A stretch of DNA of 64,000 bases from Sphingobium yanoikuyae (lineage in GTDB: Bacteria > Pseudomonadota > Alphaproteobacteria > Sphingomonadales > Sphingomonadaceae). Shown here in pieces: positions 1-64,000 of this stretch (positions are counted from its first letter, which is position 1; every line of letters begins with the position of its first letter). The DNA is taken from the NCBI RefSeq assembly GCF_013001025.1, contig NZ_CP053021.1, forward strand, positions 2,497,501 through 2,561,500, written 5' to 3'. The position numbers and the translations under genes are program-made. The notes beneath the pieces were generated by a model. The model was not told the origin of the DNA and searched no databases. It saw only the letters and a list, made by a program, of their open reading frames with translations.

Positions 1-192
1 TTGCACGACGCAGGCGGCCGCGAAGCCAAACGGCGGCTGGAGCGGCTTGTGATCGGCAAGCCCCTGGTCTGCCGCGCAGGGCGGCGCAGCTACGACCGCG
101 TGATCGGCGCCTGCACGCTTGGCGGTCGCCCGCTCGGCACCCTGTTACGTGAAGCCGGCGGCATCGAAGGCGGACGGGGCTGGCACAGGTGA
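1..192 (+). CDS. SNase-like (thermonuclease family) protein, C-terminal part
   Basis: The window opens inside this gene; only about 63 residues are visible. The pattern EAKRRLERLVIGKPLVCR followed by YDRVIGACTLGG and LREAG is the C-terminal half of the staphylococcal-nuclease fold, where basic residues and the Y-x-R-x-x-x-x-C segment sit near the active site. Members are often small secreted nucleases, but the N-terminus is outside the window, so export cannot be judged. A TTG codon sits at position 1, but a start there would remove half the domain, so I treat the gene as running in from the left. The stop overlaps the GTG start of the AlkB-like gene, which suggests translational coupling. 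Family call moderate, function inferred. Confidence 0.6.
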   Translation: MHDAGGREAKRRLERLVIGKPLVCRAGRRSYDRVIGACTLGGRPLGTLLREAGGIEGGRGWHR

Positions 193-764
193 CGATGATG
201 GCCGACCTGTTCGATGCCCCGCTCGTTCCGGGGCTGGCCACGCGGCCAGCGATCGTATCGGCCGCGGAAGAGGCTTCCCTCATTGCCAAGATCGATGCCG
301 AGGGCCTCAGCCCATTCCGGTTTCAGCAATGGACCGGCAAGCGCCTGACCCGGTCGTTCGGCTGGAGCTATGATTTCGAGAGCGGGCGGTTCACGCCCAC
401 CGATCCCCTGCCGGACTGGCTTGAGCCAGTGAAGGCGCGGGCTGCCGCCTTCGCCGGCCTCGCGCCCGATCAGCTCGTCCAGGCCTTGTTGATACGCTAC
501 GATCCCGGTGCAGGCATCGGCTGGCACAAGGACCGGCCGGTGTTCGAGCATGTCATCGGCATCTCACTCGGCCACGGCGCCACGCTGCGGTTGCGCCAGC
601 GGACCGCCGACGGGTTCGCGCGCGCTAAAGCCGAGCTTGCGCCTCGGTCGATTTATCATCTTGCCGGCGAGGTTCGCCATCAATGGGAGCACAGCATTGC
701 ACCGATGGAGGTGCCGCGCTGGTCGATCACCTTCCGCAGCCTGCGCGATGGAGACGCACCATAA
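189..764 (+). CDS. AlkB-like 2-oxoglutarate/Fe(II) dioxygenase
   Basis: This 191-residue protein has the AlkB double-stranded beta-helix signature. The iron-binding H-x-D occurs in GIGWHKDRPVFE, a distal histidine lies in the segment RHQWEHSI, and the 2-oxoglutarate-binding arginines lie in PRWSITFRSLRD near the C-terminus. The family oxidatively demethylates alkylated DNA or RNA bases; the short length fits the compact bacterial AlkB homologues rather than E. coli AlkB itself. The start is GTG at 189, overlapping the upstream stop; ATG codons at 195 and 198 are alternatives that change the N-terminus by two or three residues. No adaptive-response regulator is visible nearby, so induction by alkylation is unproven. 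Confidence 0.85.
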   Translation: MTMMADLFDAPLVPGLATRPAIVSAAEEASLIAKIDAEGLSPFRFQQWTGKRLTRSFGWSYDFESGRFTPTDPLPDWLEPVKARAAAFAGLAPDQLVQALLIRYDPGAGIGWHKDRPVFEHVIGISLGHGATLRLRQRTADGFARAKAELAPRSIYHLAGEVRHQWEHSIAPMEVPRWSITFRSLRDGDAP

Positions 765-854
765 TCCTTTTTCCAGAGCGACTTGGCGAATTGAATCTGG
801 GGACGGCAACCCTACATCACGCCTATCGTTCAACAACGGAAAGGAGGTGGTCGA

Positions 855-929
855 ATGTCTCATTGTCCAACGCCGACTGCGGCGACTGAAGTGAGCATGG
901 CCTCCACCGCGGGGGTCCGGCTCGTCTGA
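855..929 (+). CDS. Candidate 24-residue small ORF with very strong ribosome-binding site
   Basis: An almost ideal Shine-Dalgarno, AAAGGAGGTGG, ends five bases before ATG 855. The frame encodes 24 residues starting MSHCPTPTAATEV and ends with TGA at 927-929, and a perfect intrinsic terminator follows at 955-982. Strong SD, short peptide and terminator together look like either a stand-alone small mRNA or a leader peptide/attenuator ahead of the SRPBCC gene at 1030. I do not recognise the peptide. The 90 bases between the AlkB-like stop (764) and this ATG contain no other frame of note. Existence of translation is an inference from the SD. Confidence 0.45.
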   Translation: MSHCPTPTAATEVSMASTAGVRLV

Positions 930-954
930 GTTGGCCGCGAAGGCAAGACAATGG

Positions 955-988
955 AAGGGCCGTCCCGTAAGGGGCGGCCTTTCGTTTT
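955..988 (+). terminator. Intrinsic terminator, 12-bp stem with GTAA loop
   Basis: Bases 955-966 pair with 971-982 (one G-T near the loop and one at 957/980) around a GTAA tetraloop, followed by CGTTTTT. It ends the small transcript carrying the 24-residue ORF, or acts as an attenuator before the SRPBCC gene that starts 42 bases further on. Confidence 0.85.
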
Positions 989-1029
989 TGGGTTGGTCGC
1001 CATGCCACGCTCCTCTTATTCAGATCCGG

Positions 1030-1494
1030 ATGATCGAATCCGCCACCCATTCAGCAGCCCGCACCATCCTGGCATCGCCTCGGGCGATCTATCGCGCCTT
1101 CCTCGATCCTGAGACCGTTGGTTCCTGGCGGCCGCCGAAGGGAATGAGCGCCAAGATCTTTCATTTCGATCCGCGAACGGGTGGCGGCTATCGGATGGCG
1201 TTCATCTACGACGATGCCGAGACCGGAAAAGGCAAGTCGACTGCTGACGCTGATATCTTCGAAGGGCGGTTCGTCGAGCTGGTTCCGGAAGAGAAGATCG
1301 TCGAGGCAGTGACCTTCGAGAGCGCGGATCCGGCGTTCGGCGGCACGATGACGATTACCACCCGGCTCACGCCCGTGCGCGACGGCACGAAGGTCACGTT
1401 TGTCGCCGAGAATGTACCGGCCGGAATCAGCGAGGCAGACCATAAAGCCGGCATGGAGTCGACGCTGAAGAACCTCGCCAACCTGCTTGAGTGA
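1030..1494 (+). CDS. SRPBCC family protein (AHSA1-like)
   Basis: The 154-residue product has the Bet v1-like START/SRPBCC pattern of Aha1-related bacterial proteins: RTILASPRAIYRAFLDPETVGSWRPP near the N-terminus, GGGYRMAFIYDD in the middle, FEGRFVELVPEEKIVEAVTF before the central strand, and the closing helix HKAGMESTLKNLANLLE. These proteins form a hydrophobic cavity that binds small ligands; the biochemical role is usually unknown. ATG 1030 begins MIESATHS and immediately precedes the domain; an upstream in-frame extension reaches back through the terminator and is unlikely to be coding. It stands alone between the terminator and the antitoxin remnant, with no operon partner on this strand. 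Confidence 0.8.
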   Translation: MIESATHSAARTILASPRAIYRAFLDPETVGSWRPPKGMSAKIFHFDPRTGGGYRMAFIYDDAETGKGKSTADADIFEGRFVELVPEEKIVEAVTFESADPAFGGTMTITTRLTPVRDGTKVTFVAENVPAGISEADHKAGMESTLKNLANLLE

Positions 1495-1594
1495 AACCAC
1501 GGTGACGCGGAGTTCTTTCGACATGGTGGTGCTTCTCGATCTAGAAGCCTCCTCGCTCGCTGAGCGCATCTGGGGGTCGAGGTTGGTTGAGCGT

Positions 1595-1756
1595 TCATGG
1601 ATTGGATCCGGCGCTATACCGCCCGTGCCCTACGCGTACGAGCAGGCCTTCGTCGCACATCGGGGAGAGGTAGCAGCGAGGTACGCCAATGCTGGCAAGA
1701 TCCTTCGTCCGAACCACCCCTCGTCGCCGGGCAAGTGCGACCGCGCGTTCTCTCAA
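1595..1756 (-). pseudogene. AbiEi-type antitoxin, N-terminal remnant
   Basis: From TTG 1756 the frame encodes 53 residues, beginning RERAVALARRRGVVRTKDL and ending LLVRVGHGRYSAGSNP. This matches the N-terminal winged-helix segment of AbiEi antitoxins (type IV toxin-antitoxin family), which normally continue for another 100-200 residues after the G-R-Y/L-Y motif. Here translation stops just after it, and no AbiEii nucleotidyltransferase toxin is adjacent. I read it as a truncated relic. Upstream (1757-1990) there is an open frame on the same strand but no recognisable domain. Recognition rests on the short motif only. Confidence 0.5.
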
Positions 1757-2065
1757 CGAAGGTTGAGGACCGCCCTCCGATCTGACCCGTTCAGCCCTAT
1801 CGCGTTCGCGCTTCCGAATGCCACCTGTAGGCTGTCGGGGAGCCGGAAGCGGCGAATCGGAGGCAAAAACGGTGGCTTCGTCGGACTGTGTAAATAAGGA
1901 TCTGCTTGCTGAAGCACGGAAGCGTGATAGGGTTTTCCTCGCCTCGTCGGATGCGAAAAGCAAAATTGTTTTAGACGTATCCTGAGATGGGAGCCACTAT
2001 TTCAGCCCTTGGCAAGGCCGGGCTGGCTCCAGACAATCCGAAATTCAGCGCATCGCACGATTGCG

Positions 2066-2093
2066 GCGCTCGCCAACCATGGCTGGCGAGCGC
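2066..2093 (-). terminator. Stem-loop downstream of the siderophore receptor
   Basis: GCGCTCGCCA (2066-2075) pairs perfectly with TGGCGAGCGC (2084-2093) around an 8-base loop, seven bases past the receptor stop on the minus strand. There is no T-tract, so it is at best a weak or Rho-assisted terminator or an mRNA 3' stabiliser. Bases 1757-2065 hold no gene I can support. Confidence 0.4.
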
Positions 2094-2099
2094 ATGCCT

Positions 2100-4328
2100 T
2101 CAGATTCTGCCGCGCAGCGTCACCAGAGTATTGCGCGGATCGCCATAGGCATCGGTCGAGCCCCAGCGGATATCATAGCCGATCGCCTTGTAATAATGCT
2201 TGTCGAACAGATTGTTGATGTTGGCCTGAAGATCGAACCGGTCGCTGATCTTGTATCCCAGCATCAGGTCGGCAACGGCATAGCCCCCCTGTTCGACGCG
2301 GAAGGCGACATTGTTGAAATTGGCGCCGTTATTGTCGTTGTATATGCGACTCTGCCAGTTAAGTCCGGCGCCGACACGCAGCCGGTCGAGCTTCCCCGGC
2401 ATAGTGTAGAAGGTCGACAATTTAGCCATGTGGCGGGGCATGTCGGTGTCGAAATTCTTGCCGCCATTTTCGGGGTTGGTGTCCCGCACAAATTGAATGC
2501 TGGTATAGGTATAGCTGAGCGAAATGTTCCAGTCGGGCGTAATCGCGCCCTGAAGCTCGGCATCAATGCCCTTGCTGCGCACCAGGCCAGCAGCCGTCGA
2601 GCAACTGCTGGCCGGGAAGCTGGGACAACCGCTCTGATCGGTCGGCACAAATGCCCTATTCCGTTGGTCGATGCGGAAGAGCGCGATCGCCGCATTCAGC
2701 GCCCCGTCGAGATATTCGCCCTTGATGCCCACCTCGTAATTCTGGCCGGTGATCGGCTTCAGGATCGCCTGGCTATCGGTGTCTACGGCAAAGCCCCTGG
2801 CCGTCTGCGGCTGAAAAATGTCGGTGAAGCTGGCATAGAGCGAATGACGACGATCGATGTCCAGGATCGCGCCGGCATAGACGGTCTTGTGGGCATCGAC
2901 CTTGTAATCGCCGGTCGCAGCCGTGCGATTATCATAATCATACCAATCCAGCCGCCCGCCCAGGATAACCTTCAGCCCGTCGAACGGATTGAGCCGGGTC
3001 GAGGCATAGAGACCGCCCTGGGTGATGACGTTCCGGCTGTAGGTCGTCGGCACGAAATTGGGTCGAGCACCGCTGGCCGGGTCGAAATCGAACATGTCGA
3101 CATCGCCCGCGAGCAGCCCGCCCCCGCTGTAATTTTGCGTGCCTGTCGAGGTCTCGCGTCGGCTGGCACCGAATGTCAGATCATGGTCACGACCAAACAA
3201 CGTGACCGGCCCGCTGGCATAGAGGTCGACACTGGCCTGATCCTCGTCATAGGCGGCCTGATAGGCGGAATGGGTGAGCGTCAGGTCGGGCCGGCGATAG
3301 ACATAGGTGCCGGAGAACATGGCATCCTGCCACACCTTCATGCTCGCCAGCCGGACGCTCCAGTCGTGACCGAACCGATGGGTCAGTTCGCCAAAGACAG
3401 TGTTCGACTTCTGGCTTTTGCCTTCCCAGTCATAGCTGGGTCGGGTCGAGCGCGGCAGGTCGAGATGCGCGCCGGTAGCGCTGAGCGGCAAGCCGCCCCA
3501 GAAGCTATTGAAGAAATCATCCTGATGGGTGGCGCCCACCATGAGCGTCGTATCAGGGCCGATATCATATTCGCCGATCGCATGGATCAGGCCGCGATGA
3601 ATGACCTCGCCATCGCGGAAACTGCTGCTGTCCTGATAGGAGCCGATAACCCGCACCCGCAGATTGCCGGCCTGATCGACACCGCCCGACATGTCGATCT
3701 GCCCGCGATAATTGTCCCACCTGCCGGCCGATCCTTCGAGATTGAGCTGAAAGTCGCGGGTCGGGCGCTTGCGCACCAGATTGATCGCCGCCGATGGATT
3801 GCCGCTGCCGGTTACAAGGCCCGTAGCGCCGCGCACCACCTCCACCCGGTCATAGATGGCCATATTGGCCTGACTTCCCACGACCCATCCCTGATAGCGG
3901 GACGGCAGACCGTCATACATGATGTTGTCGATATCGAAACCGCGCGCGGTAAAGCTCGGGCGGCCGGGCCCGCTGGAATAGTTGAGGAAAAGGCCTGGCG
4001 TATTTTTCACCACGTCGGTGATGTTGGTCATCACCTGATCATCCAGTCGCTGGCGGGTGACGACGGTCACCGACTGCGGCGTCTCGCGGATCGACATGGG
4101 CAGCTTCGTCGCGGTCTTCATCGACCGGGTCGTGTAAGAGCCGGTCCCTTCGGTAGATGCGGGATCACTGGTCAGCCCATCATCAACGGCCTCCCCTTCA
4201 ACCCGGACCGACCCGAGCATGACAGCCTGACCATCCTGACTGGCTTGTTCCTGCCCAAACGCAGGCACCGCCGCGGCAACGATACCGCCCCCAGACAGCA
4301 ACGCCCCCATCCATCTCATATGTCGCAT
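2100..4328 (-). CDS. TonB-dependent siderophore receptor (FpvA/FhuE-like)
   Basis: Outer-membrane receptor of 742 residues. A signal peptide (MRHMRWMGALLSGGGIVAAAVPAFG) precedes the plug domain, which shows the ferric-siderophore-receptor signatures RETPQSVTVVTRQRLDDQ, VVKNTPGLFL, ARGFDIDNIMYDG, YDRVEVVRGATGL and SGNPSAAINLVRKRPT. The C-terminal barrel ends NTLVTLRGRI. I chose ATG 4328 because an AAAGGGG element sits just upstream; an in-frame ATG at 4358 lies inside a palindrome and has no ribosome-binding site. The gene is divergent from the PepSY operon at 4715, with palindromic operator-like sequences in between, so iron-dependent repression is likely (inference). Substrate specificity cannot be read from sequence. 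Confidence 0.93.
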   Translation of the reverse strand: MRHMRWMGALLSGGGIVAAAVPAFGQEQASQDGQAVMLGSVRVEGEAVDDGLTSDPASTEGTGSYTTRSMKTATKLPMSIRETPQSVTVVTRQRLDDQVMTNITDVVKNTPGLFLNYSSGPGRPSFTARGFDIDNIMYDGLPSRYQGWVVGSQANMAIYDRVEVVRGATGLVTGSGNPSAAINLVRKRPTRDFQLNLEGSAGRWDNYRGQIDMSGGVDQAGNLRVRVIGSYQDSSSFRDGEVIHRGLIHAIGEYDIGPDTTLMVGATHQDDFFNSFWGGLPLSATGAHLDLPRSTRPSYDWEGKSQKSNTVFGELTHRFGHDWSVRLASMKVWQDAMFSGTYVYRRPDLTLTHSAYQAAYDEDQASVDLYASGPVTLFGRDHDLTFGASRRETSTGTQNYSGGGLLAGDVDMFDFDPASGARPNFVPTTYSRNVITQGGLYASTRLNPFDGLKVILGGRLDWYDYDNRTAATGDYKVDAHKTVYAGAILDIDRRHSLYASFTDIFQPQTARGFAVDTDSQAILKPITGQNYEVGIKGEYLDGALNAAIALFRIDQRNRAFVPTDQSGCPSFPASSCSTAAGLVRSKGIDAELQGAITPDWNISLSYTYTSIQFVRDTNPENGGKNFDTDMPRHMAKLSTFYTMPGKLDRLRVGAGLNWQSRIYNDNNGANFNNVAFRVEQGGYAVADLMLGYKISDRFDLQANINNLFDKHYYKAIGYDIRWGSTDAYGDPRNTLVTLRGRI

Positions 4329-4350
4329 TCCAGCCCCTTTATTGCTATTG

Positions 4351-4366
4351 ATTCGCATATGCGAAT
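4351..4366. promoter_or_regulatory. 16-bp perfect palindrome, candidate iron-regulator operator
   Basis: ATTCGCATATGCGAAT is perfectly self-complementary and lies 23 bases upstream of the siderophore-receptor start. Its half-site ATTCGCAT recurs at 58607-58614 ahead of the other siderophore receptor. A Fur-family operator is the natural guess; the assignment is inference. Confidence 0.5.
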
Positions 4367-4476
4367 TAGGGGCTGTGATTTATGCTGTCCAGTACGGGGC
4401 ATGTTGCGCGTTCGACAAGGACTATTTGCCGGACATGGCAGCCCTTACGACCACAAAAAATCAAATGTCTTGTTTT

Positions 4477-4495
4477 GCAAATAAATCTCATTTGC
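4477..4495. promoter_or_regulatory. 19-bp inverted repeat, candidate Fur-type operator
   Basis: GCAAAT (4477-4482) and ATTTGC (4490-4495) form a 6-7-6 inverted repeat, the length of a classical Fur box, between the divergent siderophore receptor and PepSY operon. The rest of the 386-base intergenic region (4329-4714) has no gene. Confidence 0.5.
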
Positions 4496-4714
4496 GTTAA
4501 TGGCACCATCCCAACGCGACGAGGTGCCAAGCGAACCACTCGCCATGGGGTATGCAATTTGTAGGCAACGGGGCGGCTTTCCAATATTTCTCGACGTTTT
4601 TCTTTGGAAATCCAGTCACGCCAAACGTCAACCGAACAGGGCATTGATGAGCATTAGCGAACAGCGGGTTATGCACGAGCACAGGTCAGTAGAGATCGCT
4701 GGAGGCAAGGCATC

Positions 4715-6283
4715 ATGAAGGCATCGCTGCGCCAGACCATGTCGACGCTGCACACCTGGACCGGGCTGCTGCCTGGCTGGCTGCTGTTCGTCATCTTCCT
4801 GTTCGGCACGGTTGCGTTCTTCCAGCAGGAAATATCGCAATGGATGCGACCCGAGCTGGCACCTGTCCCGGTCAGTGAAAAGGCAATCGACGCCGCCGAC
4901 ACGATCCTGCGCAAGGAAGGCGCGGGTGCAGACGACTGGACGCTCTCCCTTCCCGGTTCGCGCGGCGGCGAAGGCTTCTCCATCGGTTGGACACCGGCGG
5001 GCGGCGACCGCTCAAGTCAGCAGGAACGGACGCTCGATGCCACCAGCGGCGCCCTGACCAGCGTGCGCGATACGCGCGGCGGTTTCTTCCTCTATCGCAT
5101 GCATTTCGACCTTCATTATATGCCGGTCATGTGGGCGCGCCTGCTCGTAAGCCTGGCTGCACTCGCCATGCTGGTCGCGATCCTGAGCGGCGTCGTCACC
5201 CACAAGAAGATCTTCACTGACTTCTTCCTGCTGCGCTTCGGCAAGGGCCAGCGCTCCTGGCTCGACGCGCATAATGTGACCGCCGTCCTCGCCCTGCCCT
5301 TCTATCTGATGATCACCTATACCGGGCTCGTCACCCTGCTTTTCACCCTGATGCCATGGGCGATCAGCGCAAATTTCCCGTCGACCGACGCCTATTATGA
5401 GGCCGCCTTCCCGTCCGGGCCGAAGAGCGAACCGAGCGAGACCAAGGCGGAACTGCGCCCGATCCCCGAACTGCTGCAGCGTGCCCGCACTCTGCGTCCC
5501 GGTTTCGAGCCCAGCTATGTCAGCATCAGCCATCCCGGCAATGCAGCCGCGATCGTCCGCATCTGGCCCCGCACCGAAACGCTGGGCGGCCACCAGCCGA
5601 TGCTCTACCTTAACGGCGCCACCGGCGAACCGCTGGCTGGCCCACGCGAAGGCGGTGCAGCGACCGCGACCAAGGGGGTGATGATCGACCTCCATGCCGG
5701 CCGCTATGCCAACCCGGCCTTGCGGTGGCTCTATTTCCTTTCTGGTGTGGGCGGCACGATCATGGTCGGCAGCGGGCTAGTGCTGTGGACGGTCAAGCGT
5801 CGCGCCAAGCTGCCCGATCCGGCCCGGCCCCATTTCGGTTTCCGTCTGGTCGAACGGCTGAACATCGGCGTCATCGCCGGCGCATCGGCAGGGATCGCGG
5901 TCTATTTCCTCGCCAACCGGCTGCTTGATCCGGCAATCGCCAAACGCGCCGACTGGGAAGTCAACGCCCTGTTCATCGCCTGGGGCGCGATCTTTGTGTG
6001 GAGCCTGGGCCGGCCGGCACGGCGGGCCTGGGTCGAGACGCTGGCCGCCTGCGCCCTGCTCTATGCCGCCATTCCGCTGGTCAACGCCGCCACCACGCCC
6101 CGCGGCCTGCCCGCCAGCGTGATGGCGGGTGACGCTATCTTCATCCTGTTCGACCTGATGATGATCCTGACCGCCACCGGCTTCGCCTTTGCCGCCCGCA
6201 AGGTGGCAACCCACCAGTCCAAGGCCAAGGCGCGCAGCCGCACGCGCCAGCCCAAGCAAGATTTTCAGGAGGTGCCGGCATGA
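4715..6283 (+). CDS. PepSY-associated transmembrane protein (iron-uptake type)
   Basis: A 522-residue inner-membrane protein of the PepSY-TM family (PiuB-like). The opening helix LHTWTGLLPGWLLFVIFLFGTVAF is typical. It is followed by a periplasmic PepSY region, a second pair of helices around DAHNVTAVLALPFYLMITYTG, the conserved LHAGRYANPALRWLYFLSG helix, and four further helices toward the C-terminus. Family members sit beside siderophore receptors and are proposed to reduce iron-siderophore complexes or support their uptake; histidines in the HTW, DAHN and LHAGR motifs could bind haem. It is the first gene of an operon with four-base ATGA/GTGA overlaps that runs to 9530. Confidence 0.88.
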   Translation: MKASLRQTMSTLHTWTGLLPGWLLFVIFLFGTVAFFQQEISQWMRPELAPVPVSEKAIDAADTILRKEGAGADDWTLSLPGSRGGEGFSIGWTPAGGDRSSQQERTLDATSGALTSVRDTRGGFFLYRMHFDLHYMPVMWARLLVSLAALAMLVAILSGVVTHKKIFTDFFLLRFGKGQRSWLDAHNVTAVLALPFYLMITYTGLVTLLFTLMPWAISANFPSTDAYYEAAFPSGPKSEPSETKAELRPIPELLQRARTLRPGFEPSYVSISHPGNAAAIVRIWPRTETLGGHQPMLYLNGATGEPLAGPREGGAATATKGVMIDLHAGRYANPALRWLYFLSGVGGTIMVGSGLVLWTVKRRAKLPDPARPHFGFRLVERLNIGVIAGASAGIAVYFLANRLLDPAIAKRADWEVNALFIAWGAIFVWSLGRPARRAWVETLAACALLYAAIPLVNAATTPRGLPASVMAGDAIFILFDLMMILTATGFAFAARKVATHQSKAKARSRTRQPKQDFQEVPA

Positions 6284-6570
6284 CCCATGTCGCAACAGCC
6301 CTGCTGTCGCTCGGCGGCTTTGCGCTGCTGTTTCTGGCGATGGCCCGCCACCAGCAGGACTGGCTTCGTCGCAAGCTGCCCGACCAGCAATCACGCCGAT
6401 TGCGCCAGGCGGGCTTTGCGCTGCTGAGCATCGCCTTCCTGATCGCAGGCCTTGGCCTTGGCTGGGGTTATGGCAGCGTCGCCTGGTTCGGCTGGCTGAG
6501 CGCCGGCGCCGTCACGATCGTGACGCTCAATTGCAATCGCGAGCGCATCCTCACTTGGGTGCGGCCATGA
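6280..6570 (+). CDS. DUF3325 small membrane protein
   Basis: A 96-residue integral membrane protein with three predicted helices (residues 5-20, about 44-63 and 66-84). The motif MARHQQDW after the first helix and the closing TLNCNRERIL are hallmarks I associate with DUF3325. These proteins occur almost only in PepSY/siderophore-receptor operons; their role is unknown, and an accessory part of an inner-membrane reductase complex is one possibility. The ATG overlaps the PepSY stop by four bases. A paralogue lies at 61720 in the second such operon of this window. Confidence 0.8.
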   Translation: MTHVATALLSLGGFALLFLAMARHQQDWLRRKLPDQQSRRLRQAGFALLSIAFLIAGLGLGWGYGSVAWFGWLSAGAVTIVTLNCNRERILTWVRP

Positions 6571-6863
6571 TCGGGTTCAGCTCTGTCGCTCGTGCGCGCT
6601 GGGCCAATGCCGGACGGATCACGGCCTGCACGCTGGGTGCCTATGGCCTGACCGCGCTCGTCACTGCGGCCCTTTCCCGCCTGCTCGTTCGCCTTGGCAC
6701 TGATGCGGTCGAAGCCGTCACCGGCGTTACGCTTGCCAGCTTTGCCTTGTTCGCGGTGATCGCAATAAGCGCCTTTCACGCGCGCAATCCGGCGCGGGCA
6801 TGGAGCGTCATGATCCTCCTGGCCCTGCCACCCGCCATGCTGCTGCTCATGCTTTCGGAATAG
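6567..6863 (+). CDS. DUF3649-like small membrane protein
   Basis: The 98-residue product has three hydrophobic segments: ITACTLGAYGLTALVTAALSRL, FALFAVIAISAF and SVMILLALPPAMLLLML. The arrangement, including AFHARNPARAW between helices two and three, fits DUF3649, another small protein confined to iron-receptor operons. ATG 6567 overlaps the DUF3325 stop by four bases. A longer frame opening upstream overlaps DUF3325 extensively and should be ignored. Molecular function is unknown; co-occurrence suggests it works with the PepSY protein. Confidence 0.75.
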   Translation: MIGFSSVARARWANAGRITACTLGAYGLTALVTAALSRLLVRLGTDAVEAVTGVTLASFALFAVIAISAFHARNPARAWSVMILLALPPAMLLLMLSE

Positions 6864-6865
6864 AT

Positions 6866-7120
6866 ATGGCCTCGCCCCCTCTCCCCCGTGCGCCACTGAC
6901 CGATTATGTCGTGCCAAAATCGGCGCCGACGCTGAGCATCTTTGCCTTGGCTCCGCCGGCTGCGCCACCGGAAGCGGCACGCGAAGTGCCGCCCGGCCCC
7001 GAACAGTTCCGGGCGGAAGAGTCGCAGTCAATGCCCCGGCAGCCTATCCTGGAGCCACCCGAGGATGTGAAGGTCGAAAGCATCGAACGGGTCGTGCCGG
7101 TAAAGTCTTTCCCGCAATGA
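6866..7120 (+). CDS. Proline-rich TonB-like small protein without membrane anchor
   Basis: An 84-residue protein starting at ATG 6866, two bases after the preceding stop. It is rich in proline, alanine and glutamate (SIFALAPPAAPPEAAREVPP then PGPEQFRAEES), the composition of the periplasm-spanning linker of TonB energy transducers. No transmembrane helix precedes the linker and no TonB C-terminal domain follows it, so on its own it could not energise a receptor in the normal way. It may be a reduced TonB relic, a specialised accessory that is anchored by a partner, or a conserved protein of these operons. Its stop overlaps the receptor start (ATGA), so it is embedded in the operon rather than decaying randomly. 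Confidence 0.6.
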   Translation: MASPPLPRAPLTDYVVPKSAPTLSIFALAPPAAPPEAAREVPPGPEQFRAEESQSMPRQPILEPPEDVKVESIERVVPVKSFPQ

Positions 7121-9171
7121 TGCTGTTCCATGCGATGATGGCCGGCCTTGCCATGACGGCGGGTGCGATGGCGAGCGAACAGGAAGGGGCGCAGGACAAT
7201 AGTCCGCCGGCTCATCCGCCGATCGTCCCGGCTGGTCCTGATCCGGTTTATCCGGCCGATTTCTACGCGCCCTTTCAGCCCCAGACCGCGCTCGACATGC
7301 TGGAGCGCACCCCCGGCTTCCTGTTGAGCGAGGGCAACAGCCTGCGCGGTTTTGGCGGCGCGGCCGGCAATGTGCTGATCGATGGTCAGCGACCTACGGT
7401 GAAGGCCGGCGGCATTACCGAGGTGCTGCGCCGGATCGGTGCCGCACGCGTCGAGCGGGTCGTGCTGTTGCGCGGGACCGACGCGGCCGAGGCACAGGGA
7501 CAGACATTGGTGGCCAATGTCATCCTGCGCACCGATGGGGGCGGATCGGGCAATGCCTCGCTGAAGCTCAGCCATACCCGCGACGGCCGAATATCGCCCT
7601 CTGCCCAGATCAGCCACGCACGCAAGATTGCCGGCTGGCAAAGCAATGTGGAACTGTCGGTCGAGCAGGTCCGCTACCCGATCGACGGCATCTATCATAT
7701 CAGCGACGGCAACGGCATGCCGACCGAGACCCGGCATGAGCGCATCATCGGCAAGGCACCGGAGATCGGGCTTGCGGCATCGACATCGGGCGCGCTGGCC
7801 GGCGGTACGCTGACGCTCAATCTCCGGCTCAATCGGGATGGCTATGAATCCGACCGGGCGATCATGATCACGCCGACTGACGGTGCAGCGATGATCGAGC
7901 GGACCATCGGCTATGACGAAAAGGGGCGCAGTGGCGAATTGGGGCTCGACTGGACCCGCACCCTTGGCAAGGACTGGTCGGCAAAGCTGGTGGGGCTCGG
8001 TCGGGTCGAACGCCTGACCACCAACGAGGACTATGTCGAGCCGGGCTATCGTGGCGTTTCGACGCTGGCGCAGAAGCCGTTGGAGCTGGTCGGTCGCACG
8101 ACGCTGACGCGGGGTGGTGACCATATGCTCCGCCCCGAACTGGGGATGGAGATCGCCTATAACCGGCTCAACAGTGCCCTCGACTATGCGGAGGATAATG
8201 GCAGCGGCCTGACGCCGATCACCCTGGCCAACGCCAATAGCCGTGTATCCGAACTGCGGGGCGAGGCCTTTGCCAATGTCACACTGCGCCTCGGCAAGCG
8301 CTGGACGCTGGAAAGCGGCATGGCGTTCGAACTGTCGCGTATCCGCGTTACGGGGGATGCTGCGAACAAGCAAAGCCTGTCCTATTGGAAACCGTCTGCC
8401 GCTCTGGTCTGGTCGCCGCGCGATACCAGCCAGTTGCGACTGGGCATTCGCCGCACGGTCGATCAGCTCGACTTCGGCGATTTCGCCGCATCGGTAAATC
8501 AGGCCGACGGCCGGCCGCTCGGTGGAAACGCGCAATTGCGCCCAGCCCGCGTTACCCGCGCCCTTGCCCGTGCCGATCATCGCTGGGGCAAGGGCGGCGC
8601 GCTGGCGGTCGAGGCCTATCATCAATGGCACCAGGGGATGCTTGGCTATCTCCTCCTCCCCACCGGCGACGAAGCGCTGGGGACGATCGGCAATGCCCGG
8701 CAATGGGGCATCAGCACGCAAGCAACCCTGCCGCTCGATGCCGCCCTGCGTGGCGCGCGGCTGACGCTCGACGGCACGCTACGGGGATCGCGCATGCGCG
8801 ACCCTGTAACCGGAGACAACAGGAAGATGGACGATATCGCGCCACGCAGCCTGACCGCCGAGTTCCGCCACGACGTGCCGAAACTGCGTTCATCCTGGGG
8901 GATCAGCTATACCGCCGCCGAACAGGGCGATGTTTTCTACACCAGTGAGCGACTGACCTGGCGCGACGATGCCGCGTTCGATGCCTATGTCGAAACCACG
9001 GCGCTGGCCGGGTTCAAGACGACGCTGCGGGCCAGCGCGCTCAACGGTCAGGATTATCATCGGCTGCGCCGCTTCTACAGCCCGAGCCGGGCAGGCAGCT
9101 ATAGCGGGCAGGAACAGCGCAACCAGTGGGAGGGGGCCATCGTCTCGCTGACATTGGCGCATGCGCTGTGA
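7117..9171 (+). CDS. TonB-dependent receptor of the PepSY operon
   Basis: A 684-residue outer-membrane receptor. A short signal sequence (to about residue 19, GAMASEQ) leads to a compact plug with QTALDMLERTPGFLL, LRGFGGAAGNVLIDGQRPT and RVERVVLLRGTDAAEAQG, followed by a 22-strand-type barrel ending VSLTLAHAL. The plug differs from the siderophore type at 2100: the second motif is GNVLIDGQRP, as in a sphingomonad receptor group whose ligands are mostly unknown. The start overlaps the TonB-like protein and the stop overlaps the next small gene (GTGA). Genetic linkage to PepSY/DUF3325/DUF3649 suggests a metal chelate as ligand (inference). Confidence 0.88.
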   Translation: MMLFHAMMAGLAMTAGAMASEQEGAQDNSPPAHPPIVPAGPDPVYPADFYAPFQPQTALDMLERTPGFLLSEGNSLRGFGGAAGNVLIDGQRPTVKAGGITEVLRRIGAARVERVVLLRGTDAAEAQGQTLVANVILRTDGGGSGNASLKLSHTRDGRISPSAQISHARKIAGWQSNVELSVEQVRYPIDGIYHISDGNGMPTETRHERIIGKAPEIGLAASTSGALAGGTLTLNLRLNRDGYESDRAIMITPTDGAAMIERTIGYDEKGRSGELGLDWTRTLGKDWSAKLVGLGRVERLTTNEDYVEPGYRGVSTLAQKPLELVGRTTLTRGGDHMLRPELGMEIAYNRLNSALDYAEDNGSGLTPITLANANSRVSELRGEAFANVTLRLGKRWTLESGMAFELSRIRVTGDAANKQSLSYWKPSAALVWSPRDTSQLRLGIRRTVDQLDFGDFAASVNQADGRPLGGNAQLRPARVTRALARADHRWGKGGALAVEAYHQWHQGMLGYLLLPTGDEALGTIGNARQWGISTQATLPLDAALRGARLTLDGTLRGSRMRDPVTGDNRKMDDIAPRSLTAEFRHDVPKLRSSWGISYTAAEQGDVFYTSERLTWRDDAAFDAYVETTALAGFKTTLRASALNGQDYHRLRRFYSPSRAGSYSGQEQRNQWEGAIVSLTLAHAL

Positions 9172-9530
9172 ACCGCTCCACCCTGCCCCTCCACCGCCGC
9201 ACGCGGACCGAGCGCCGGGTGCTCGCAATGCTGCGAGGCGAGGAGCAGCGGATCGGTCTCGCGGCCATCGACAGCTTCGCCCGCCTGCGCAGGATCGCCA
9301 TCGAATGCGGCCTGCGCATCCAGCCGCCCGGCGCCCGCTATGTCAGTGACGACGAACTGGTCCTGCTTGCCTCGCTGGCCGATGCCCAGCGCCTCAGCTC
9401 TGGCCCCACAACAACCCTGGACGAACGGCTGACCGCCGATATCCGCTCCTGCGCGGAGCTGCTGATCCGGAATAATCTGCGGCTATCGCCCCTTACCCTT
9501 TATAGCGGGCGCGGAGCACGCCGAAGCTGA
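9168..9530 (+). CDS. Unrecognised 120-residue protein closing the receptor operon
   Basis: GTG 9168 overlaps the receptor stop by four bases and gives a basic, cytoplasmic-looking protein without signal or membrane segment. The N-terminus reads VNRSTLPLHRRTRTERRVL; the centre has RYVSDDELVLLASLADAQR and the end LTADIRSCAELLIRNNLRL. The helical, evenly charged pattern resembles a small regulatory or accessory protein, but I do not recognise a family. Bases 9531-9606 contain no gene. Confidence 0.6.
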   Translation: MNRSTLPLHRRTRTERRVLAMLRGEEQRIGLAAIDSFARLRRIAIECGLRIQPPGARYVSDDELVLLASLADAQRLSSGPTTTLDERLTADIRSCAELLIRNNLRLSPLTLYSGRGARRS

Positions 9531-9606
9531 CCACAGCCGATGATCGGCGCCCCCATCTCTGCCGCACGAATCTATGAGCCATTCTCCCGCCAGATTGCCC
9601 GAACTC

Positions 9607-9618
9607 ATTTGCGCAAAT
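9607..9618. promoter_or_regulatory. 12-bp palindrome upstream of receptor gene
   Basis: ATTTGCGCAAAT is a perfect palindrome about 70 bases before the receptor start at 9688. It shares the ATTTGC/GCAAAT half-site seen at 4477-4495, although the genes downstream look sulfur-related, so a different regulator or shared iron control are both possible. Confidence 0.4.
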
Positions 9619-9687
9619 TGTCTACAACTTTAGTTGACAGTTAACGCTGAGCCCCGGCTGCGGCGGATCAAGATTGAGTGGGGAACA

Positions 9688-11835
9688 ATGAAAAAAGGGA
9701 TTTTCCTGGCCGCTGGTTGCAGCGCGATCATGGCCGCGGCAATGGCCGGGTCGTCCTGGGCACAGGCGCCAGCGCCGGCAGAGGATGGCGGCGCCGGCGG
9801 CGGCATCATCGTCACCGCCGAGCGGCGCGCCACGGACCTTCAGAAGACCGCGATCGCGATTTCCGCCTTCACGCCGGAAACGCTGGAGCAGCGCAACATC
9901 ACCAATGTGCGCGACCTGGCCGGCCAGGTGCCCAACCTGTTCGTGGCGCGGACATCGATCAGCCACACCACCCAGACCTTCTCGCTGCGCGGCGTGGGCG
10001 AATCCGACCCAATCCAGGAGCCGGTGCTCGCCATCTATGTCGATGACGTCTACATTCCGCGCCAGATCGCCTCGATGAGCGAATTTGTCGATCTGGAACG
10101 GATCGAGCTGCTGCGCGGGCCACAGGGGACGCTCTATGGCCGCAACTCGTCGGCCGGTGCGCTGCGCATCATCACCCGCGCCCCCGACGAAACCACCCGT
10201 GTCACCGCCGAACTGGGCTATGGCAGCTATAATGACGTACAGGGCCGGGCGCTGGTCAGCGGCAAGATCGCGGGCGACCTGTCGGGCAGCATCGCCTGGA
10301 TCCATCGTACCCGCGACGGCGTCACCTACGACCCGACGCTGGGCCATGACGTCAACCGGATCGACCTCGACGCCTGGCGCGGCAAGCTGCGCTATACCGG
10401 CATCGCCAATCTCGACGCGCTGCTGACCGTCAACATCCTGCGCGACCGCAGCGATACCCGGTCCTATATTCCGGTCAACCAGCCCGGCAGCTTCAGCCGC
10501 CGCCGATCCTATTCGGAGGTCGAACCGGACCAGCATCTCAATTCGCGCAGCGCGTCGCTGCGGCTGGTCTATGACCTGTCGCCCAGCCTGTCGATCAAGT
10601 CGATCAGCGCCTATACCGGCTTCAACCTCAACCCCGTCAATTACGAGAATGACGGCGAGGCCGCACTGATCCAGAAGAACCTGATCCATTATAATGACCG
10701 GGCCTTCAGCCAGGAGATGCAGCTGAACGGCGACTTTGGCGACCTCAGCTTCACCAGCGGCCTCTTCTACCTGCACGAACGTTTCTTCGTGGAGCGCGAC
10801 GGCTTCAGCCGGACCGGCACCGCGGCGACCGCGCCCATCAACCGGCTGCGCGCCCACAACATCACCTATACCGATGCCTATGCCGTGTTCGGCGAGGGCA
10901 GCTGGAAGGCGAGCGACATATTCAGCCTGACCGCCGGCCTGCGCGGCACGATCGAGAAGAAGCGCTTCGTCTTCGACAACAAGGTGATCGACGATGATCG
11001 CAATGTCGTGGCCCAGTCGATCGCCGGCGAGGCGGAAAAGACCTGGAAGGCGCTGACACCGAAATTGTCGGTGCAGGCGCAATGGACGCCCAATCTGCTC
11101 AATTACCTCACCTATTCGCGCGGGTTCAAATCCGGCGGGTTCGACAATCGCGCCACCCGACTGGACCTGGCCACCCTGCCCTTCGATCCGGAAAAGGTTT
11201 CCACCTATGAAGGGGGCCTCAAGGCCACCTTGTTCGGCGGCGCGCTGCGCAGCAACCTCGCGGTCTTCTACAATGACTATAAGGACCTTCAGGTCTCCTT
11301 CTACGATCCCGTCTATGTCGGCACGCGCCGGGGTAATGCCGGCAAGGCGCATAGCTGGGGCGTGGAGCTGGAAAACGACCTGCGCCTGTCGGAGCGTTTC
11401 GCGATCCAGGCATCGGGCGGTTATCTCAAGGCCATTTATGACGATTATAAGGGCGCCGGCGGGGTCGGCGTCAACGCGGATGGCAATCCCCTGCTGAACG
11501 CGCCCAAATGGTCCTTCTCGGGCGGCGCCAATTACGAACTGCCGCTGGGCGCGAGCGGCAGCAGGCTGCGGCTGTCGGCCAATGCCCAATATCAGAGCAG
11601 CTTCTACCAGAACGCCCTCGCCCGACCGCAGGACGAGGTGCCGGGCCAGACCTTCGTCAATGGCTCGATCACCTGGATATTGCCGGACGACCGCTTCCAG
11701 TTCGCCATCCAGGGCAAGAATATCCTGGGCGCGAATAAGCCGGTCAGTTCGACCTACACGCCGTCGACCGGGGTTTATTACAAAAATTATCCCGACCCCG
11801 CGACGGTACTGCTGAGCGTCCGCTTCTCCTACTGA
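9688..11835 (+). CDS. TonB-dependent receptor linked to flavin monooxygenase
   Basis: A 715-residue outer-membrane receptor. The signal peptide ends around SSWAQA. The plug starts IIVTAERRATDLQKTAIAIS and contains VRDLAGQVPNLFV, FSLRGVGESDPIQEPVLAIY, VDDVYIPRQ and VDLERIELLRGPQGTLYGRN. The barrel ends VLLSVRFSY, with the usual terminal aromatic residue. This is the group with the T-A-E-(R/K)-R TonB box that in sphingomonads accompanies aromatic and organosulfur degradation genes. ATG 9688 follows GAGTGGGGAACA; an upstream GTG at 9634 is in frame but adds a non-signal extension. The next gene, 113 bases on, is an NtaA/DszA-type monooxygenase, suggesting import of its substrate. Confidence 0.9.
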   Translation: MKKGIFLAAGCSAIMAAAMAGSSWAQAPAPAEDGGAGGGIIVTAERRATDLQKTAIAISAFTPETLEQRNITNVRDLAGQVPNLFVARTSISHTTQTFSLRGVGESDPIQEPVLAIYVDDVYIPRQIASMSEFVDLERIELLRGPQGTLYGRNSSAGALRIITRAPDETTRVTAELGYGSYNDVQGRALVSGKIAGDLSGSIAWIHRTRDGVTYDPTLGHDVNRIDLDAWRGKLRYTGIANLDALLTVNILRDRSDTRSYIPVNQPGSFSRRRSYSEVEPDQHLNSRSASLRLVYDLSPSLSIKSISAYTGFNLNPVNYENDGEAALIQKNLIHYNDRAFSQEMQLNGDFGDLSFTSGLFYLHERFFVERDGFSRTGTAATAPINRLRAHNITYTDAYAVFGEGSWKASDIFSLTAGLRGTIEKKRFVFDNKVIDDDRNVVAQSIAGEAEKTWKALTPKLSVQAQWTPNLLNYLTYSRGFKSGGFDNRATRLDLATLPFDPEKVSTYEGGLKATLFGGALRSNLAVFYNDYKDLQVSFYDPVYVGTRRGNAGKAHSWGVELENDLRLSERFAIQASGGYLKAIYDDYKGAGGVGVNADGNPLLNAPKWSFSGGANYELPLGASGSRLRLSANAQYQSSFYQNALARPQDEVPGQTFVNGSITWILPDDRFQFAIQGKNILGANKPVSSTYTPSTGVYYKNYPDPATVLLSVRFSY

Positions 11836-11948
11836 CGGCGCGCTATTTGCCCATTTCATATGTGCTTGATGAGACCGCGTTGGTCGCGCGAACTGCCCGG
11901 GCGTAGATGGAATGGGCTCACCCTCCCCTCCAGCAGAAGGACAAGGCC

Positions 11949-13286
11949 ATGGCCCGTTCTCCGCATATCAAGCTCGGCTTCATCCTGCATGGCGTCGGCC
12001 GCACCTGGCATGACTGGCGCCATCCCGACCGCGACGTCAATGCCAGCACCAGCCTCGCCCGCTATCAGGAACAGGCGGCGACCGCCGAACGGGGCAAGTT
12101 CGACTTCCTGTTCGTCGCCGACAGCCTGTCGATCACCGAACGATCCAGCCCCCATTATCTCAACCGGTTCGAGCCGATCACCATCCTGTCCGCACTGGCG
12201 GCGACCACCAGCCGGATCGGCCTGGTCGGCACATTGACGGTCAGTTACTCCGAGCCCTTCAATGTGGCGCGGCAATTCGCCTCGCTCGATCATTTGAGCG
12301 GTGGACGGGCCGGCTGGAACGTCGTCACATCCTGGCTGGGCGATACCGCTGCCAATTTCAGCAAGTCCGAACATCCCGCCCATGCCGTGCGCTATCGCAT
12401 CGCCGCCGAATATCTCGATGTGGTCCAGGGCCTGTGGGACAGTTGGGAAGACGGCGCCCATGTCGCCGACAAGGCGAGCGGCCAATTCGTCAATCCCGAT
12501 CGGCTGCATCCGCTCGATCACAAGGGCGAATTCTTCCAGGTGCGCGGGCCGCTCAACATCAAGCGCACGCCGCAGGGCCAGCCGGTGATCTTCCAGGCCG
12601 GCGCATCGGACGATGGCCGCAACTTCGCCGCGCGCCGAGCCGAGGTGATCTTCACCCATGCCGAGACGATCGAGGCGGGCCAGGCCTATTATGCCGACGT
12701 GAAGGCGCGGGCGAAGGGCTTTGGCCGCGATGCCGACCAGTTGTTCATCCTGCCGGGCATCGCCGCGATCGTCGGTGACAGCGACGAAGAGGCCGAGGCG
12801 CGCTATCGCGAACTGGCTGCGCTGGAGTCGATCGACACTGGCCTCGGCTTCCTGTCGCGCACCTTCAACGACCATGATTTCCGCCAATATGATCTGGACG
12901 CCCCCTTCCCCGACGTCGCGCATCTGGGCCTCAACAGCCAGCAGAGCGGGACGCTGCGCATTCTGGCCGAAGTCGAGGCGGAGAGCCTGACCTTGCGCCA
13001 GGTGGCCGAACGGCTGGCGACGCCGCGCGGCGCTTTCGTGGGCTCGGCCGAGACGGTGGCGGATCAGTTGCAGCGCTGGTTCGAAAGTGGCGCGGCCGAC
13101 GGCTTCGTCCTGTTCGAGCCGCTGCCGGGGCAACTGGCCCTGTTCGTCGACAAGGTGATCCCGATCCTGCAGCAGCGCGGCCTGTTCCGCACCGACTATG
13201 AGGGCACGACCTTCCGCGAGCATCTGGGCCTGTCGGTACCGGACAATCGCTACAGCGCGGCGCGCGAGGCCAAGTCGGCCGCCTGA
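11949..13286 (+). CDS. NtaA/SnaA/DszA-type FMNH2-dependent monooxygenase
   Basis: A 445-residue member of the bacterial luciferase-like group C flavin monooxygenases. Typical segments are KLGFILHGVGRTWHDWRHPD at the N-terminus, LSGGRAGWNVVTSWLGDTAANF, GLWDSWEDGAHV, FFQVRGPLNIKRTPQGQPV, IFQAGASDDGR and the C-terminal PILQQRGLFRTDYEG with FREHLGL. Relatives cleave C-S, C-N or C-O bonds (DszA dibenzothiophene sulfone, NtaA nitrilotriacetate), using reduced FMN from a separate reductase, none of which is visible here. ATG 11949 follows AGAAGGACAAGGCC; a GTG-less upstream extension at 11907 is less likely. It probably forms a unit with the receptor at 9688 and ends at a bidirectional terminator. 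Confidence 0.9.
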   Translation: MARSPHIKLGFILHGVGRTWHDWRHPDRDVNASTSLARYQEQAATAERGKFDFLFVADSLSITERSSPHYLNRFEPITILSALAATTSRIGLVGTLTVSYSEPFNVARQFASLDHLSGGRAGWNVVTSWLGDTAANFSKSEHPAHAVRYRIAAEYLDVVQGLWDSWEDGAHVADKASGQFVNPDRLHPLDHKGEFFQVRGPLNIKRTPQGQPVIFQAGASDDGRNFAARRAEVIFTHAETIEAGQAYYADVKARAKGFGRDADQLFILPGIAAIVGDSDEEAEARYRELAALESIDTGLGFLSRTFNDHDFRQYDLDAPFPDVAHLGLNSQQSGTLRILAEVEAESLTLRQVAERLATPRGAFVGSAETVADQLQRWFESGAADGFVLFEPLPGQLALFVDKVIPILQQRGLFRTDYEGTTFREHLGLSVPDNRYSAAREAKSAA

Positions 13287-13300
13287 TCCCATCGAACAAG

Positions 13301-13334
13301 AAAAGGCCCGGCAATCAAATTGCCGGGCCTTTTT
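13301..13334. terminator. Bidirectional intrinsic terminator
   Basis: A 14-bp perfect stem (13301-13314 with 13320-13333) and a 5-base loop, with A-tract and T-tract on opposite sides, separates the convergent monooxygenase and peroxiredoxin-like genes. It should terminate transcription from both directions. Confidence 0.92.
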
Positions 13335-13341
13335 CTCGCGT

Positions 13342-13992
13342 TTAGCGCAGCCAGGCGAGGATATCATCCGCCTCCGGTCGGTCGAGCCAGTCGGGGCTGA
13401 CCTGCAAGCGCTGCACCACCCGACCCGGCCCCAGCAGCAGCGCCGCGGGCTGCGGCAATTCCCAGCTGCCCGTGCCGGTCACCTCGCCGATCCAGCCGGC
13501 GGGCGGTGGCGACGGGCGATCATCGGGGACGAAGGCGATGCCGAGCAGGCGGGCGAGCTGATTGTCGCGATCGGTCGCGACGGCGAAGGGCAGATCGTGG
13601 CGGCGCTTGATCTCCGCCAGCCGATCGGGCTGCTGCGGGCTGAGCGCAACCAGCGGGATACCGCGCGCGCGCAGCACCGGCCAGAGCGTTTCGGCATAAT
13701 AGGGCAAGGCGATATTACAGGCCGGGCAGCCGGCGAAGCGGAAGAAGATCAGCAGCGCCGCCCCCTGCGCCGTCAGCGCGTCGAGTGTCAGGCTGCCACC
13801 ATCGACATCATCGAACCCCAGATTGGGCAGAACATCGCCCGGCTGCGCTACCGTCGCCGCATCGAAGCGCGCCACCAGCTGCTGCCGCTGCGCCGCGTTA
13901 CGCGCCAGCTGGGCGGGCGACCAGTCCCGTTCCCGTTCTGCCTGAAGCGCGGCATAGCGCGCCCTCAAATTGTCGCCGACGATCGTCGCCAT
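13342..13992 (-). CDS. Peroxiredoxin-like (AhpC/TSA fold) protein
   Basis: This 216-residue thioredoxin-fold protein contains the redox motif FFRFAGCPACNIALPYYAETLWPVLR, a C-x-x-C in the peroxiredoxin-like (AhpC/TSA) position. Before it come a helical N-terminal extension of about 65 residues and the strand LPNLGFDDVDGGSLTLDAL. The C-terminus has the PAALLLGPGRVVQRLQVSPDW segment typical of these proteins. It likely reduces peroxides or disulfides in the cytoplasm; no signal peptide is present. ATG 13992 follows AAAGGAGACAGGCAG; an in-frame start at 14049 would precede this site. It lies 95 bases downstream of the ssu-type operon and may be read with it. Confidence 0.8.
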   Translation of the reverse strand: MATIVGDNLRARYAALQAERERDWSPAQLARNAAQRQQLVARFDAATVAQPGDVLPNLGFDDVDGGSLTLDALTAQGAALLIFFRFAGCPACNIALPYYAETLWPVLRARGIPLVALSPQQPDRLAEIKRRHDLPFAVATDRDNQLARLLGIAFVPDDRPSPPPAGWIGEVTGTGSWELPQPAALLLGPGRVVQRLQVSPDWLDRPEADDILAWLR

Positions 13993-14087
13993 CTGCCTGT
14001 CTCCTTTGCTGGAGATAGGAAAATGGCGCCGCGGGGCACGCGACGCCAATGAGACTTGACGGAAAGCCGCCGATTAATCCTTATAGA

Positions 14088-14879
14088 TCAGCTGTCATAG
14101 CCCGCTGCCTGGCGCGATGCCTTGCGCAGCGCCGCTTCCCAGACCAGATCATAATGGGTGCGCCGTCCCTCGACCGGCTGGCGCTCGCGCGACATCTGGC
14201 GCTTCACTTCCGCCTGCGCCTCCTCCGGCGCGATCAGCACATTGTCGCGCCCGACGCTGAGCGAACGGACCTGCGCGGTGCAGGCGGATTCCAGCTGATA
14301 GATGCCGCTCCATGCTTCTCCCGGAGAAGCGCCGAGCGCCAGCGTGCCATGGTTGCGCAGCAGCATGACCTTGGTATCGCCCAGGTCCGCCACCAACCGC
14401 TCGCGCTCGTCCAGGTTCAGCGCCACGCCCTCATAGTCATGATAGGACAGGCGCGGGATCAGGGCCAGCGCACGCTGGTTCAAGGGCAGCAGCCCTTCGG
14501 CATGGGCCGAAACCGCCATGCCGTCGGCGCTGTGAAAATGGGCGATATAATGGGCGTCGTCGCGCGCGCCGTGGATCCCCGAATGGATGACATAGCCGGC
14601 ATAGTTGATGCCATAGTCGCTCTCCCCGATGACATTGCCGTCGAGGTCGACCTTGACCAGGCTGGATGCCGTGATCTCGTCGAACATCAGGCCGAACGGA
14701 TTGATCAGGAAATGATGGTCCGGCCCCGGCACGCGGGCGGAAATATGAGTGTAGATGAAATCGTCCCAGCCATAGAGCGCCGAAAGCCGGTAGAAAGCGG
14801 CGAGATCGACCCGCACCTTCCATTCGGCTTCGCTGATGCCGGTGCGGGAAAAACGATCATCCTTGAGGATGGTGGCCAT
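14088..14879 (-). CDS. Class II aldolase/adducin family protein
   Basis: The 263-residue protein has the class II aldolase fold: RVDLAAFYRLSALYGWDDFIYTHISAR near the N-terminus, HFLINPFGLMFDEITASSLVKVD, the metal-binding AHFHSADGMAVSAHAEG and the third ligand region VMLLRNHGTLALG. The family splits or decarboxylates hydroxy-acid/sugar phosphates using zinc, but many members near catabolic operons have unknown substrates. It is the last gene of the ssu-type operon, 17 bases after ssuA. A second, divergent paralogue opens the operon at 48653, so an aldolase seems a regular part of both sulfur modules (inference). Confidence 0.87.
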   Translation of the reverse strand: MATILKDDRFSRTGISEAEWKVRVDLAAFYRLSALYGWDDFIYTHISARVPGPDHHFLINPFGLMFDEITASSLVKVDLDGNVIGESDYGINYAGYVIHSGIHGARDDAHYIAHFHSADGMAVSAHAEGLLPLNQRALALIPRLSYHDYEGVALNLDERERLVADLGDTKVMLLRNHGTLALGASPGEAWSGIYQLESACTAQVRSLSVGRDNVLIAPEEAQAEVKRQMSRERQPVEGRRTHYDLVWEAALRKASRQAAGYDS

Positions 14880-14896
14880 GGGGAAAGCTCCTTGCG

Positions 14897-15850
14897 TCAG
14901 GATCCGAAACTGGTGTCGAAGGCCTGCGCCACGTCCCGTTTGGGATCGATCAGGCCGGCGCGGCGATAGCGGTCGACGATCGCCTGCTCATGGGCGATCA
15001 CCTTGGCATCGACGGGCTGCGAAATGCGGTTGCTGCGTTCGAAACTGGCGCGGGCGATGTCGATCGGCAGGCCGGTTTCCTTGGCCAGCACGGCGGCGAA
15101 CTGGTCGGGATGGGCGCGGGCCCAGGCGACCGCCGTCGTCTCACGCTGGAGGAAATCGGCGAGCAATGCGCGCTTGGGCGCGATCGAGGCATCATGGGCG
15201 ATGTCGATATAGAGCGGCAGGCCGTAATCCTTGGCGTCAGCAACCGCCCGCGCCCCTTCCTTGACCGCGACATTGGTATAGGGGGTCCAGGTCGACCAGG
15301 CGTCGATCGATCCACTGTCGAACGCAGCCTTGGCATCGCCCGGCGGCAGGAAGGTGACCTTGACCTTGTCGGCGGGGATATGCGCCCGCTCCAGCGCCTG
15401 GAGCAGCAGGTGATGGCCGATCGATCCGCGCGTGGTGGCGATTGTCCTGCCGACCAGATCCTGCGGCGAGCGGATCGACGATCCGTCCTTCACCAGGATC
15501 GCCAGTGCCTCGGCCGCCTGGTTGGCAGGGGCCTGGACCGCGATCGCCTTCACTGGACTGCCGCTCTGATAGGCGAAGATGAAGGGCGCGTCGGCGGCAA
15601 GGCCCAGATCGGCCGCACCGCCGCCGACCGCTTCCAGCAGCGGCTGAGCGGCGGGAAATTCCGACCATTCGACTTTGTAGGAGGCGCCATCGAGCGCGCC
15701 GGAGGCAAGCATCATCGCCTTGACCTGCCCCTTCTGGTTGGCGACGCGCAGCACCGGCACCTGTTCGGCGCGATATTGGGTGACAGCGAAAGCGACACCG
15801 GCGGAGGCGATCAGCGCGCCGGCGGTCAGGATCAGCTTTGTCTTCGCCAT
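14897..15850 (-). CDS. ssuA: Aliphatic-sulfonate-type ABC substrate-binding protein
   Basis: A 317-residue periplasmic protein with a signal peptide (MAKTKLILTAGALIASAGVAFA) followed by the NMT1/SsuA-like fold: VPVLRVANQKGQVKAMMLASG, VEWSEFPAAQPLLEAVGGGAADLGLAADAPFIFAY, VGRTIATTRGSIGHHLLLQAL and FDSGSIDAWSTWTPYTNVA. The pattern fits sulfonate/taurine binding. ATG 15850 lies two bases from the SsuD stop; a longer frame to 15928 runs back into ssuD and is rejected. It would deliver ligand to the SsuC/SsuB pair at the start of the same operon. Confidence 0.88.
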   Translation of the reverse strand: MAKTKLILTAGALIASAGVAFAVTQYRAEQVPVLRVANQKGQVKAMMLASGALDGASYKVEWSEFPAAQPLLEAVGGGAADLGLAADAPFIFAYQSGSPVKAIAVQAPANQAAEALAILVKDGSSIRSPQDLVGRTIATTRGSIGHHLLLQALERAHIPADKVKVTFLPPGDAKAAFDSGSIDAWSTWTPYTNVAVKEGARAVADAKDYGLPLYIDIAHDASIAPKRALLADFLQRETTAVAWARAHPDQFAAVLAKETGLPIDIARASFERSNRISQPVDAKVIAHEQAIVDRYRRAGLIDPKRDVAQAFDTSFGS

Positions 15851-15851
15851 G

Positions 15852-16940
15852 TCAGCCCGCGAGCGCGACGTCGACCTTCTCCCGCTCGGCCACCTTGCGG
15901 CGGACGACCGGCAGCAGTTCGCGGCCATAGAGGATGGAATCGCCCAGCGGATCGAAGCCGCGGATCAGGAAATGATCGATGCCGATATCATAATAATCGA
16001 GCATTGCATCGGCCACCTGTTCGGGCGTGCCGACCAGGCCGGTGGAATTGCCAGCCGCGCCGGTGAGCGCAGCGACGCCGGTCCACAGCCGCTTGTCCTG
16101 CCGATTGGCCTTGGCTGCCTCCAGCAGGCGCAGCGATCCGACATTGGGCGGGCGATGGCCGGTCAGCGGCAGGCCAGCCGCGACGCGGTTTTCGCGCACC
16201 TGCTCCTCGATCTCCGCCGCGCGCTTCCAGGCCGCTTCCTCCGTGTCGGCGATCACCGGGCGCAGCGACAGCGAGAAGCCGGGAGTGCGGCCATGACGGG
16301 CGGCCGCACGGCGCACCTGGCGCACCGTGTCCTGCACCGCTTCGAGCGTTTCGCCCCAGAGCGCATAGACATCGGCATGGCGCCCGGCGACCTCGATCGC
16401 CTCGGCCGAGGAACCGCCGAAGAAGACGGGCAGATTGTCCGGCTTGATCGCGCTGAAGGCCTGGCGAATGTCGTAGAAGTCACCCTGATGGTCGAACGGC
16501 TGGGCCGCGGTCCATTCCTGGCGCAGGATGGTCAGATATTCGTCGGTGCGCTGATAGCGCTGCGCCTTGACCGTGCCGGTGTCGCCGTCACGTGCCATTT
16601 CCTCGTCGGCGCCACCGGTGATGATATGCACCGCGACCCGCCCGCCCGATAGCTGGTCGAGCGTGGCCAGCTGGCGCGCGGCCACGGTCGGCTGGGTAAA
16701 ACCGGGCCGATGGGCGACCAGAAAGCCCAGCCTGCTAGTCAGCGCGGCGGCATGGGCCGCGACGATCTGACTTTCCGGACTATTGGAACCGAAGGGGATG
16801 AGGACGCGATCAAAGCCGCCATCTTCCTGCGCCTTCGCCGCAGCCTCGACATAGTCCTTGTCGAGCACACGGCTGCGCACCGCCGCCTGGGTTTCCGAGC
16901 CATTGTTGAAGCCGATATAGCCGATGAACTTGACGCTCAT
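15852..16940 (-). CDS. ssuD: Alkanesulfonate monooxygenase, FMNH2-dependent (SsuD-like)
   Basis: The 362-residue protein matches SsuD along its length: GFDRVLIPFGSNSPESQIVAA, LGFLVAHRPGFTQPTVAARQLATLDQLSGGRVAVHIITGG, QRYQRTDEYLTILRQEW, LPVFFGGSSAEAIEVAGRHADVYALWGE and the end segment LVGTPEQVADAMLDYYDIGIDHFLIRGFDPLGD. SsuD converts alkanesulfonates to aldehydes plus sulfite with reduced FMN and oxygen. The FMN reductase SsuE is not in the window. It sits between the rhodanese and ssuA genes, so sulfite release and sulfur trafficking are encoded together. Exact substrate range is not predictable. Confidence 0.9.
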   Translation of the reverse strand: MSVKFIGYIGFNNGSETQAAVRSRVLDKDYVEAAAKAQEDGGFDRVLIPFGSNSPESQIVAAHAAALTSRLGFLVAHRPGFTQPTVAARQLATLDQLSGGRVAVHIITGGADEEMARDGDTGTVKAQRYQRTDEYLTILRQEWTAAQPFDHQGDFYDIRQAFSAIKPDNLPVFFGGSSAEAIEVAGRHADVYALWGETLEAVQDTVRQVRRAAARHGRTPGFSLSLRPVIADTEEAAWKRAAEIEEQVRENRVAAGLPLTGHRPPNVGSLRLLEAAKANRQDKRLWTGVAALTGAAGNSTGLVGTPEQVADAMLDYYDIGIDHFLIRGFDPLGDSILYGRELLPVVRRKVAEREKVDVALAG

Positions 16941-16961
16941 GGGGTCATTCCTTCCCGAAGT

Positions 16962-18224
16962 TCAGATGACGTAGAAGCCGTGGGTGCCGTCCTTTTCGAG
17001 CTGGGCGACAAGGCCATATTCCCAGTCGAGATAGGCCTGCATCTTCTCGGCCTTGTTGTCGGTGCCCTCATAGGGGCGCTTGTAGCGGCCCTCGGGTCCA
17101 CGCGGGGGTGGCGCGCCGTCGCTGCCGCGTTCCAGCACCACCGCCGACCAGTCGACCGACAGGACATAGACTTCCCAGCCAAGCTGGGCGAGCCAGGAGG
17201 CACTCATGTCGGCGCGCGGGCCAAGATCGTCGGTGACGACGATGCGGGCGCCGCGCACCGGCGCATTATGGTCGGTTTCCTGCACCAGCTGGCCGCCCTG
17301 CGCATTGCGGAAGCCGGGCAGATGACCCGCCTCATATTCACGCGGCTGGCGCACATCGTAGAGATAGAGGGTGCGGGCGGTATCAGCCTTCAGATGCTCC
17401 AGATCGTCCCAGCCGATCCACTTGACCCCGGCGCGGTAGGCGACATCGCGGGCATGGGCACGGGCCGCCTCGATCGCCTTGCCATCGACCTCCGGCGCGG
17501 CGCGCACCTGGCCGGTTTCCAGCCCCTGCCCGGCCAGCGTCCAGCCGATCGTGCCGTTGCGCAGCGCATAGACCTTGTTGGGCAGGCCGGCATTGACCAG
17601 AGACTGGGTGCCGATGATCGACCGGGTACGGCCGGCGCAGTTGACGATGATGGTGGTGTCGGGATCGGGCGCGATCGTGCCTGCGCGCAGCACCAGTTCG
17701 GCGCCGGGCACGCTGGTCCCGGTCGGGATGCTCATCGTGTGATATTCGTCATAACGGCGCGCGTCGAGGATCGCGATGTCGGCCTTTTCGTCGATCAGCG
17801 CCTGCACATCTTCGGCCGCCAGGCTGGGGGTATGGCGGCGATGCTCGACCAGTTCGCCGAACGCCTTGGAATAGCTGTTCACATCCTCAAACAATTCATA
17901 GCCGGCGTCGCGCCAGCCTTGCAGCCCGCCCTCCAGTTCGCGCACGTCGGTATAGCCAAGCGCCTGCAATCGCACGGCGGCACGGCGCGCCAGCCCCTCG
18001 CCCGCATCATAGACGATGATCGGCGTGTCCAGCCGGGGGATGCGCCAGCGCGCTTCCTCATCGATGCGGCGCAGCGGAATCTGGGCGGCGAACAGTGGAT
18101 GGCCCTGCGCAAACTCATGCTCCTCGCGCACGTCGATCAGGGCGATCTCGTCGCGGGCGATCAGCGCGGTGCGGATATCGGCCGGGGTGGCGACCTCTAT
18201 GCGGTCCAATATGTCGGTGGTCAT
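16962..18224 (-). CDS. Triple-rhodanese-domain protein
   Basis: A 420-residue cytoplasmic protein with three rhodanese domains, roughly residues 8-112, 130-235 and 268-370. Only the middle one has the catalytic cysteine, in VNCAGRTRS (Cys196). The equivalent loops of the first and third read YDAGEG and TDDLGPR, with aspartate in place of cysteine, so they are probably structural. Rhodaneses move sulfane sulfur from persulfide or thiosulfate to acceptors. Its start overlaps the thiol dioxygenase stop by four bases, a pairing common in bacterial sulfur-assimilation loci. The likely job is handling sulfur released by the dioxygenase or SsuD (inference). Confidence 0.88.
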   Translation of the reverse strand: MTTDILDRIEVATPADIRTALIARDEIALIDVREEHEFAQGHPLFAAQIPLRRIDEEARWRIPRLDTPIIVYDAGEGLARRAAVRLQALGYTDVRELEGGLQGWRDAGYELFEDVNSYSKAFGELVEHRRHTPSLAAEDVQALIDEKADIAILDARRYDEYHTMSIPTGTSVPGAELVLRAGTIAPDPDTTIIVNCAGRTRSIIGTQSLVNAGLPNKVYALRNGTIGWTLAGQGLETGQVRAAPEVDGKAIEAARAHARDVAYRAGVKWIGWDDLEHLKADTARTLYLYDVRQPREYEAGHLPGFRNAQGGQLVQETDHNAPVRGARIVVTDDLGPRADMSASWLAQLGWEVYVLSVDWSAVVLERGSDGAPPPRGPEGRYKRPYEGTDNKAEKMQAYLDWEYGLVAQLEKDGTHGFYVI

Positions 18225-18835
18225 GCGTTTCTCGATCTGTCCCAGAGGTTGGGGATGACGCGGTTGGCGTATCCGGAGATGAAGCTTTTGGGTGTGCCGT
18301 CAGGGGCGAAGGTCGCGCGCTCGACCGCGCCGATATTGCCGCCATAGACATGGATGCTGACCGACGGCGCATCGGCCCGGCCGTTGGATACGCGGTGGAT
18401 GTCGCCGATCCGGGGCGACACGGCATCCACCTCGCCCTCGCGCAATATGTCCGTGCCCTGCGCGACCAGTCCGCCGCCGGGCAGCCGGTGGAACCGCTCG
18501 ACCTGCTCGCTGCCGCGCAGCACGCCGACCAGCCCCCAGACGCCATGGTCGTGGATCGGGGTCGACTGACCCGGCCCCCAGACGAAGCTGACGATGCTGA
18601 ACCGCTCGCGGCTGTCGCAATGGAGCAGATATTGCTGATAACGATCGGGGTCCGGCCGGGCATATTCGGGCGGCAGCCAGCCGTCGCGGGCGATCAGCCG
18701 GGCAAGCAGAGTGCGGCCACTTTCCAGCAGCGCCTGTTCGTCACGGGTGCAGGCGATCAGATCGGCCAAGGCGGTGACGAAACCGCGTAGGCGGCTGGTA
18801 TCGACCGGCCGGTCGATCGTGGTGACCGCGTTCAT
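18221..18835 (-). CDS. Cysteine/thiol dioxygenase family protein
   Basis: A 204-residue cupin of the cysteine dioxygenase superfamily. The iron ligands are visible as STPIHDHGVWGLVGVLRG (two histidines) and GDIHRVSNG, followed by the strand VSIHVYGGNIG. Bacterial members oxidise cysteine or 3-mercaptopropionate to the sulfinate using O2 and Fe(II). The stop overlaps the rhodanese start and the start overlaps the SsuB stop (ATGA both sides), so all three are translationally coupled. Cysteine versus mercaptopropionate cannot be decided from what I can see. Confidence 0.85.
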   Translation of the reverse strand: MNAVTTIDRPVDTSRLRGFVTALADLIACTRDEQALLESGRTLLARLIARDGWLPPEYARPDPDRYQQYLLHCDSRERFSIVSFVWGPGQSTPIHDHGVWGLVGVLRGSEQVERFHRLPGGGLVAQGTDILREGEVDAVSPRIGDIHRVSNGRADAPSVSIHVYGGNIGAVERATFAPDGTPKSFISGYANRVIPNLWDRSRNA

Positions 18836-19629
18836 TCCGCCGCCTCCGCCTGACGAGCGAAGGGCACCACCCCCTCACCATGATGGTCGCCGCCCAGATG
18901 GGACAGAAGCTGTTCGCGCAGCCGGCCGGCGAGCCCCGCCCGCTCGCCGCGCGGCGCGTGAATGCGCTCCTCCGCGACGATCCGTCCCTTGTCGAGCACC
19001 AGCACCCGGTCGGCCAGCGCAATCGCTTCCTCGACATCATGGGTGACGATCAGCACCGCCGGCTTGTGCGTCCGCCAGAGCGAGAGGACGAGGTCATGCA
19101 TGCGATAACGGGTCAGCGCATCGAGTGCGGCAAAGGGCTCATCGAGCAGCAGCAATTGGGGTTCGCGCACCAGCGCGCGGGCGAGCGCGGCGCGCTGCGC
19201 CTCGCCACCGGACAGGGTGAGCGGCCAGGCGTCCAGCCGATGGCCAAGGCCGACTTCCTTCAGCGCGGCTTGCGCCCGGTCGCGGATGGCACCGCCTTTC
19301 AGGCCCAGCGCGACATTCTTCCAGACCGGTTTCCACGGCAGCAGTCGGGCATCCTGGAACACGACGGCGCGGCTGTCGGGCACCTCCACATCCTGCGCGC
19401 CGGCATCGTCCAGCCCGGCGAGGGTGCGCAGCAAGGTGGTCTTGCCCGATCCCGACCGGCCCAGCAGGGCGATGAACTCGCCCGGCGCGATTTCCAGGTC
19501 CAGTCCGTCGATGATGCGGTTGGCGCCAAAGCTGCGGGTGAAGTGCTGCAGGCGGACGACCGGTTCGGGATGCGGCTGGTGCGCCGCGCTGTCGATGCTG
19601 GAAAAGCCGAGGCGCGCGTCCATGATCAA
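18832..19629 (-). CDS. ssuB: Sulfonate ABC transporter ATP-binding protein
   Basis: A 265-residue ABC ATPase with Walker A GRSGSGKTT (57-65), Q-loop FQDARLLPW (91-99), signature LSGGEAQR (139-146; glutamate instead of the usual glutamine), Walker B LLLLDEPFAALD (159-170) and H-loop THD (196-198). The LLPWKPVWKNVALGL stretch after the Q-loop is typical of the SsuB/TauB/NrtD group. It powers the SsuC permease at the cytoplasmic face. Start and stop overlap the neighbouring genes by four bases. It is the only ABC ATPase in the window, although three binding proteins are encoded. Confidence 0.92.
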   Translation of the reverse strand: MIMDARLGFSSIDSAAHQPHPEPVVRLQHFTRSFGANRIIDGLDLEIAPGEFIALLGRSGSGKTTLLRTLAGLDDAGAQDVEVPDSRAVVFQDARLLPWKPVWKNVALGLKGGAIRDRAQAALKEVGLGHRLDAWPLTLSGGEAQRAALARALVREPQLLLLDEPFAALDALTRYRMHDLVLSLWRTHKPAVLIVTHDVEEAIALADRVLVLDKGRIVAEERIHAPRGERAGLAGRLREQLLSHLGGDHHGEGVVPFARQAEAAE

Positions 19630-20450
19630 TTCTCCACTATGCTGGGGCGCCAGACGAGGGCGCGGGCTTCGAGGGACCGGACCAGCCAGTCGGCACCAAG
19701 GCCGAGAATGGCGTAGACCATGAGGCAGACGACGATGATGTCGGTGCGCATGAAGTCGCGGGCATTATTGATGAGATAGCCAAGCCCGGCCGAGGCGTTG
19801 ATCTGCTCCGCCACCACCAGCACCAGGATCGAGATGGACAGGGCGTAGCGCAGCCCGACCAGCAGCGAGGGCAAGGCGGCGGGCAACACGACGTGCCAGA
19901 CCTGTTCCCAGCGGCTGAGGCCGAAGCTCTTGGCGGCATCGAGCAGGCGCGGATCGACACCGCGAATGCCGGCATAAAGGTTGAGATAGACCGGGAAGAT
20001 GGTGCCGAAGGCAATGAGCGCGATCTTGGGCGTCTCGCCAATGCCGAACCAGACGATGAACAGCGGCGTCAGCGCCAGCGCGGGAATGGTCCGCTTGATC
20101 TGCATAAGCGGGTCGATCGCCAGTTCCGCGCCGCGCGACAGGCCCGCTGCCAGCCCCAGACCCAGACCCAGACCAACGCCGATCAGCAGGCCGACCGCGA
20201 CGCGGGCGAAGGAGACGAGCAGGTTGGAGGGCAGTTCGCCGCTCAGCACCATCTGGATCAGCGTGCCGATCACGGCGGAGGGCGCGGCCAGCGTGCGTTC
20301 GGGGATAAGGCCCGTGCGCGAGCCCAGTTCCCACAGCAAAAGTAACAGCAAAGGTGACAGCCATCGGCCGCCGAAGCGAGCGAGGGAGAAGCGGCGTCTG
20401 GCGCGCTGCGACGGCGTGTCGCCCCTTATTGCCAATGCGGTCATGTCCAT
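19626..20450 (-). CDS. ssuC: Sulfonate ABC transporter permease
   Basis: A 274-residue inner-membrane protein with about six helices, beginning SPLLLLLLWELGSRTGLIP. The binding-protein-dependent transport EAA loop is recognisable as KSFGLSRWEQVWHVVLPAALPSLLVGLRYAL, and VVAEQINASAGLGYLINNARDFMRTD is the conserved SsuC/TauC region after it. It forms the channel for the SsuB ATPase. This is the first gene of the minus-strand operon that runs to the class II aldolase; its promoter must lie in 20451-20710, shared with the divergent LysR gene. Confidence 0.92.
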   Translation of the reverse strand: MDMTALAIRGDTPSQRARRRFSLARFGGRWLSPLLLLLLWELGSRTGLIPERTLAAPSAVIGTLIQMVLSGELPSNLLVSFARVAVGLLIGVGLGLGLGLAAGLSRGAELAIDPLMQIKRTIPALALTPLFIVWFGIGETPKIALIAFGTIFPVYLNLYAGIRGVDPRLLDAAKSFGLSRWEQVWHVVLPAALPSLLVGLRYALSISILVLVVAEQINASAGLGYLINNARDFMRTDIIVVCLMVYAILGLGADWLVRSLEARALVWRPSIVEN

Positions 20451-20489
20451 CCGTCATGCTGGTGAAGTCGCCTTCATCCAACACCAATT

Positions 20490-20622
20490 CTCTACTCATT
20501 CAATTGAGTTTTATCCGATGGGTCTATGAGGGAAAATCATAGGTGGTCATTCGCCCCCGATTCCGGGCGTTTCGGCGCGCGACGGCCGCGATAGCTTTTC
20601 CTGTCCCCGGACAAACTCTACT
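20490..20622. promoter_or_regulatory. Divergent ssuC/LysR promoter region with repeated heptamer
   Basis: The 260-base region between the divergent genes contains the heptamer CTCTACT twice (20490-20496 and 20616-20622), each followed by a similar AT-rich stretch ending ATTGA. An 8-bp palindrome TCAATTGA lies at 20500-20507. A reverse copy of the heptamer occurs at 24862-24868 ahead of the second sulfur operon. Binding by the adjacent LysR protein is a plausible reading, not a demonstrated one. Confidence 0.35.
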
Positions 20623-20710
20623 ATTTTGATTGATATATTGCCATGGATCATAAGCACAGGCCCGTGCCCGGCATCGGATCGGCCCCCTTTCACCATCAGA
20701 AGGATATGCC

Positions 20711-21547
20711 GTGCCGGTCAATCTGCCGACCAATCTCCTGCGCAGCTTTGTCGCGATCGTCGACACCGGGTCGATGCTCAATGCGTCGGAACAGGTGTTC
20801 GTCACCCAGTCCGCCCTCAGCCTGCAGATCAAGCGGCTGGAGGAACTGGTGCAGCAGTCGCTGTTCCTGCGCGAAGGCCGCCGCCTGCACCTGACCGCGG
20901 CGGGCGAGGTGCTGCTCGACTATGCGCGCCGGGTGCTGAGCCTGCATGACGAGGCGGTGGCGGCGGTCAGTGCCGGCCGCTTTGCCGGCCCGGCGCGGAT
21001 CGGCATGGTCCAGGATTTCGCCGACAGCCTGCTTTCGGGCCTGCTCTCCCGCTTTGCCGAGCTGCACCCGGACGCGCAAATCTATGCGCGGGTCGCGGGC
21101 ACGGCCGAGTTGCAGGCGCTGCTCGACCGGCGCGAGCTGGACATATTGCTGGGCTTTGCCGCGCCCAATGACGGCAGCGCGGTCACGGTGGCGCCGATGA
21201 GCTGGTATGGCACGGCCGAACTGGTTGATCGCGACACCATCCCGCTGGCGGTGCTGGAGGAGCCGTGCCGTTTCCGCGAGGCGGCGATCCGGGCGCTGGA
21301 GGATATGGGTCTGCAATGGCGGATCGCGGTCGAGACGCCCAACCTCGCCACGCTGCGCGCGGCAGTGGCCGCGGGGCTGGGCATCACCGCGCGGACCCAT
21401 TTGTTCCAGGATGACATGACAGTGCTGGAGCATGAGCGGCTGCCCACCCTACCCCGCGTCGCCGCGATCCTGCGCACCAGCGACAAGCTGGACCGCGCCG
21501 CGCATCGACTGGCAGAACTGGCGCGCGAGACAGTGACCGGGCTTTAA
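20711..21547 (+). CDS. LysR-family transcriptional regulator
   Basis: A 278-residue LysR protein: the N-terminal winged helix LRSFVAIVDTGSMLNASEQVFVTQSALSLQIKRLEELVQQSLFLREGRRLHLTAAGEVLLDYARRVL is followed by the periplasmic-binding-like effector domain (GPARIGMVQDFADSLLSGLLSRF onward). GTG 20711 has an AGAAGGA element six bases upstream. It is divergent from the ssu-type operon, the classical arrangement for a LysR regulator of its neighbour, so control of sulfonate genes (CysB/Cbl/SftR-like role) is the best inference. Sequence alone does not show whether sulfate, O-acetylserine or a sulfonate is the effector. Confidence 0.88.
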   Translation: MPVNLPTNLLRSFVAIVDTGSMLNASEQVFVTQSALSLQIKRLEELVQQSLFLREGRRLHLTAAGEVLLDYARRVLSLHDEAVAAVSAGRFAGPARIGMVQDFADSLLSGLLSRFAELHPDAQIYARVAGTAELQALLDRRELDILLGFAAPNDGSAVTVAPMSWYGTAELVDRDTIPLAVLEEPCRFREAAIRALEDMGLQWRIAVETPNLATLRAAVAAGLGITARTHLFQDDMTVLEHERLPTLPRVAAILRTSDKLDRAAHRLAELARETVTGL

Positions 21548-21565
21548 CCCCCGGTCACCCAGACC

Positions 21566-22510
21566 TTAGTACCCGCGCGCCGGATCGACGATGTCGGACG
21601 GTGCCTCGCCCCGAACGAAGCGGGTCAGATCGTCCTGGATCTTTTCCAGCAGGCGATGGCGCACCAGCTGGTAATTGCTTGAAATATGCGGGGTCAGCCG
21701 CACCTTGGGATGAGTGTAGAGGACATGCCCCTCCGGCAGCGGTTCGGGGTCGGTGACGTCCAGCGTCGCAAAGCCCAGCCGGCCATCATCCAGCGCCCGC
21801 ACCAAAGCCGCCTGATCGACCACCGATCCGCGTGCGACGTTGATGAGATGCGCGCCCGGCCGCACCCGCGCCAGCAGTGCATCGTCAACCAGATGGCGGG
21901 TCTGGGCAGTGGCGGGGACGGCGAGCAATATATGATCCGCCTCCTCCACCAAAGTCCCGACATCGCCGACCAGTTGCACGCCCGGCACGCTGGGTTGCGC
22001 GCCGGATCGCCGCACGCCGATCACCTGCGCGCCCAGCGCCAGGCCGCGTCGTGCGACCGCCGCGCCGATCGCGCCCATGCCGATGATGCCGATGGTCGTG
22101 CCCGACACCCGGCCCAGTTGCGCCGGCCCCCATTGTGCCCGCGAACGGACGGTGACGGCGTCCAGATTCTTGGCATGGGCATAGATGGCGGCGATCGCAT
22201 AATCGGCGATCTCCTCCGACGCGACGCCGCGGCCACAGGTGACGAGCGGCGCGTCAAGCAGCCAGTCGGGATAGAAATCGACCCCGACCGAAGCGCTGTA
22301 GACCCATTTGAGGCGCCCCGGCCAGGGTGCGGGACGACGCACCTCCGGCGCGCGCCAGGCCGGCGACGGGCGGATCAGCAATATATCGGCCTCGTCGGCG
22401 GCGCTCCAGGGCGCGTCCTCGGCAACGTCGATCAGCACGGGGGCGGACGGATGACGGGCCAGACTCCGGTTGAAATCCGGCTCCATCTGGCTGGCGATGA
22501 TCAGGGACAT
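21566..22510 (-). CDS. D-isomer-specific 2-hydroxyacid dehydrogenase
   Basis: The 314-residue enzyme has the D-2-hydroxyacid dehydrogenase layout: NAD-binding GTTIGIIGMGAIGAAVARRGL, catalytic arginine in LINVARGSVVDQAALVRALDDG, the glutamate region LDVTDPEPLPEGHVLYTHP and the catalytic histidine in RLTPHISSN. It would reduce a 2-keto acid or oxidise the D-hydroxy acid with NAD(P)H. ATG 22510 is four bases from the stop of the preceding gene; a TTG at 22546 would overlap it. It is the last gene of the second sulfur operon, so it may process the carbon skeleton left after desulfurisation (inference). Confidence 0.87.
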   Translation of the reverse strand: MSLIIASQMEPDFNRSLARHPSAPVLIDVAEDAPWSAADEADILLIRPSPAWRAPEVRRPAPWPGRLKWVYSASVGVDFYPDWLLDAPLVTCGRGVASEEIADYAIAAIYAHAKNLDAVTVRSRAQWGPAQLGRVSGTTIGIIGMGAIGAAVARRGLALGAQVIGVRRSGAQPSVPGVQLVGDVGTLVEEADHILLAVPATAQTRHLVDDALLARVRPGAHLINVARGSVVDQAALVRALDDGRLGFATLDVTDPEPLPEGHVLYTHPKVRLTPHISSNYQLVRHRLLEKIQDDLTRFVRGEAPSDIVDPARGY

Positions 22511-22514
22511 GGGC

Positions 22515-23690
22515 TCAATTCCCCAGCGCCGCGCGACCAGCGGCAATCAGGATGGTGTCGGTCTGCGGCGAATGGATACGGCTGCACAGCACGTCGCGAT
22601 AATGGCGCTCCAGCGGATTATGGCGGCTGATGCCGGGGTTGCCGGTCAGTTCCAGCCCGATCTCGACCGCGCGGATGGCGTTGGCGGTGGCGACATATTT
22701 GATCGCATTGGCCTCGACCGCCGGTGGCGGATCGCCTGCGTCGATCCGCGCGGCGGCGTCGCGCACCAGCGTCCGGTTGACCTGCAACAGCGCCTCGATC
22801 TCGCCGAACTTCTCCTGCACGCGCGGCAGGGTGGCAAGCGATGCGCCGAGGTTGCTCGGCACCCGATCGTTGAGATAGGCACGCAGCCAGTCGCGCGCGG
22901 CGCGCGCCACCCCGTCATAAATGACCGAGATGGAGAGCGCATTCCACAGCGTCTGGACCGGATCGGGCGCGCCCCATTCCTCCGGCCGGCGAATATCGAC
23001 CGCATGGTCGGCCGGCGTCGGCGTGTCGGTGAAATGGACGGCATGGCTGACCGTCGCGCGCATCCCCAGATGATCCCAGGCCGGCTCGATCTCCACCCCC
23101 GGACTGCCGGCGCGAACCAGGAAATTGCCGACGCGCGGGACATCCTCGTCGGTCTTGGCCCAGACCGAATACCAGTCGAGCCCGGTCGATCCAGTCGAAT
23201 AGATCTTCGTGCCGCTGATCGCCCAGCCATGGGCGGTGCGCCGCGCGATCGTGGCAGGTAGGCCGCCGCGCACGGGCGTGCCCAGTTCCGGTTCGACCCG
23301 CAGCCCGCCGATCAGCCCCCGGCCCGCCACCGCATCGCGCGCCAGCGTCTCATAGATGTCCGCCGGCCAGCCGCGCGCCCGGTTGGGCGTCGCATGATAA
23401 TGATAGGTCATGAACAGGATCAGCGCGGTCGAGGGATCGCCCTTCGCCACCGCCGCCAGCACCCGCAGCGCTTCGGAAACCGACGCGCCCCGCCCGCCAT
23501 GCGCGCGCGGCACGGTCAGCGCGATCAGGCCCTGTTGCGCCAATATGTCGAAATTGGCGCGGGGAAATTCGGCACTGCGGTCATATTGCTCCGCATTGGC
23601 CGCCAGCAAGCGGGTCAGCCGGTCGAGCTGGTCGGCGGGCACCGGCCCTTCGGGCGGCTGCGGCTGCACGGAAATTGCCTGGGTCGCCAT
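22515..23690 (-). CDS. Acyl-CoA-dehydrogenase-fold flavin oxidoreductase (SfnB/DszC-like)
   Basis: A 391-residue flavoprotein with the acyl-CoA dehydrogenase fold: FPRANFDILAQQGLIALTVPRAHGGRGASVSEALRVLAAVAKGDPSTALIL, the middle domain GWAISGTKIYSTGS and FLVRAGSPGVEIEPAWDHLGMRATVSH, and the helical end domain. The catalytic base position of true acyl-CoA dehydrogenases is not obvious, and the context (sulfonate binding protein upstream) points to the sulfur-acquisition group (SfnB) or DszC-type N/S-oxygenases. ATG 23690 is chosen because the longer frame extends through the binding-protein gene. It probably needs a flavin reductase not encoded here. Confidence 0.83.
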   Translation of the reverse strand: MATQAISVQPQPPEGPVPADQLDRLTRLLAANAEQYDRSAEFPRANFDILAQQGLIALTVPRAHGGRGASVSEALRVLAAVAKGDPSTALILFMTYHYHATPNRARGWPADIYETLARDAVAGRGLIGGLRVEPELGTPVRGGLPATIARRTAHGWAISGTKIYSTGSTGLDWYSVWAKTDEDVPRVGNFLVRAGSPGVEIEPAWDHLGMRATVSHAVHFTDTPTPADHAVDIRRPEEWGAPDPVQTLWNALSISVIYDGVARAARDWLRAYLNDRVPSNLGASLATLPRVQEKFGEIEALLQVNRTLVRDAAARIDAGDPPPAVEANAIKYVATANAIRAVEIGLELTGNPGISRHNPLERHYRDVLCSRIHSPQTDTILIAAGRAALGN

Positions 23691-23694
23691 GATA

Positions 23695-24669
23695 TCAGCC
23701 TCTCTTGGGAATGGCGTCATTGAAGCGGGCGTCCCATAGCGGGCGGACGTCCACCCGCTTGGGCACCAGCCCGGCCTTGAAGAAGACATCGGCGACCTGC
23801 TGCTGCGATCCGATCGCCTCGGGCGTGACCGGGCGCAGTTCATAGGTCGCGCTCTTACGGCGGAACTGGTCGAGCACATAGTCGCGCGGCACGCCGATAT
23901 CCTGGGCGACGATGCCGGCCCATTCGTCCTGATGTGCCGCCGCCCAGCCAAAGCCCTGTTGCACCAGCGCCAGATATTCGCGGATGATCGCCGCCTTGTC
24001 GGGATCGGCCAGCGCATCGACATGGGCGGAGACGAGATAGTTGCCTGACAGGATACCATAAGCGGTGCGCAAGATCCGCGCACCCTCTGTCGCGATCGCC
24101 CGCTGGATCGGGAAGCCATAGATCGCCCAGGCATCCAGCGCCCCTTGCGAAAAAGCGGCGGCGCCATCGGACACGCCCATCGCGACCGGAGTGATGTCGT
24201 CCCAGCTCAGGCCGACCTCCTCCAGCATCCGGATCAGGAAATATTGGGCGGTGGTGGCGCGGACATAGCCGACGCGCTTGCCCTTGAGGTCGGCGATGGA
24301 GCGCGCCTTCGATCCCTTCGGCACCAGCACGATCTGGTTATTGACGTCGCCATGGGCGACCGCGATCTGGCGGAAGCTCTGGATGGTCGAAGCGGCGGCG
24401 AAGATCGGCGGGATCTCGCTCATCCCGCCATAGTCGAGCGATCCACCATTGAGCGCCTCGACCACGAGGTGGCCGGACTGGAACTCGCTATAGACAAGGT
24501 CAAAGCCCTTGGGCTGGATGCCCGCCGCCTTGAACAGCAGGCGGGTGTCGCCATCGCCCTTGCCGGTGATCGACACCCGCAGTTTCGGCCGGCCCTTGCC
24601 AGCGCTGCCACAGGCGGTGAGCAGCAGGCTGCCCGCCGCCGCGCCCAGCAGATTGCGTCTGGACAACAT
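23695..24669 (-). CDS. Sulfonate-type substrate-binding lipoprotein
   Basis: A 324-residue binding protein. The N-terminus MLSRRNLLGAAAGSLLLTAC carries both a twin-arginine-like pair and a lipobox (LTAC), so it is probably an inner-membrane-anchored lipoprotein. The SsuA-like core includes LVYSEFQSGHLVVEALNGGSLDYGGMSEIPPIF, HGDVNNQIVLVPKGSKARSIADLKGKRVGYV and ISGNYL-like ILSGNYLVSAHVDALADP. It shares several of these motifs with the binding protein at 49498. No permease or ATPase is in its operon; it may use SsuC/SsuB or components elsewhere. A GTG at 24717 would extend it over the small ORF. Confidence 0.85.
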   Translation of the reverse strand: MLSRRNLLGAAAGSLLLTACGSAGKGRPKLRVSITGKGDGDTRLLFKAAGIQPKGFDLVYSEFQSGHLVVEALNGGSLDYGGMSEIPPIFAAASTIQSFRQIAVAHGDVNNQIVLVPKGSKARSIADLKGKRVGYVRATTAQYFLIRMLEEVGLSWDDITPVAMGVSDGAAAFSQGALDAWAIYGFPIQRAIATEGARILRTAYGILSGNYLVSAHVDALADPDKAAIIREYLALVQQGFGWAAAHQDEWAGIVAQDIGVPRDYVLDQFRRKSATYELRPVTPEAIGSQQQVADVFFKAGLVPKRVDVRPLWDARFNDAIPKRG

Positions 24670-24670
24670 C

Positions 24671-24814
24671 TCAGCGACCGCCGCTCGTTTCTCGCACACT
24701 TGCTGCGCTGGGATCACGTTCGAACAGGATTACCGTCGGATCGCGTAGCAATTCGCGCCGGGCCGCCGCCCTGAACCGGGCCAGCCTATCCGTCCACCGC
24801 TGCGTCCACGCCAT
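24671..24814 (-). CDS. Candidate 47-residue small protein leading the second sulfur operon
   Basis: ATG 24814 lies nine bases after a GAGGAC element and opens a 47-residue frame (N-terminus MAWTQRWTDRLARFRAAARR, later DPTVILFERDPS). The TGA falls one base before the lipoprotein ATG at 24669, the spacing expected for translational coupling. The peptide is strongly basic and probably helical, with no signal or membrane segment. I do not recognise it; it may be a leader-type or accessory peptide. Bases 24815-24938 upstream hold the operon promoter and no gene. Confidence 0.5.
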   Translation of the reverse strand: MAWTQRWTDRLARFRAAARRELLRDPTVILFERDPSAASVRETSGGR

Positions 24815-24938
24815 GATATCCAAGTCCTCGTCTGATATGAGAGGACTTTATCTGCCAATTAAGTAGAGATATGTCTGTCAAGCTTTGCTGGGCCGCTTAT
24901 TAGAAAGCCTTGACCTTCATCGAGCGGCGCCGGCCGCC

Positions 24939-26222
24939 TCAATTGGCGATATAATAGTCCTTCGGGAAATCCTGGCCCGCATAAGCCTTGCGCATGGTCC
25001 AGGGCTGGGCCGGCGCGGTCCAGTAGCTGCCGGAGGCAGGCAGGCCGAGCGCCAGCAGGCTTTCCGAGGTGATATACATGCTGCCGGCGTTGGAATAGAC
25101 GTCACCCAGGCTCGGCTGATGCCGGGCAAAACCGATCGTCAGGAAGCTATCGGCATCGAAATTGCTGGGGTCAGAGAAAATGCGGCGCTGGGTTGCCATT
25201 GTCGCGGCGCGCACCTGCCCCTCGGGCAGTTTGGCATGGAGCAGCTTGCGCCAGGCAAGATAGGCGAGCGGCTGGTGGACGGCGGTGCGGTAGGTGAGCG
25301 AACGGCCGACCGGCGGGAAGGCGCCGTCCGGGCCGATCATCCGCTCCAGCGCCTCACCGAAACGCTGCATCCGCTGGATCTGGATGGCGAGCCGCTCCTT
25401 GGGATCGAGCGCGTTGAAGCGCGCATTGCAGCGGACCAGCACGTCCCAAATCTGGGTCAGCATCGGGTGGATGACATAGCTGTTATACATGTCGAAATGA
25501 AAATGCTCGCCGTCGGCATACCAGCCGTCGCCGACATACCATTCGCTGAACTTGCGCAGCGCCAGGTCGACCCGGATCGGATCCCATTGCGCCCCAACCG
25601 ACAGCAGGAACACCTCGTTCATCGCCGCAAACAGCAGCCAGTTGGTATAGGGCGGCGCGACCCGGCGCAGCCCCTGTATCTCCTTGATGATCCGGTCCTT
25701 GGTTGTCCGGTCGAGCGGCTCCCACAATGTCTGCGGCGCGCGCAGCAGGGCGCTGGTAAAATAGGCGGAATCGACCAGCGGCTGTCCCTCTGCCTGCCAG
25801 AGCAGATAGTCGGGGCTCTTGGGATCTACACTATGGGCATAGCTCGCCAGCGCCTGCTCACGTAGCCGGGCGCGCAGTCGCCCTTCCGCGCCATCGGTAT
25901 CGGGCAGCGCAAGCCAGGGCGCGATGCCGTCGATCAGCCGGCCAAAGGCTTCCAGAAAGGCGACCTTGGGATTGCGGCCATCCCAGGTCGGGCTGAGCTC
26001 GGGCTTCCACTGCGCCTGCAACTGCCCCCTGGCCATGCGCGACAGCACGGGGCTGGCCATGCGTTCGAGCAGCGCCAGGGCATAGCTGCGGTCGTCCGCA
26101 TCGACGGCGACCGGCGCGGCCTCCCCGGCGTTGGCAAGCAAGGGCATGGCGGCGAAAGCGGCAGTGCCGGTCGCCATACCGGTCAGGATCGCGCGACGGT
26201 CGATATGGCTGGTCATGGTCAA
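24939..26222 (-). CDS. DUF2264 family protein (GH154-like, exported)
   Basis: A 427-residue protein with a twin-arginine-like signal (SHIDRRAILTGMATGTAAFA, cleavage near LLANA). The rest is an all-helical (alpha/alpha)6-type glycosidase pattern with WDGRNPKVAFLEAFGRLIDGIAPWL, YTNWLLFAAMNEVFLL, GDGWYADGEHFHFDMYNSYVIHPML and PDGAFPPVGRSLTYR, all typical of DUF2264. CAZy links this family to GH154, with beta-glucuronidase-type activity reported for some members; I cannot confirm activity here. It is coupled by a four-base overlap to the DUF4861 gene and belongs to the pectin locus. Confidence 0.82.
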   Translation of the reverse strand: MTMTSHIDRRAILTGMATGTAAFAAMPLLANAGEAAPVAVDADDRSYALALLERMASPVLSRMARGQLQAQWKPELSPTWDGRNPKVAFLEAFGRLIDGIAPWLALPDTDGAEGRLRARLREQALASYAHSVDPKSPDYLLWQAEGQPLVDSAYFTSALLRAPQTLWEPLDRTTKDRIIKEIQGLRRVAPPYTNWLLFAAMNEVFLLSVGAQWDPIRVDLALRKFSEWYVGDGWYADGEHFHFDMYNSYVIHPMLTQIWDVLVRCNARFNALDPKERLAIQIQRMQRFGEALERMIGPDGAFPPVGRSLTYRTAVHQPLAYLAWRKLLHAKLPEGQVRAATMATQRRIFSDPSNFDADSFLTIGFARHQPSLGDVYSNAGSMYITSESLLALGLPASGSYWTAPAQPWTMRKAYAGQDFPKDYYIAN

Positions 26223-27196
26223 TCCTTGGGCGGGGTGAAGTCGAGGGTCTGGCCGGCGGCATAGGCATCCCAGGCGGCACGGGTGGAAAAGCCGCCCTCC
26301 CCCTTGTTCCAGGCACTACCGGAATAATAGACGAAGGGCTGGCCCGGCTTGACCGTGAGCAATATGAGCTGATTGTCGGCATCCGCGCGGATATCGGCGA
26401 TCTGCGCTGGATCGACCCGCAATGCCAGCGCCATCCGGCCATGCGCACCATCTTCCGGCCCCCACCAGCTGATCAGGCCACGGGCACGATCGACGGTCAG
26501 GTCCCCAGCCCCCTGCCCCGTAGTGCGTTTGCCGATGCCGATGCCCACGGTCAGCGCCGCCGACTTGTCCGATCCTATGGTCGAGACCAGCCGGGTGAAA
26601 TGGGTGCCGAGCGGCAGGGTGAAACGCCGCATTTCCCAAACCTTGCGATCGACATCGACTGGCCAGGGCGCATAATCGACGCTGAAGTCGGCGACCTGCC
26701 CGCCCGATTTCAGGATATGGGCACGGACATAGTTGCGCGAGGTCCACAGCTTGTTGTCATGCCAGATGCCAAGCCCACCCGCGCCGCGCGTGGTACCGAC
26801 ATTGTAGAAATCCAGCCCTTCGCCATGATAGCCATGCTGGTCGCCGCTGCGTAGCTGGCGATCGGCGAAGGGCCAGGCGACATTCTTGCCCCAACTGTCG
26901 ATTCCCGATCCCGATGGCGGCTCGGCTGCCTCCAGCGCATGGCCATAGATGCGATGGGCGGTCTTGTCATTTTCCCACAGCAGGTCGTCATAGCGATAGG
27001 ATGCAACCAGCGTGACGGCGGCCGCCGCCTGGCTGGGCGGTGGCGGCAGGCGCTTCTCGACCGGCAGACGATCGCCCACCCCATCGCCCTGCGCCAGGGC
27101 CGCGCCGACGCAAAGACCGGTCGCCAGCAATCCGATCGACAGATAGGGCGCCCGAATGCGGCATGACGATGCTGTTGGCTGGGGGCGGCTCACCAC
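26219..27196 (-). CDS. DUF4861 family exported protein
   Basis: The 325-residue product starts at tandem GTG codons (27196/27193) after AAAGGAG and has a signal peptide ending near VGAALAQG. The mature part contains YRYDDLLWENDKTAHRIYGHALE, SGIDSWGKNVAWPFADRQL, YHGEGLDFYNVGTTRGAGGLGIW and YAPWPVDVDRKVWEMRRFTLPLGTHFTRLV, a pattern I associate with DUF4861. This family occurs in pectin/ulvan-type polysaccharide utilisation loci of Bacteroidetes and Proteobacteria with no firm activity known. It is divergent from the GntR regulator, with a shared operator candidate between them. Confidence 0.78.
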   Translation of the reverse strand: MVSRPQPTASSCRIRAPYLSIGLLATGLCVGAALAQGDGVGDRLPVEKRLPPPPSQAAAAVTLVASYRYDDLLWENDKTAHRIYGHALEAAEPPSGSGIDSWGKNVAWPFADRQLRSGDQHGYHGEGLDFYNVGTTRGAGGLGIWHDNKLWTSRNYVRAHILKSGGQVADFSVDYAPWPVDVDRKVWEMRRFTLPLGTHFTRLVSTIGSDKSAALTVGIGIGKRTTGQGAGDLTVDRARGLISWWGPEDGAHGRMALALRVDPAQIADIRADADNQLILLTVKPGQPFVYYSGSAWNKGEGGFSTRAAWDAYAAGQTLDFTPPKD

Positions 27197-27213
27197 AGGC
27201 TCCTTTCGATTAT

Positions 27214-27233
27214 TTGTATGATAAGCTGATAAA
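27214..27233. promoter_or_regulatory. Candidate GntR operator, copy 1
   Basis: TTGTATGATAAGCTGATAAA lies between the divergent DUF4861 and GntR genes and matches 18 of 20 bases of the sequence at 28071-28090. Two near-identical copies bracketing the regulator gene make it the likely binding site of that regulator. Confidence 0.6.
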
Positions 27234-27316
27234 TCATCGAATCAAACTTGCCAAGCCCTTGCTCACATTGCCGCAGGCTGGCAGGCTCGAAAAAGAATAT
27301 TCACTGGAACGACATC

Positions 27317-28030
27317 ATGGCCAAAGCCGCCTCACTCGCCGACATGCTCTACACAAAACTGGAAGAGGACATATTGTCCGGCCGCATCCCGCCCGGATCG
27401 CGCCTGCCCGCGCAAAAAGACATTGCCGAGCAGGAAAATGTCAGCCGCACCGTGGTTCGCGAAGCGGTCGCCCGGCTGGAGGCACAGGGCTTTGCCGTCG
27501 CCCGCCAGGGATCGGGCGTGTTCGTGTCGGATGCCGCGCGCTACCGCGCCTTTCAGGTCACCAAGGATGAATTGTCCGAGCTATCGGACGTGATCAAATT
27601 GCTGGAAATGCGCCTGGCGATCGAGACCGAAATGGCCGGCCTTGCGGCTGCCCGCCGCACGAACGAAGATATTTCGGCGATGCGCGACGCACTACGCCGC
27701 ATCCGCGAGGCCGAGGATCCAGCCGTCGCCGCCACAGCCGACAGCCAGTTCCACATGGCGATCGCCCGCGCGACCCGGAATGATTATTACGCCCGCTTCG
27801 TTGAATTTCTGGGCGTCCGCCTGGTGCCGCCAAGCAGCCTCTACCTCAAATATCAGCCAGAAAGATCGCACGACGCCTATACCCACAAGGTCAGCGACGA
27901 GCATGACGCGGTGCTTGACGCCATCGTCCGCATGGACATCGAAAAGGCGCGCCATGCCGCCCGCCATCACATGCAGGAAAGCCTTTTGCGCCATTCCGAA
28001 CTCAACGACCTGATCAGCCGGAACGAATGA
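27317..28030 (+). CDS. FadR-subfamily GntR regulator of the pectin locus
   Basis: The 237-residue protein has an N-terminal GntR winged helix (LADMLYTKLEEDILSGRIPPGSRLPAQKDIAEQENVSRTVVREAVARLEAQGFAVARQGSGVFVSD) and a helical FCD effector domain with likely metal-binding histidines in FHMAIARATRNDYY, SDEHDAVLDAI and ARHHMQESLLRH. FCD regulators of this kind (UxuR/ExuR, KdgR-like) sense uronates or keto-deoxy-gluconate. ATG 27317 starts right at the domain; the longer frame from 27248 adds unrelated residues. Its position between the DUF2264/DUF4861 pair and the receptor operon, and flanking operator copies, support control of both. Confidence 0.88.
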   Translation: MAKAASLADMLYTKLEEDILSGRIPPGSRLPAQKDIAEQENVSRTVVREAVARLEAQGFAVARQGSGVFVSDAARYRAFQVTKDELSELSDVIKLLEMRLAIETEMAGLAAARRTNEDISAMRDALRRIREAEDPAVAATADSQFHMAIARATRNDYYARFVEFLGVRLVPPSSLYLKYQPERSHDAYTHKVSDEHDAVLDAIVRMDIEKARHAARHHMQESLLRHSELNDLISRNE

Positions 28031-28052
28031 TTGCATGACTAAAGTCTGACAA

Positions 28053-28090
28053 TTGACATCCTCCTCAAAGTTGTATGATAACCTGATTAA
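28053..28090 (+). promoter_or_regulatory. Promoter of the receptor operon with GntR operator copy 2
   Basis: TTGACA (28053-28058), a 17-base spacer and TGATAA (28076-28081) form a good sigma70-type promoter. The -10 is inside TTGTATGATAACCTGATTAA (28071-28090), the second copy of the candidate GntR site. A repressor bound there would block RNA polymerase, which predicts repression lifted by a uronate-derived inducer. Confidence 0.6.
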
Positions 28091-28122
28091 CACGATCAGA
28101 GTCGTGATGAGGGAGGATGGAT

Positions 28123-30984
28123 ATGAACAAGGCGTTTCCGTGCGTCGCCATGTCGGTGAGCATGCTGGCCATGATTGCGGCCTCGGCCCCCGCACTGGCC
28201 CAGGCAGAACCCCAGCCGACACCCCAGGCCGATGCATCACAGGGTGAAGCCACCACCGCCGACATCGTCGTCACCGGCTTTCGCGGCAGCCTGCAAAAGG
28301 GGATCGAACTGAAGCGCGAAGCCGTGGGCGTGCGCGACTCCATCGTTGCCGAGGACATCGGCAAATTCCCGGAGGCCAATGTCGCGGATTCCCTGCAGCG
28401 TATTCCGGGCGTGTTCCTCAGCCGCGACGGTGCATCGAACGAGGGCCAGCGCATCAGCATCCGCGGCCTGGGATCGGAATTCACCGTCACCACCATCAAC
28501 GGCGCGCCGGTGCGCACGACATCGTCACAGAATGTCGGCAGTTCGACCCGCGACTTCAATTATGACGTCTTCCCATCCGAACTGTTCGGCCGTGTCGATG
28601 TCTACAAGACCCCGCTCGCCAATCTGGAAGAAGGCGGCATCGGCGGCAATGTCGACCTGCAGACGCCCCGCCCCTTCGACAGCAAGGACCGGGTCATCCG
28701 CTATACCGCCCAGGCCAATTACAACACCCAGTCGAAGAAGTGGCAGCCGCGCGGATCGCTGCTGCTGAGCGACACATGGGGCGACTTCGGTGTGTTGCTG
28801 GGCGCGGCCTATGCCAAGAATGTCAATGAACGGTCCGGCTTCCAGTCGACCGGCGGCTATAACAGCTCGGTTATCGGTTCGCGTGCCTATGCCGGACCAA
28901 CCACGACCGGCGGCCCGTTCCAGTTCCAGCTCGACCTCGACAATCCGCTGGCCAATTATGGGTCGCTCACCCGCGACCAGGTGGCCAACGCCTATATGCC
29001 GCGCTTCTACCGCGTCTTCACTTCGAACAATGAGCGTGAGCGGCTGGGCCTGGTCGGGTCGCTGCAATATAAGTCGGATCGGCTGGAACTGAGCGCCGAC
29101 GGCATCTTCTCGCAGCTCAAGGATCAGGCGGACGAGTTCACCTTCGGCGTCGCGGTGCGCAACTCCCGCACCGTGCCGGGATCGACCAGCGCACCGGGCA
29201 CCGGCACCAATTCCGGCCTGATCCCGCTCGATGTGAAGATCGACGAATATAATAATCTCTACGGCACGTTCGGGAACAGCAGCTTCATCAACGAGAATTT
29301 CTTCCGCAATGCCCGCACCCGCTTCAAATATGGCATCATCCGGGGCGTCTATGACTTCACCGACAATCTGAAATTGTCGGCCCAGGCCAATCTGAGCGAG
29401 AGCAACGCCCGCTACACCGCCAACCGGATCGTCAGCAACATCTATGGCGTGACCAGCACATTCGACCCGACCGGCAATGTCACCTATCCGACCATCAGTT
29501 CGCCGGTCGATTTCACCGATCCGTCAAACTACACCACGCCGACGCTGGGCTTCTCGCTCAACCGCGAGATCGACAAGCAGAAGACGGCACGCGCCGTCCT
29601 CGACTGGTCGCTGCTGGACGATGGCGAACGCAGGTTCGCGCTCAAGATCGGCGGCAGCTATGTGAACACGGGCAAACGCATCTCGACCCAGGACGGCAGC
29701 AGCATCGCGGCCGGCAAGTTGGTCGGCCTCGACGTCTTTTCCTACATGGATCCCTATATCCAATATGGCGCGATCCGCGATGGCGGCAATTCGGGCTATC
29801 CGTCCCAATTTGCGAGCTTCCCGCGCTCCTTCGTGATGGACTATCTCGATGCCAACGCGGCGAACGAGGCGGCCAACATCAATCTCAACGCGGCCTTCAA
29901 CGCGAAGGAAATCGTCAAGACGGCCTTCTTCGAGAGCAATTTCGCCCTGCCGCTGTTCGGCAAGGAACTGCGCGGCTATGCCGGCCTGCGCTATTCCGAC
30001 ACCCGCACCATCATCAACAATTATCAGAGCGCGGGCGCCGGCGTCTTCCTGCCGCAGCGGCGCGAGGGCGGCTATGAAAATTGGTTGCCATCGGCCAGCC
30101 TGGCCTATGACCTGACGTCCAGCTTGCTGCTGCGTGCGTCAGCCGGCAAGACGATCACCCGTGCGGCGCTGACCGCCATTGCCGGCGGCACCATCGTGCC
30201 CAACGTCTTCAATCCCGACGTCACGGTCGGCAATCCCAATTTGCGGCCCCAGGTCGCGACCCAGTATGACGCCGGCGTCGAATGGTATTTCGCCCCCGGC
30301 GCGCTGCTGAGCGTCGGTGCCTTCAAGAAGGACATTACCGATCGCGCAACCGCGGTGCAGGACTTCGTCACCTTCGGCTCACTCGGCCTGCCGTCGAGCG
30401 CGTTCAACACGACCTCGCTGGGCTTCCCCGGCGGCACCATCCCGGATGATTTCCTGATCCGCCGGACCCAATATATCAATCAGGGCCAGTTGAAGCTGAA
30501 GGGGCTGGAATTTGCCTATCAGCAGAATTTCACTTTCCTGCCCAAGCCGTTCGACGGGCTTGGCTTTACCGGCAGCCTGACGCTGATCGACCAGAAGGGC
30601 GATGATTTCGTCACCACCGAAGGGACGCGCGTGCCGATCTCCTTCGTGCCGGAATATAGCTACAGCGCGACGCTCTTCTACGAAAAGGGCCCGTTCGCGA
30701 TCCGCGGTTCCTATAATTACCGCGCCAAGACCGGCATCACCTCGCAAAATACCGGCAACGACCAGATCCCCTATACCGCGCCGCAGGGCTTCCTCGACGG
30801 GACGATCAGCTACCGGTTCAGCGATGCGCTGGAGGTGCGCGTCGATGCGCTGAACATCACCAACGAGAATGTCTATATCTATTATCAGGATCCGGACGGA
30901 CCGAAGGGCAATGGCCAGTCGCGGCGCGACAACAGCTTCTTCAACGGCACGACCATTTCGCTCGGCATTCGCGGCAAATTCTGA
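28123..30984 (+). CDS. TonB-dependent receptor for pectin-derived oligosaccharides
   Basis: A 953-residue receptor of the Caulobacter/Xanthomonas carbohydrate type. The signal peptide ends at APALAQA; then come the TonB box DIVVTGFRGSL, the hallmark RDSIVAEDIGKFPEANVADSLQRIPGVFLSRD, IRGLGSEFTVTTINGAPVR, FPSELFGRVDVYKTPLANLEEGGIGGNVDLQTPRPFD and the barrel ending ISLGIRGKF. ATG 28123 has GGGAGG six bases upstream; ATG 28117 overlaps that element. Location between the GntR regulator and ExuT/GH105/KduI implies uptake of rhamnogalacturonan or galacturonan fragments across the outer membrane (inference). Confidence 0.92.
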   Translation: MNKAFPCVAMSVSMLAMIAASAPALAQAEPQPTPQADASQGEATTADIVVTGFRGSLQKGIELKREAVGVRDSIVAEDIGKFPEANVADSLQRIPGVFLSRDGASNEGQRISIRGLGSEFTVTTINGAPVRTTSSQNVGSSTRDFNYDVFPSELFGRVDVYKTPLANLEEGGIGGNVDLQTPRPFDSKDRVIRYTAQANYNTQSKKWQPRGSLLLSDTWGDFGVLLGAAYAKNVNERSGFQSTGGYNSSVIGSRAYAGPTTTGGPFQFQLDLDNPLANYGSLTRDQVANAYMPRFYRVFTSNNERERLGLVGSLQYKSDRLELSADGIFSQLKDQADEFTFGVAVRNSRTVPGSTSAPGTGTNSGLIPLDVKIDEYNNLYGTFGNSSFINENFFRNARTRFKYGIIRGVYDFTDNLKLSAQANLSESNARYTANRIVSNIYGVTSTFDPTGNVTYPTISSPVDFTDPSNYTTPTLGFSLNREIDKQKTARAVLDWSLLDDGERRFALKIGGSYVNTGKRISTQDGSSIAAGKLVGLDVFSYMDPYIQYGAIRDGGNSGYPSQFASFPRSFVMDYLDANAANEAANINLNAAFNAKEIVKTAFFESNFALPLFGKELRGYAGLRYSDTRTIINNYQSAGAGVFLPQRREGGYENWLPSASLAYDLTSSLLLRASAGKTITRAALTAIAGGTIVPNVFNPDVTVGNPNLRPQVATQYDAGVEWYFAPGALLSVGAFKKDITDRATAVQDFVTFGSLGLPSSAFNTTSLGFPGGTIPDDFLIRRTQYINQGQLKLKGLEFAYQQNFTFLPKPFDGLGFTGSLTLIDQKGDDFVTTEGTRVPISFVPEYSYSATLFYEKGPFAIRGSYNYRAKTGITSQNTGNDQIPYTAPQGFLDGTISYRFSDALEVRVDALNITNENVYIYYQDPDGPKGNGQSRRDNSFFNGTTISLGIRGKF

Positions 30985-30997
30985 CCCCTCCCCCCTT

Positions 30998-31034
30998 GGG
31001 CGCCGGGGACTGCACGCCCCGGTGCCCATCTTTT
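30998..31034 (+). terminator. Hairpin with T-tail between receptor and transporter genes
   Basis: An 11-bp GC-rich stem (30998-31008 with 31017-31027, one G-T pair) is followed by ATCTTTT. It probably attenuates read-through so the receptor is made in excess of the downstream transporter and enzymes. Confidence 0.7.
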
Positions 31035-31046
31035 CGCGAGACGATC

Positions 31047-32357
31047 ATGACCATGCCGCATCCCGCCCCGGATATCGTCGATGACGCCGTTGCCGGCGCC
31101 AGCGATCGGGCCAGCCGCTATCGCTGGCTGATCTGCGGCCTGCTGTTCGCGGCGACCGCGATCAACTATGTCGACCGGCAGATGATCGGCGTGCTCAAGC
31201 CCGTGCTGCAGGCCGAACTGGGCTGGCGCGAGAGCGACTATGCCAATATCGTCTTCTGGTTCCAGTGCGCCTATGCGCTGGGTTTCCTGGCGATGGGCCG
31301 CTTCATGGACCGGGTCGGCGCGCGGATCGGCTATGCCGCTGCCTTCACCTTCTGGACGCTCGCCCATGCCGCCCATGGCCTGGTCAGCGGCATCGCCCAG
31401 TTCATCGCCGTCCGCTTTGCCCTGGGCATTGGCGAGGCGGGCAATTTCCCGGCCGGCCTGAAGGTCGTGGCCGAATGGTTTCCCCAGAAAGAACGGGCGT
31501 TGGCGATCGGCCTGTTCAACGCCGGCGCCAATGTCGGCGCGATCGCCACGCCGCTGATCGTGCCCGCCATCACCATCGCCTACGGCTGGCGCGCCGCCTT
31601 CATCGTCACCGGTCTCGCCAGCCTGATCTGGGTGGCGGCCTGGCTGCTCCTCTATCGCCGGCCGGAGGATCATGCGCGGGTATCGCCCGGTGAACTCGCC
31701 TATATCCGCAGCGATCCGGTGCGCGCCAGCACGCCCATCCCCTGGTCACGCCTGTTCACTATTCGCCAGACCTGGGCCTATGCGCTGCCCAAATTCTGTA
31801 TCGATCCGATCTGGTGGATGTTCCTCTTCTGGCTGCCCGATTTCCTCGGCAAGCGCTATGGCCTCGACCTCAAGAGCTTCGGTCCGCCGCTGGTCGTCAT
31901 CTATCTGATGTCGGACGCGGGCAGCGTGCTGGGCGGCTGGGCATCGTCGCGGCTGATCGCACGCGGCTGGAGCGTCAATGCCGCGCGCAAGGCGACGTTG
32001 CTGGCGTGCGCGCTGGCGGTGCTGCCGGTGGTGACCGTCCAGTCGATCGACAATCTCTGGGCGGCGGTGCTGCTGATCGGTCTTGCGACCGCCGGACACC
32101 AGGCCTTTTCCGCCAATATCCTGACTTTGCCGTCCGACCTGTTCCCGCGCGCCGCCGTGGGATCGGTGGTCGGCATCGGCGGCACGGCCGGCGCGATCGG
32201 CGGCATGCTGATAGCCCAGTTCGTCGGCTATGTGCTGGACATGACCGGCAGCTATGCCCTGATCTTCGCCGTCGCCGGCAGCGCCTATCTGGTGGCGCTG
32301 GCGCTGCTCCACATCATCAGTCCCCGTCTCTTGCCTACTGGAGAGCTTGCATCATGA
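31047..32357 (+). CDS. exuT: MFS hexuronate transporter (ExuT-like)
   Basis: A 436-residue major facilitator protein with twelve helices. The anion:cation symporter signatures are clear: AATAINYVDRQMIGVLKPVLQAELGW, FQCAYALGFLAMGRFMDRVGARIGYA, GEAGNFPAGLKVVAEWFPQKERALAIGLFNAGANVGA and CIDPIWWMFLFWLPDFLGKRYGLDLK, all as in ExuT hexuronate transporters. It would carry galacturonate or an unsaturated/keto-deoxy uronate into the cytoplasm. ATG 31047 (or 31053) follows the hairpin. The stop overlaps the GH105 start by four bases, which couples transport to unsaturated-uronate processing. Confidence 0.88.
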   Translation: MTMPHPAPDIVDDAVAGASDRASRYRWLICGLLFAATAINYVDRQMIGVLKPVLQAELGWRESDYANIVFWFQCAYALGFLAMGRFMDRVGARIGYAAAFTFWTLAHAAHGLVSGIAQFIAVRFALGIGEAGNFPAGLKVVAEWFPQKERALAIGLFNAGANVGAIATPLIVPAITIAYGWRAAFIVTGLASLIWVAAWLLLYRRPEDHARVSPGELAYIRSDPVRASTPIPWSRLFTIRQTWAYALPKFCIDPIWWMFLFWLPDFLGKRYGLDLKSFGPPLVVIYLMSDAGSVLGGWASSRLIARGWSVNAARKATLLACALAVLPVVTVQSIDNLWAAVLLIGLATAGHQAFSANILTLPSDLFPRAAVGSVVGIGGTAGAIGGMLIAQFVGYVLDMTGSYALIFAVAGSAYLVALALLHIISPRLLPTGELAS

Positions 32358-33493
32358 CCTTCCGCTCCTTCGCGCCGATCATGCTGGCCTGCGCCATCGC
32401 CGCGCCGGCCCATGCCGCCCAGCCCGCCCGCACACCGATCGAGGCGGCGGTGAAGCTGGCCGACTGGCAATTGGCGCGACTCGACGATCTGTCGCACATC
32501 CCCAGCGCCACCGACGAAACGCGCAAGACACGCGGCTGGGAACAGGCAGTGTTCTGGGTCGGCATGACCGCCCTCGCCGACGCCGGCGCGCCACCCCGGA
32601 TCAAGGAGGCAATCCTGGCGATGGGCCAGCGCAATGGCTGGAAGCCGGGCGACAATCTCTATTTCGCCGACGACCAGGCGATCGCCCAGGCCTATCTCTG
32701 GGCCGCAGCCCATGGCGCCGGCAAGGATGCGCTGGCGCCGACCCGCGCCGCGTTCGACACGGTGGTCGACAAGCCGGCGGTCACCACCCTTGCCTTCGCC
32801 ATTCCGCCACAAGGCTATGGCGCGACCGAATGCCTCAAGCGCTGGTGCTGGTGCGATGCCCTGTTCATGGCGCCGCCGGCCTTTGTCGAACTGTCGCGCC
32901 AGACCGGCGATGATCGCTATATGCGCTTTGCGATGAAGGAATTCTGGGCAACCACCGACTTCCTCTTCGACCCTGCCGAGCATCTCTATTATCGCGACAG
33001 CCGCTTCTTCGAGCGGCGCGACGAAAGGGGCCGCAAGCAGTTCTGGAGCCGGGGCAATGGCTGGGTATTCGGCGGCATCGCCCGTGTCCTCCCGCAGCTG
33101 GCGCAAGACAGCCCCGACCGCAGCCGTATGGAAGCGCTGTTCAAGGAGATGGCGGCGAAGATCAAGACGCTGCAGAAGCCGGACGGCTATTGGGCACCCT
33201 CGCTGCTGGCGCCGGAAAATGCGCCGCCCGAAACCAGCGGCACCGCCTTCTACACCTATGGCCTCGCCTGGGGGATCAAGGCCGGGCTGCTGCCCCGCGC
33301 CGAATATGAACCGGTGGTGCGCAAGGGCTGGGCCGCGCTGCAAAAGGCGATCCAACCCGACGGCCGACTGGGCTGGGTCCAGCAAGTTGGCGACCGGCCC
33401 GACAAGGTGGCCGCCAGCGACACCCAATATTATGGCGTCGGCGCCTTCCTGATGGCTGCGACCGCGGTGGCCGCGCTCGACGCGCAACGCTGA
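32354..33493 (+). CDS. GH105/GH88 unsaturated rhamnogalacturonyl hydrolase
   Basis: A 379-residue (alpha/alpha)6 glycosidase with a signal peptide ([21 protein letters not shown]). The family segments are [73 protein letters not shown] [18 protein letters not shown] and [10 protein letters not shown] with [16 protein letters not shown]; the aspartate in WCWCDALFM and the DD before QAIAQA are probably catalytic. It hydrolyses the unsaturated galacturonyl end left by pectate or rhamnogalacturonan lyases, in the periplasm. It supplies the substrate for KduI next door. Confidence 0.9.
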
Positions 33494-33513
33494 CGCGCGG
33501 GAGGACCAGCGGC

Positions 33514-37594
<4,081 letters not shown>

Positions 37595-37624
37595 GAGAGG
37601 CCGCTAAGACGCGGACACAGAAAA

Positions 37625-37650
37625 GCCGCCTTGGGGAGATCCGAGGCGGC
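37625..37650 (+). terminator. 10-bp stem-loop after the beta-galactosidase gene
   Basis: GCCGCCTTGG (37625-37634) pairs with CCGAGGCGGC (37641-37650), with one T-G pair, 30 bases past the stop. It lacks a T-tract and is followed directly by a GT repeat, so termination strength is uncertain. Confidence 0.5.
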
Positions 37651-37675
37651 GTGCGTGTGCGTGTGTGTGTGTGTG
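37651..37675. repeat. GT dinucleotide microsatellite
   Basis: A nearly pure GT/GC alternation (GTGCGTGTGCGTGTGTGTGT and so on), unusual for a bacterial genome and placed at the boundary between the pectin locus and the foreign-looking block. Confidence 0.8.
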
Positions 37676-37697
37676 GTTGCGGGAGTAGGATCTCGAA
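37674..37697 (-). other. Fragment resembling a tRNA 3' end (possible att remnant)
   Basis: Read on the minus strand the segment gives GTTCGAGATCC, then TACTCCCGCAACCA, close to the T-loop and acceptor end of initiator tRNA-Met (which ends CCCGCAACCA). Upstream minus-strand sequence GGGCTTATCCTGAGG also recalls the anticodon arm, but no foldable tRNA is present. It may be an integration scar. The 340 bases from 37676 to 38014 hold no gene I can support. Confidence 0.3.
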
Positions 37698-38014
37698 CGG
37701 GCCTCAGGATAAGCCCAATGCAATGATTTTGCGTGATATTTCCCTGCGACTTGTCGAAGAGTCCCCCTGCAGTACCCCCATAAAGAACAATATGTGATGA
37801 GACGTGCATTTGTTTCGCTTAGCCGAAATTCCTGCCCCTCCAGCTCGACAACCATAAGCACGACGTCTCATTCTGGCCGATTGCGGAATTTCCGCTTTCA
37901 GAGTGGGGACAAGGAATTCCGGCCGTTCGTCCGCACGCGGCATTGATGTTGGCACCCGGTCCGATACGGAGATTACCAGACTACTTCCATTGCCATCGGC
38001 CTGACTCTCAGCGC

Positions 38015-39187
38015 CTATTTAGCAGGCACGAAAGTTTCGGGAGGCAGCGTCCCATCTGGTGTGGTCGCCCCAGCGCGCGGCAACAGCCTCGGGCCGATGC
38101 ACAAACCGAACAGGAAGCCGCCCAGATGTGCCTCCCACGCCAGACCTCCGGTGGTGCCGCTCGCCCATGCCATGAACGCGAGCATCAAAAAGAGGAATGC
38201 GTTCTGCTTTATCAGGTCCAAGCAGATGCGCTGTACCCGCTTGGACCTGACCGCCAGCACGCCGCCGCCATCCGAAGACGTCCGGATCATCAGGCCAATA
38301 AGGCCGTATAGGCCGCCCGATGCACCGACCATCGGCACTGCGCCGAAAGGGTGCAGCGCCAGAAAGGTGGTAGCCCCGGCCAATGCGCTGAGAAAGAATA
38401 ATAGCCCGAAGCGCAGACCGTTGATCGGGACGAGTCCAAGCCGCGATGTAAGCGTGGGGCCGATTGCTGCCAACGCGGTCATGTTCATCATCAGATGCAT
38501 CGCGCTGCCATGCGCGAACATGTGTAGGAAGATCGTCTCGAATCGTCCCTCGGACAGCGCCTTGGCGGACAGCCCCCAGCGGAGCAAGCCCTCCGGTCCA
38601 CCGGTGAATGTTGTCCAGACCATCGAGACCACGCAGCCTGCACCAAGCAGCACCGCAGGCACCTTCATTTGCCAAGACAGCTCGGGCTCGGGTTCGGGCA
38701 GTTCGAATGCGAAGGGCTGGGCATCCGAGGCGAACCGCAGCTCACCATGTTCTTCCACCAGTTCAAGGCTGCCGCGTAGCGCCTCCATCACTTCGCGCGG
38801 CGCGATCACCGTCACAGTATCGCCGGGGACAAATTCGATGAACTGATGCGGCCACAGCTGCCACCACTCCTTTCCGGCAATGCGCCAGCGGGCATCGGTT
38901 TCGGATTTGGCGAAAAAGCCCTGTGCCTCCAGCACGGCCTCCAGCCACGCTGCCTGATCCGTCGAGACGATCATCAAGGAGGGTCTAAGGACGAACTGAA
39001 ACACCCACCCCAGCATCAGGAGTAGAATGAGGATCGGCGGGAAATGTCCCAGCCTATCGTTCAGCCAAAGAAAAAGCCCGACGGCAATCAGATTGGGAAG
39101 CAGTTGATAAAGGCTGTAGATTGGCACCAAGTCGCGCAGCAGCCCGTAACGCGACCTGATTGAAAGCTCATTGTCCTGGGCGGCCAT
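38015..39187 (-). CDS. Rhomboid-family intramembrane serine protease
   Basis: A 390-residue membrane protein. About 90 N-terminal residues with two helices and a cytoplasmic soluble stretch precede the rhomboid core. The core shows the HMFAHGSAMHLMMNMTALAAIGP helix (structural His and Asn), the catalytic serine in VGASGGLYGLIG and the catalytic histidine in EAHLGGFLFGLCIG. Rhomboids cleave membrane proteins inside the bilayer. ATG 39187 is used; an in-frame TTG at 39208 adds seven residues. Upstream DNA to 39718 has no clear gene. It does not belong functionally to the flanking pectin genes and lies in the inserted block. Confidence 0.88.
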   Translation of the reverse strand: MAAQDNELSIRSRYGLLRDLVPIYSLYQLLPNLIAVGLFLWLNDRLGHFPPILILLLMLGWVFQFVLRPSLMIVSTDQAAWLEAVLEAQGFFAKSETDARWRIAGKEWWQLWPHQFIEFVPGDTVTVIAPREVMEALRGSLELVEEHGELRFASDAQPFAFELPEPEPELSWQMKVPAVLLGAGCVVSMVWTTFTGGPEGLLRWGLSAKALSEGRFETIFLHMFAHGSAMHLMMNMTALAAIGPTLTSRLGLVPINGLRFGLLFFLSALAGATTFLALHPFGAVPMVGASGGLYGLIGLMIRTSSDGGGVLAVRSKRVQRICLDLIKQNAFLFLMLAFMAWASGTTGGLAWEAHLGGFLFGLCIGPRLLPRAGATTPDGTLPPETFVPAK

Positions 39188-39208
39188 ATTGACGATGTGA
39201 TCCGGCAA

Positions 39209-39718
39209 AATCCGGTTTGCAATGCCGAATCATCGACCCGACTACAAATATCGCGACCGCTTTTCCCGGCAGAAGAGATGGCCGTGATACCCGGACGAAC
39301 GTCTGCATTCGGTATCACGGCTGCCTCTCTGAACGACCAACTAGGGCGCGTTGCTGCCTTCCGTCAGAAGGATTCTACAAGTCCGTGAATGACCGCTTTC
39401 CTGGGTGGGCTTCTCCGAAGGCGACAGTCGCGAAAGTCCCAGCGCCGGTCATAATTAGCATAATTAGAATGCCCGCCCATAAGCGCGCTAAACTCCCCGC
39501 CGAACGGTTTGGGTGGGGCACGTTGCGGAAGTTTGCGCTCCATAATGGTTCACGTCAAATTGGCGAGTCTTGAGCGCCGTGTCGAGCCCGTTGCGTGCGC
39601 TCTACGGAGTCATATTGGATACCGCGGCCAGCCTTCGCCGAGTACGTGAAGAAATTCTCCGAACCAGCCACAATAGCTACCATGTCGTCCATAGCGATGC
39701 CGCTCCACGGTCGAAATG
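39209..39718. other. 510 bases without a supported gene
   Basis: Short frames on both strands have no domain, signal or ribosome-binding site that I trust. One minus-strand stretch near 39375-39490 reads as a hydrophobic helix (WAGILIMLIMTGAG) but lacks a start, so it may be a decayed membrane-protein gene. Confidence 0.5.
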
Positions 39719-39961
39719 TTAGAAGCGCGAGTTTAGCGGTACGACACCCACGGCGAGAGCGCGTTCGTCGATCCGCGCGAGAGCTGCCCGCTTCCGCGCC
39801 GTGCGCCGAAGCCCTGAGTTGCGCATTGCTTCGGTGCGCTCAGGGCTATCAACGATACCGAGCTCGACTTTGCGGGCCCGGATCCGCGCCAAATGCTCTA
39901 AGAGAGTAGCGATCATTTTTGCTCCCTTCGCATCACCAGCTTGAATCGCCTTCGACATCAT
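39719..39961 (-). CDS. Unrecognised 80-residue protein next to the IS insertion
   Basis: ATG 39961 (or 39958) opens an 80-residue, basic, helical frame: MMSKAIQAGDAKGAKMIATL, then HLARIRARKVELGIVDSPER and RRTARKRAALARIDERALA. No domain is recognised. The start is only nine bases from the IS element. In the uninterrupted sequence it would have overlapped the end of the gene now at 40813, so it was probably translated by coupling. With the IS in between, it has lost its upstream context and any ribosome-binding site, so expression now is doubtful. Confidence 0.45.
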   Translation of the reverse strand: MMSKAIQAGDAKGAKMIATLLEHLARIRARKVELGIVDSPERTEAMRNSGLRRTARKRAALARIDERALAVGVVPLNSRF

Positions 39962-39969
39962 CGTCAGTT

Positions 39970-40751
39970 CTAGGCCGCGTTGACAAAGTGTGGCAACCAT
40001 CTGCGAATGGCGGCGAGGTTCAGGAAGCTTGCGAAGGATAGGGCTGTTTTGTCGTAACGGGTTGCGATCCGGCGGAACTGCTTGAGTTGGCCGAACATGC
40101 GCTCGATGCGGTTGCGGTCACGATAGCGGCGGAAGTCGCAGTGAATGGGTTCGCGGCGATTGGCCTTGGGCGGGATGATCGGCAGGATGCCGTGCATCAG
40201 CAGATTTTCGCGGACAGCATCACCGTCATAGCCCTTGTCGGCCAACAGCGCCTTGGGCTTGGCGACGGGGATCGCCATCAGGGCATCGACAGCGCCATAG
40301 TCGGACGCTTCACCGCCCGTCAGGATGAAGCCGATAGGGCGTCCCTGATTGTCACAGCGGGCGTGGACCTTGCACGTAAAGCCGCCGCGTGATCGACCAA
40401 GAGCCTGCGCAAAGGCCCCCCTTTTCCGCCCACCGCCGATACGTGGCCGCGGACTATGGTGCTGTCGATCATATGCTGCCAGTCGTCGGTCAGTCCCAAT
40501 TCCACCAATGTCGCCAGGATCGCATCCCACACGCCTTGCTCGGCCCAGCGCCGGAACCGCACATAGACTGAGTTCCACAGACCATAGCGTTCGTGCATAT
40601 CCCGCCACGGACAGCCGACCCGCAAAACATGCAGCATGCCGTTGAGGAAACGCCGGTTATCATGGGCAGGACGGGACTTGCGACCGCGCTCCGATGGCAG
40701 CAGTCCCGCGATCACATCCCATTCCTCATCCGTCAGATCGCCCCGGCCCAT
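39970..40751 (-). CDS. IS5-family transposase made by programmed frameshift
   Basis: The first frame starts at ATG 40751 after GAGGAGCGACG with MGRGDLTDEEWDVIAGLLP, and contains CPWRDMHERYGLWNSVYVRFRRW and the first catalytic aspartate in MIDSTIVRGH. The second frame continues with SRGGFTCKVHARCD, the second aspartate in ALLADKGYDGDAVR and the catalytic glutamate in YRDRNRIERMFGQLKQ, ending HFVNAA. On the coding strand the run AAAAGGGGGG (40425 down to 40416) lies in the overlap, and a -1 shift there joins the frames, as known for this IS group. The stop codon TAG is completed at the target-site duplication. Confidence 0.9.
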
Positions 40752-40822
40752 CGTCGCTCCTCGCAAAGAGAAGCTCTGAATCAGAAATCAGGCCGATTGG
40801 GAATCCACTTTGTCAACGCGAC
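39974..40822 (-). mobile_element. IS5-family (IS427-like) insertion sequence, 849 bp
   Basis: The element is bounded by inverted repeats (GCCGCGTTGACAAAGTG on the left, GTCGCGTTGACAAAGTG as the reverse complement on the right) and flanked by CTAG on both sides (39970-39973 and 40823-40826), a target duplication typical of the CTAG/TA-targeting IS427 group. It carries one two-frame transposase on the minus strand. Both ends and the gene look intact, so it may still be mobile. Confidence 0.92.
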
Positions 40823-41187
40823 CTAGGGATCAACACCCTTACATGGCGCATGGGAGTAAATTTCGCGGGTGCAAATCCATCTGCATGTTGTGGACAGACG
40901 GTCGCATGAAACCCATCAGTCGTTCGTGAAAGAACGGCAGGCTTCGCGCATGTCTGGCACAGGGTACGAGAACGAGCCGTGGCCGCGTCTGTGAGAGCAA
41001 ATGCCGGTTCGCTATAGGTCTTCAAATAGACCCGCATCTCGCCAAATTTCTCCTTTGCCTGGACTACCGTTGTGGTTCCATCGACCTTTGCTACATCGTT
41101 GATCAGTTGCCGATAGAGCGCTTGCCATCCGGCCGGTAGACCGACTGCCAACTCGAGATTTCTTAGGAGAATTTCATCCTCAGTCAT
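40813..41187 (-). CDS. Small four-cysteine protein, 3' end cut by the IS
   Basis: A 124-residue protein: AGWQALYRQLINDVAKVDG, VVQAKEKFGEMRVYLKTY and a zinc-ribbon-like end TLCQTCAKPAVLSRTTDGFHATVCPQHA. The K-E-K-F-G-x-(L/M)-R-x-Y motif followed by paired cysteines recalls a widespread family of uncharacterised small proteins often found near secreted-toxin or phage-like loci. The last three residues (RSR) are encoded by the IS end. Removing the IS restores a longer end (RTDDDVEGDSSW), so the protein lost about nine residues net but keeps its core. ATG 41187 overlaps the end of the next upstream frame. Confidence 0.6.
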   Translation of the reverse strand: MTEDEILLRNLELAVGLPAGWQALYRQLINDVAKVDGTTTVVQAKEKFGEMRVYLKTYSEPAFALTDAATARSRTLCQTCAKPAVLSRTTDGFHATVCPQHADGFAPAKFTPMRHVRVLIPRSR

Positions 41188-41489
41188 CTCGACCCGCTCC
41201 TATATTGAACATGCTGAATTCCATGTCGTCAGGCCGATCGCGGAACGTGATAGTTCCCGGCGCTTGAAGGTGTACAACGGTTGGAATGGCAGCCAGTTCT
41301 TCACCTGGTATCGTCAACGATGCCATGTATCCGTCGCTGTCGACCGCTTGCCGTCGCTCTCCAAGCAAGAAAATCTAGGGTAACACTGTTTATCTTCGCG
41401 ACGCCTTCGTCTGAAAGCACGCCCATAGCTGCTGCTACAATCCGGTCGAAATCCTCGGGCTTAATGTTACCCGTAAACTCGATACGCAT
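41180..41489 (-). pseudogene. Probable frameshifted small gene
   Basis: Two short minus-strand frames abut: one from ATG 41489 (MRIEFTGNIKPEDFDRIVAA, then DEGVAKINSVTLDFLA) and one running to 41180 (ERRQAVDSDGYMASLTIPGE, ending FSMFNIGAGRDD). Joined near 41360-41375 they make one continuous protein of roughly 100 residues whose stop overlaps the start of the four-cysteine gene. A one-base shift is the simplest explanation, but two tiny genes or a sequencing error are possible. No family is recognised. Confidence 0.4.
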
Positions 41490-41842
41490 GCTCGGTCCTC
41501 AAACGCTAGAAGCAGGGGCGGACCGGCACGAGCCGGGTGTTGGAAACCTGACGAATGTACAGGCGCATGCGCCTTTATCGGCAAGCCGATTGGACATGCG
41601 CGCATGCCACCCGGCCTCCGAATAGGTGACCGAGTTCATTCGTTGAGGTTTCCACGCCCCATCGCCGAGCTTTCATCGACGACATCGCATCCGTCGCAGA
41701 TCGGAAGTCAATCTGCAAGAACGACGCTTTAGCCCGGTCAACTTTAGCCCGGCCACCGCCAAGGGCCGGCTGTAAATGCGCATTCACTTGCGCCTTTATC
41801 AATCAGGAAATCCGGGATATTCAAATAAAGGCGGTTGAGATT

Positions 41843-41868
41843 GGGGTTCGAATCCCACCGCTTCCGCC
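41843..41868 (+). other. tRNA-Ser-like 3' fragment (possible att site)
   Basis: GGGGTTCGAATCCCACCGCT followed by TCCGCC reproduces the T-loop, T-stem 3' strand and acceptor 3' strand of a serine-type tRNA. The upstream part of a tRNA is absent and two T-stem pairs are broken. Such fragments mark integration sites of islands. Homopolymers lie close by: C8 at 41867-41874 and G10 at 41992-42001. No gene is supported between 41490 and 42292. Confidence 0.45.
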
Positions 41869-42209
41869 CCCCCCTCATGGCAGCAACCTGACCAAGGCCG
41901 ACCGACGGCTGGGGCAACTACTGCCACTTCGTCGCCCCAGATGACCAAATAAACGGCTCCATTCGGGTCTGCTAAGATCGAACCAAGCAGTGGGGGGGGG
42001 GCGTGCGGCGTGCCTTGGCGTTCAGAAGCAAATAGCCCTGTTGTTGACCCATGAGTATATCTCATAGGTCGTGGCCGACCCCAATGTGCCCATACGCGCC
42101 GACGATGCCTAATTTCCGTATCGCCATCTTCTCCAGCACCAATGGCCAAATTTCAAACCTTTAGCATTGCCAATAGGAGCAGCGGCCACCGCCTCTCCCT
42201 TCATACCGG

Positions 42210-42233
42210 GGTAGAAAAACTTTTTTGTCTACC
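42210..42233. promoter_or_regulatory. Imperfect palindrome upstream of receptor gene
   Basis: GGTAGA (42210-42215) and TCTACC (42228-42233) form an inverted repeat around an A/T-rich 12-base centre, 60 bases before the receptor start. A sugar-responsive repressor site is possible; nothing in the window identifies the regulator. Confidence 0.35.
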
Positions 42234-42292
42234 AATTCCGTTACCTTTAGCCCGCCCCTCGTCCAATAGTCCGACAAAAGGGGTCCTCTGTC

Positions 42293-45076
42293 GTGCATCG
42301 TCTTACCAGCGCCGTCTTCCTGCTTCTCTCTACGACATCCACCTTCGCCCAGGCGCAAGACCAATCCGCGCAGCAAGCCACTCAGGAAGGGGCAACGGAA
42401 CGCTCCGACATCGTCGTCACCGGCATCCGCAAGAGCCTGGCCGACGCGCTGGCAGTGAAGCGCCAGTCCGCGCAGGTCGTCGACGTCATCTCGGCCGAGG
42501 ATGTCGGCAAGTTTCCCGACAAGAATATCGGCGAAGCGCTCCAACGCGTGACCGGGGTCCAGATCACCCGCGGCGGCGGTGAGGGCCAGGCGATCACCAT
42601 TCGCGGCGCCGATCCATCACTCAACCGGGTCGAGATCAACGGCCAGTCGGCCCTCTCGACGTCGATCGCTGCAGCCGCAGGGAATGGCAGCAACCGCGCG
42701 GTCGACTTCCGCGACCTGCCCGCCGAATTCGTCTCGCGCCTCGAAGTGCTCAAGTCCGCCACGCCCGACATGACCGAAGGCGGCCTGGGCGGCACGGTAC
42801 GGATCATCACGCGCCGCCCGTTCGATGCGAAGGAAGGCTATCTGGCCGGGTCGGCACAGGGCATCTACAATGAACTGGCGGACAAGGTGGATCCCAAATT
42901 CGCGCTGATCGGCTCCAAGCTGTTCGCGCATGACACGATCGGCGTGCTGCTGTCGGGCACCTATGAAGATCGCACCATCCGCTACGATCAGGCGCGCACC
43001 ACCGGCTGGCGCCAGGTGGAAACGGTGCAACCGGCAACGCCCGCCAACCAGAACTGCCTGTCGGGTCGCAACCAGGCGCGCTGCGTCGACCTGGACGGCA
43101 GCGGCTTTGGCGATTTCTATCCGGACATTCCGCGCTACATCACAGCGACCGAGCCGACCAAGCGCTATGCCCTCAATGGCATCGTCGAATGGCGCCCGGA
43201 CGATAATTTCAAGGCCTATGTCGAGGGCACCTTGACCAAGAGCGACACGCGGTCGGACGACCAATATCTCCAGCTTTCGACTACCCAGTCGGTCGCCAAT
43301 GGCGGCATCGATCCGACCGGCGTCGTGATCCGTGACGAAACGGCGCAGACCGTCACCTTCGTCAACAACAGCGCCGCAGGGACTGGCCCCAGCGTCAATT
43401 ATCGCAGCGTCATCGGCGGGCTGCGCCGTCGCACCTTCAACGGCATCGTCGGCGCGGAATGGCAGGTCGGCAAGGTCAAGCTGTCGGCCCGTGGCACCTA
43501 TGCCGCGTCGCGCGTGTTCAATGACGAAGTGGACGTGACGGCTTCGGTATCCGGCAAGGATGCCCTGCCCTGGATCACCATCGACTATAATAATCCGCAG
43601 CATGCCCCCAACATCATCCTGCCGATCGACACCACCACGACGCAGGGGATCAACACGCTGTCCGTCGAGGCGCGGCCGCGCCTCAACCGTCAGCAGGAAC
43701 AGGGCAGCAAGTTCGACGCCGAATATCGGCCGGACAATGACGGCCTGCTGACATCGCTGAAGGGCGGCATCGAACAGAACAGGCTGGTGTCGAGCAGCCG
43801 CTTCAGCAACGCGGTCTATACGCTGAACGGCATCACGGGCCAGACCACCTTGACCCGGTCAGGCATCAGCGGCACGCAGGTTTTGGCGACCACGACGCCC
43901 GCGGCCCAACTCGCGACGATCCAGAGCCTGCTCAACAATTATGGCGGCATGGGCGACGGCAGCTTCTTCAAGACCGGCGACCTTGGCTTTTCCGGCATCG
44001 ACCGCTGGTGGAACCTGGGCGATGACCTCGCCAATGCGATCGGCATTCCCGATCCCTATACCAGCATATCGCCGCTCGACACCTATCGGGTGAAGGAAGA
44101 AACCATCGCCGGCTATGGTCAGGCCGCGTTCAAGGCCGATCTGGGCTTCGACCTGTCGGGCGTGTTCGGCGCGCGCCTGGTCCACACCCGCACCATATCG
44201 ACCGGCAGCCAGAGCAGCGGCGGCGTCATCACCCCTGCCCGCTACACCGGCGAATATACCGTTCTGCTGCCGTCCGCGAACCTGCGTGCCGAACTCGTCC
44301 CCAACAGGCTGGTGGTGCGCGCCACCGCGTCTGACGTGCTGGCCCGCCCCGCCCCTTCGCAAATGGCGCCCAATGTCCGGCTCGATCCCGTCGGGCTGAC
44401 CGGATCGCGCGGCAATCCGGGGCTGAAGCCCTATCGCGCCTGGCAATATGATCTGGGCGTCGAATATTATATCTCGCGCACCAACTATCTGTCGGTCACC
44501 GCTTTCCGCAAGGATATCAAGTCCTTCATCGACACCGACAGCCGTGAGGAGGAAATTGACGGGCAAGTCTACACCATCCGCCTGCCGGTCAACGGCACCC
44601 AGCATGTCACCATCCAGGGCGTGGAGGCCGGCGTGCAACTGGGCCTCGATTTCCTGCCCGGCATGTTGAGCCATTTGGGGGTGATCGCCAACTATACCTA
44701 CAACAAGGACAAGGGCTATGAAGGGCGTGATTATTTCACCAATGCCAGCCTGCCCTTCCCCGGCGTGTCGCGGAACAGCTATAATGCCTCGCTCTTCTAC
44801 GATGACGGGCGCTTCGCCATTCGCGGATCCTATAACTGGCGCAGCCGCTATCTGATCAACGCGGTCGATCGCGGCAACAATCCGTCCTTTGGCGAAGCCT
44901 TTGGCCAGTTGGACGGATCAGCCAGCTATGTCGTCAACCCGCATGTCTCTCTGTTCCTGGAGGGCGTCAACCTGACCGATTCCACCCGGATCGAGAATGC
45001 CAACAGCATCTATCGTCGCAACGTGATCGAAACATATGGCCGCCGCATCTATTTCGGCGTCCGGGCAAAGCTGTGA
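42293..45076 (+). CDS. TonB-dependent receptor of the PL26 cluster
   Basis: A 927-residue carbohydrate-type receptor starting at GTG 42293 after AAAAGGGG. The signal peptide (HRLTSAVFLLLSTTSTFAQA) is followed by the TonB box DIVVTGIRKSL, then VDVISAEDVGKFPDKNIGEALQRVTGVQITRGGGEGQAITIRGADPSLNRVEINGQSA and the FRDLPAEFVSRLEVLKSATPDMTEGGLGGTVRIITRRPFD region. The barrel ends YFGVRAKL. It resembles the receptor at 28123 in type but has different loops. Its stop overlaps the DUF6250 start (TGATG), so it is co-translated with the enzymes for rhamnogalacturonan processing. Confidence 0.92.
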   Translation: MHRLTSAVFLLLSTTSTFAQAQDQSAQQATQEGATERSDIVVTGIRKSLADALAVKRQSAQVVDVISAEDVGKFPDKNIGEALQRVTGVQITRGGGEGQAITIRGADPSLNRVEINGQSALSTSIAAAAGNGSNRAVDFRDLPAEFVSRLEVLKSATPDMTEGGLGGTVRIITRRPFDAKEGYLAGSAQGIYNELADKVDPKFALIGSKLFAHDTIGVLLSGTYEDRTIRYDQARTTGWRQVETVQPATPANQNCLSGRNQARCVDLDGSGFGDFYPDIPRYITATEPTKRYALNGIVEWRPDDNFKAYVEGTLTKSDTRSDDQYLQLSTTQSVANGGIDPTGVVIRDETAQTVTFVNNSAAGTGPSVNYRSVIGGLRRRTFNGIVGAEWQVGKVKLSARGTYAASRVFNDEVDVTASVSGKDALPWITIDYNNPQHAPNIILPIDTTTTQGINTLSVEARPRLNRQQEQGSKFDAEYRPDNDGLLTSLKGGIEQNRLVSSSRFSNAVYTLNGITGQTTLTRSGISGTQVLATTTPAAQLATIQSLLNNYGGMGDGSFFKTGDLGFSGIDRWWNLGDDLANAIGIPDPYTSISPLDTYRVKEETIAGYGQAAFKADLGFDLSGVFGARLVHTRTISTGSQSSGGVITPARYTGEYTVLLPSANLRAELVPNRLVVRATASDVLARPAPSQMAPNVRLDPVGLTGSRGNPGLKPYRAWQYDLGVEYYISRTNYLSVTAFRKDIKSFIDTDSREEEIDGQVYTIRLPVNGTQHVTIQGVEAGVQLGLDFLPGMLSHLGVIANYTYNKDKGYEGRDYFTNASLPFPGVSRNSYNASLFYDDGRFAIRGSYNWRSRYLINAVDRGNNPSFGEAFGQLDGSASYVVNPHVSLFLEGVNLTDSTRIENANSIYRRNVIETYGRRIYFGVRAKL

Positions 45077-45768
45077 TGCGGCGCGATACGCTGGCAGGCC
45101 TGGCGGGGGCTATGCTCCTGCCGGCCTTTGCCCGTGCCGCTACCGGCCGCCTGCTGCATCGGGACGATTTCCGGCATGGGCTGGGCCAATGGCAGATCGA
45201 AGCCGAAAAGCCCGCCACGGTGCGCGCGCAGGGCGGGCTGCTCGATATCGAAGCCCCCGCCGGGCTTACCCTGTGGTTCCGCCCGCTGCTCTACGGGCCT
45301 CTCGAAATCCGCTATCGGGCGCAGGCCGTGGCGCAGGGCGGACCGCATGATCGGGTGAGCGATCTCAACTGCTTCTGGATGGCCAATGACCCCGCGCTGC
45401 CAGACGGCGATGTCCTGGCCCGACCGCGCAGCGGCAAGTTCGAGGAATATGACAGCCTGCAGACCTATTATGTCGGGCTGGGCGGCAACGGCAACAGCAC
45501 CACCCGCTTTCGCCGCTATGTCGGCAGCGCCGGCGAGCGACCACTCTTGCCGGAAAACGACCGGCGCGGGTCCGAAGACATGCTGGTCGCCAATCGCTGG
45601 CAGGAAATCGTCCTGACCGCAGACGGGAACGAGATCACCTTCTTGCGCGATGGCCAGCGACTGTTCGCCTTTCAGGACGATCATCCCTACACCCATGGCC
45701 ATTTCGCCCTGCGCACCACCGCCAGCCATCTGAAAATCCGCGACTTCACCGTTCGCGCACTTCGCTGA
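45076..45768 (+). CDS. DUF6250 family exported protein
   Basis: A 230-residue protein with signal peptide (MRRDTLAGLAGAMLLPAFARA). The concanavalin-like beta-sandwich pattern includes FRHGLGQWQIEAEKPATVRAQGGLLDIEAPAGLTLWFRP, LNCFWMANDP, YDSLQTYYVGLGGNGNSTTRFRRY and the end segment HGHFALRTTASHLKIRDFTVRAL, which I associate with DUF6250. These proteins sit next to PL26-type lyases and rhamnosidases and may bind or cleave rhamnogalacturonan; activity is not established. ATG 45076 shares a base with the receptor stop. Confidence 0.78.
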   Translation: MRRDTLAGLAGAMLLPAFARAATGRLLHRDDFRHGLGQWQIEAEKPATVRAQGGLLDIEAPAGLTLWFRPLLYGPLEIRYRAQAVAQGGPHDRVSDLNCFWMANDPALPDGDVLARPRSGKFEEYDSLQTYYVGLGGNGNSTTRFRRYVGSAGERPLLPENDRRGSEDMLVANRWQEIVLTADGNEITFLRDGQRLFAFQDDHPYTHGHFALRTTASHLKIRDFTVRALR

Positions 45769-45782
45769 CCCAAGGAAACCGC

Positions 45783-48479
45783 ATGCCCCTCTCCCGCCGC
45801 GCCCTGCTCCAGTCCAGCCTGCTGAGTGGCGCCGCGCTCGCCCTGCCGACACCCGCGCGCGCCGCGAAGGCGCTGCCGACAACGAATGTGCATTGGTTAG
45901 ACGGCAGCCCGCCAGCCTGGGACGGCGGCCAGAGCTGGGGCACGCCCTGGCCGCGCGACACGCTGCGCACAACGGACCGGCTTCAGGCCCATGGTGCAGA
46001 TGGTACCATATTGCCGCTGCAAAGCTGGCCGCTGGCCTATTGGCCGGACGGATCGATCAAATGGAGCGGCCATGCGCTGCCGGCGATGATCGACAAAGCC
46101 CCCTCCCATGTCTCGATCGGCATCGGACGCAATCCCGCTCCCGCGCATCCCGTCCGCGTCGAACAGCAGGCCGATGCCGTGCTGGTGCAGGTTGGCGCGA
46201 CATCCTGGCGCCTACCACGCACGGGCAGCGCCATCATCGCCGCGGCAGAACGGGATGGCCAAACCCTGCTGCGCAATGTCCATCTGCTGGCCAGCGCCCA
46301 GAATGCGGCGTCCGACGAGGAATCGGAAAATCTGTCGGTCCAGCGCTATACCAGCCGGATCGACGCGCTGACCGTCGAACAAAGCGGTCCGGTCCGTGCC
46401 GTCGTCAAGGTGGAGGGCAGTCATGCCGACAACGGCCGCCAATGGCTGCCCTTCAGCCTGCGCCTCTATTTCACCGCCGACAGTCCGGCCGTCCGCATCG
46501 TCCACAGCTTCATTTGGGATGGCGACGCCGATCGCGATTTCCTGCGCGGTCTCGGCATCCGGGCGCAGGTGCCGATGGCCGCGCCCTTGCACGATCGACA
46601 TGTCCGCATCGCCACCGATCATGGCCTGTTCAGTGAAGCAGTTCGGCCGCTCACGGGCCTCCGCCGCGATGTCGGCGAAGCCTTTCGTCAGGCACAGATT
46701 GACGGACGCGCAACCCCATCGGTCGACACGCTGCCGGATCGGCTGCGCCAGTTGCTCGACAGTATCCCGGCATGGGGCGATTTCCGGCTGTTCCAGGGCA
46801 ATGCCCAGGGTTTCACCCTGACCAAGCGCACCCGCAAGGGGCGTGCGCCGATCCAGTCGCTCGAAGGCGATCGCGCCCGTGGGCTGGCCTATGTCGGCAC
46901 GCCATCGGGCGGCGCGGCGATCGGCATGGCCGATTTCTGGAAACGCCATCCGGTCCAACTCGATATTGACGGCGCGGCGGGAGACACGGCCGACCTGACC
47001 GCCTGGCTGCATGCACCAGACGCGCCTGCCATGGACATGCGCTCCTATCGCGATGTGCTGGGGATGACCGATTATGCCCGCCAAAATGACGGGCTGGACA
47101 TGACCTATGAGGATTATGAACCCGGCTGGGATCAGGCCAAAGGCATTGCCCGCACCAATGAATTGTGGCTCTGGGCGCTGCCCGCGACGCCCGATGCCGC
47201 AACGCTGGACAGCTATGCCGCCCAGGTGGCCCGCCCCGCCCGGTTGCAGGTCCAGCCGGATCGCATTCATGCCGCCGGCGTGTTCGGCGATTGGGCGCCG
47301 CGCGCGACCAGTGGTGCCCTGTCCCTGGCGATCGAGCGACAGAATGACCTGCTGATCGATCATTATCGCGACGAAATCGACCGGCGCCACTGGTATGGTT
47401 TCTGGAACCATGGCGACGTGATGCACAGCTATGACAGCGATCGGCATCAATGGCGGTACGACATTGGCGGCTATGCCTGGGACAATAGCGAACTGTCGAC
47501 CGACCTGTGGTTCTGGTACAGCTATTTGCGATCGGGCCGAGCGGACATATTCCGCATGGCGGAAGCGATGACCCGGCACACCGGCGAGGTCGATATCTAT
47601 CATGCCGGCCCCTGGGCCGGCCTTGGCACGCGCCATGGCGTCCAGCACTGGAGCGACAGCAGCAAGCAGCCGCGTGTATCCAACGCTGCCTATCGCCGCA
47701 TCTTCTATTATCTGACCGGCGACGAACGGGTCGGCGACCTGATGCACTCGCTGGTCCATTCCGACCGTGCGCTGCAACATGTGGATATTGGCCGCAAGGT
47801 TGCCGATCGGGCGCCGGAATCGCTGCCGCCCGGCGGGGTCGGCGCCGTCGTCAAACCCGCAGGATTACCCGACGGCGTGATCCAGCTGTCCTTCGGCACA
47901 AGCTGGGGCAGCCTGGTCGCGGCCTGGTTCACCGAATGGGAAAGGACCGGCGACCGCCGCTGGCGGGACCGCATCCTGGCCGGCATGGACAGCATCGCCG
48001 CCCTGCCCCGCCAATGGTGGGCCGGCGGCGCCAATTTCGATCTCGCCAGCGGCCGCTTCGTGTCCGGCGGCGATCATATCAGCGTCAGCCACCTCAACGC
48101 GGTCTTCGGCATTGTCGAAATCATGGCCGAACTTCTGTCGCTGGTCGATGCGCCCGGCTATCGGGCGGCCTGGATCGACTATTGCAAATGGTACAACGCC
48201 CCCGCCGACCAATGGGAAAGGCGTTTTGGCGAAGCGCCGCGCGGCCATAATCTGCGCCAGGCCCATTCGCGCCTGACCGCCTATGCCGCGCACGCGTTGC
48301 AGGACGCGGCGCTGGCAGCGCGCGCCTGGAACGAATTTCAGGATGGCGAACTGAAACCGGGCCTGACGACCATCCAGGCGGGCGACGGCATCGTGGAGAT
48401 TCCCGGCCTGTCGACAAATGGCGCAGCCCAATGGGGGCTGGCAGCAATCCAGAATCTGGCCCTGATCCCGCCAGATTGA
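45783..48479 (+). CDS. PL26-type exo-rhamnogalacturonan lyase (PcRGLX/YetA-like)
   Basis: An 898-residue exported protein. The N-terminus MPLSRRALLQSSLLSGAALA is a twin-arginine-type signal. The first domain VHWLDGSPPAWDGGQSWGTPWPRDTL, LPLQSWPLAYWPDGSIKWSGHALP is the PcRGLX/YetA N-terminal beta domain; the central and C-terminal helical barrel contain NGDVMHSYD-like FWNHGDVMHSYDSDRHQWRYDIGGYAWDN and MTRHTGEVDIYHAGPWAGLGTRHGVQHWSDSSKQPRVSNAAY. PL26 enzymes release unsaturated galacturonyl-rhamnose from rhamnogalacturonan I, which would feed the GH105 and KduI steps encoded at 32.3-34.4 kb. Length matches the family. Confidence 0.87.
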   Translation: MPLSRRALLQSSLLSGAALALPTPARAAKALPTTNVHWLDGSPPAWDGGQSWGTPWPRDTLRTTDRLQAHGADGTILPLQSWPLAYWPDGSIKWSGHALPAMIDKAPSHVSIGIGRNPAPAHPVRVEQQADAVLVQVGATSWRLPRTGSAIIAAAERDGQTLLRNVHLLASAQNAASDEESENLSVQRYTSRIDALTVEQSGPVRAVVKVEGSHADNGRQWLPFSLRLYFTADSPAVRIVHSFIWDGDADRDFLRGLGIRAQVPMAAPLHDRHVRIATDHGLFSEAVRPLTGLRRDVGEAFRQAQIDGRATPSVDTLPDRLRQLLDSIPAWGDFRLFQGNAQGFTLTKRTRKGRAPIQSLEGDRARGLAYVGTPSGGAAIGMADFWKRHPVQLDIDGAAGDTADLTAWLHAPDAPAMDMRSYRDVLGMTDYARQNDGLDMTYEDYEPGWDQAKGIARTNELWLWALPATPDAATLDSYAAQVARPARLQVQPDRIHAAGVFGDWAPRATSGALSLAIERQNDLLIDHYRDEIDRRHWYGFWNHGDVMHSYDSDRHQWRYDIGGYAWDNSELSTDLWFWYSYLRSGRADIFRMAEAMTRHTGEVDIYHAGPWAGLGTRHGVQHWSDSSKQPRVSNAAYRRIFYYLTGDERVGDLMHSLVHSDRALQHVDIGRKVADRAPESLPPGGVGAVVKPAGLPDGVIQLSFGTSWGSLVAAWFTEWERTGDRRWRDRILAGMDSIAALPRQWWAGGANFDLASGRFVSGGDHISVSHLNAVFGIVEIMAELLSLVDAPGYRAAWIDYCKWYNAPADQWERRFGEAPRGHNLRQAHSRLTAYAAHALQDAALAARAWNEFQDGELKPGLTTIQAGDGIVEIPGLSTNGAAQWGLAAIQNLALIPPD

Positions 48480-48567
48480 ACATCTCGATCAACGACCGAT
48501 CAATTGCGACAATGATAAAAAAGGAAAAATCATAAATAGATAATATTCACCTATTCAATCTTACAAT

Positions 48568-48591
48568 TCAAATGACGCCATAGTCATTTGA
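48568..48591. promoter_or_regulatory. 24-bp perfect inverted repeat ahead of the second sulfur operon
   Basis: TCAAATGAC (48568-48576) and GTCATTTGA (48583-48591) are exact reverse complements separated by GCCATA, inside an unusually AT-rich 173-base intergenic region. The 9-base arm recurs at 58432-58440. A dimeric repressor/activator site controlling 48653-55825 is the likely meaning. Confidence 0.65.
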
Positions 48592-48652
48592 TACATATCA
48601 CGGGACTTATCTAAAAAACATCACCAGCCACGTTTGCCAACGAGAGCGGTGA

Positions 48653-49498
48653 ATGACGATAATATCGCAAAGTCACGCGGACGAATTCTCGCATCCAGCG
48701 CTACGGCGTCCCCGCATCCATGACGTTCCCCGCGATGGCGATGCGCCACGGCTGCATGCGGAAGCGGCCCGGCGCACAGTTCGGGACGAGCGGCTGCACC
48801 GCAAGCAGCAACTGGCCGCGTCGCTGCGCCTGCTGGCCCAGCATGGCGTCGAGCCTGGCCTGGCCGGCCATCTGAGCGCCCGCGACCCTGAACATGTGGA
48901 CCATTTCTGGGTCAATCCGGTCGGCGTCCCCTTTTCCCATATCCGGGTATCGGACCTGCTGCGGATCGACAGCGACGGGCGGGTCGTCGAGGGCGACGGG
49001 CCAGTCAACATCTCCGGCATCCCCTATCATCATGCGGTCCAGCGTGCCCGGCCGGACGTCGTCGGGATCGTCCATGCCCATAGTTTCCACGCCAAGACCT
49101 GGTCCGCCTTCCGGCAACCGGTCGAGCCGATCATCGCCGACCTCGCCGCCTTCCATGAGGATCAGGTGGTCTTCGTGCCCGACCGGTCGTTGGATGCCGC
49201 TACGGGGCGTGATGCCGTCGCGCAGCAGTTCGTCCAGTCACTGGGTGACCGCAACATCCTGCTCTGGGCCAATCATGGCCACTGGACCGTCGGCAACAGC
49301 GTCGAAAGCGCGGCATGGCGCTTCATTGCCTATGAAAGCGCGGCCCGCGTGCAACTGACCGCACGGGCCGCCGGAACAGCGATCGTCGATCCGCCGACCC
49401 AGCGTCCCTCTCCCGACCAGCGGGAAGGATGGGCTTGGCTCAGCTTCCTGCCCTATTGGGACGAGATCGTCCGCGCGCAGCCCGATCTGCTCGACTGA
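48653..49498 (+). CDS. Class II aldolase/adducin family protein
   Basis: A 281-residue class II aldolase-fold protein: LAASLRLLAQHGVEPGLAGHLSAR, FWVNPVGVPFSHIRVSDLLRID, the metal-binding DVVGIVHAHSFHAKTWSAF and LLWANHGHWTVGNSVESAAW. An N-terminal extension of about 45 residues is charged and variable. It is only distantly similar to the aldolase at 14088 but occupies an equivalent genomic role beside a sulfonate-type binding protein. Substrate unknown; retro-aldol cleavage or decarboxylation of a hydroxylated sulfur-derived carbon skeleton is a guess. First gene of the operon; its stop shares a base with the next start. Confidence 0.83.
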   Translation: MTIISQSHADEFSHPALRRPRIHDVPRDGDAPRLHAEAARRTVRDERLHRKQQLAASLRLLAQHGVEPGLAGHLSARDPEHVDHFWVNPVGVPFSHIRVSDLLRIDSDGRVVEGDGPVNISGIPYHHAVQRARPDVVGIVHAHSFHAKTWSAFRQPVEPIIADLAAFHEDQVVFVPDRSLDAATGRDAVAQQFVQSLGDRNILLWANHGHWTVGNSVESAAWRFIAYESAARVQLTARAAGTAIVDPPTQRPSPDQREGWAWLSFLPYWDEIVRAQPDLLD

Positions 49499-50460
49499 TG
49501 CCCCGTCAGCTTTATTCCCGGCGGGCGCTGCTAGCCGGCGCCGGCGCCCTGACGCTGGCCGGATGCGGCGCGGCCACGGAACGGGCATTGTCCGACGTGA
49601 CCCTGAGCGTCTGGCGCTACAAGACGACGGCCGGCAATTTCATGGCGGCGGCAGGACAGGCCGACACGCCATACCAGGTCCGCTATGTCGACCTGCCCGG
49701 CGGCCCGCTGGTGCTCAATGCCTATGCCGCCGGTGCGCTCGACTATGCCTATATGAGCGAAATTCCACCGGCTTTCGCGCTGCAGTCGGGCACGCCGCTC
49801 AGGCTGATCGCCACCCACCAGGGCGATGTGAACAATAGCGGCGTGCTGGTGGTGAAGGGATCAAGCGCACGGCAATTTCCCGACCTTCGCGGACGCACCA
49901 TCGCCTACACGCCCAACACCAACAATCATTATTATCTGCTCAAACTGCTCGAAGCGCATGATCTGCGCCTGTCCGACGTGCAGGCCGTCGGCCTGCCCGC
50001 CAACGACGCCAATGCCGCTTTCACGCGTGGTCATGTCGAAGCGATCGTCACCGGCGGCATTTCCGCCCTGTTGACCGAAAGCCTGCTCGGCGGACGCTGG
50101 ATCGTCCGATCGGTCGCCGGTCTCTATTCGGGCAATTTCTGCATCTCTGCCCATCCGACCGCGCTGGCCGATCCGCTCAAGCGAGCGGCGATCCGCGACT
50201 ATCTGCGCCGGGAACAGGCGACCTGGCAATGGATCGACCGAAACCCGGAACGCTGGGCGGCGCTGTCGGCAACGCTCAGTAGCCAGCCCGCCGCCCTGTT
50301 CCAGCGCCTGGCCCGCGAGGCAAGCCGGCCTGCCCTGATCGTCCCGCCCGCCAAGGCCGCCATCGCAAGCCTGCAGCATGTCGCCGACGATCTCGCCCGC
50401 TTCGCGCTGGTGCGGGATCGCCACGACCTGTCCGCGCTGTGGGAACCGGACCTGATCTGA
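49498..50460 (+). CDS. Sulfonate-type substrate-binding lipoprotein
   Basis: A 320-residue lipoprotein with MPRQLYSRRALLAGAGALTLAGC (twin arginines and lipobox LAGC). Core motifs are LDYAYMSEIPPAFALQSGTPLRLIATHQGDVNNSGVLVVKGSS, LRGRTIAYTPNTNNHYYLLKLLEAH and LYSGNFCISAHPTALADPLKRAAIRDYLRR. The MSEIPP and GDVNN elements are shared with the lipoprotein at 23695, so they are paralogues. There is no permease or ATPase in this operon; SsuC/SsuB at 18.8-20.5 kb is the only candidate in the window. TGATG overlap with the aldolase. Confidence 0.83.
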   Translation: MPRQLYSRRALLAGAGALTLAGCGAATERALSDVTLSVWRYKTTAGNFMAAAGQADTPYQVRYVDLPGGPLVLNAYAAGALDYAYMSEIPPAFALQSGTPLRLIATHQGDVNNSGVLVVKGSSARQFPDLRGRTIAYTPNTNNHYYLLKLLEAHDLRLSDVQAVGLPANDANAAFTRGHVEAIVTGGISALLTESLLGGRWIVRSVAGLYSGNFCISAHPTALADPLKRAAIRDYLRREQATWQWIDRNPERWAALSATLSSQPAALFQRLAREASRPALIVPPAKAAIASLQHVADDLARFALVRDRHDLSALWEPDLI

Positions 50461-50501
50461 TCGGGCCGACCGTCACGAACATCTTAAAAAAGGGGGAATT
50501 T

Positions 50502-53000
50502 ATGCGACATGAGATCAGCCGGCCGGCCTTTGGCGTCCTGCGCCGGCTATGGCTTTCGACGGTTACCCTGGCCGCGCTCGGGGTCGGTCCGTCGGCGCTT
50601 GCGCAGGAACAACCTGTCCCAGCCCCAACCGAAGCCAAGGTCGAGGGGACGATCGTCGTCGTCGGCAACCGCAGCCGCGCGACCACCGCGCTGGAAAGCC
50701 CCGTGCCGATCAATGTGATCGACGACAGCCAGTTGACGACATTGGGAGCAAACAGTTCGCTGCGCGACGCACTGGGCGTGTTGCTGCCTAGTTTCAACTC
50801 GCTGACCGTCAGTTCCTCGTCCTGGAACAGCGTAGCGCGTCCAGCCGGCTTGCGCGGCCTGGGCGGGTCGCATGTGCTGGTGCTGGTGAATGGCAAGCGG
50901 CGCCACAATAGCTCGCTGCTCAACCTGTCGACCGGTAGCGTCGACCAGGGCGCCAATTCGGTCGATATCGACCTGATCCCGGCGGCAGCGATCAAGCGGA
51001 TCGAGGTGCTGCGCGACGGCGCGGCCGCCCAATATGGATCGGACGCGATCGCCGGCGTCATCAACATCGTGCTCAAGGATGACGACCATGGCGGCACGCT
51101 GACGGTGAACGGCGGCAAGCGCTACAGCTACCGCGGCAATTCCGACGGGCGTAATATCGAGGCAGGCGGCAATATCGGTTTCAAGCTGGGGCCGGACGGG
51201 TTCGTCAACATTGCCGCCAGCGCCAAGGACAATAATCATGCCCGCCGCGCCATTCCCGCGACCGGCGCCTTCTATTATCCGCTGGCCAATGGGCAGCCCG
51301 ACCCGCGCGAGAGCCGGGACAAGACGGTGTTTACCGGCGGCCTGCCCGACCTGCGCGCGCTGACGATCCTCTATAATGCAGAACTGCCGCTTTCGCCGGC
51401 CGCAACCCTCTATTCCTCCTCGACCTGGTCGACGCGATCCGCGATCATCGGGCAGAATTTCCGGCGCCCCAATTCCACCAATGCGGTGCTGTCCATCTAT
51501 CCCGATGGCTATGCGCCCAACTACACGCTGGACGAGAATGATTTCCAGATCCTCGCCGGCATCAAGGGCGAAGCGGGGGGCTGGAGCTGGGATCTGTCCA
51601 GCACCTATGGCGAGAACCGGTCGAAGAATGGCTCTACGGAGAGCCTCAACGCCTCCTTGGGCGATGCAAGTCCAACCGAATTCTGGACCTTCACTGCGAA
51701 ATTCGCCCAGTGGACCAACAATCTGGATATTTCCAAGGGGGTGGATATCGGTCTGGCCGAACCGCTGAAAATCTCCTTCGGTGCCGAACATCGCTATGAG
51801 CGGTTCCAGACCATCGCCGGCGACCCGGCAGCCTATGCCAACGGCCTTTATCAATATCCCGCCGGTACGCCGCTGGCCGGCCGCTATGCCACCATCGGCG
51901 CGCAGGGGGCGATCGTCCTCACCCCCGACGATGCGGCCAAGCTCAGCCGCAACAGCTATGCCGCCTATGTCGATCTGGGCGTCAATCCGGTGCCGCGCTG
52001 GTTCATCGGCCTGGCTGGCCGGGCCGAACATTATGACGACAGCGCCGGCAACACGCTGAACGCAAAGTTCACCACCCGCTACGACTTCACCGACAATTTC
52101 GCCATTCGCGGCACGATCAGCAACGGCTTCCGCGCGCCCTCGCTGGCCCAGTCCGCCTTCGCCCAGACGTCGAACCAATATACCACCGTCAACGGCGTCC
52201 AGACCTTCATCACCGCAAAGTCGGTGCGGCCGGGCACGCCGATCGGCGACGCGCTGGGCGCCAAAGCGCTGACCCCGGAAAAATCCTTCAACCTCAGCGC
52301 CGGCTTCAGCTACAAGATCGGCACCCGGTTCAACCTGTCGGTCGACGCCTATCAGATCAAGCTGGACGATCGCATCGCCCAGACCGGCTATCTGACCGGC
52401 GCCGGCGTCAGCGCCATCCTGGTCGCCAACGGCTTCGATCCCAATTATTCGGTGCGCTATTTCGCCAATGCGATCGACACCCGGACCCGCGGCGTCGAAG
52501 CCGTCGCCAACTATCTCCAGCCACTGGGCGAGGACAAGTCGATCCGCTTCACCATCGGCTATAATTACAACAAGACCAAGATCACCCATGTCTCCGACAA
52601 TCCGCCGGAACTGGCCGCGCTCAACCTCACCTTGTTCGACCGTCAGGCGCAGGGCTATATCGCCGGCAACTTGCCCAAGTCGAAACTGATCCTGGGCCAG
52701 GATCTGAAGCTCGGCACTCTCCAGCTCAACCTGCGCGAGACCCGCTATGCCAAGGTCGCCTTCCTCGGCACGACGGCCGCGACCGACCAGTTCTACGGCG
52801 CCAAATGGATCGCCGACATCGACCTGTCCTTCCAGGCGACGCGCAACATCAATGTCGCGATCGGCGCGAACAATTTCTTCGACACCTATCCCGACAAGAA
52901 CATACTGGCGGATACCAACGGCTTCCCGCCCTATCCGGCCCAGTCCCCGTTCGGCTTCTATGGCGGCTATTATTATGGCCGCCTGGCCTTCAGCTTCTGA
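50502..53000 (+). CDS. TonB-dependent receptor of the second sulfur module
   Basis: An 832-residue receptor starting at ATG 50502 after AAGGGGGAATTT. The signal peptide ends about SALAQE; the plug has GTIVVVGNRSRATTALESPVPINVIDDSQL, GLRGLGGSHVLVLVNGKRRHNSSLLNL and LIPAAAIKRIEVLRDGAAAQYGSDAIAGVINIVLK. The V-L-V-N-G-K-R-R-H motif marks the large receptor group with a long periplasm-facing VNGKRRH loop. The barrel ends YGRLAFSF. It is followed after 13 bases by a flavin monooxygenase, as at 9688-13286, and probably imports that enzyme's substrate or a precursor. Confidence 0.92.
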   Translation: MRHEISRPAFGVLRRLWLSTVTLAALGVGPSALAQEQPVPAPTEAKVEGTIVVVGNRSRATTALESPVPINVIDDSQLTTLGANSSLRDALGVLLPSFNSLTVSSSSWNSVARPAGLRGLGGSHVLVLVNGKRRHNSSLLNLSTGSVDQGANSVDIDLIPAAAIKRIEVLRDGAAAQYGSDAIAGVINIVLKDDDHGGTLTVNGGKRYSYRGNSDGRNIEAGGNIGFKLGPDGFVNIAASAKDNNHARRAIPATGAFYYPLANGQPDPRESRDKTVFTGGLPDLRALTILYNAELPLSPAATLYSSSTWSTRSAIIGQNFRRPNSTNAVLSIYPDGYAPNYTLDENDFQILAGIKGEAGGWSWDLSSTYGENRSKNGSTESLNASLGDASPTEFWTFTAKFAQWTNNLDISKGVDIGLAEPLKISFGAEHRYERFQTIAGDPAAYANGLYQYPAGTPLAGRYATIGAQGAIVLTPDDAAKLSRNSYAAYVDLGVNPVPRWFIGLAGRAEHYDDSAGNTLNAKFTTRYDFTDNFAIRGTISNGFRAPSLAQSAFAQTSNQYTTVNGVQTFITAKSVRPGTPIGDALGAKALTPEKSFNLSAGFSYKIGTRFNLSVDAYQIKLDDRIAQTGYLTGAGVSAILVANGFDPNYSVRYFANAIDTRTRGVEAVANYLQPLGEDKSIRFTIGYNYNKTKITHVSDNPPELAALNLTLFDRQAQGYIAGNLPKSKLILGQDLKLGTLQLNLRETRYAKVAFLGTTAATDQFYGAKWIADIDLSFQATRNINVAIGANNFFDTYPDKNILADTNGFPPYPAQSPFGFYGGYYYGRLAFSF

Positions 53001-53013
53001 TGGAGACGCAGGC

Positions 53014-54378
53014 ATGACCCACCCCTCCGGCACGCTCAAGCTCGGCGCTTTCCTGTCGGGGCACGGCTCGCACAATGCGAGCTGGCGCCTGCCGGAGGCG
53101 GATGTCGATGCCTCGCGCAGCTTCGCGCCCTATGCCCGGGTCGCCCGGAAACTGGAACAGGGCCTGTTCGACGCGATCTTCCTCAACGACAGCGTCGCCA
53201 TTCCCGATCTCGACGCCGATTCACTGGCGCGCACGTCGCAGGGCATGCGCTGGGATCCGTTGACGCTGCTGCCCGCCCTGGCTGTTGTCACCAGCCGGAT
53301 CGGCCTCATCAGCACGGCCAACACCACCTATAACGAACCCTATACGCTCGCCCGCCGGCTCGCCTCGCTCGACCATCTGAGCGCAGGGCGCGCCGGCTGG
53401 AACCTGGTCACCTCGCTCGGCGGTGGCGAGAATTTCAACCGCGAGGATCATGTCCTGCACGCCCAGCGCTATCAGCGGGCCGAGGAGTTTTTCGATGTCA
53501 TCACCGGCCTGTGGGACAGTTGGGAAGATGACGCCTTCGTCCAGGACAAGCAGAGCGGCATCTGGGCCGATCCCGCCAAGCTTCACCGGCTGGATCACAA
53601 GGGCGCGCATTTTTCGGTGCAGGGACCGCTCAACGCGGCGCGCCCGGTCCAGGGCTATCCCGTGATCGCCCAGGCCGGATCATCCGATGACGGCCGCGAA
53701 CTGGCGGCGCGGACGGCGGAAATCATCTTCACCGCCGCCCAGACGATCGACGAGGCGCTGGCCTTCGGCGCGGACATCACCGCCCGCCTCGGCCGTTATG
53801 GCCGCAAGCGCAGCGACGTCCGCATCCTGCCCGGCATATCGGTCTATGTCGGCCAGGATGCCGAGGAAGCCCGCGCCCGCTACGAAGCGCTTCAGGATCT
53901 GCTCGATCCGGTTTTCGCGCTCAAGGGCATATCCCGCTTCGTCAATATCGGCATCGACCTGTGGACTCTGCCGCTGGACGAACCGGTCGTACTGCCCGCC
54001 GCAATCCCCGTCACCAACACGCACAAGAGCCGCCAGCAACTGGTGATCGACCTGATCCGCCGCGAACAGCCGACGGTGCGGCAATTGCTGCGCAAGATGG
54101 TCGCCGGCGGGCATCGCATCCTGTTCGGCAGTGCGCGCGACATTGCCGATGATTTTGAGCATTGGCTCCATGCCGGCGCGGCCGACGGGTTCAACATCAT
54201 GTTCCCCGACCTGCATGGATCGGTCGACCGTTTCGTTGAGGAGGTTGTCCCCGAACTGCAGCGGCGCGGTGTGTTCCGCACCGCCTATGAGGGCGCCACG
54301 CTGCGCGACAATCTGGGCCTCGATCGCCCGGACAACCGCTTCACCCGTCCCCCGCCAGTGGCGGCTGTCAGGAACTGA
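53014..54378 (+). CDS. NtaA/DszA-type FMNH2-dependent monooxygenase
   Basis: A 454-residue group C flavin monooxygenase: LKLGAFLSGHGSHNASWRLPEAD, IFLNDSVAIPDL, DHLSAGRAGWNLVTSLGGGENFNRE, GLWDSWEDDAFVQDKQSG, GYPVIAQAGSSDDGRELAARTAE, and the end EEVVPELQRRGVFRTAYEGATLRDNLGLDRPDNRF. It is paralogous to the enzyme at 11949 and to the decayed copy at 57807. It would oxidatively cleave a C-S (or C-N) bond, with reduced FMN from elsewhere. ATG 53014 lies 13 bases past the receptor stop, with GGAGACGC upstream; an earlier in-frame extension is inside the receptor gene. Confidence 0.9.
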   Translation: MTHPSGTLKLGAFLSGHGSHNASWRLPEADVDASRSFAPYARVARKLEQGLFDAIFLNDSVAIPDLDADSLARTSQGMRWDPLTLLPALAVVTSRIGLISTANTTYNEPYTLARRLASLDHLSAGRAGWNLVTSLGGGENFNREDHVLHAQRYQRAEEFFDVITGLWDSWEDDAFVQDKQSGIWADPAKLHRLDHKGAHFSVQGPLNAARPVQGYPVIAQAGSSDDGRELAARTAEIIFTAAQTIDEALAFGADITARLGRYGRKRSDVRILPGISVYVGQDAEEARARYEALQDLLDPVFALKGISRFVNIGIDLWTLPLDEPVVLPAAIPVTNTHKSRQQLVIDLIRREQPTVRQLLRKMVAGGHRILFGSARDIADDFEHWLHAGAADGFNIMFPDLHGSVDRFVEEVVPELQRRGVFRTAYEGATLRDNLGLDRPDNRFTRPPPVAAVRN

Positions 54379-54419
54379 GCGGCGCTTCATTCCCAAAATC
54401 TTAGAACAAGGAACCGGAC

Positions 54420-55100
54420 ATGTCCCAGCCCCATGACCCAATCGATCAACATTGGGCCGATCTTCTCTCGCCCGGCCGAAGGCAATTGCTGCGCGCAGGC
54501 GGACTGGCTGCTGCCGGTGGCCTTATCGGCGCGCCTGCCTTTGCCGCCGCTCTTCCGTCCTCTCCCGCCGCCATCGCCGCCCATACGGGCAAGAGCCCCT
54601 GGGGCTATGCCACCGCCACGGAACCGACGCCCCGTCCCCTGGCGGTGCGCCCCGGCGAGGAGCATGGTCTGCCCGATCGGCCCCGCGCCTATACCGATAT
54701 CAAGAGCTATCATGCCCATATCTATTTCGACGAGGATAGTTACGAGAAGGCAGTCCGCATCCGGCAATGGACGGCGGAACGCTTTGCGGTGGAGTTGGGC
54801 AACTGGAATGCGAAGCCGCGCGGCCCGCATGTCACGCCATCCTTCTATTTCGGCTTCGGCACCGACCTGCAGCCGCTGATCCTGCCCTGGCTCCAGCTCA
54901 ACAGCCTGGGCCTGACCATCCTTGTCCATCCCAATACCGACGATCCGCGCGCCGACCACCTCCATTATGCCCTGTGGGTGAACCGGTCGCAGCCGGTCAA
55001 CGCCTATGGCATGAAGAAGCCGGACCTTGCGGCTGGCGAGCCGGCCGTGGAACAAATCTATCCCAATACCCGGCCGACGGTCGCGATCGAGCGTAGCTGA
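54420..55100 (+). CDS. DOPA 4,5-dioxygenase family protein with Tat-type signal
   Basis: The C-terminal 135 residues match the DOPA 4,5-dioxygenase family: YTDIKSYHAHIYFDEDSYEKAVRIR (H98, H100), RGPHVTPSFYFGFG (H137), LGLTILVHPNT (H170) and DHLHYALWVN (H180, H182). The family opens catechol rings extradiol-wise, using iron. Unusually, residues 1-45 form a twin-arginine signal with GRRQLLRAGG (R20, R21) and cleavage near APAFA, so the protein is predicted periplasmic; normal bacterial members are about 110-120 residues and cytosolic. It lies 41 bases after the monooxygenase and overlaps the SDR gene by one base. Confidence 0.82.
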   Translation: MSQPHDPIDQHWADLLSPGRRQLLRAGGLAAAGGLIGAPAFAAALPSSPAAIAAHTGKSPWGYATATEPTPRPLAVRPGEEHGLPDRPRAYTDIKSYHAHIYFDEDSYEKAVRIRQWTAERFAVELGNWNAKPRGPHVTPSFYFGFGTDLQPLILPWLQLNSLGLTILVHPNTDDPRADHLHYALWVNRSQPVNAYGMKKPDLAAGEPAVEQIYPNTRPTVAIERS

Positions 55101-55825
55101 TGGGCGCTGCGAGGGAACAAGCGGGCCGGCATTATGCCATCGTCGGCGGCAGCAGCGGCATCGGCCTTGCCGTGGCGAAATTGCTGGTCGCGCGCGGCGA
55201 CAGAGTGCTGATCGGCGGGCGATCGCCCGACCGATTGTCCAGCGCCATCGCGACATTGGGGGAGCAGGCCTTCGCCCGCTCCATCGACACCGGCGATCGC
55301 GCATCGATCGCGGCCTTCTTCAACGATGTGCCGGCGCTCGACGGACTATTCACCCCGGCCGCCAGCTATCGCACCGGGGCCTTTCGTGACGGCGATGTTG
55401 ACACAAGCGAAGCGCTGTTCGACGCCAAATTCTGGGGGCAATATTGGACCGTCCACGCCGCCCTTCCGATGTTGAAACAGACAGCATCGATCCTGCTGAT
55501 GTCGGGTGCGGCCTCGGTCCGACCGATCGGCGCGCCGGCCTATGCCGCCTGCAATGCAGCGCTGGAGGGATTGGCGCGCGGCCTGGCGTTCGAATTGTCC
55601 CCGATCCGGGTCAATTGCCTGTCTCCCGGCACCACCGACAGCGACCTGTGGCGGGGTCGCCCCGCGCCGCAGCGTGAGACCGCCTACGCCCATTGGAACG
55701 GACTTTGCCTGACCGGACGCCCCGCCCAAGTCGAGGAACAGGCGCAGGCGGCCCTGTTCCTGCTCGACAATGGCAATATGACCGGCGCCACCTTGTTCTG
55801 CGATGGCGGCTATAGTTTCCGCTAG
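55100..55825 (+). CDS. SDR-family protein lacking the catalytic lysine
   Basis: The 241-residue Rossmann protein has the cofactor motif VGGSSGIGLAVAKLL (15-29), a following RSPDRL that could favour NADPH, and the C-terminal SPGTTDSDLW, TGATLFCDGGYSF. The active site reads S135, then Y148-AAC-N152: serine and tyrosine are present at the usual spacing of 13, but the lysine four residues after tyrosine is asparagine (codon AAT at 55553). Either activity is lost or altered, or chemistry relies on another residue. It is the last gene of the operon and converges with the ferredoxin gene with a four-base overlap. Confidence 0.85.
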   Translation: MGAAREQAGRHYAIVGGSSGIGLAVAKLLVARGDRVLIGGRSPDRLSSAIATLGEQAFARSIDTGDRASIAAFFNDVPALDGLFTPAASYRTGAFRDGDVDTSEALFDAKFWGQYWTVHAALPMLKQTASILLMSGAASVRPIGAPAYAACNAALEGLARGLAFELSPIRVNCLSPGTTDSDLWRGRPAPQRETAYAHWNGLCLTGRPAQVEEQAQAALFLLDNGNMTGATLFCDGGYSFR

Positions 55826-56214
55826 GCAATGTCCGTGTCCGCCCATCGCGCGGCATAACGGCGGGCGGCGATCTCCGCCCCTTCGCGCAACAAGGGGCCG
55901 AGTTGCCAGAAGTCCTGTAGATGCGGTGCCTCTGGCGGTGCATCGCGATCCCAGCCATAATCATGGCGCAGCCGCCCGACTTGCCCCATGGCCAGCGCCT
56001 CAACGGCGGACAGGCTTGGCGCGCCCTCCTGCTCGGGCGCGACATAGAGGGCGTCGGCCGGGCAATAGAGTTCGCACATGAAACAGGTCTGGCACTGATC
56101 CAGCCGTGCGATCAGCGGCACGCCATCGGTTCCGGCGTCGAAGACATGGGTGGGACAGGCCACAACGCAGGCCTGGCAACCGGTGCAGCGCTCCTCGAAT
56201 ATCTGTGCGATCAT
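55822..56214 (-). CDS. Two-[4Fe-4S] ferredoxin-domain protein
   Basis: A 130-residue protein with two cluster motifs: C10-TG-C13-QA-C16-VVA-C20-P and C41-QT-C44-FM-C47-ELY-C51-P, followed by an 80-residue tail containing PEQEGAPSLSAVEAL and LRHDYGWDRDAPPE. This is the layout of AprB-like/ferredoxin subunits that pair with a flavoprotein. ATG 56214 overlaps the flavoprotein stop by four bases. It likely passes electrons to or from that flavoprotein. A longer frame to 56385 overlaps the flavoprotein and is rejected. Confidence 0.87.
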   Translation of the reverse strand: MIAQIFEERCTGCQACVVACPTHVFDAGTDGVPLIARLDQCQTCFMCELYCPADALYVAPEQEGAPSLSAVEALAMGQVGRLRHDYGWDRDAPPEAPHLQDFWQLGPLLREGAEIAARRYAARWADTDIA

Positions 56215-57806
56215 GCGGCGATCTCCTGCGCTGCGGGCCGTTCCGGACGGGTCCAGACGTGATCCAGCCCTGCGACCAGCAGCCGGCTCTGCTGCGCCGG
56301 ATCGGTCCCCGGCCGATCGATGCGCATATGCATGCCGCGACTTTCGTCGCGCGCCAGGGCCGCTGCCACGATCCAGCCCGCACACGCCGCCATTGCCGCA
56401 TGTTCGCGCAAGGCCACCGCCGCCAGCCCCTCCGCACGGCCATGATCCGCGATCGTGCGCCAGACGGCCTCGACCGCGTCCCGGTGCCGCTCAAGCTTGC
56501 CCGCACTGCGCCAGAGCGCTGCATCATAGCCGATGGTCGCGGCCTGGATGATCGGCAGCCCCTCACGAACGTCGGGAAGCCGTGCGGTGGAAGCGGGCCG
56601 CAGGCCGACCGTGCCGGCCGCCAGCACCGGCGTATCGCCTCGTCGTCCGGTCCGACGTGCATGGGCCGCCGCAGCGGCGCCGGCGATCCGGCCGGAGGTC
56701 AGCGCCCAGGCGGCATTTTGCGCGCCGCCGCCGCTAGTGGCGCCGGCGACCAGTTCGCGCGTGGCGCTGTCACCCGCCGCATAGAGATTGGCGACGCTGG
56801 TCTCGCAGCCGTCGCCGACGATCTGCACCCCGCCGGTGCCGCGGACCGTGCCTTCGCCGAATAGTCGCACCGGGAAGCGATCGCGGAACAGATCGATCCG
56901 CTTGTGCTCGAACGGCGCGAGCGAGGCGGGCTGGATGCGGCGCAGGCCTTGTTTCAGAGCGTCCGGCGCGTCGGACAGGTCGGCCAGTACCGGTCCAGCC
57001 TCCAGCGCGCGGGCCAGGGCACGCAGATGCGCCGCCTCCCCGCTCATCGGTGGCGGCACATCCAGTTCGCGGCCTTCGGTATCGAAGAAGCGGGCTGCGA
57101 AATAGGGCAGCGTCCGGGTCGAATTCCAGGCCGGCGAGAGGGAATAGGATACGGAAAATTCCATGCCCGACAGCACAGCGCCGACTTCCGCCGCCATCAG
57201 CAATCCATCGCCGCTATTGCCATGGCTGCCGATCAGCCCGGATCGGAAGGCGCAGCCGCCGGTCGCAATCACGACCGCACCCGCGCGCACTGTCCAGGCC
57301 TGTTGCTTCAGCCGCGCATAGCCGGCCGCCCCCGCCACCGATCCATCGGCATGCAGCAGCAGTTCCAGTGCGGGATGATGATCCAATATGGTGACACCGG
57401 CATACTGCGCAAAGCGACGCAGGGCACGCATATATTCCGGCCCGCGCACGCCGGAGTAGAAAGTGCCGCCCTTGCCGTCGCCGGCAAAAGGATAATAGCC
57501 CGCCAGCTGCGGCAGGGCACGCCAGGTTTCATCGATGATACGCGCCATCCAGTCCCGTTCGGCCAGGCCAAAGCTGCGGGCGTAACGCTCCTCGATCGCG
57601 GCCTCGCGCCGTCCCGGTTCCGGCGCGACCCACCAATGATTGGGACCACCGGTCGCCGTGACGCCGCTCGTCCCGACAAAGCCCTTGTCCACCAGCAGCA
57701 CGTCGGCGCCCGCCTGTGCCGCCATGATCGCTGCCCAGCAGGCCGCCATGCCGCCGCCGATGATCAGGACATCGGCGCTGCGCGTGATCGGCGCGGCTTC
57801 GCTCAT
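56211..57806 (-). CDS. AprA/fumarate-reductase-like FAD flavoprotein
   Basis: A 531-residue FAD protein of the succinate dehydrogenase/fumarate reductase/APS reductase superfamily: FAD-binding SADVLIIGGGMAACWAAIMAAQAGADVLLVDKG, the TSGVTATGGPNHWWV loop, GAVVIATGGCAFRSG, LFGEGTVRGTGGVQIVG and the second FAD stretch NLYAAGDSATRELVAGATSGGGAQNAAWALTSGRIAG. There is no signal peptide. With the ferredoxin it forms an AprAB-like couple seen beside sulfonate genes in proteobacteria; true APS reductase function is unlikely in this aerobic context and the substrate is unknown. It starts immediately after the pseudogene stop. Confidence 0.83.
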   Translation of the reverse strand: MSEAAPITRSADVLIIGGGMAACWAAIMAAQAGADVLLVDKGFVGTSGVTATGGPNHWWVAPEPGRREAAIEERYARSFGLAERDWMARIIDETWRALPQLAGYYPFAGDGKGGTFYSGVRGPEYMRALRRFAQYAGVTILDHHPALELLLHADGSVAGAAGYARLKQQAWTVRAGAVVIATGGCAFRSGLIGSHGNSGDGLLMAAEVGAVLSGMEFSVSYSLSPAWNSTRTLPYFAARFFDTEGRELDVPPPMSGEAAHLRALARALEAGPVLADLSDAPDALKQGLRRIQPASLAPFEHKRIDLFRDRFPVRLFGEGTVRGTGGVQIVGDGCETSVANLYAAGDSATRELVAGATSGGGAQNAAWALTSGRIAGAAAAAHARRTGRRGDTPVLAAGTVGLRPASTARLPDVREGLPIIQAATIGYDAALWRSAGKLERHRDAVEAVWRTIADHGRAEGLAAVALREHAAMAACAGWIVAAALARDESRGMHMRIDRPGTDPAQQSRLLVAGLDHVWTRPERPAAQEIAA

Positions 57807-58260
57807 TCAGCGGCAACAGCGGCAGGCGAAGCTACAATGGCGCTGTAGCGGTTTTCCGGCACCGGCAGGCCAAGATGGCCGCGCAGCGTGTCATGCGCTT
57901 ATTCGGTGCGGAACAGACCCCGCGCTTGCAGGATCGGCACCACCTCCTCACGGAAGCGGCGGAACGGTTCGGGCGAACCGGCGAATTGCGAGCGCCAATC
58001 ACCGAAGCGACCGACGGCCAGGCGCAGTGTCACACCCGCCTCCTGCGCTGTCTGGATGATCCGCTTGGCCTGCCCCATATAGCTGTGGTCGAGCGCTTCG
58101 CGACCAGCGTCTTCGATCGCGCGAGCCTTCTCGCTGTCGGCAATGGCTTCGGGTCGGCGAGGATATTGATAGGCTCGGGATCGAGCCAACTCGACTGGTT
58201 GCCACCCGCCCCCTCCAGGATCGCGCCCTGATGCAGTTGGCTGTGCGTTTCGTCGGCCAT
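57807..58260 (-). pseudogene. Decayed NtaA/DszA-type flavin monooxygenase
   Basis: ATG 58260, with GGGAGG upstream, opens MADETHSQLHQGAILEGAGG, the N-terminus of this monooxygenase family. After about 37 residues the match jumps, in a different frame, to the C-terminal region: YMGQAKRIIQTAQEAGVTLR, GRFGDWRSQFAGSPE, then EEVVPILQARGLFRTE. A TAA (57899-57901) interrupts the gene there, yet the conserved tail THE-like HDTLRGHLGLPVPENRYSAI continues in frame to TGA 57807-57809. So roughly two thirds of the usual 450 residues are deleted, one frameshift and one nonsense codon are present, and the original start and stop remain. It was the first gene before the flavoprotein. Confidence 0.85.
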
Positions 58261-58431
58261 CGTCGCCTCCCTTGAATGAGACGAGCGTAACCGTGCGGAC
58301 CCCACCGGCATAACGAGAGCTTCTCATAGGCTGTTGTGAAAGGCTGATGAACAGGTTGTTGCAGAAGAACGCAACGAAAAGGCCAAGTTCATTAGTTACG
58401 GATTACCTCCGAAAATGCTGCTCAAATGACG

Positions 58432-58440
58432 GTGATTTTC
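58432..58440 (+). promoter_or_regulatory. Half-site matching the 48568 inverted repeat
   Basis: TCAAATGAC occurs here exactly as in the arm at 48568-48576, upstream of the pseudogene/flavoprotein/ferredoxin transcript. A second arm is not conserved. The intergenic region 58261-58643 otherwise has no gene. Confidence 0.35.
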
Positions 58441-58593
58441 TAAAAAGCCAGTTCCTGTCGACAGTTTAGGAACGCGTCCCGTCCGGTCAGCGTAATAGAC
58501 AACCCGCGAGGAAATGGCTGATATTGCTCTGCTCCGACGCGCAAACAGACGCTTTGCAACATCCTGCAAAGAAGCTGAAATATCTCCAAGGTT

Positions 58594-58618
58594 GCTAACG
58601 CGACCTATTCGCATTAGC
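58594..58618. promoter_or_regulatory. Inverted repeat ahead of the siderophore receptor
   Basis: GCTAA (58594-58598) and TTAGC (58614-58618) flank a core containing GCGACCTATTCGC. The ATTCGCAT element (58607-58614) is also in the palindrome at 4351. This places a possible iron-regulator site 26 bases before the receptor start. Confidence 0.4.
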
Positions 58619-58643
58619 TGGGTCCCGAATTTAGGGGATCATC

Positions 58644-60884
58644 ATGCGCAGAATTTCCATCGCCACCGCCCTCATTCTGGCGGACACGTCCACCATCGCC
58701 CATGCACAGGCGGCGCCCGCGGAGGCGAACCGCGACGACATCATCATCGTCACCGCGACCGGTCAGTCGTCGGCCATTTCGACGACCAAGAGCGCCACGC
58801 CGATCATCGAGTCGCCGCAGTCGATCTCGATCATCAGCCGCGAGGAGATCAATCTGCGCGCCTCTCCGACGATCGCCGATGCGCTGGCCTATACGGCGGG
58901 CGTGCAGTCAGAAAGCTGGGGCGTGGACAGCCGCGTCGACGAAGTGTCGGTGCGCGGCTTTGGCGCAGGCGGCTTTTCGTCCAACAATAATTTCGTCGAC
59001 GGTCTGCGCCTGCCTTCGGGTGGACAATGGACGCGGCCGGGCTTCGATTCCTATGCTTTGGAACAGATCGAAGTGCTCAAGGGGCCTTCGGGCGCGCTTT
59101 ACGGCCAGACCGCGCCGGGCGGCCTGGTCAATATCGTCACCAAGCGGCCGACCGACGAATTCCAGGCCAATGTCATGTTGCAGGCGATAGGGACGACCGA
59201 CCTCGACAACTGGAACTATCAGGCGGCGGCCGATGTCAGCGGGCCAATTACTTCGACCCTGTCGAGCCGGATCGTCGGCCTGTCGCGCTATGGCGATACC
59301 CAGGTCGAGGATGTCTCGATCGGCCGCCGCTATATTTCGCCCAGCCTGACCTGGAAGCCGGACGATGCCACGACCTGGACGATCCTGGGCCAGTATCAGC
59401 AGGATAAGGGCGGTTCGACTTTCCAGTTCCTGCCGGCGCTCGGTGCACTCTATCCCAGCAACGGCAAATATATCGCCAATGACGACAATCTGGGCGAGCC
59501 GGACTGGAACACCTTTGACCGCAACCAATATCTGATCGGCTCCTTCTTCGAGCATAAGTTCAACGACGCGATCACGATCCGCAACAACAGCCGCTATACC
59601 CATCTCGACACGCTCTATCGCGTCGTCGTGCTGTCGGGGAACACGCTGACGACCTGCCCGTCGAGCATCGCGGGCTGCATTCCCGGCCAGACGATCAGTC
59701 GCCGTGCGGTGCAGGGCAAGGGCGAGAGCGACGGCCTGGCCACCGACACCCAGTTGGAGGCCAAGTTCACCACCGGTCCGGTGGAGCATACGCTGCTGGG
59801 TGGGGTCGATTATTTCCACACGGAGTGGGAGCATTATCGCGATCTCGTCAGTTCGTCGCTGGTGCTGCCAATCCTCGATATCTTCGATCCGGTGTCGCGC
59901 GGCTCGGCCGGCTATGCCAGCAACATGTCGCCGCAAATCTATACGGAGACCGTCAGCAAGCAGGCGGGTGTTTATCTCCAGGACCAGATCAAGCTGGGCA
60001 AGCTGCGGCTGACCTTGGGCGGCCGGCAGGACTGGGCAAAGGACAATACCTACAACCCCATCACCGGTAATCGCTACATCACCAAGAGCGATGCTTTCAC
60101 CTGGCGCGCCGGCACCGTCTATATGTTTGACAACGGTTTGGCACCCTATGCCAGCTATTCCGAAAGCTTCCAGCCGCAGGTCAGCGACCCCACGACCAAT
60201 CTGACGGCTGAGCCATTCAAGCCGACGACGGGCCAGCAATATGAAGCGGGCATCCGCTACCAGCATGGCGACAATATCTATGTGACGCTGGGCGCCTATC
60301 AGATCACCCAGCAGAATATGACCACGCCCGCGACCCTAGCGGACCTTCCCACAGGCAGCACTGCCGCCACGCTGGCCGCCAAGCCTTGTGCGCCCAGCTG
60401 TCAGGTGCAGACCGGCGAGGGACGGGTGCGCGGGCTTGAGTTCGAGAGCAAAGCGACCCTGCCCTGGGGCATGGCGGTGATCGCCACCGCGACCCGCATG
60501 GACAGCAAGGTCACCAAGTCGAACACGGCGGGCCAGGTCGGCAATGAACTGCCGCAGGTGCCCGAATGGATGGCGTCGCTATTCCTCAACCAGACGATCG
60601 AAGGCGGTTCGCTCGCCGGCCTCGGCTTCGGTGGCGGCGTGCGCTATACCGGCAAGAGCTATGGCGACACAGCCAATTCGCTCCGCATTCCCGACTATAC
60701 ATTGTTCGACCTGTTCATCCGCTATGATCTGGGCAAGGCGTCGGGTGCGCTGGAGGGCATGACCTTCTCGATCAACGGCCGCAACATCGCCGACAAGCGC
60801 TATGTCGCGACCTGCAGCGCGGTTTCTGCCTGCTATTATGGCCAGGGCCGCAGCCTCACCGCCCGCCTGCAGTTCAACTGGTGA
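58644..60884 (+). CDS. TonB-dependent siderophore receptor
   Basis: A 746-residue ferric-siderophore-type receptor. A signal peptide (MRRISIATALILADTSTIAHAQA) leads to a TonB box IIIVTATGQSS and plug motifs IIESPQSISIISREEINL, IADALAYTAGVQSES, VRGFGAGGFSSNNNFVDGLRL, YALEQIEVLKGPSGALYGQTAPGGLVNIVTKRPT. The barrel ends LTARLQFNW. GGGGATC sits before ATG 58644. Its stop overlaps the start of a periplasmic hydrolase (GTGA), the first gene of a tightly coupled iron-uptake operon parallel to that at 4715. Confidence 0.93.
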   Translation: MRRISIATALILADTSTIAHAQAAPAEANRDDIIIVTATGQSSAISTTKSATPIIESPQSISIISREEINLRASPTIADALAYTAGVQSESWGVDSRVDEVSVRGFGAGGFSSNNNFVDGLRLPSGGQWTRPGFDSYALEQIEVLKGPSGALYGQTAPGGLVNIVTKRPTDEFQANVMLQAIGTTDLDNWNYQAAADVSGPITSTLSSRIVGLSRYGDTQVEDVSIGRRYISPSLTWKPDDATTWTILGQYQQDKGGSTFQFLPALGALYPSNGKYIANDDNLGEPDWNTFDRNQYLIGSFFEHKFNDAITIRNNSRYTHLDTLYRVVVLSGNTLTTCPSSIAGCIPGQTISRRAVQGKGESDGLATDTQLEAKFTTGPVEHTLLGGVDYFHTEWEHYRDLVSSSLVLPILDIFDPVSRGSAGYASNMSPQIYTETVSKQAGVYLQDQIKLGKLRLTLGGRQDWAKDNTYNPITGNRYITKSDAFTWRAGTVYMFDNGLAPYASYSESFQPQVSDPTTNLTAEPFKPTTGQQYEAGIRYQHGDNIYVTLGAYQITQQNMTTPATLADLPTGSTAATLAAKPCAPSCQVQTGEGRVRGLEFESKATLPWGMAVIATATRMDSKVTKSNTAGQVGNELPQVPEWMASLFLNQTIEGGSLAGLGFGGGVRYTGKSYGDTANSLRIPDYTLFDLFIRYDLGKASGALEGMTFSINGRNIADKRYVATCSAVSACYYGQGRSLTARLQFNW

Positions 60885-61723
60885 GGCGGCTGTCGGCCCT
60901 TGCGGCGCTCGGCCTGCTGACGATGGCGCCGGGCGTGGCGTCATCGCCTGCGGTGACGGCGCCATGGCAGCTGGAACGATCCGACGTGCTGACCATCAGG
61001 TCGCCCGATGGCCATGCCTATCGGGTGCTGGTCGCCTGGCCGGAGGGCGAACCACCCGCCGGCGGCTGGCCGCTGCTGTGGATGCTGGATGGCGAGGATA
61101 ATTTTCCGATCGCCGCGACCACTGCCCGTCGGTTGGCGCGTGCTGGCGCCCGCTCGGGTATCGGGCCGGGGTTGATCGTCGCGATCGATTCCGGGCCGCT
61201 GGCCCGGCGGGTGTTCGATTATACGCCGGCAGCGCCGGACTATGCCATTCCCGCCGGGGCGCCGGCCAGTGGCCTGCCAACCGGCGGCGCCGACATTTTC
61301 CTGCGCTTCATCGAGCAGCAGGTCCGGCCCCAGATCGTGGCGCGCTGGAAGATCGACGCCAGCCGGCAGACGCTGATGGGCCACAGTTTCGGCGGGCTGC
61401 TGGCGCTGCACGCGCTGGCCAAGGGCGCGCCCTTCAGCCGTTATGTCGCGGTCAGTCCATCCTTCTGGTTCGGCAATGGCCTGGTCGCGCGGGAGGTCGA
61501 AGACATGGCGCCTGCGCCGGGCAAGAGGCTGCTGGCCGCCAGTGGCGACAGCGAGGGCGGTCCGACCAAGGGCGACAGCGAAGGTGACAGGGTAGCGGCC
61601 CTTTTCACGACCCATGGGGTCGAGGCGCAGTTCCGGCTGCTGTCGGGGCATAGTCATGGATCGACGATGATGGCGATGATGACGGACGGCATTGCCATGG
61701 CATTTGAAACGGAATCGAAATGA
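60881..61723 (+). CDS. Exported alpha/beta hydrolase (IroE-like siderophore esterase)
   Basis: A 280-residue serine hydrolase with signal peptide (cleavage near GVASS). The esterase D/IroE-like pattern includes WPLLWMLDGEDNF, GPGLIVAIDSGPLARRVFDYTPAAPDY, FIEQQVRPQIVARWKIDASRQTLMGHSFGGLLALHAL (nucleophile S169) and the histidine loop LLSGHSHGSTM (H257). Relatives such as IroE hydrolyse catecholate siderophore esters in the periplasm. Being translationally coupled to the receptor, it probably linearises or cleaves the imported siderophore to free its iron (inference). Confidence 0.85.
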   Translation: MRRLSALAALGLLTMAPGVASSPAVTAPWQLERSDVLTIRSPDGHAYRVLVAWPEGEPPAGGWPLLWMLDGEDNFPIAATTARRLARAGARSGIGPGLIVAIDSGPLARRVFDYTPAAPDYAIPAGAPASGLPTGGADIFLRFIEQQVRPQIVARWKIDASRQTLMGHSFGGLLALHALAKGAPFSRYVAVSPSFWFGNGLVAREVEDMAPAPGKRLLAASGDSEGGPTKGDSEGDRVAALFTTHGVEAQFRLLSGHSHGSTMMAMMTDGIAMAFETESK

Positions 61724-61995
61724 TTTTTGCGATCCTTGGCGGGCTGCTTGCCTGTCTGGCGGCGATGCTGCTCTATCTGGCGGCGCCGCACCAGCGGATG
61801 GGGCGGCTGCCCTGTCCGCCGCGCCTTGCCGGGTGGGGCGGCGTGGCACTGCTGATCGTCGGCACCGGCCTGTTGCTTCGCTGGGCCGGGGTGGCGACGG
61901 CGATCTTCATCGTCCTGACGCTGGTGATGACGATCTGGTCGGTAGTGCCCGTCACCATCGCCTGGCGCCGCGGCGCGCCAGAGGGCAAACGATGA
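61720..61995 (+). CDS. DUF3325 small membrane protein
   Basis: A 91-residue protein with helices at residues 1-20, about 40-56 and 59-80. The YLAAPHQRMG segment after helix one corresponds to MARHQQDW in the paralogue at 6280, and the C-terminus is basic (AWRRGAPEGKR). It is coupled on both sides by ATGA overlaps. Role unknown, tied to PepSY proteins by context. Confidence 0.75.
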   Translation: MIFAILGGLLACLAAMLLYLAAPHQRMGRLPCPPRLAGWGGVALLIVGTGLLLRWAGVATAIFIVLTLVMTIWSVVPVTIAWRRGAPEGKR

Positions 61996-62300
61996 GCAGG
62001 ATCGGATCGCGCCGGCCGCTGTCCAGTGGCGACTGGTTCGGCAAGGTATCGGCCGCCTTCATCCTGGGCTTCACGCTGGCGCTCGGCTGCGCCGGCCTGT
62101 TTCGCGAACTGATGGATGTGGGGGAAGGCTATTTCTCCACCAAGGGGCAGTTCGCCATGTGGCTGATGTCGCCGGTCTGGGCGCTTACGCTGAGTTTCTG
62201 CTTCCTCTTCCGTTCGGGCCTGCGCGCCTGGCTATGGCTCTTCGCCGCCAATCTGCTGGTCTGGGTGCCGGTGCTGCTGATGGGAGGGCTGCGGCCGTGA
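61992..62300 (+). CDS. Small three-helix membrane protein of the iron operon
   Basis: The 102-residue product has three hydrophobic helices (VSAAFILGFTLALGCAGLF, MWLMSPVWALTLSFCFLF, LWLFAANLLVWVPVLLM). It occupies the place held by the DUF3649 protein in the operon at 4715 but I cannot align the two with confidence. Start and stop both overlap neighbours by four bases. A longer upstream frame overlaps DUF3325 and is rejected. Confidence 0.7.
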   Translation: MSRIGSRRPLSSGDWFGKVSAAFILGFTLALGCAGLFRELMDVGEGYFSTKGQFAMWLMSPVWALTLSFCFLFRSGLRAWLWLFAANLLVWVPVLLMGGLRP

Positions 62301-63880
62301 AACTGCCGACCGACGTCGTGAAGATGTACAAGGAAGTGCATGGCTGGGTCGGCATCATTTCCGGCCTGTGCCTGTTCATCGCCTTCTATGCCGGGGCACT
62401 GACCATGTTCGAGTTGCCCTTGCAGCGCTGGGCCTCGCCCCCGCCGACGCTGGCGCCGCCCCCTTCGCTGGAGCGGACGCCGGAACTGGTCGCCAAGGTT
62501 CTGGCCACCCATCCGCAGGCGGCAAAGGGCTATGACATCAACCTCGTCATCGATGCTGCCCATCCGGCCCGAATGACATGGATGGTGCGTGGCGAAGCGG
62601 ACGAGCATGGCGGCGGCCAGCGTTATTATGCTTCGCTGGCGCCGGATGGCGCACTGCAGGTCGAAAGCCAGGGGCCGTCCGAGGTCGCGCAGTTGATCGA
62701 TGTGCTGCACCAGCAGGTCGGCCTGCCCTTCGACCATGAGATTTCCATGCCGATCATGGGCGCGATCGCGCTGCTCTACACCATCGCTCTGGTGTCGGGG
62801 CTGGTCGTGCTGCTGCCCAGCCTCGTCAGCGACCTGTTCGCGCTGCGCATCGGCAGGAATGTGAAGCGCATGTGGCTCGATGTCCACAATGTGCTGGGCC
62901 TGTTCAGCCTGCCCTTCCACATCATCATGGCGCTGACCGCAGTCGTCTTCGCCTTCCATGACCAATTCTACGGTGCGCAGGGGCTGGCCTTTGGTGGCGG
63001 CGCGGAGCGGGCGCGGCCAAGCCTGTCGGCCCCGGCCGAGGGACCGCCGCCCGCCACGCTGACGCCGGCGCAGATCGTCGCCCGCGTGCGCGAGCAGGCG
63101 CCCGGCTTCACGCCAGAGACATTAGTCTATGGTCAGGGACGTGGCGGCCTGCCGGCGCTGCGGGTGCAGGGCAGCGATGCCCGCTACGGCCTGCGCGCGC
63201 CGACCTATGGCATGGCCGGGATCGATCCGCAGACCGGTGCGATCACCGGCACCGACTATATGCCCGGCATGCAGGATGGCTGGTCGGCGACGATCACCAG
63301 CTTCTTTGCCCTGCATTTCGGCAATTTTGGCGGGAATACGATCCGCTGGGCCTATTTCCTGCTGGGGCTAGCCGGTGCCTTCCTCTTCTATACCGGCAAT
63401 CTCCTCTGGGTGGAATCGCGCCGCAAGAAGGAGCGCAAGGCGGGCGCGGTCGAACAGACGCGGGCGACACGCATCCTGGGCGCGCTGACTGTGGGCGTGC
63501 CGATGGGCAGCATCGCCGGCATTTCGGTGACGCTGGCGGCGGCCAAACTGCTGGGCAGCCATGCCAGCTATGGCATGCACAGCGTCATCTATTATGCCCT
63601 CTTCCTGATCGCGGCCGGCTGGGCGCTGGCGCGCGGAGCGGCGCGATCGGGCGTGGAATTGGCGATCCTGGGCGCGGTGGCGATGTTGTGCATCCCGGCC
63701 GCAAGCCTGATCGCGGGGACCGGCTGGTATGATGCGCCTGCACTGATGCTGGTGGATCTCACGGCAGTGCTGCTGGCAGTGCTGCTGTTCCTGTCGGCGC
63801 GGGCTGCGGCCCGTCGTGCGGCGGCCGGTCAGCGCGACAGCATCTGGTCGACGATCAGGCCGGTTGCCGACCCTGGTTGA
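62297..63880 (+). CDS. PepSY-associated transmembrane protein
   Basis: A 527-residue inner-membrane PepSY-TM protein starting at GTG 62297. The first helix VHGWVGIISGLCLFIAFYAGALTMF is followed by a periplasmic region, helices around MGAIALLYTIALVSGLVVLLPSL and LDVHNVLGLFSLPFHIIMALTAVVF, a second PepSY-like region (TPAQIVARVREQAPGFTPETLVYG), the LHFGNFGGNTIRWAYFLLGLAGAFLFYTGNLLWVESRRKKE helix and four C-terminal helices. Conserved histidines in VHGW, DVHNV and ALHFG suggest haem or metal binding, as in ferric-chelate reductase proposals for this family. Fewer than half of its residues appear to match the protein at 4715. Confidence 0.88.
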   Translation: MKLPTDVVKMYKEVHGWVGIISGLCLFIAFYAGALTMFELPLQRWASPPPTLAPPPSLERTPELVAKVLATHPQAAKGYDINLVIDAAHPARMTWMVRGEADEHGGGQRYYASLAPDGALQVESQGPSEVAQLIDVLHQQVGLPFDHEISMPIMGAIALLYTIALVSGLVVLLPSLVSDLFALRIGRNVKRMWLDVHNVLGLFSLPFHIIMALTAVVFAFHDQFYGAQGLAFGGGAERARPSLSAPAEGPPPATLTPAQIVARVREQAPGFTPETLVYGQGRGGLPALRVQGSDARYGLRAPTYGMAGIDPQTGAITGTDYMPGMQDGWSATITSFFALHFGNFGGNTIRWAYFLLGLAGAFLFYTGNLLWVESRRKKERKAGAVEQTRATRILGALTVGVPMGSIAGISVTLAAAKLLGSHASYGMHSVIYYALFLIAAGWALARGAARSGVELAILGAVAMLCIPAASLIAGTGWYDAPALMLVDLTAVLLAVLLFLSARAAARRAAAGQRDSIWSTIRPVADPG

Positions 63881-63990
63881 TGCCCACTTCAATCGCGCTC
63901 TTCAAATCAATCACGGTGCAATCGGCCGTTATGGCAGGCGTCGCAGCGGCGGCTGGCATAGCGATCGGTGGCATAGGATTGGTCGATTGA
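63880..63990 (+). CDS. Candidate 36-residue hydrophobic peptide
   Basis: ATG 63880 shares a base with the PepSY stop and opens a 36-residue frame (MPTSIALFKSITVQSAVMAG and a glycine/alanine/isoleucine-rich end) with one potential membrane helix. The coupling geometry matches the rest of the operon, but so short a frame could be chance. A further ATG at 63997 runs off the window. Confidence 0.3.
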   Translation: MPTSIALFKSITVQSAVMAGVAAAAGIAIGGIGLVD

Positions 63991-64000
63991 ACGGCAATGA

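Follow-up and report, generated by a model that had tools for sequence, protein, structure and literature searches.

A putative Tat-exported dioxygenase among probable organosulfur-scavenging genes in a two-module locus of Sphingobium yanoikuyae

Most soil sulfur is organic, and to our knowledge few routes lead from sulfur bound to aromatic or polyphenolic matter back to cysteine. The NtaA family of flavin monooxygenases includes several C–S bond-cleaving enzymes, among them DszA, DmoA, YxeK and YtnJ of Bacillus subtilis, which we take to be CmoJ. CmoJ is reported to cleave the C–S bond of alkylcysteine sulfoxides, a reaction of S-alkylcysteine salvage (PMC10863075). For the dioxygenase family PF08883, L-DOPA ring opening is reported for a Gluconacetobacter enzyme that is 46% identical to the solved protein 2NYH (PMC6426604). 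Here we describe a locus of S. yanoikuyae in which members of both families stand together.

The locus lies in a 64,000-nucleotide stretch of contig NZ_CP053021.1, hereafter the window. The initial annotation had named eight genes as one block. All eight are present as open reading frames with profile matches, but they do not form a single unit, as they are distributed over two convergent operons. The plus-strand operon (48653-55825, six genes) encodes, in this order, a class II aldolase/adducin family protein of the PRK06208 subfamily (aldII_2, 48653-49498), a substrate-binding lipoprotein of the NMT1/SsuA type (SBP_2, 49498-50460), a TonB-dependent outer-membrane receptor with plug and barrel (TonB_2, 50499-53000), an NtaA/DmoA family FMN-dependent monooxygenase (NtaA_2, 53011-54378), a PF08883 protein with predicted Tat export (DODA, 54420-55100) and a short-chain dehydrogenase (SDR, 55100-55825), whose start overlaps the DODA stop. 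The minus-strand operon (57806-55822, two genes) encodes an FAD flavoprotein (56211-57806) and a 4Fe-4S dicluster ferredoxin-like protein of 130 amino acids (Fd, 55822-56214), the stop codon of which overlaps that of the SDR gene. Both genes lie behind a decayed, likewise minus-strand NtaA-family gene (NtaA′, 57807-58260) that keeps its first and last parts and has lost most of its interior. The upstream neighbour, a pectin/RG-I locus, ends at 48479 and is outside the block; downstream of the block, a separate TonB receptor gene is found with esterase and PepSY genes (58644-63880).

The aldolase-fold protein matches PF00596 and exceeds the NCBIfam PRK06208 cut-off (264.6 versus 255 bits), and its best solved relatives are the decarboxylase NovR, an entry named fuculose-1-phosphate aldolase, and TqaM. 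SBP_2 carries a lipobox-like LAGC motif. It had been called a sulfonate-type binding lipoprotein; the NMT1/SsuA type is borne out, but at 83.4 bits the protein stays below the SsuA_fam (TIGR01728) cut-off of 163.5, so that judging by its sequence it looks like SsuA and we do not claim membership. Neither a permease nor an ATPase gene was found within the block. The TonB_2 reading frame has a possible alternative GTG start at 50439; the idea that the TonB receptor and DODA form an ancient pair was rejected by two-way search between TonB_2 and a receptor of Janthinobacterium. The proposed flavin monooxygenase is confirmed by a TIGR03860 score of 526.3 bits (cut-off 279.7). Its best PDB relatives are YtnJ/MoxC (344 bits), 7e36 (323), 3sdo (317) and DszA (262), and it is thus nearly equidistant from several solved enzymes with differing substrates. 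We therefore rejected a direct reading of S-alkylcysteine salvage from the YtnJ match, as the scores of other relatives come close to it.

DODA matches PF08883 with 86.3 bits (cut-off 25) over profile positions 1-103 of 106, and the structures 2PEB and 2NYH with E values of 2e-23 and 5e-15. In an alignment of 36 sequences the twin arginines R20 and R21 are invariant, as are histidines 98, 100, 137, 170 and 180, which align with histidines in 2PEB/2NYH. A twin-arginine pattern was matched in 66 of 79 DODA sequences, and several of the 13 misses read RR by eye. An AlphaFold model built with 36 sequences was poor (mean pLDDT 49) and lends no support. By profile match, by visual inspection of the signal and by its conservation, the earlier designation as an exported DOPA-dioxygenase-like protein stands, and DODA is a putative Tat-exported dioxygenase, probably of the iron type.

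The flavoprotein had been labelled AprA-like. It does belong to the broad fumarate reductase/L-aspartate oxidase/AprA superfamily (FAD_binding_2), but its score against the adenylylsulfate reductase model is 38.3 bits at a cut-off of 557, and the TfrA/fumarate reductase, SdhA/FrdA succinate dehydrogenase and L-aspartate oxidase models all outscore it; AprA identity was rejected on these curated cut-offs. A PDB search with the flavoprotein gave no match above 40 bits. The flavoprotein-Fd pair occurs near LLM monooxygenases in all five annotated plasmid regions examined. In ten further genomes, spread across the phylum, NtaA, SsuD or SBP matches lie near six of the pairs and ABC-permease matches near nine, and DODA is absent from all ten loci. 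Intact copies of NtaA′ occur in S. scionense (L032, 16652-18010), S. limneticum (L111) and S. yanoikuyae pKN1 (L145). A CTATGAG site of the window (58323-58329, minus strand) lies upstream of the remnant-flavoprotein-Fd operon and also precedes the operon of this type in pKN1; two more copies (9572 and 20524) lie in gaps upstream of operons of a separate sulfur cluster of the window, module 1. We regard the motif as a lead only: it has 12 matches where 3.5 are expected, only three of the 12 fall in gaps that precede sulfur operons, none stands in front of the aldolase gene, and an extended dyad pattern was not above chance.

Comparison within the genus revealed that two modules are fused in the block, module A (aldolase-SBP-TonB-NtaA) and module B (DODA-NtaA′-flavoprotein-ferredoxin). 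In S. limneticum and in a second congener the modules lie on different contigs (A on L112 and L209, B on L111 and L208, respectively); their module A is 76-87% identical to that of the window, and in both the NtaA′-flavoprotein-Fd genes adjoin DODA. In the window, DODA sits in the module A operon, and the module B monooxygenase is decayed. Among 94 genus genomes, our own included, SBP_2 is found in four, DODA in five and the flavoprotein in 12. All four SBP_2 genomes also hold DODA and the flavoprotein (Fisher p 1.6e-6 and 1.6e-4, without correction for kinship), i.e. modules A and B co-occur in four genomes, in two of them unlinked. In the fifth congener (L210) DODA follows a TonB receptor gene, with no sulfur-gene match, which speaks against a role in sulfur metabolism alone. 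The initial annotation had made its reading depend on co-conservation of the set in relatives. For the set as a whole this fails outside S. scionense: among 80 DODA loci, searched over at most 10 kb on each side of DODA and less at contig ends, it recurs only in that species (L032), and two modules are conserved separately instead. The locus list is a lower bound, since it stems from a contig scan with two peptide patterns drawn from two sequences. The S. scionense block additionally includes a serine O-acetyltransferase gene (EpsC model 169.2 bits, cut-off 150), a thioredoxin-like gene and a gene for a Cons_hypoth698 protein with 96% identity to one annotated as 'putative sulfate exporter'.

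Sulfur genes are frequent neighbours of DODA in Sphingomonadales and Caulobacterales, where they encode serine acetyltransferase, cysteine synthase A, TauE with MetNIQ, and NtaA. Direct neighbours on the same strand include NtaA, EpsC, TauE, MetNI with MetQ, and cysteine synthase A (368 bits, cut-off 351). Some of the association queries were drawn from the loci themselves. With own-locus queries left out and L055 scored as a miss, any sulfur gene is matched at 13 of the 23 alphaproteobacterial DODA loci versus two of 40 controls (p 7.6e-6), in a set that takes in weak matches such as those of 27% (LLM) and 35% (PALP) in L092. Using only queries from the window, the counts are 9/23 and 0/40 (p 3.5e-5). 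As several of the 23 loci are close kin, these were thinned, which left 7/15 versus 0/40 (p 3.2e-5). Dropping the ACAD query, which had been translated out of frame, leaves the counts as they are. The controls are systematic positions in eight DODA-carrying genomes, unmatched for gene content. The MetN query was not counted in the sulfur set, as generic ABC ATPases match it as well; it has matches at 17 of the 57 non-alphaproteobacterial loci. Since only one of these 57 loci has a sulfur-set match (L080, binned as Eremiobacteraeota), DODA is not inherently a sulfur enzyme. On a quick DODA tree, in which 35 of 84 inner branches are open for low support and from which L093 was left out as its HxH motif was not found by the script, the sulfur context requires at least six changes. 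A sulfatase-family gene comes after DODA in S. kyeonggiensis (L063, L068), an arrangement that suits sulfate esters and not C–S bonds. The several arrangements in which DODA stands beside sulfur genes hint at a sulfur-recovery step.

A role of the block in organosulfur scavenging, as initially proposed, is well supported by this association at the 23 alphaproteobacterial loci and by the EpsC, sulfate exporter-like and thioredoxin-like genes of S. scionense; regulation by sulfur would be in keeping with such a role. The best explanation, to which we give somewhat less than an even chance, is that two fused sulfur-scavenging modules act on a catechol-bearing organosulfur compound by way of periplasmic ring opening. 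The TonB receptor would import this compound across the outer membrane, and the putative iron-type DODA would open the ring in the periplasm. The lipoprotein would then hand the product to an ABC transporter, for which the nearest candidate in the window is the ATPase/permease pair of module 1 (18832-20450). In the cytoplasm, the module A monooxygenase would cut the C–S bond with FMNH2 and O2, freeing sulfite or a thiol from which cysteine could be made, and the aldolase-fold enzyme and the SDR may handle a carbonyl product. Module B, comprising DODA, a second NtaA-type monooxygenase, flavoprotein and ferredoxin, would contribute the periplasmic step and a redox pair.

Alternatively, and somewhat unlikely in our estimation, DODA may serve to clear catechols and quinones from the periplasm in general, leaving the sulfur substrate unprocessed. 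It could have been recruited into sulfur-starvation operons because aromatic desulfurisation sets catechols free, or because scarce thiols are lost to quinones that trap them. The variety of sulfur genes beside DODA (sulfatase, MetNIQ, NtaA, EpsC, CysK), with no single fixed pathway, speaks for this, as do the thioredoxin-like genes that immediately precede it in L069, L102 and L103. In Stenotrophomonas (L057) no other gene on its strand lies within 250 bp of DODA, and a gene of the Flavodoxin_2 fold, which includes quinone reductases, lies 1.3 kb away. A role in the pathway is suggested, however, by the direct coupling of DODA to NtaA′-flavoprotein-Fd in two congeners and, in the window, to NtaA_2. 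It is improbable that the dioxygenase, unrelated and horizontally acquired, met a sulfur operon by chance beside the pectin locus and shares no function with it: the restriction of the full set to S. scionense, the repeated transfer suggested by the DODA tree and the decay of the module B monooxygenase would agree with this, but not the unlinked co-occurrence of the modules in congeners or the repeated enrichment of sulfur neighbours around DODA. Least probable is a catecholate iron chelator as the compound handled by receptor and DODA, with iron as the cue, for although TonB-receptor matches lie near DODA at 17/23 alphaproteobacterial and 19/57 other loci versus 4/40 controls, a receptor gene directly precedes DODA in 13/13 Janthinobacterium loci and a second receptor accompanies esterase and PepSY genes at 58644-63880, the Janthinobacterium receptor is not the counterpart of TonB_2, being outscored by other receptors in both directions, and sulfur genes flank DODA in sphingomonads.

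Returning to periplasmic ring opening, we also considered a broader proposal, which we hold to be doubtful: a Tat-exported extradiol dioxygenase would perform the first, periplasmic step of sulfur assimilation from catechol-bearing organosulfur compounds and would have been wired in several times independently, in sphingomonads and in Caulobacter. Possible substrates would be cysteinyl- and glutathionyl-catechols, formed when quinones trap thiols, and sulfonated or sulfated catechols. If true, this would add a sulfur-scavenging step outside the cytoplasm that is missing from desulfurisation models, and would give the exported branch of PF08883 its first biological context; the phenotype offered for testing is that growth on particular sulfur sources of aromatic type would be lost. 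No description of the gene combination was found in titles and abstract beginnings of the open-licence PMC literature, and a term search of PMC13352529 showed nothing relevant.

While the enzyme families are known, an exported dioxygenase wired into sulfur assimilation thus appears undescribed in the literature searched, and the locus departs from each related system. NtaA_2, NtaA_0 and NtaA′ resemble CmoJ/YtnJ, DszA, DmoA and YxeK by their PDB matches, but YtnJ is not clearly nearest to NtaA_2 (344 bits versus 323 and 317). With ssu/tau-type clusters, e.g. module 1 of the window (9634-24717), module A shares the aldolase, SsuA-like binding protein, TonB receptor and NtaA monooxygenase types, but it lacks the ABC permease/ATPase and the SsuD-like, rhodanese and cysteine dioxygenase-like genes, and its operon has DODA and SDR. 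The sets of LLM monooxygenase, FAD flavoprotein and 4Fe-4S ferredoxin in Rhizobium, Pararhizobium, Nostoc and S. yanoikuyae pKN1 consist of the same gene types as module B, the order of which is also found in two Sphingobium plasmids, with flavoprotein identities of 46-95% across sets; in the window, however, the monooxygenase is broken and DODA stands in the facing operon. Finally, DODA shares PF08883, the SYHAH[IV]YFD block and the histidine pattern with the L-DOPA extradiol dioxygenase GdDODA of Gluconacetobacter diazotrophicus, 2NYH/2P8I and 2PEB. Whereas the solved relatives have 117-122 residues, DODA adds about 92 amino-terminal and 31 carboxy-terminal residues, partly conserved within its own family, together with a Tat signal, and unlike those relatives it stands among sulfur genes.

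The block lies in a stretch corresponding to positions 2497501-2561500 of a 5.2-Mb contig (genome, 5.94 Mb). Six tightly packed plus-strand genes (48653-55825, +) encode, in order, a class II aldolase (281 aa), an SsuA-like lipoprotein (SBP_2, 320 aa), a TonB receptor (833 aa), an NtaA/DmoA-family monooxygenase (NtaA_2, 455 aa), the Tat-exported PF08883 protein of the DOPA 4,5-dioxygenase family (DODA, 226 aa; 54420..55100, +) and an SDR (241 aa). Their junctions are, in the same order, an overlap, 38 bp, 10 bp, 41 bp and an overlap. An FAD flavoprotein and a 4Fe-4S ferredoxin face this run on the minus strand with overlapping reading frames (57806-55822, -), and a monooxygenase remnant is located in front of the pair. 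Upstream of the block is a pectin/rhamnogalacturonan locus (28117-48479) with TonB receptors, MFS, GH88, KduI, GH2, DUF6250 and PcRGLX genes. The adjoining genes at 58644-63880, i.e. a TonB receptor, an esterase and a PepSY-TM protein, are possibly a siderophore-type iron uptake set.

Among 80 DODA loci, which were kept from at least 84 relatives found in one scan of an 84,980-species collection, the whole block recurs only in Sphingobium scionense (L032), the closest of the fetched loci (DODA 97%; block DNA about 92%). In L032, the 3.3 kb between the SDR and ferredoxin genes harbor three further genes, for a thioredoxin-like protein, a Cons_hypoth698 protein and a serine O-acetyltransferase that scores 169.2 with the EpsC model (cut-off 150). 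All three share 93-98% identity with genes of S. yanoikuyae plasmid pKN1 whose annotations read thioredoxin, putative sulfate exporter and EpsC, respectively; on the plasmid these counterparts adjoin an intact set of a second NtaA-type monooxygenase (NtaA′), flavoprotein and ferredoxin. At the corresponding place the window is devoid of the three genes, and compared with L032 most of the second monooxygenase is missing at the remnant position. In S. limneticum the two parts, which we read as two modules fused in the block, stand on separate contigs: an aldolase-SBP-TonB-NtaA unit without DODA (L112; 76-87% identity), and a DODA-NtaA′-flavoprotein-ferredoxin set on one strand (L111). A second congener shows the same split, its two loci (L208, L209) lying on contigs that measure 3.4 and 1.3 Mb; in L209 the aldolase-SBP-TonB-NtaA unit adjoins an M19 dipeptidase gene. 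Within the genus (94 genomes, own included), SBP_2 was found in 4, DODA in 5 and the flavoprotein in 12, and all four SBP_2 genomes possess all three (SBP_2 with DODA: Fisher p 1.6e-6, uncorrected for kinship and based on only four genomes). Two of the four share their contig positions with the loci fetched from S. scionense and S. limneticum and are probably the same assemblies. In the fifth genome with DODA (L210), a TonB receptor is encoded upstream and none of the sulfur-gene queries matched.

The flavoprotein query matched 59 plasmid records. Five regions were inspected (Pararhizobium gei, Rhizobium daejeonense, Sphingobium yanoikuyae, Sphingobium sp. TomTYG65 and Nostoc edaphicum). All of them have an LLM monooxygenase or 'monooxygenase' nearby, with an ABC permease and ATPase immediately next to it in two. 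Within the phylum it occurs in 11 of 398 genomes, own included; the wider loci of the ten others show ABC-permease matches in nine cases, NtaA, SsuD or SBP matches in six, and DODA in none. Therefore, the NtaA′-flavoprotein-ferredoxin module is a widespread cassette, which DODA adjoins in a few sphingomonads.

The window also contains a separate, larger sulfur cluster (9634-24717), which encodes a TonB receptor, an NtaA monooxygenase with YtnJ as a close relative (530 bits), an AhpC-like protein, a class II aldolase, SsuA-like SBPs, an SsuD-like monooxygenase, a rhodanese (three matched stretches), a cysteine-dioxygenase-like protein, an ABC pair, LysR, a 2-hydroxyacid dehydrogenase and an acyl-CoA-dehydrogenase-like protein. 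Large parts of it were found again in other genomes (L128, L129, L132, L191). The window has more copies of the heptamer CTATGAG than expected (12 observed vs 3.5 expected); three of them (9572, 20524, 58323) are located in gaps that precede sulfur operons, and the one at 20524 reads as a LysR-like dyad, CTAT-N11-ATAG.

We set 23 alphaproteobacterial loci with DODA against the 57 others and against 40 control stretches (systematic, 20 kb, from 8 of the genomes). The window's own sulfur-gene queries matched 9/23, 1/57 and 0/40, respectively (p 3.5e-5), and 7/15 vs 0/40 after thinning of kin (p 3.2e-5). For any sulfur gene, excluding own-locus queries, the counts were 13/23, 1/57 and 2/40 (p 7.6e-6), with 11/15 in Sphingomonadales and 2/8 in Caulobacterales. 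Ten alphaproteobacterial loci gave no sulfur match (L033, L055, L056, L066, L082, L097, L102, L107, L108, L109), L055 solely through exclusion of its own queries. An M19 dipeptidase is near DODA at 8/23, 0/57 and 0/40 (6/23 alphaproteobacterial loci without own-locus queries). As a counterpoint, the MetN query by itself matches 17/57 non-alphaproteobacterial loci, which we read as generic ABC ATPases. The sole non-alphaproteobacterial sulfur match, L080, is on a contig binned as Eremiobacteraeota. Its DODA is accompanied by ATP-grasp-cluster and LLM-cluster genes, types also near DODA in Sphingomonas L069; possibly the contig is misbinned or the genes were transferred.

The direct same-strand neighbors of DODA vary: NtaA_2 in L032, NtaA′ in L111, EpsC in L058 (165.3 vs a cut-off of 150), cysteine synthase A in L063 and L068 (368.3 vs 350.95 in L063), where a sulfatase-family gene comes next, thioredoxin-like genes in L069, L102 and L103, and SBP_1 and M19 in Caulobacter L098. 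In L055, L070, L071 (placed by match position) and L081, TauE is upstream and MetN, MetI and MetQ-like genes are downstream, the MetN and MetQ models scoring under their cut-offs and MetI just under. M19 membrane dipeptidases, one solved relative of which is the gliotoxin dipeptidase GliJ, occur near exported DODA or the module cores in L055, L066, L070, L071, L082, L092, L097, L098, L145 and L209. In Janthinobacterium (e.g. L034 6403-11986) exported DODA directly follows a TonB receptor at 13/13 loci; the surroundings are conserved, with a 4Fe-4S protein on one side and a PHB-depolymerase-type gene on the other, and gave no sulfur-set matches.

The window protein is the only PF08883 member found in its genome. 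Some match exists in 25 of 298 sampled family genomes, own included, but the only other full-length one is in G212 (68%); most partial matches cover the core only, two the N-terminal part alone. In a quick maximum-likelihood tree, sulfur context (14 loci plus the window) requires at least six changes. Sphingomonad DODAs form three well-supported sets amid beta- and gammaproteobacterial sequences, while support at deeper forks is just 81-91. This topology is compatible with several horizontal gains of DODA into sulfur neighborhoods rather than one inherited operon, without proving it.

The anatomy of the block suggests an ordering of compartments, within which both the substrate and the order of steps are inferred. 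The outer-membrane receptor would let the compound in, the Tat-exported and probably iron-loaded dioxygenase would act in the periplasm, and the lipoprotein would pass the product on to an ABC transporter, for which no genes are encoded in the block. The cytoplasmic flavin monooxygenase would next cut the C-S bond, and the carbon part would go to the SDR and the aldolase-fold enzyme; among solved proteins, the decarboxylase NovR is the best relative of the latter. The M19 dipeptidase and MetNIQ neighbors at other loci speak for amino-acid or peptide conjugates as substrates, the sulfatase neighbor for sulfate esters. Taken together, these three kinds of neighbors may instead indicate the main rival explanation, in which DODA serves sulfur-starved cells as a general clean-up step for catechols.

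No link between the PF08883 family and sulfur metabolism was found in the titles and abstract beginnings of the open-licence PMC articles listed. A Gluconacetobacter DODA, 46% identical to 2NYH, is reported to form betalamic acid from L-DOPA (PMC6426604). The core of the window protein aligns with the solved proteins 2PEB (E 2e-23) and 2NYH (E 5e-15). To this core it adds a twin-arginine signal and more conserved stretches, and an alignment of 36 sequences shows no variation at R20, R21 and five His. All protein families of the block are already known, and we rate the block as a new variation on a known theme, a sulfur-scavenging block that carries an exported ring-cleaving enzyme.
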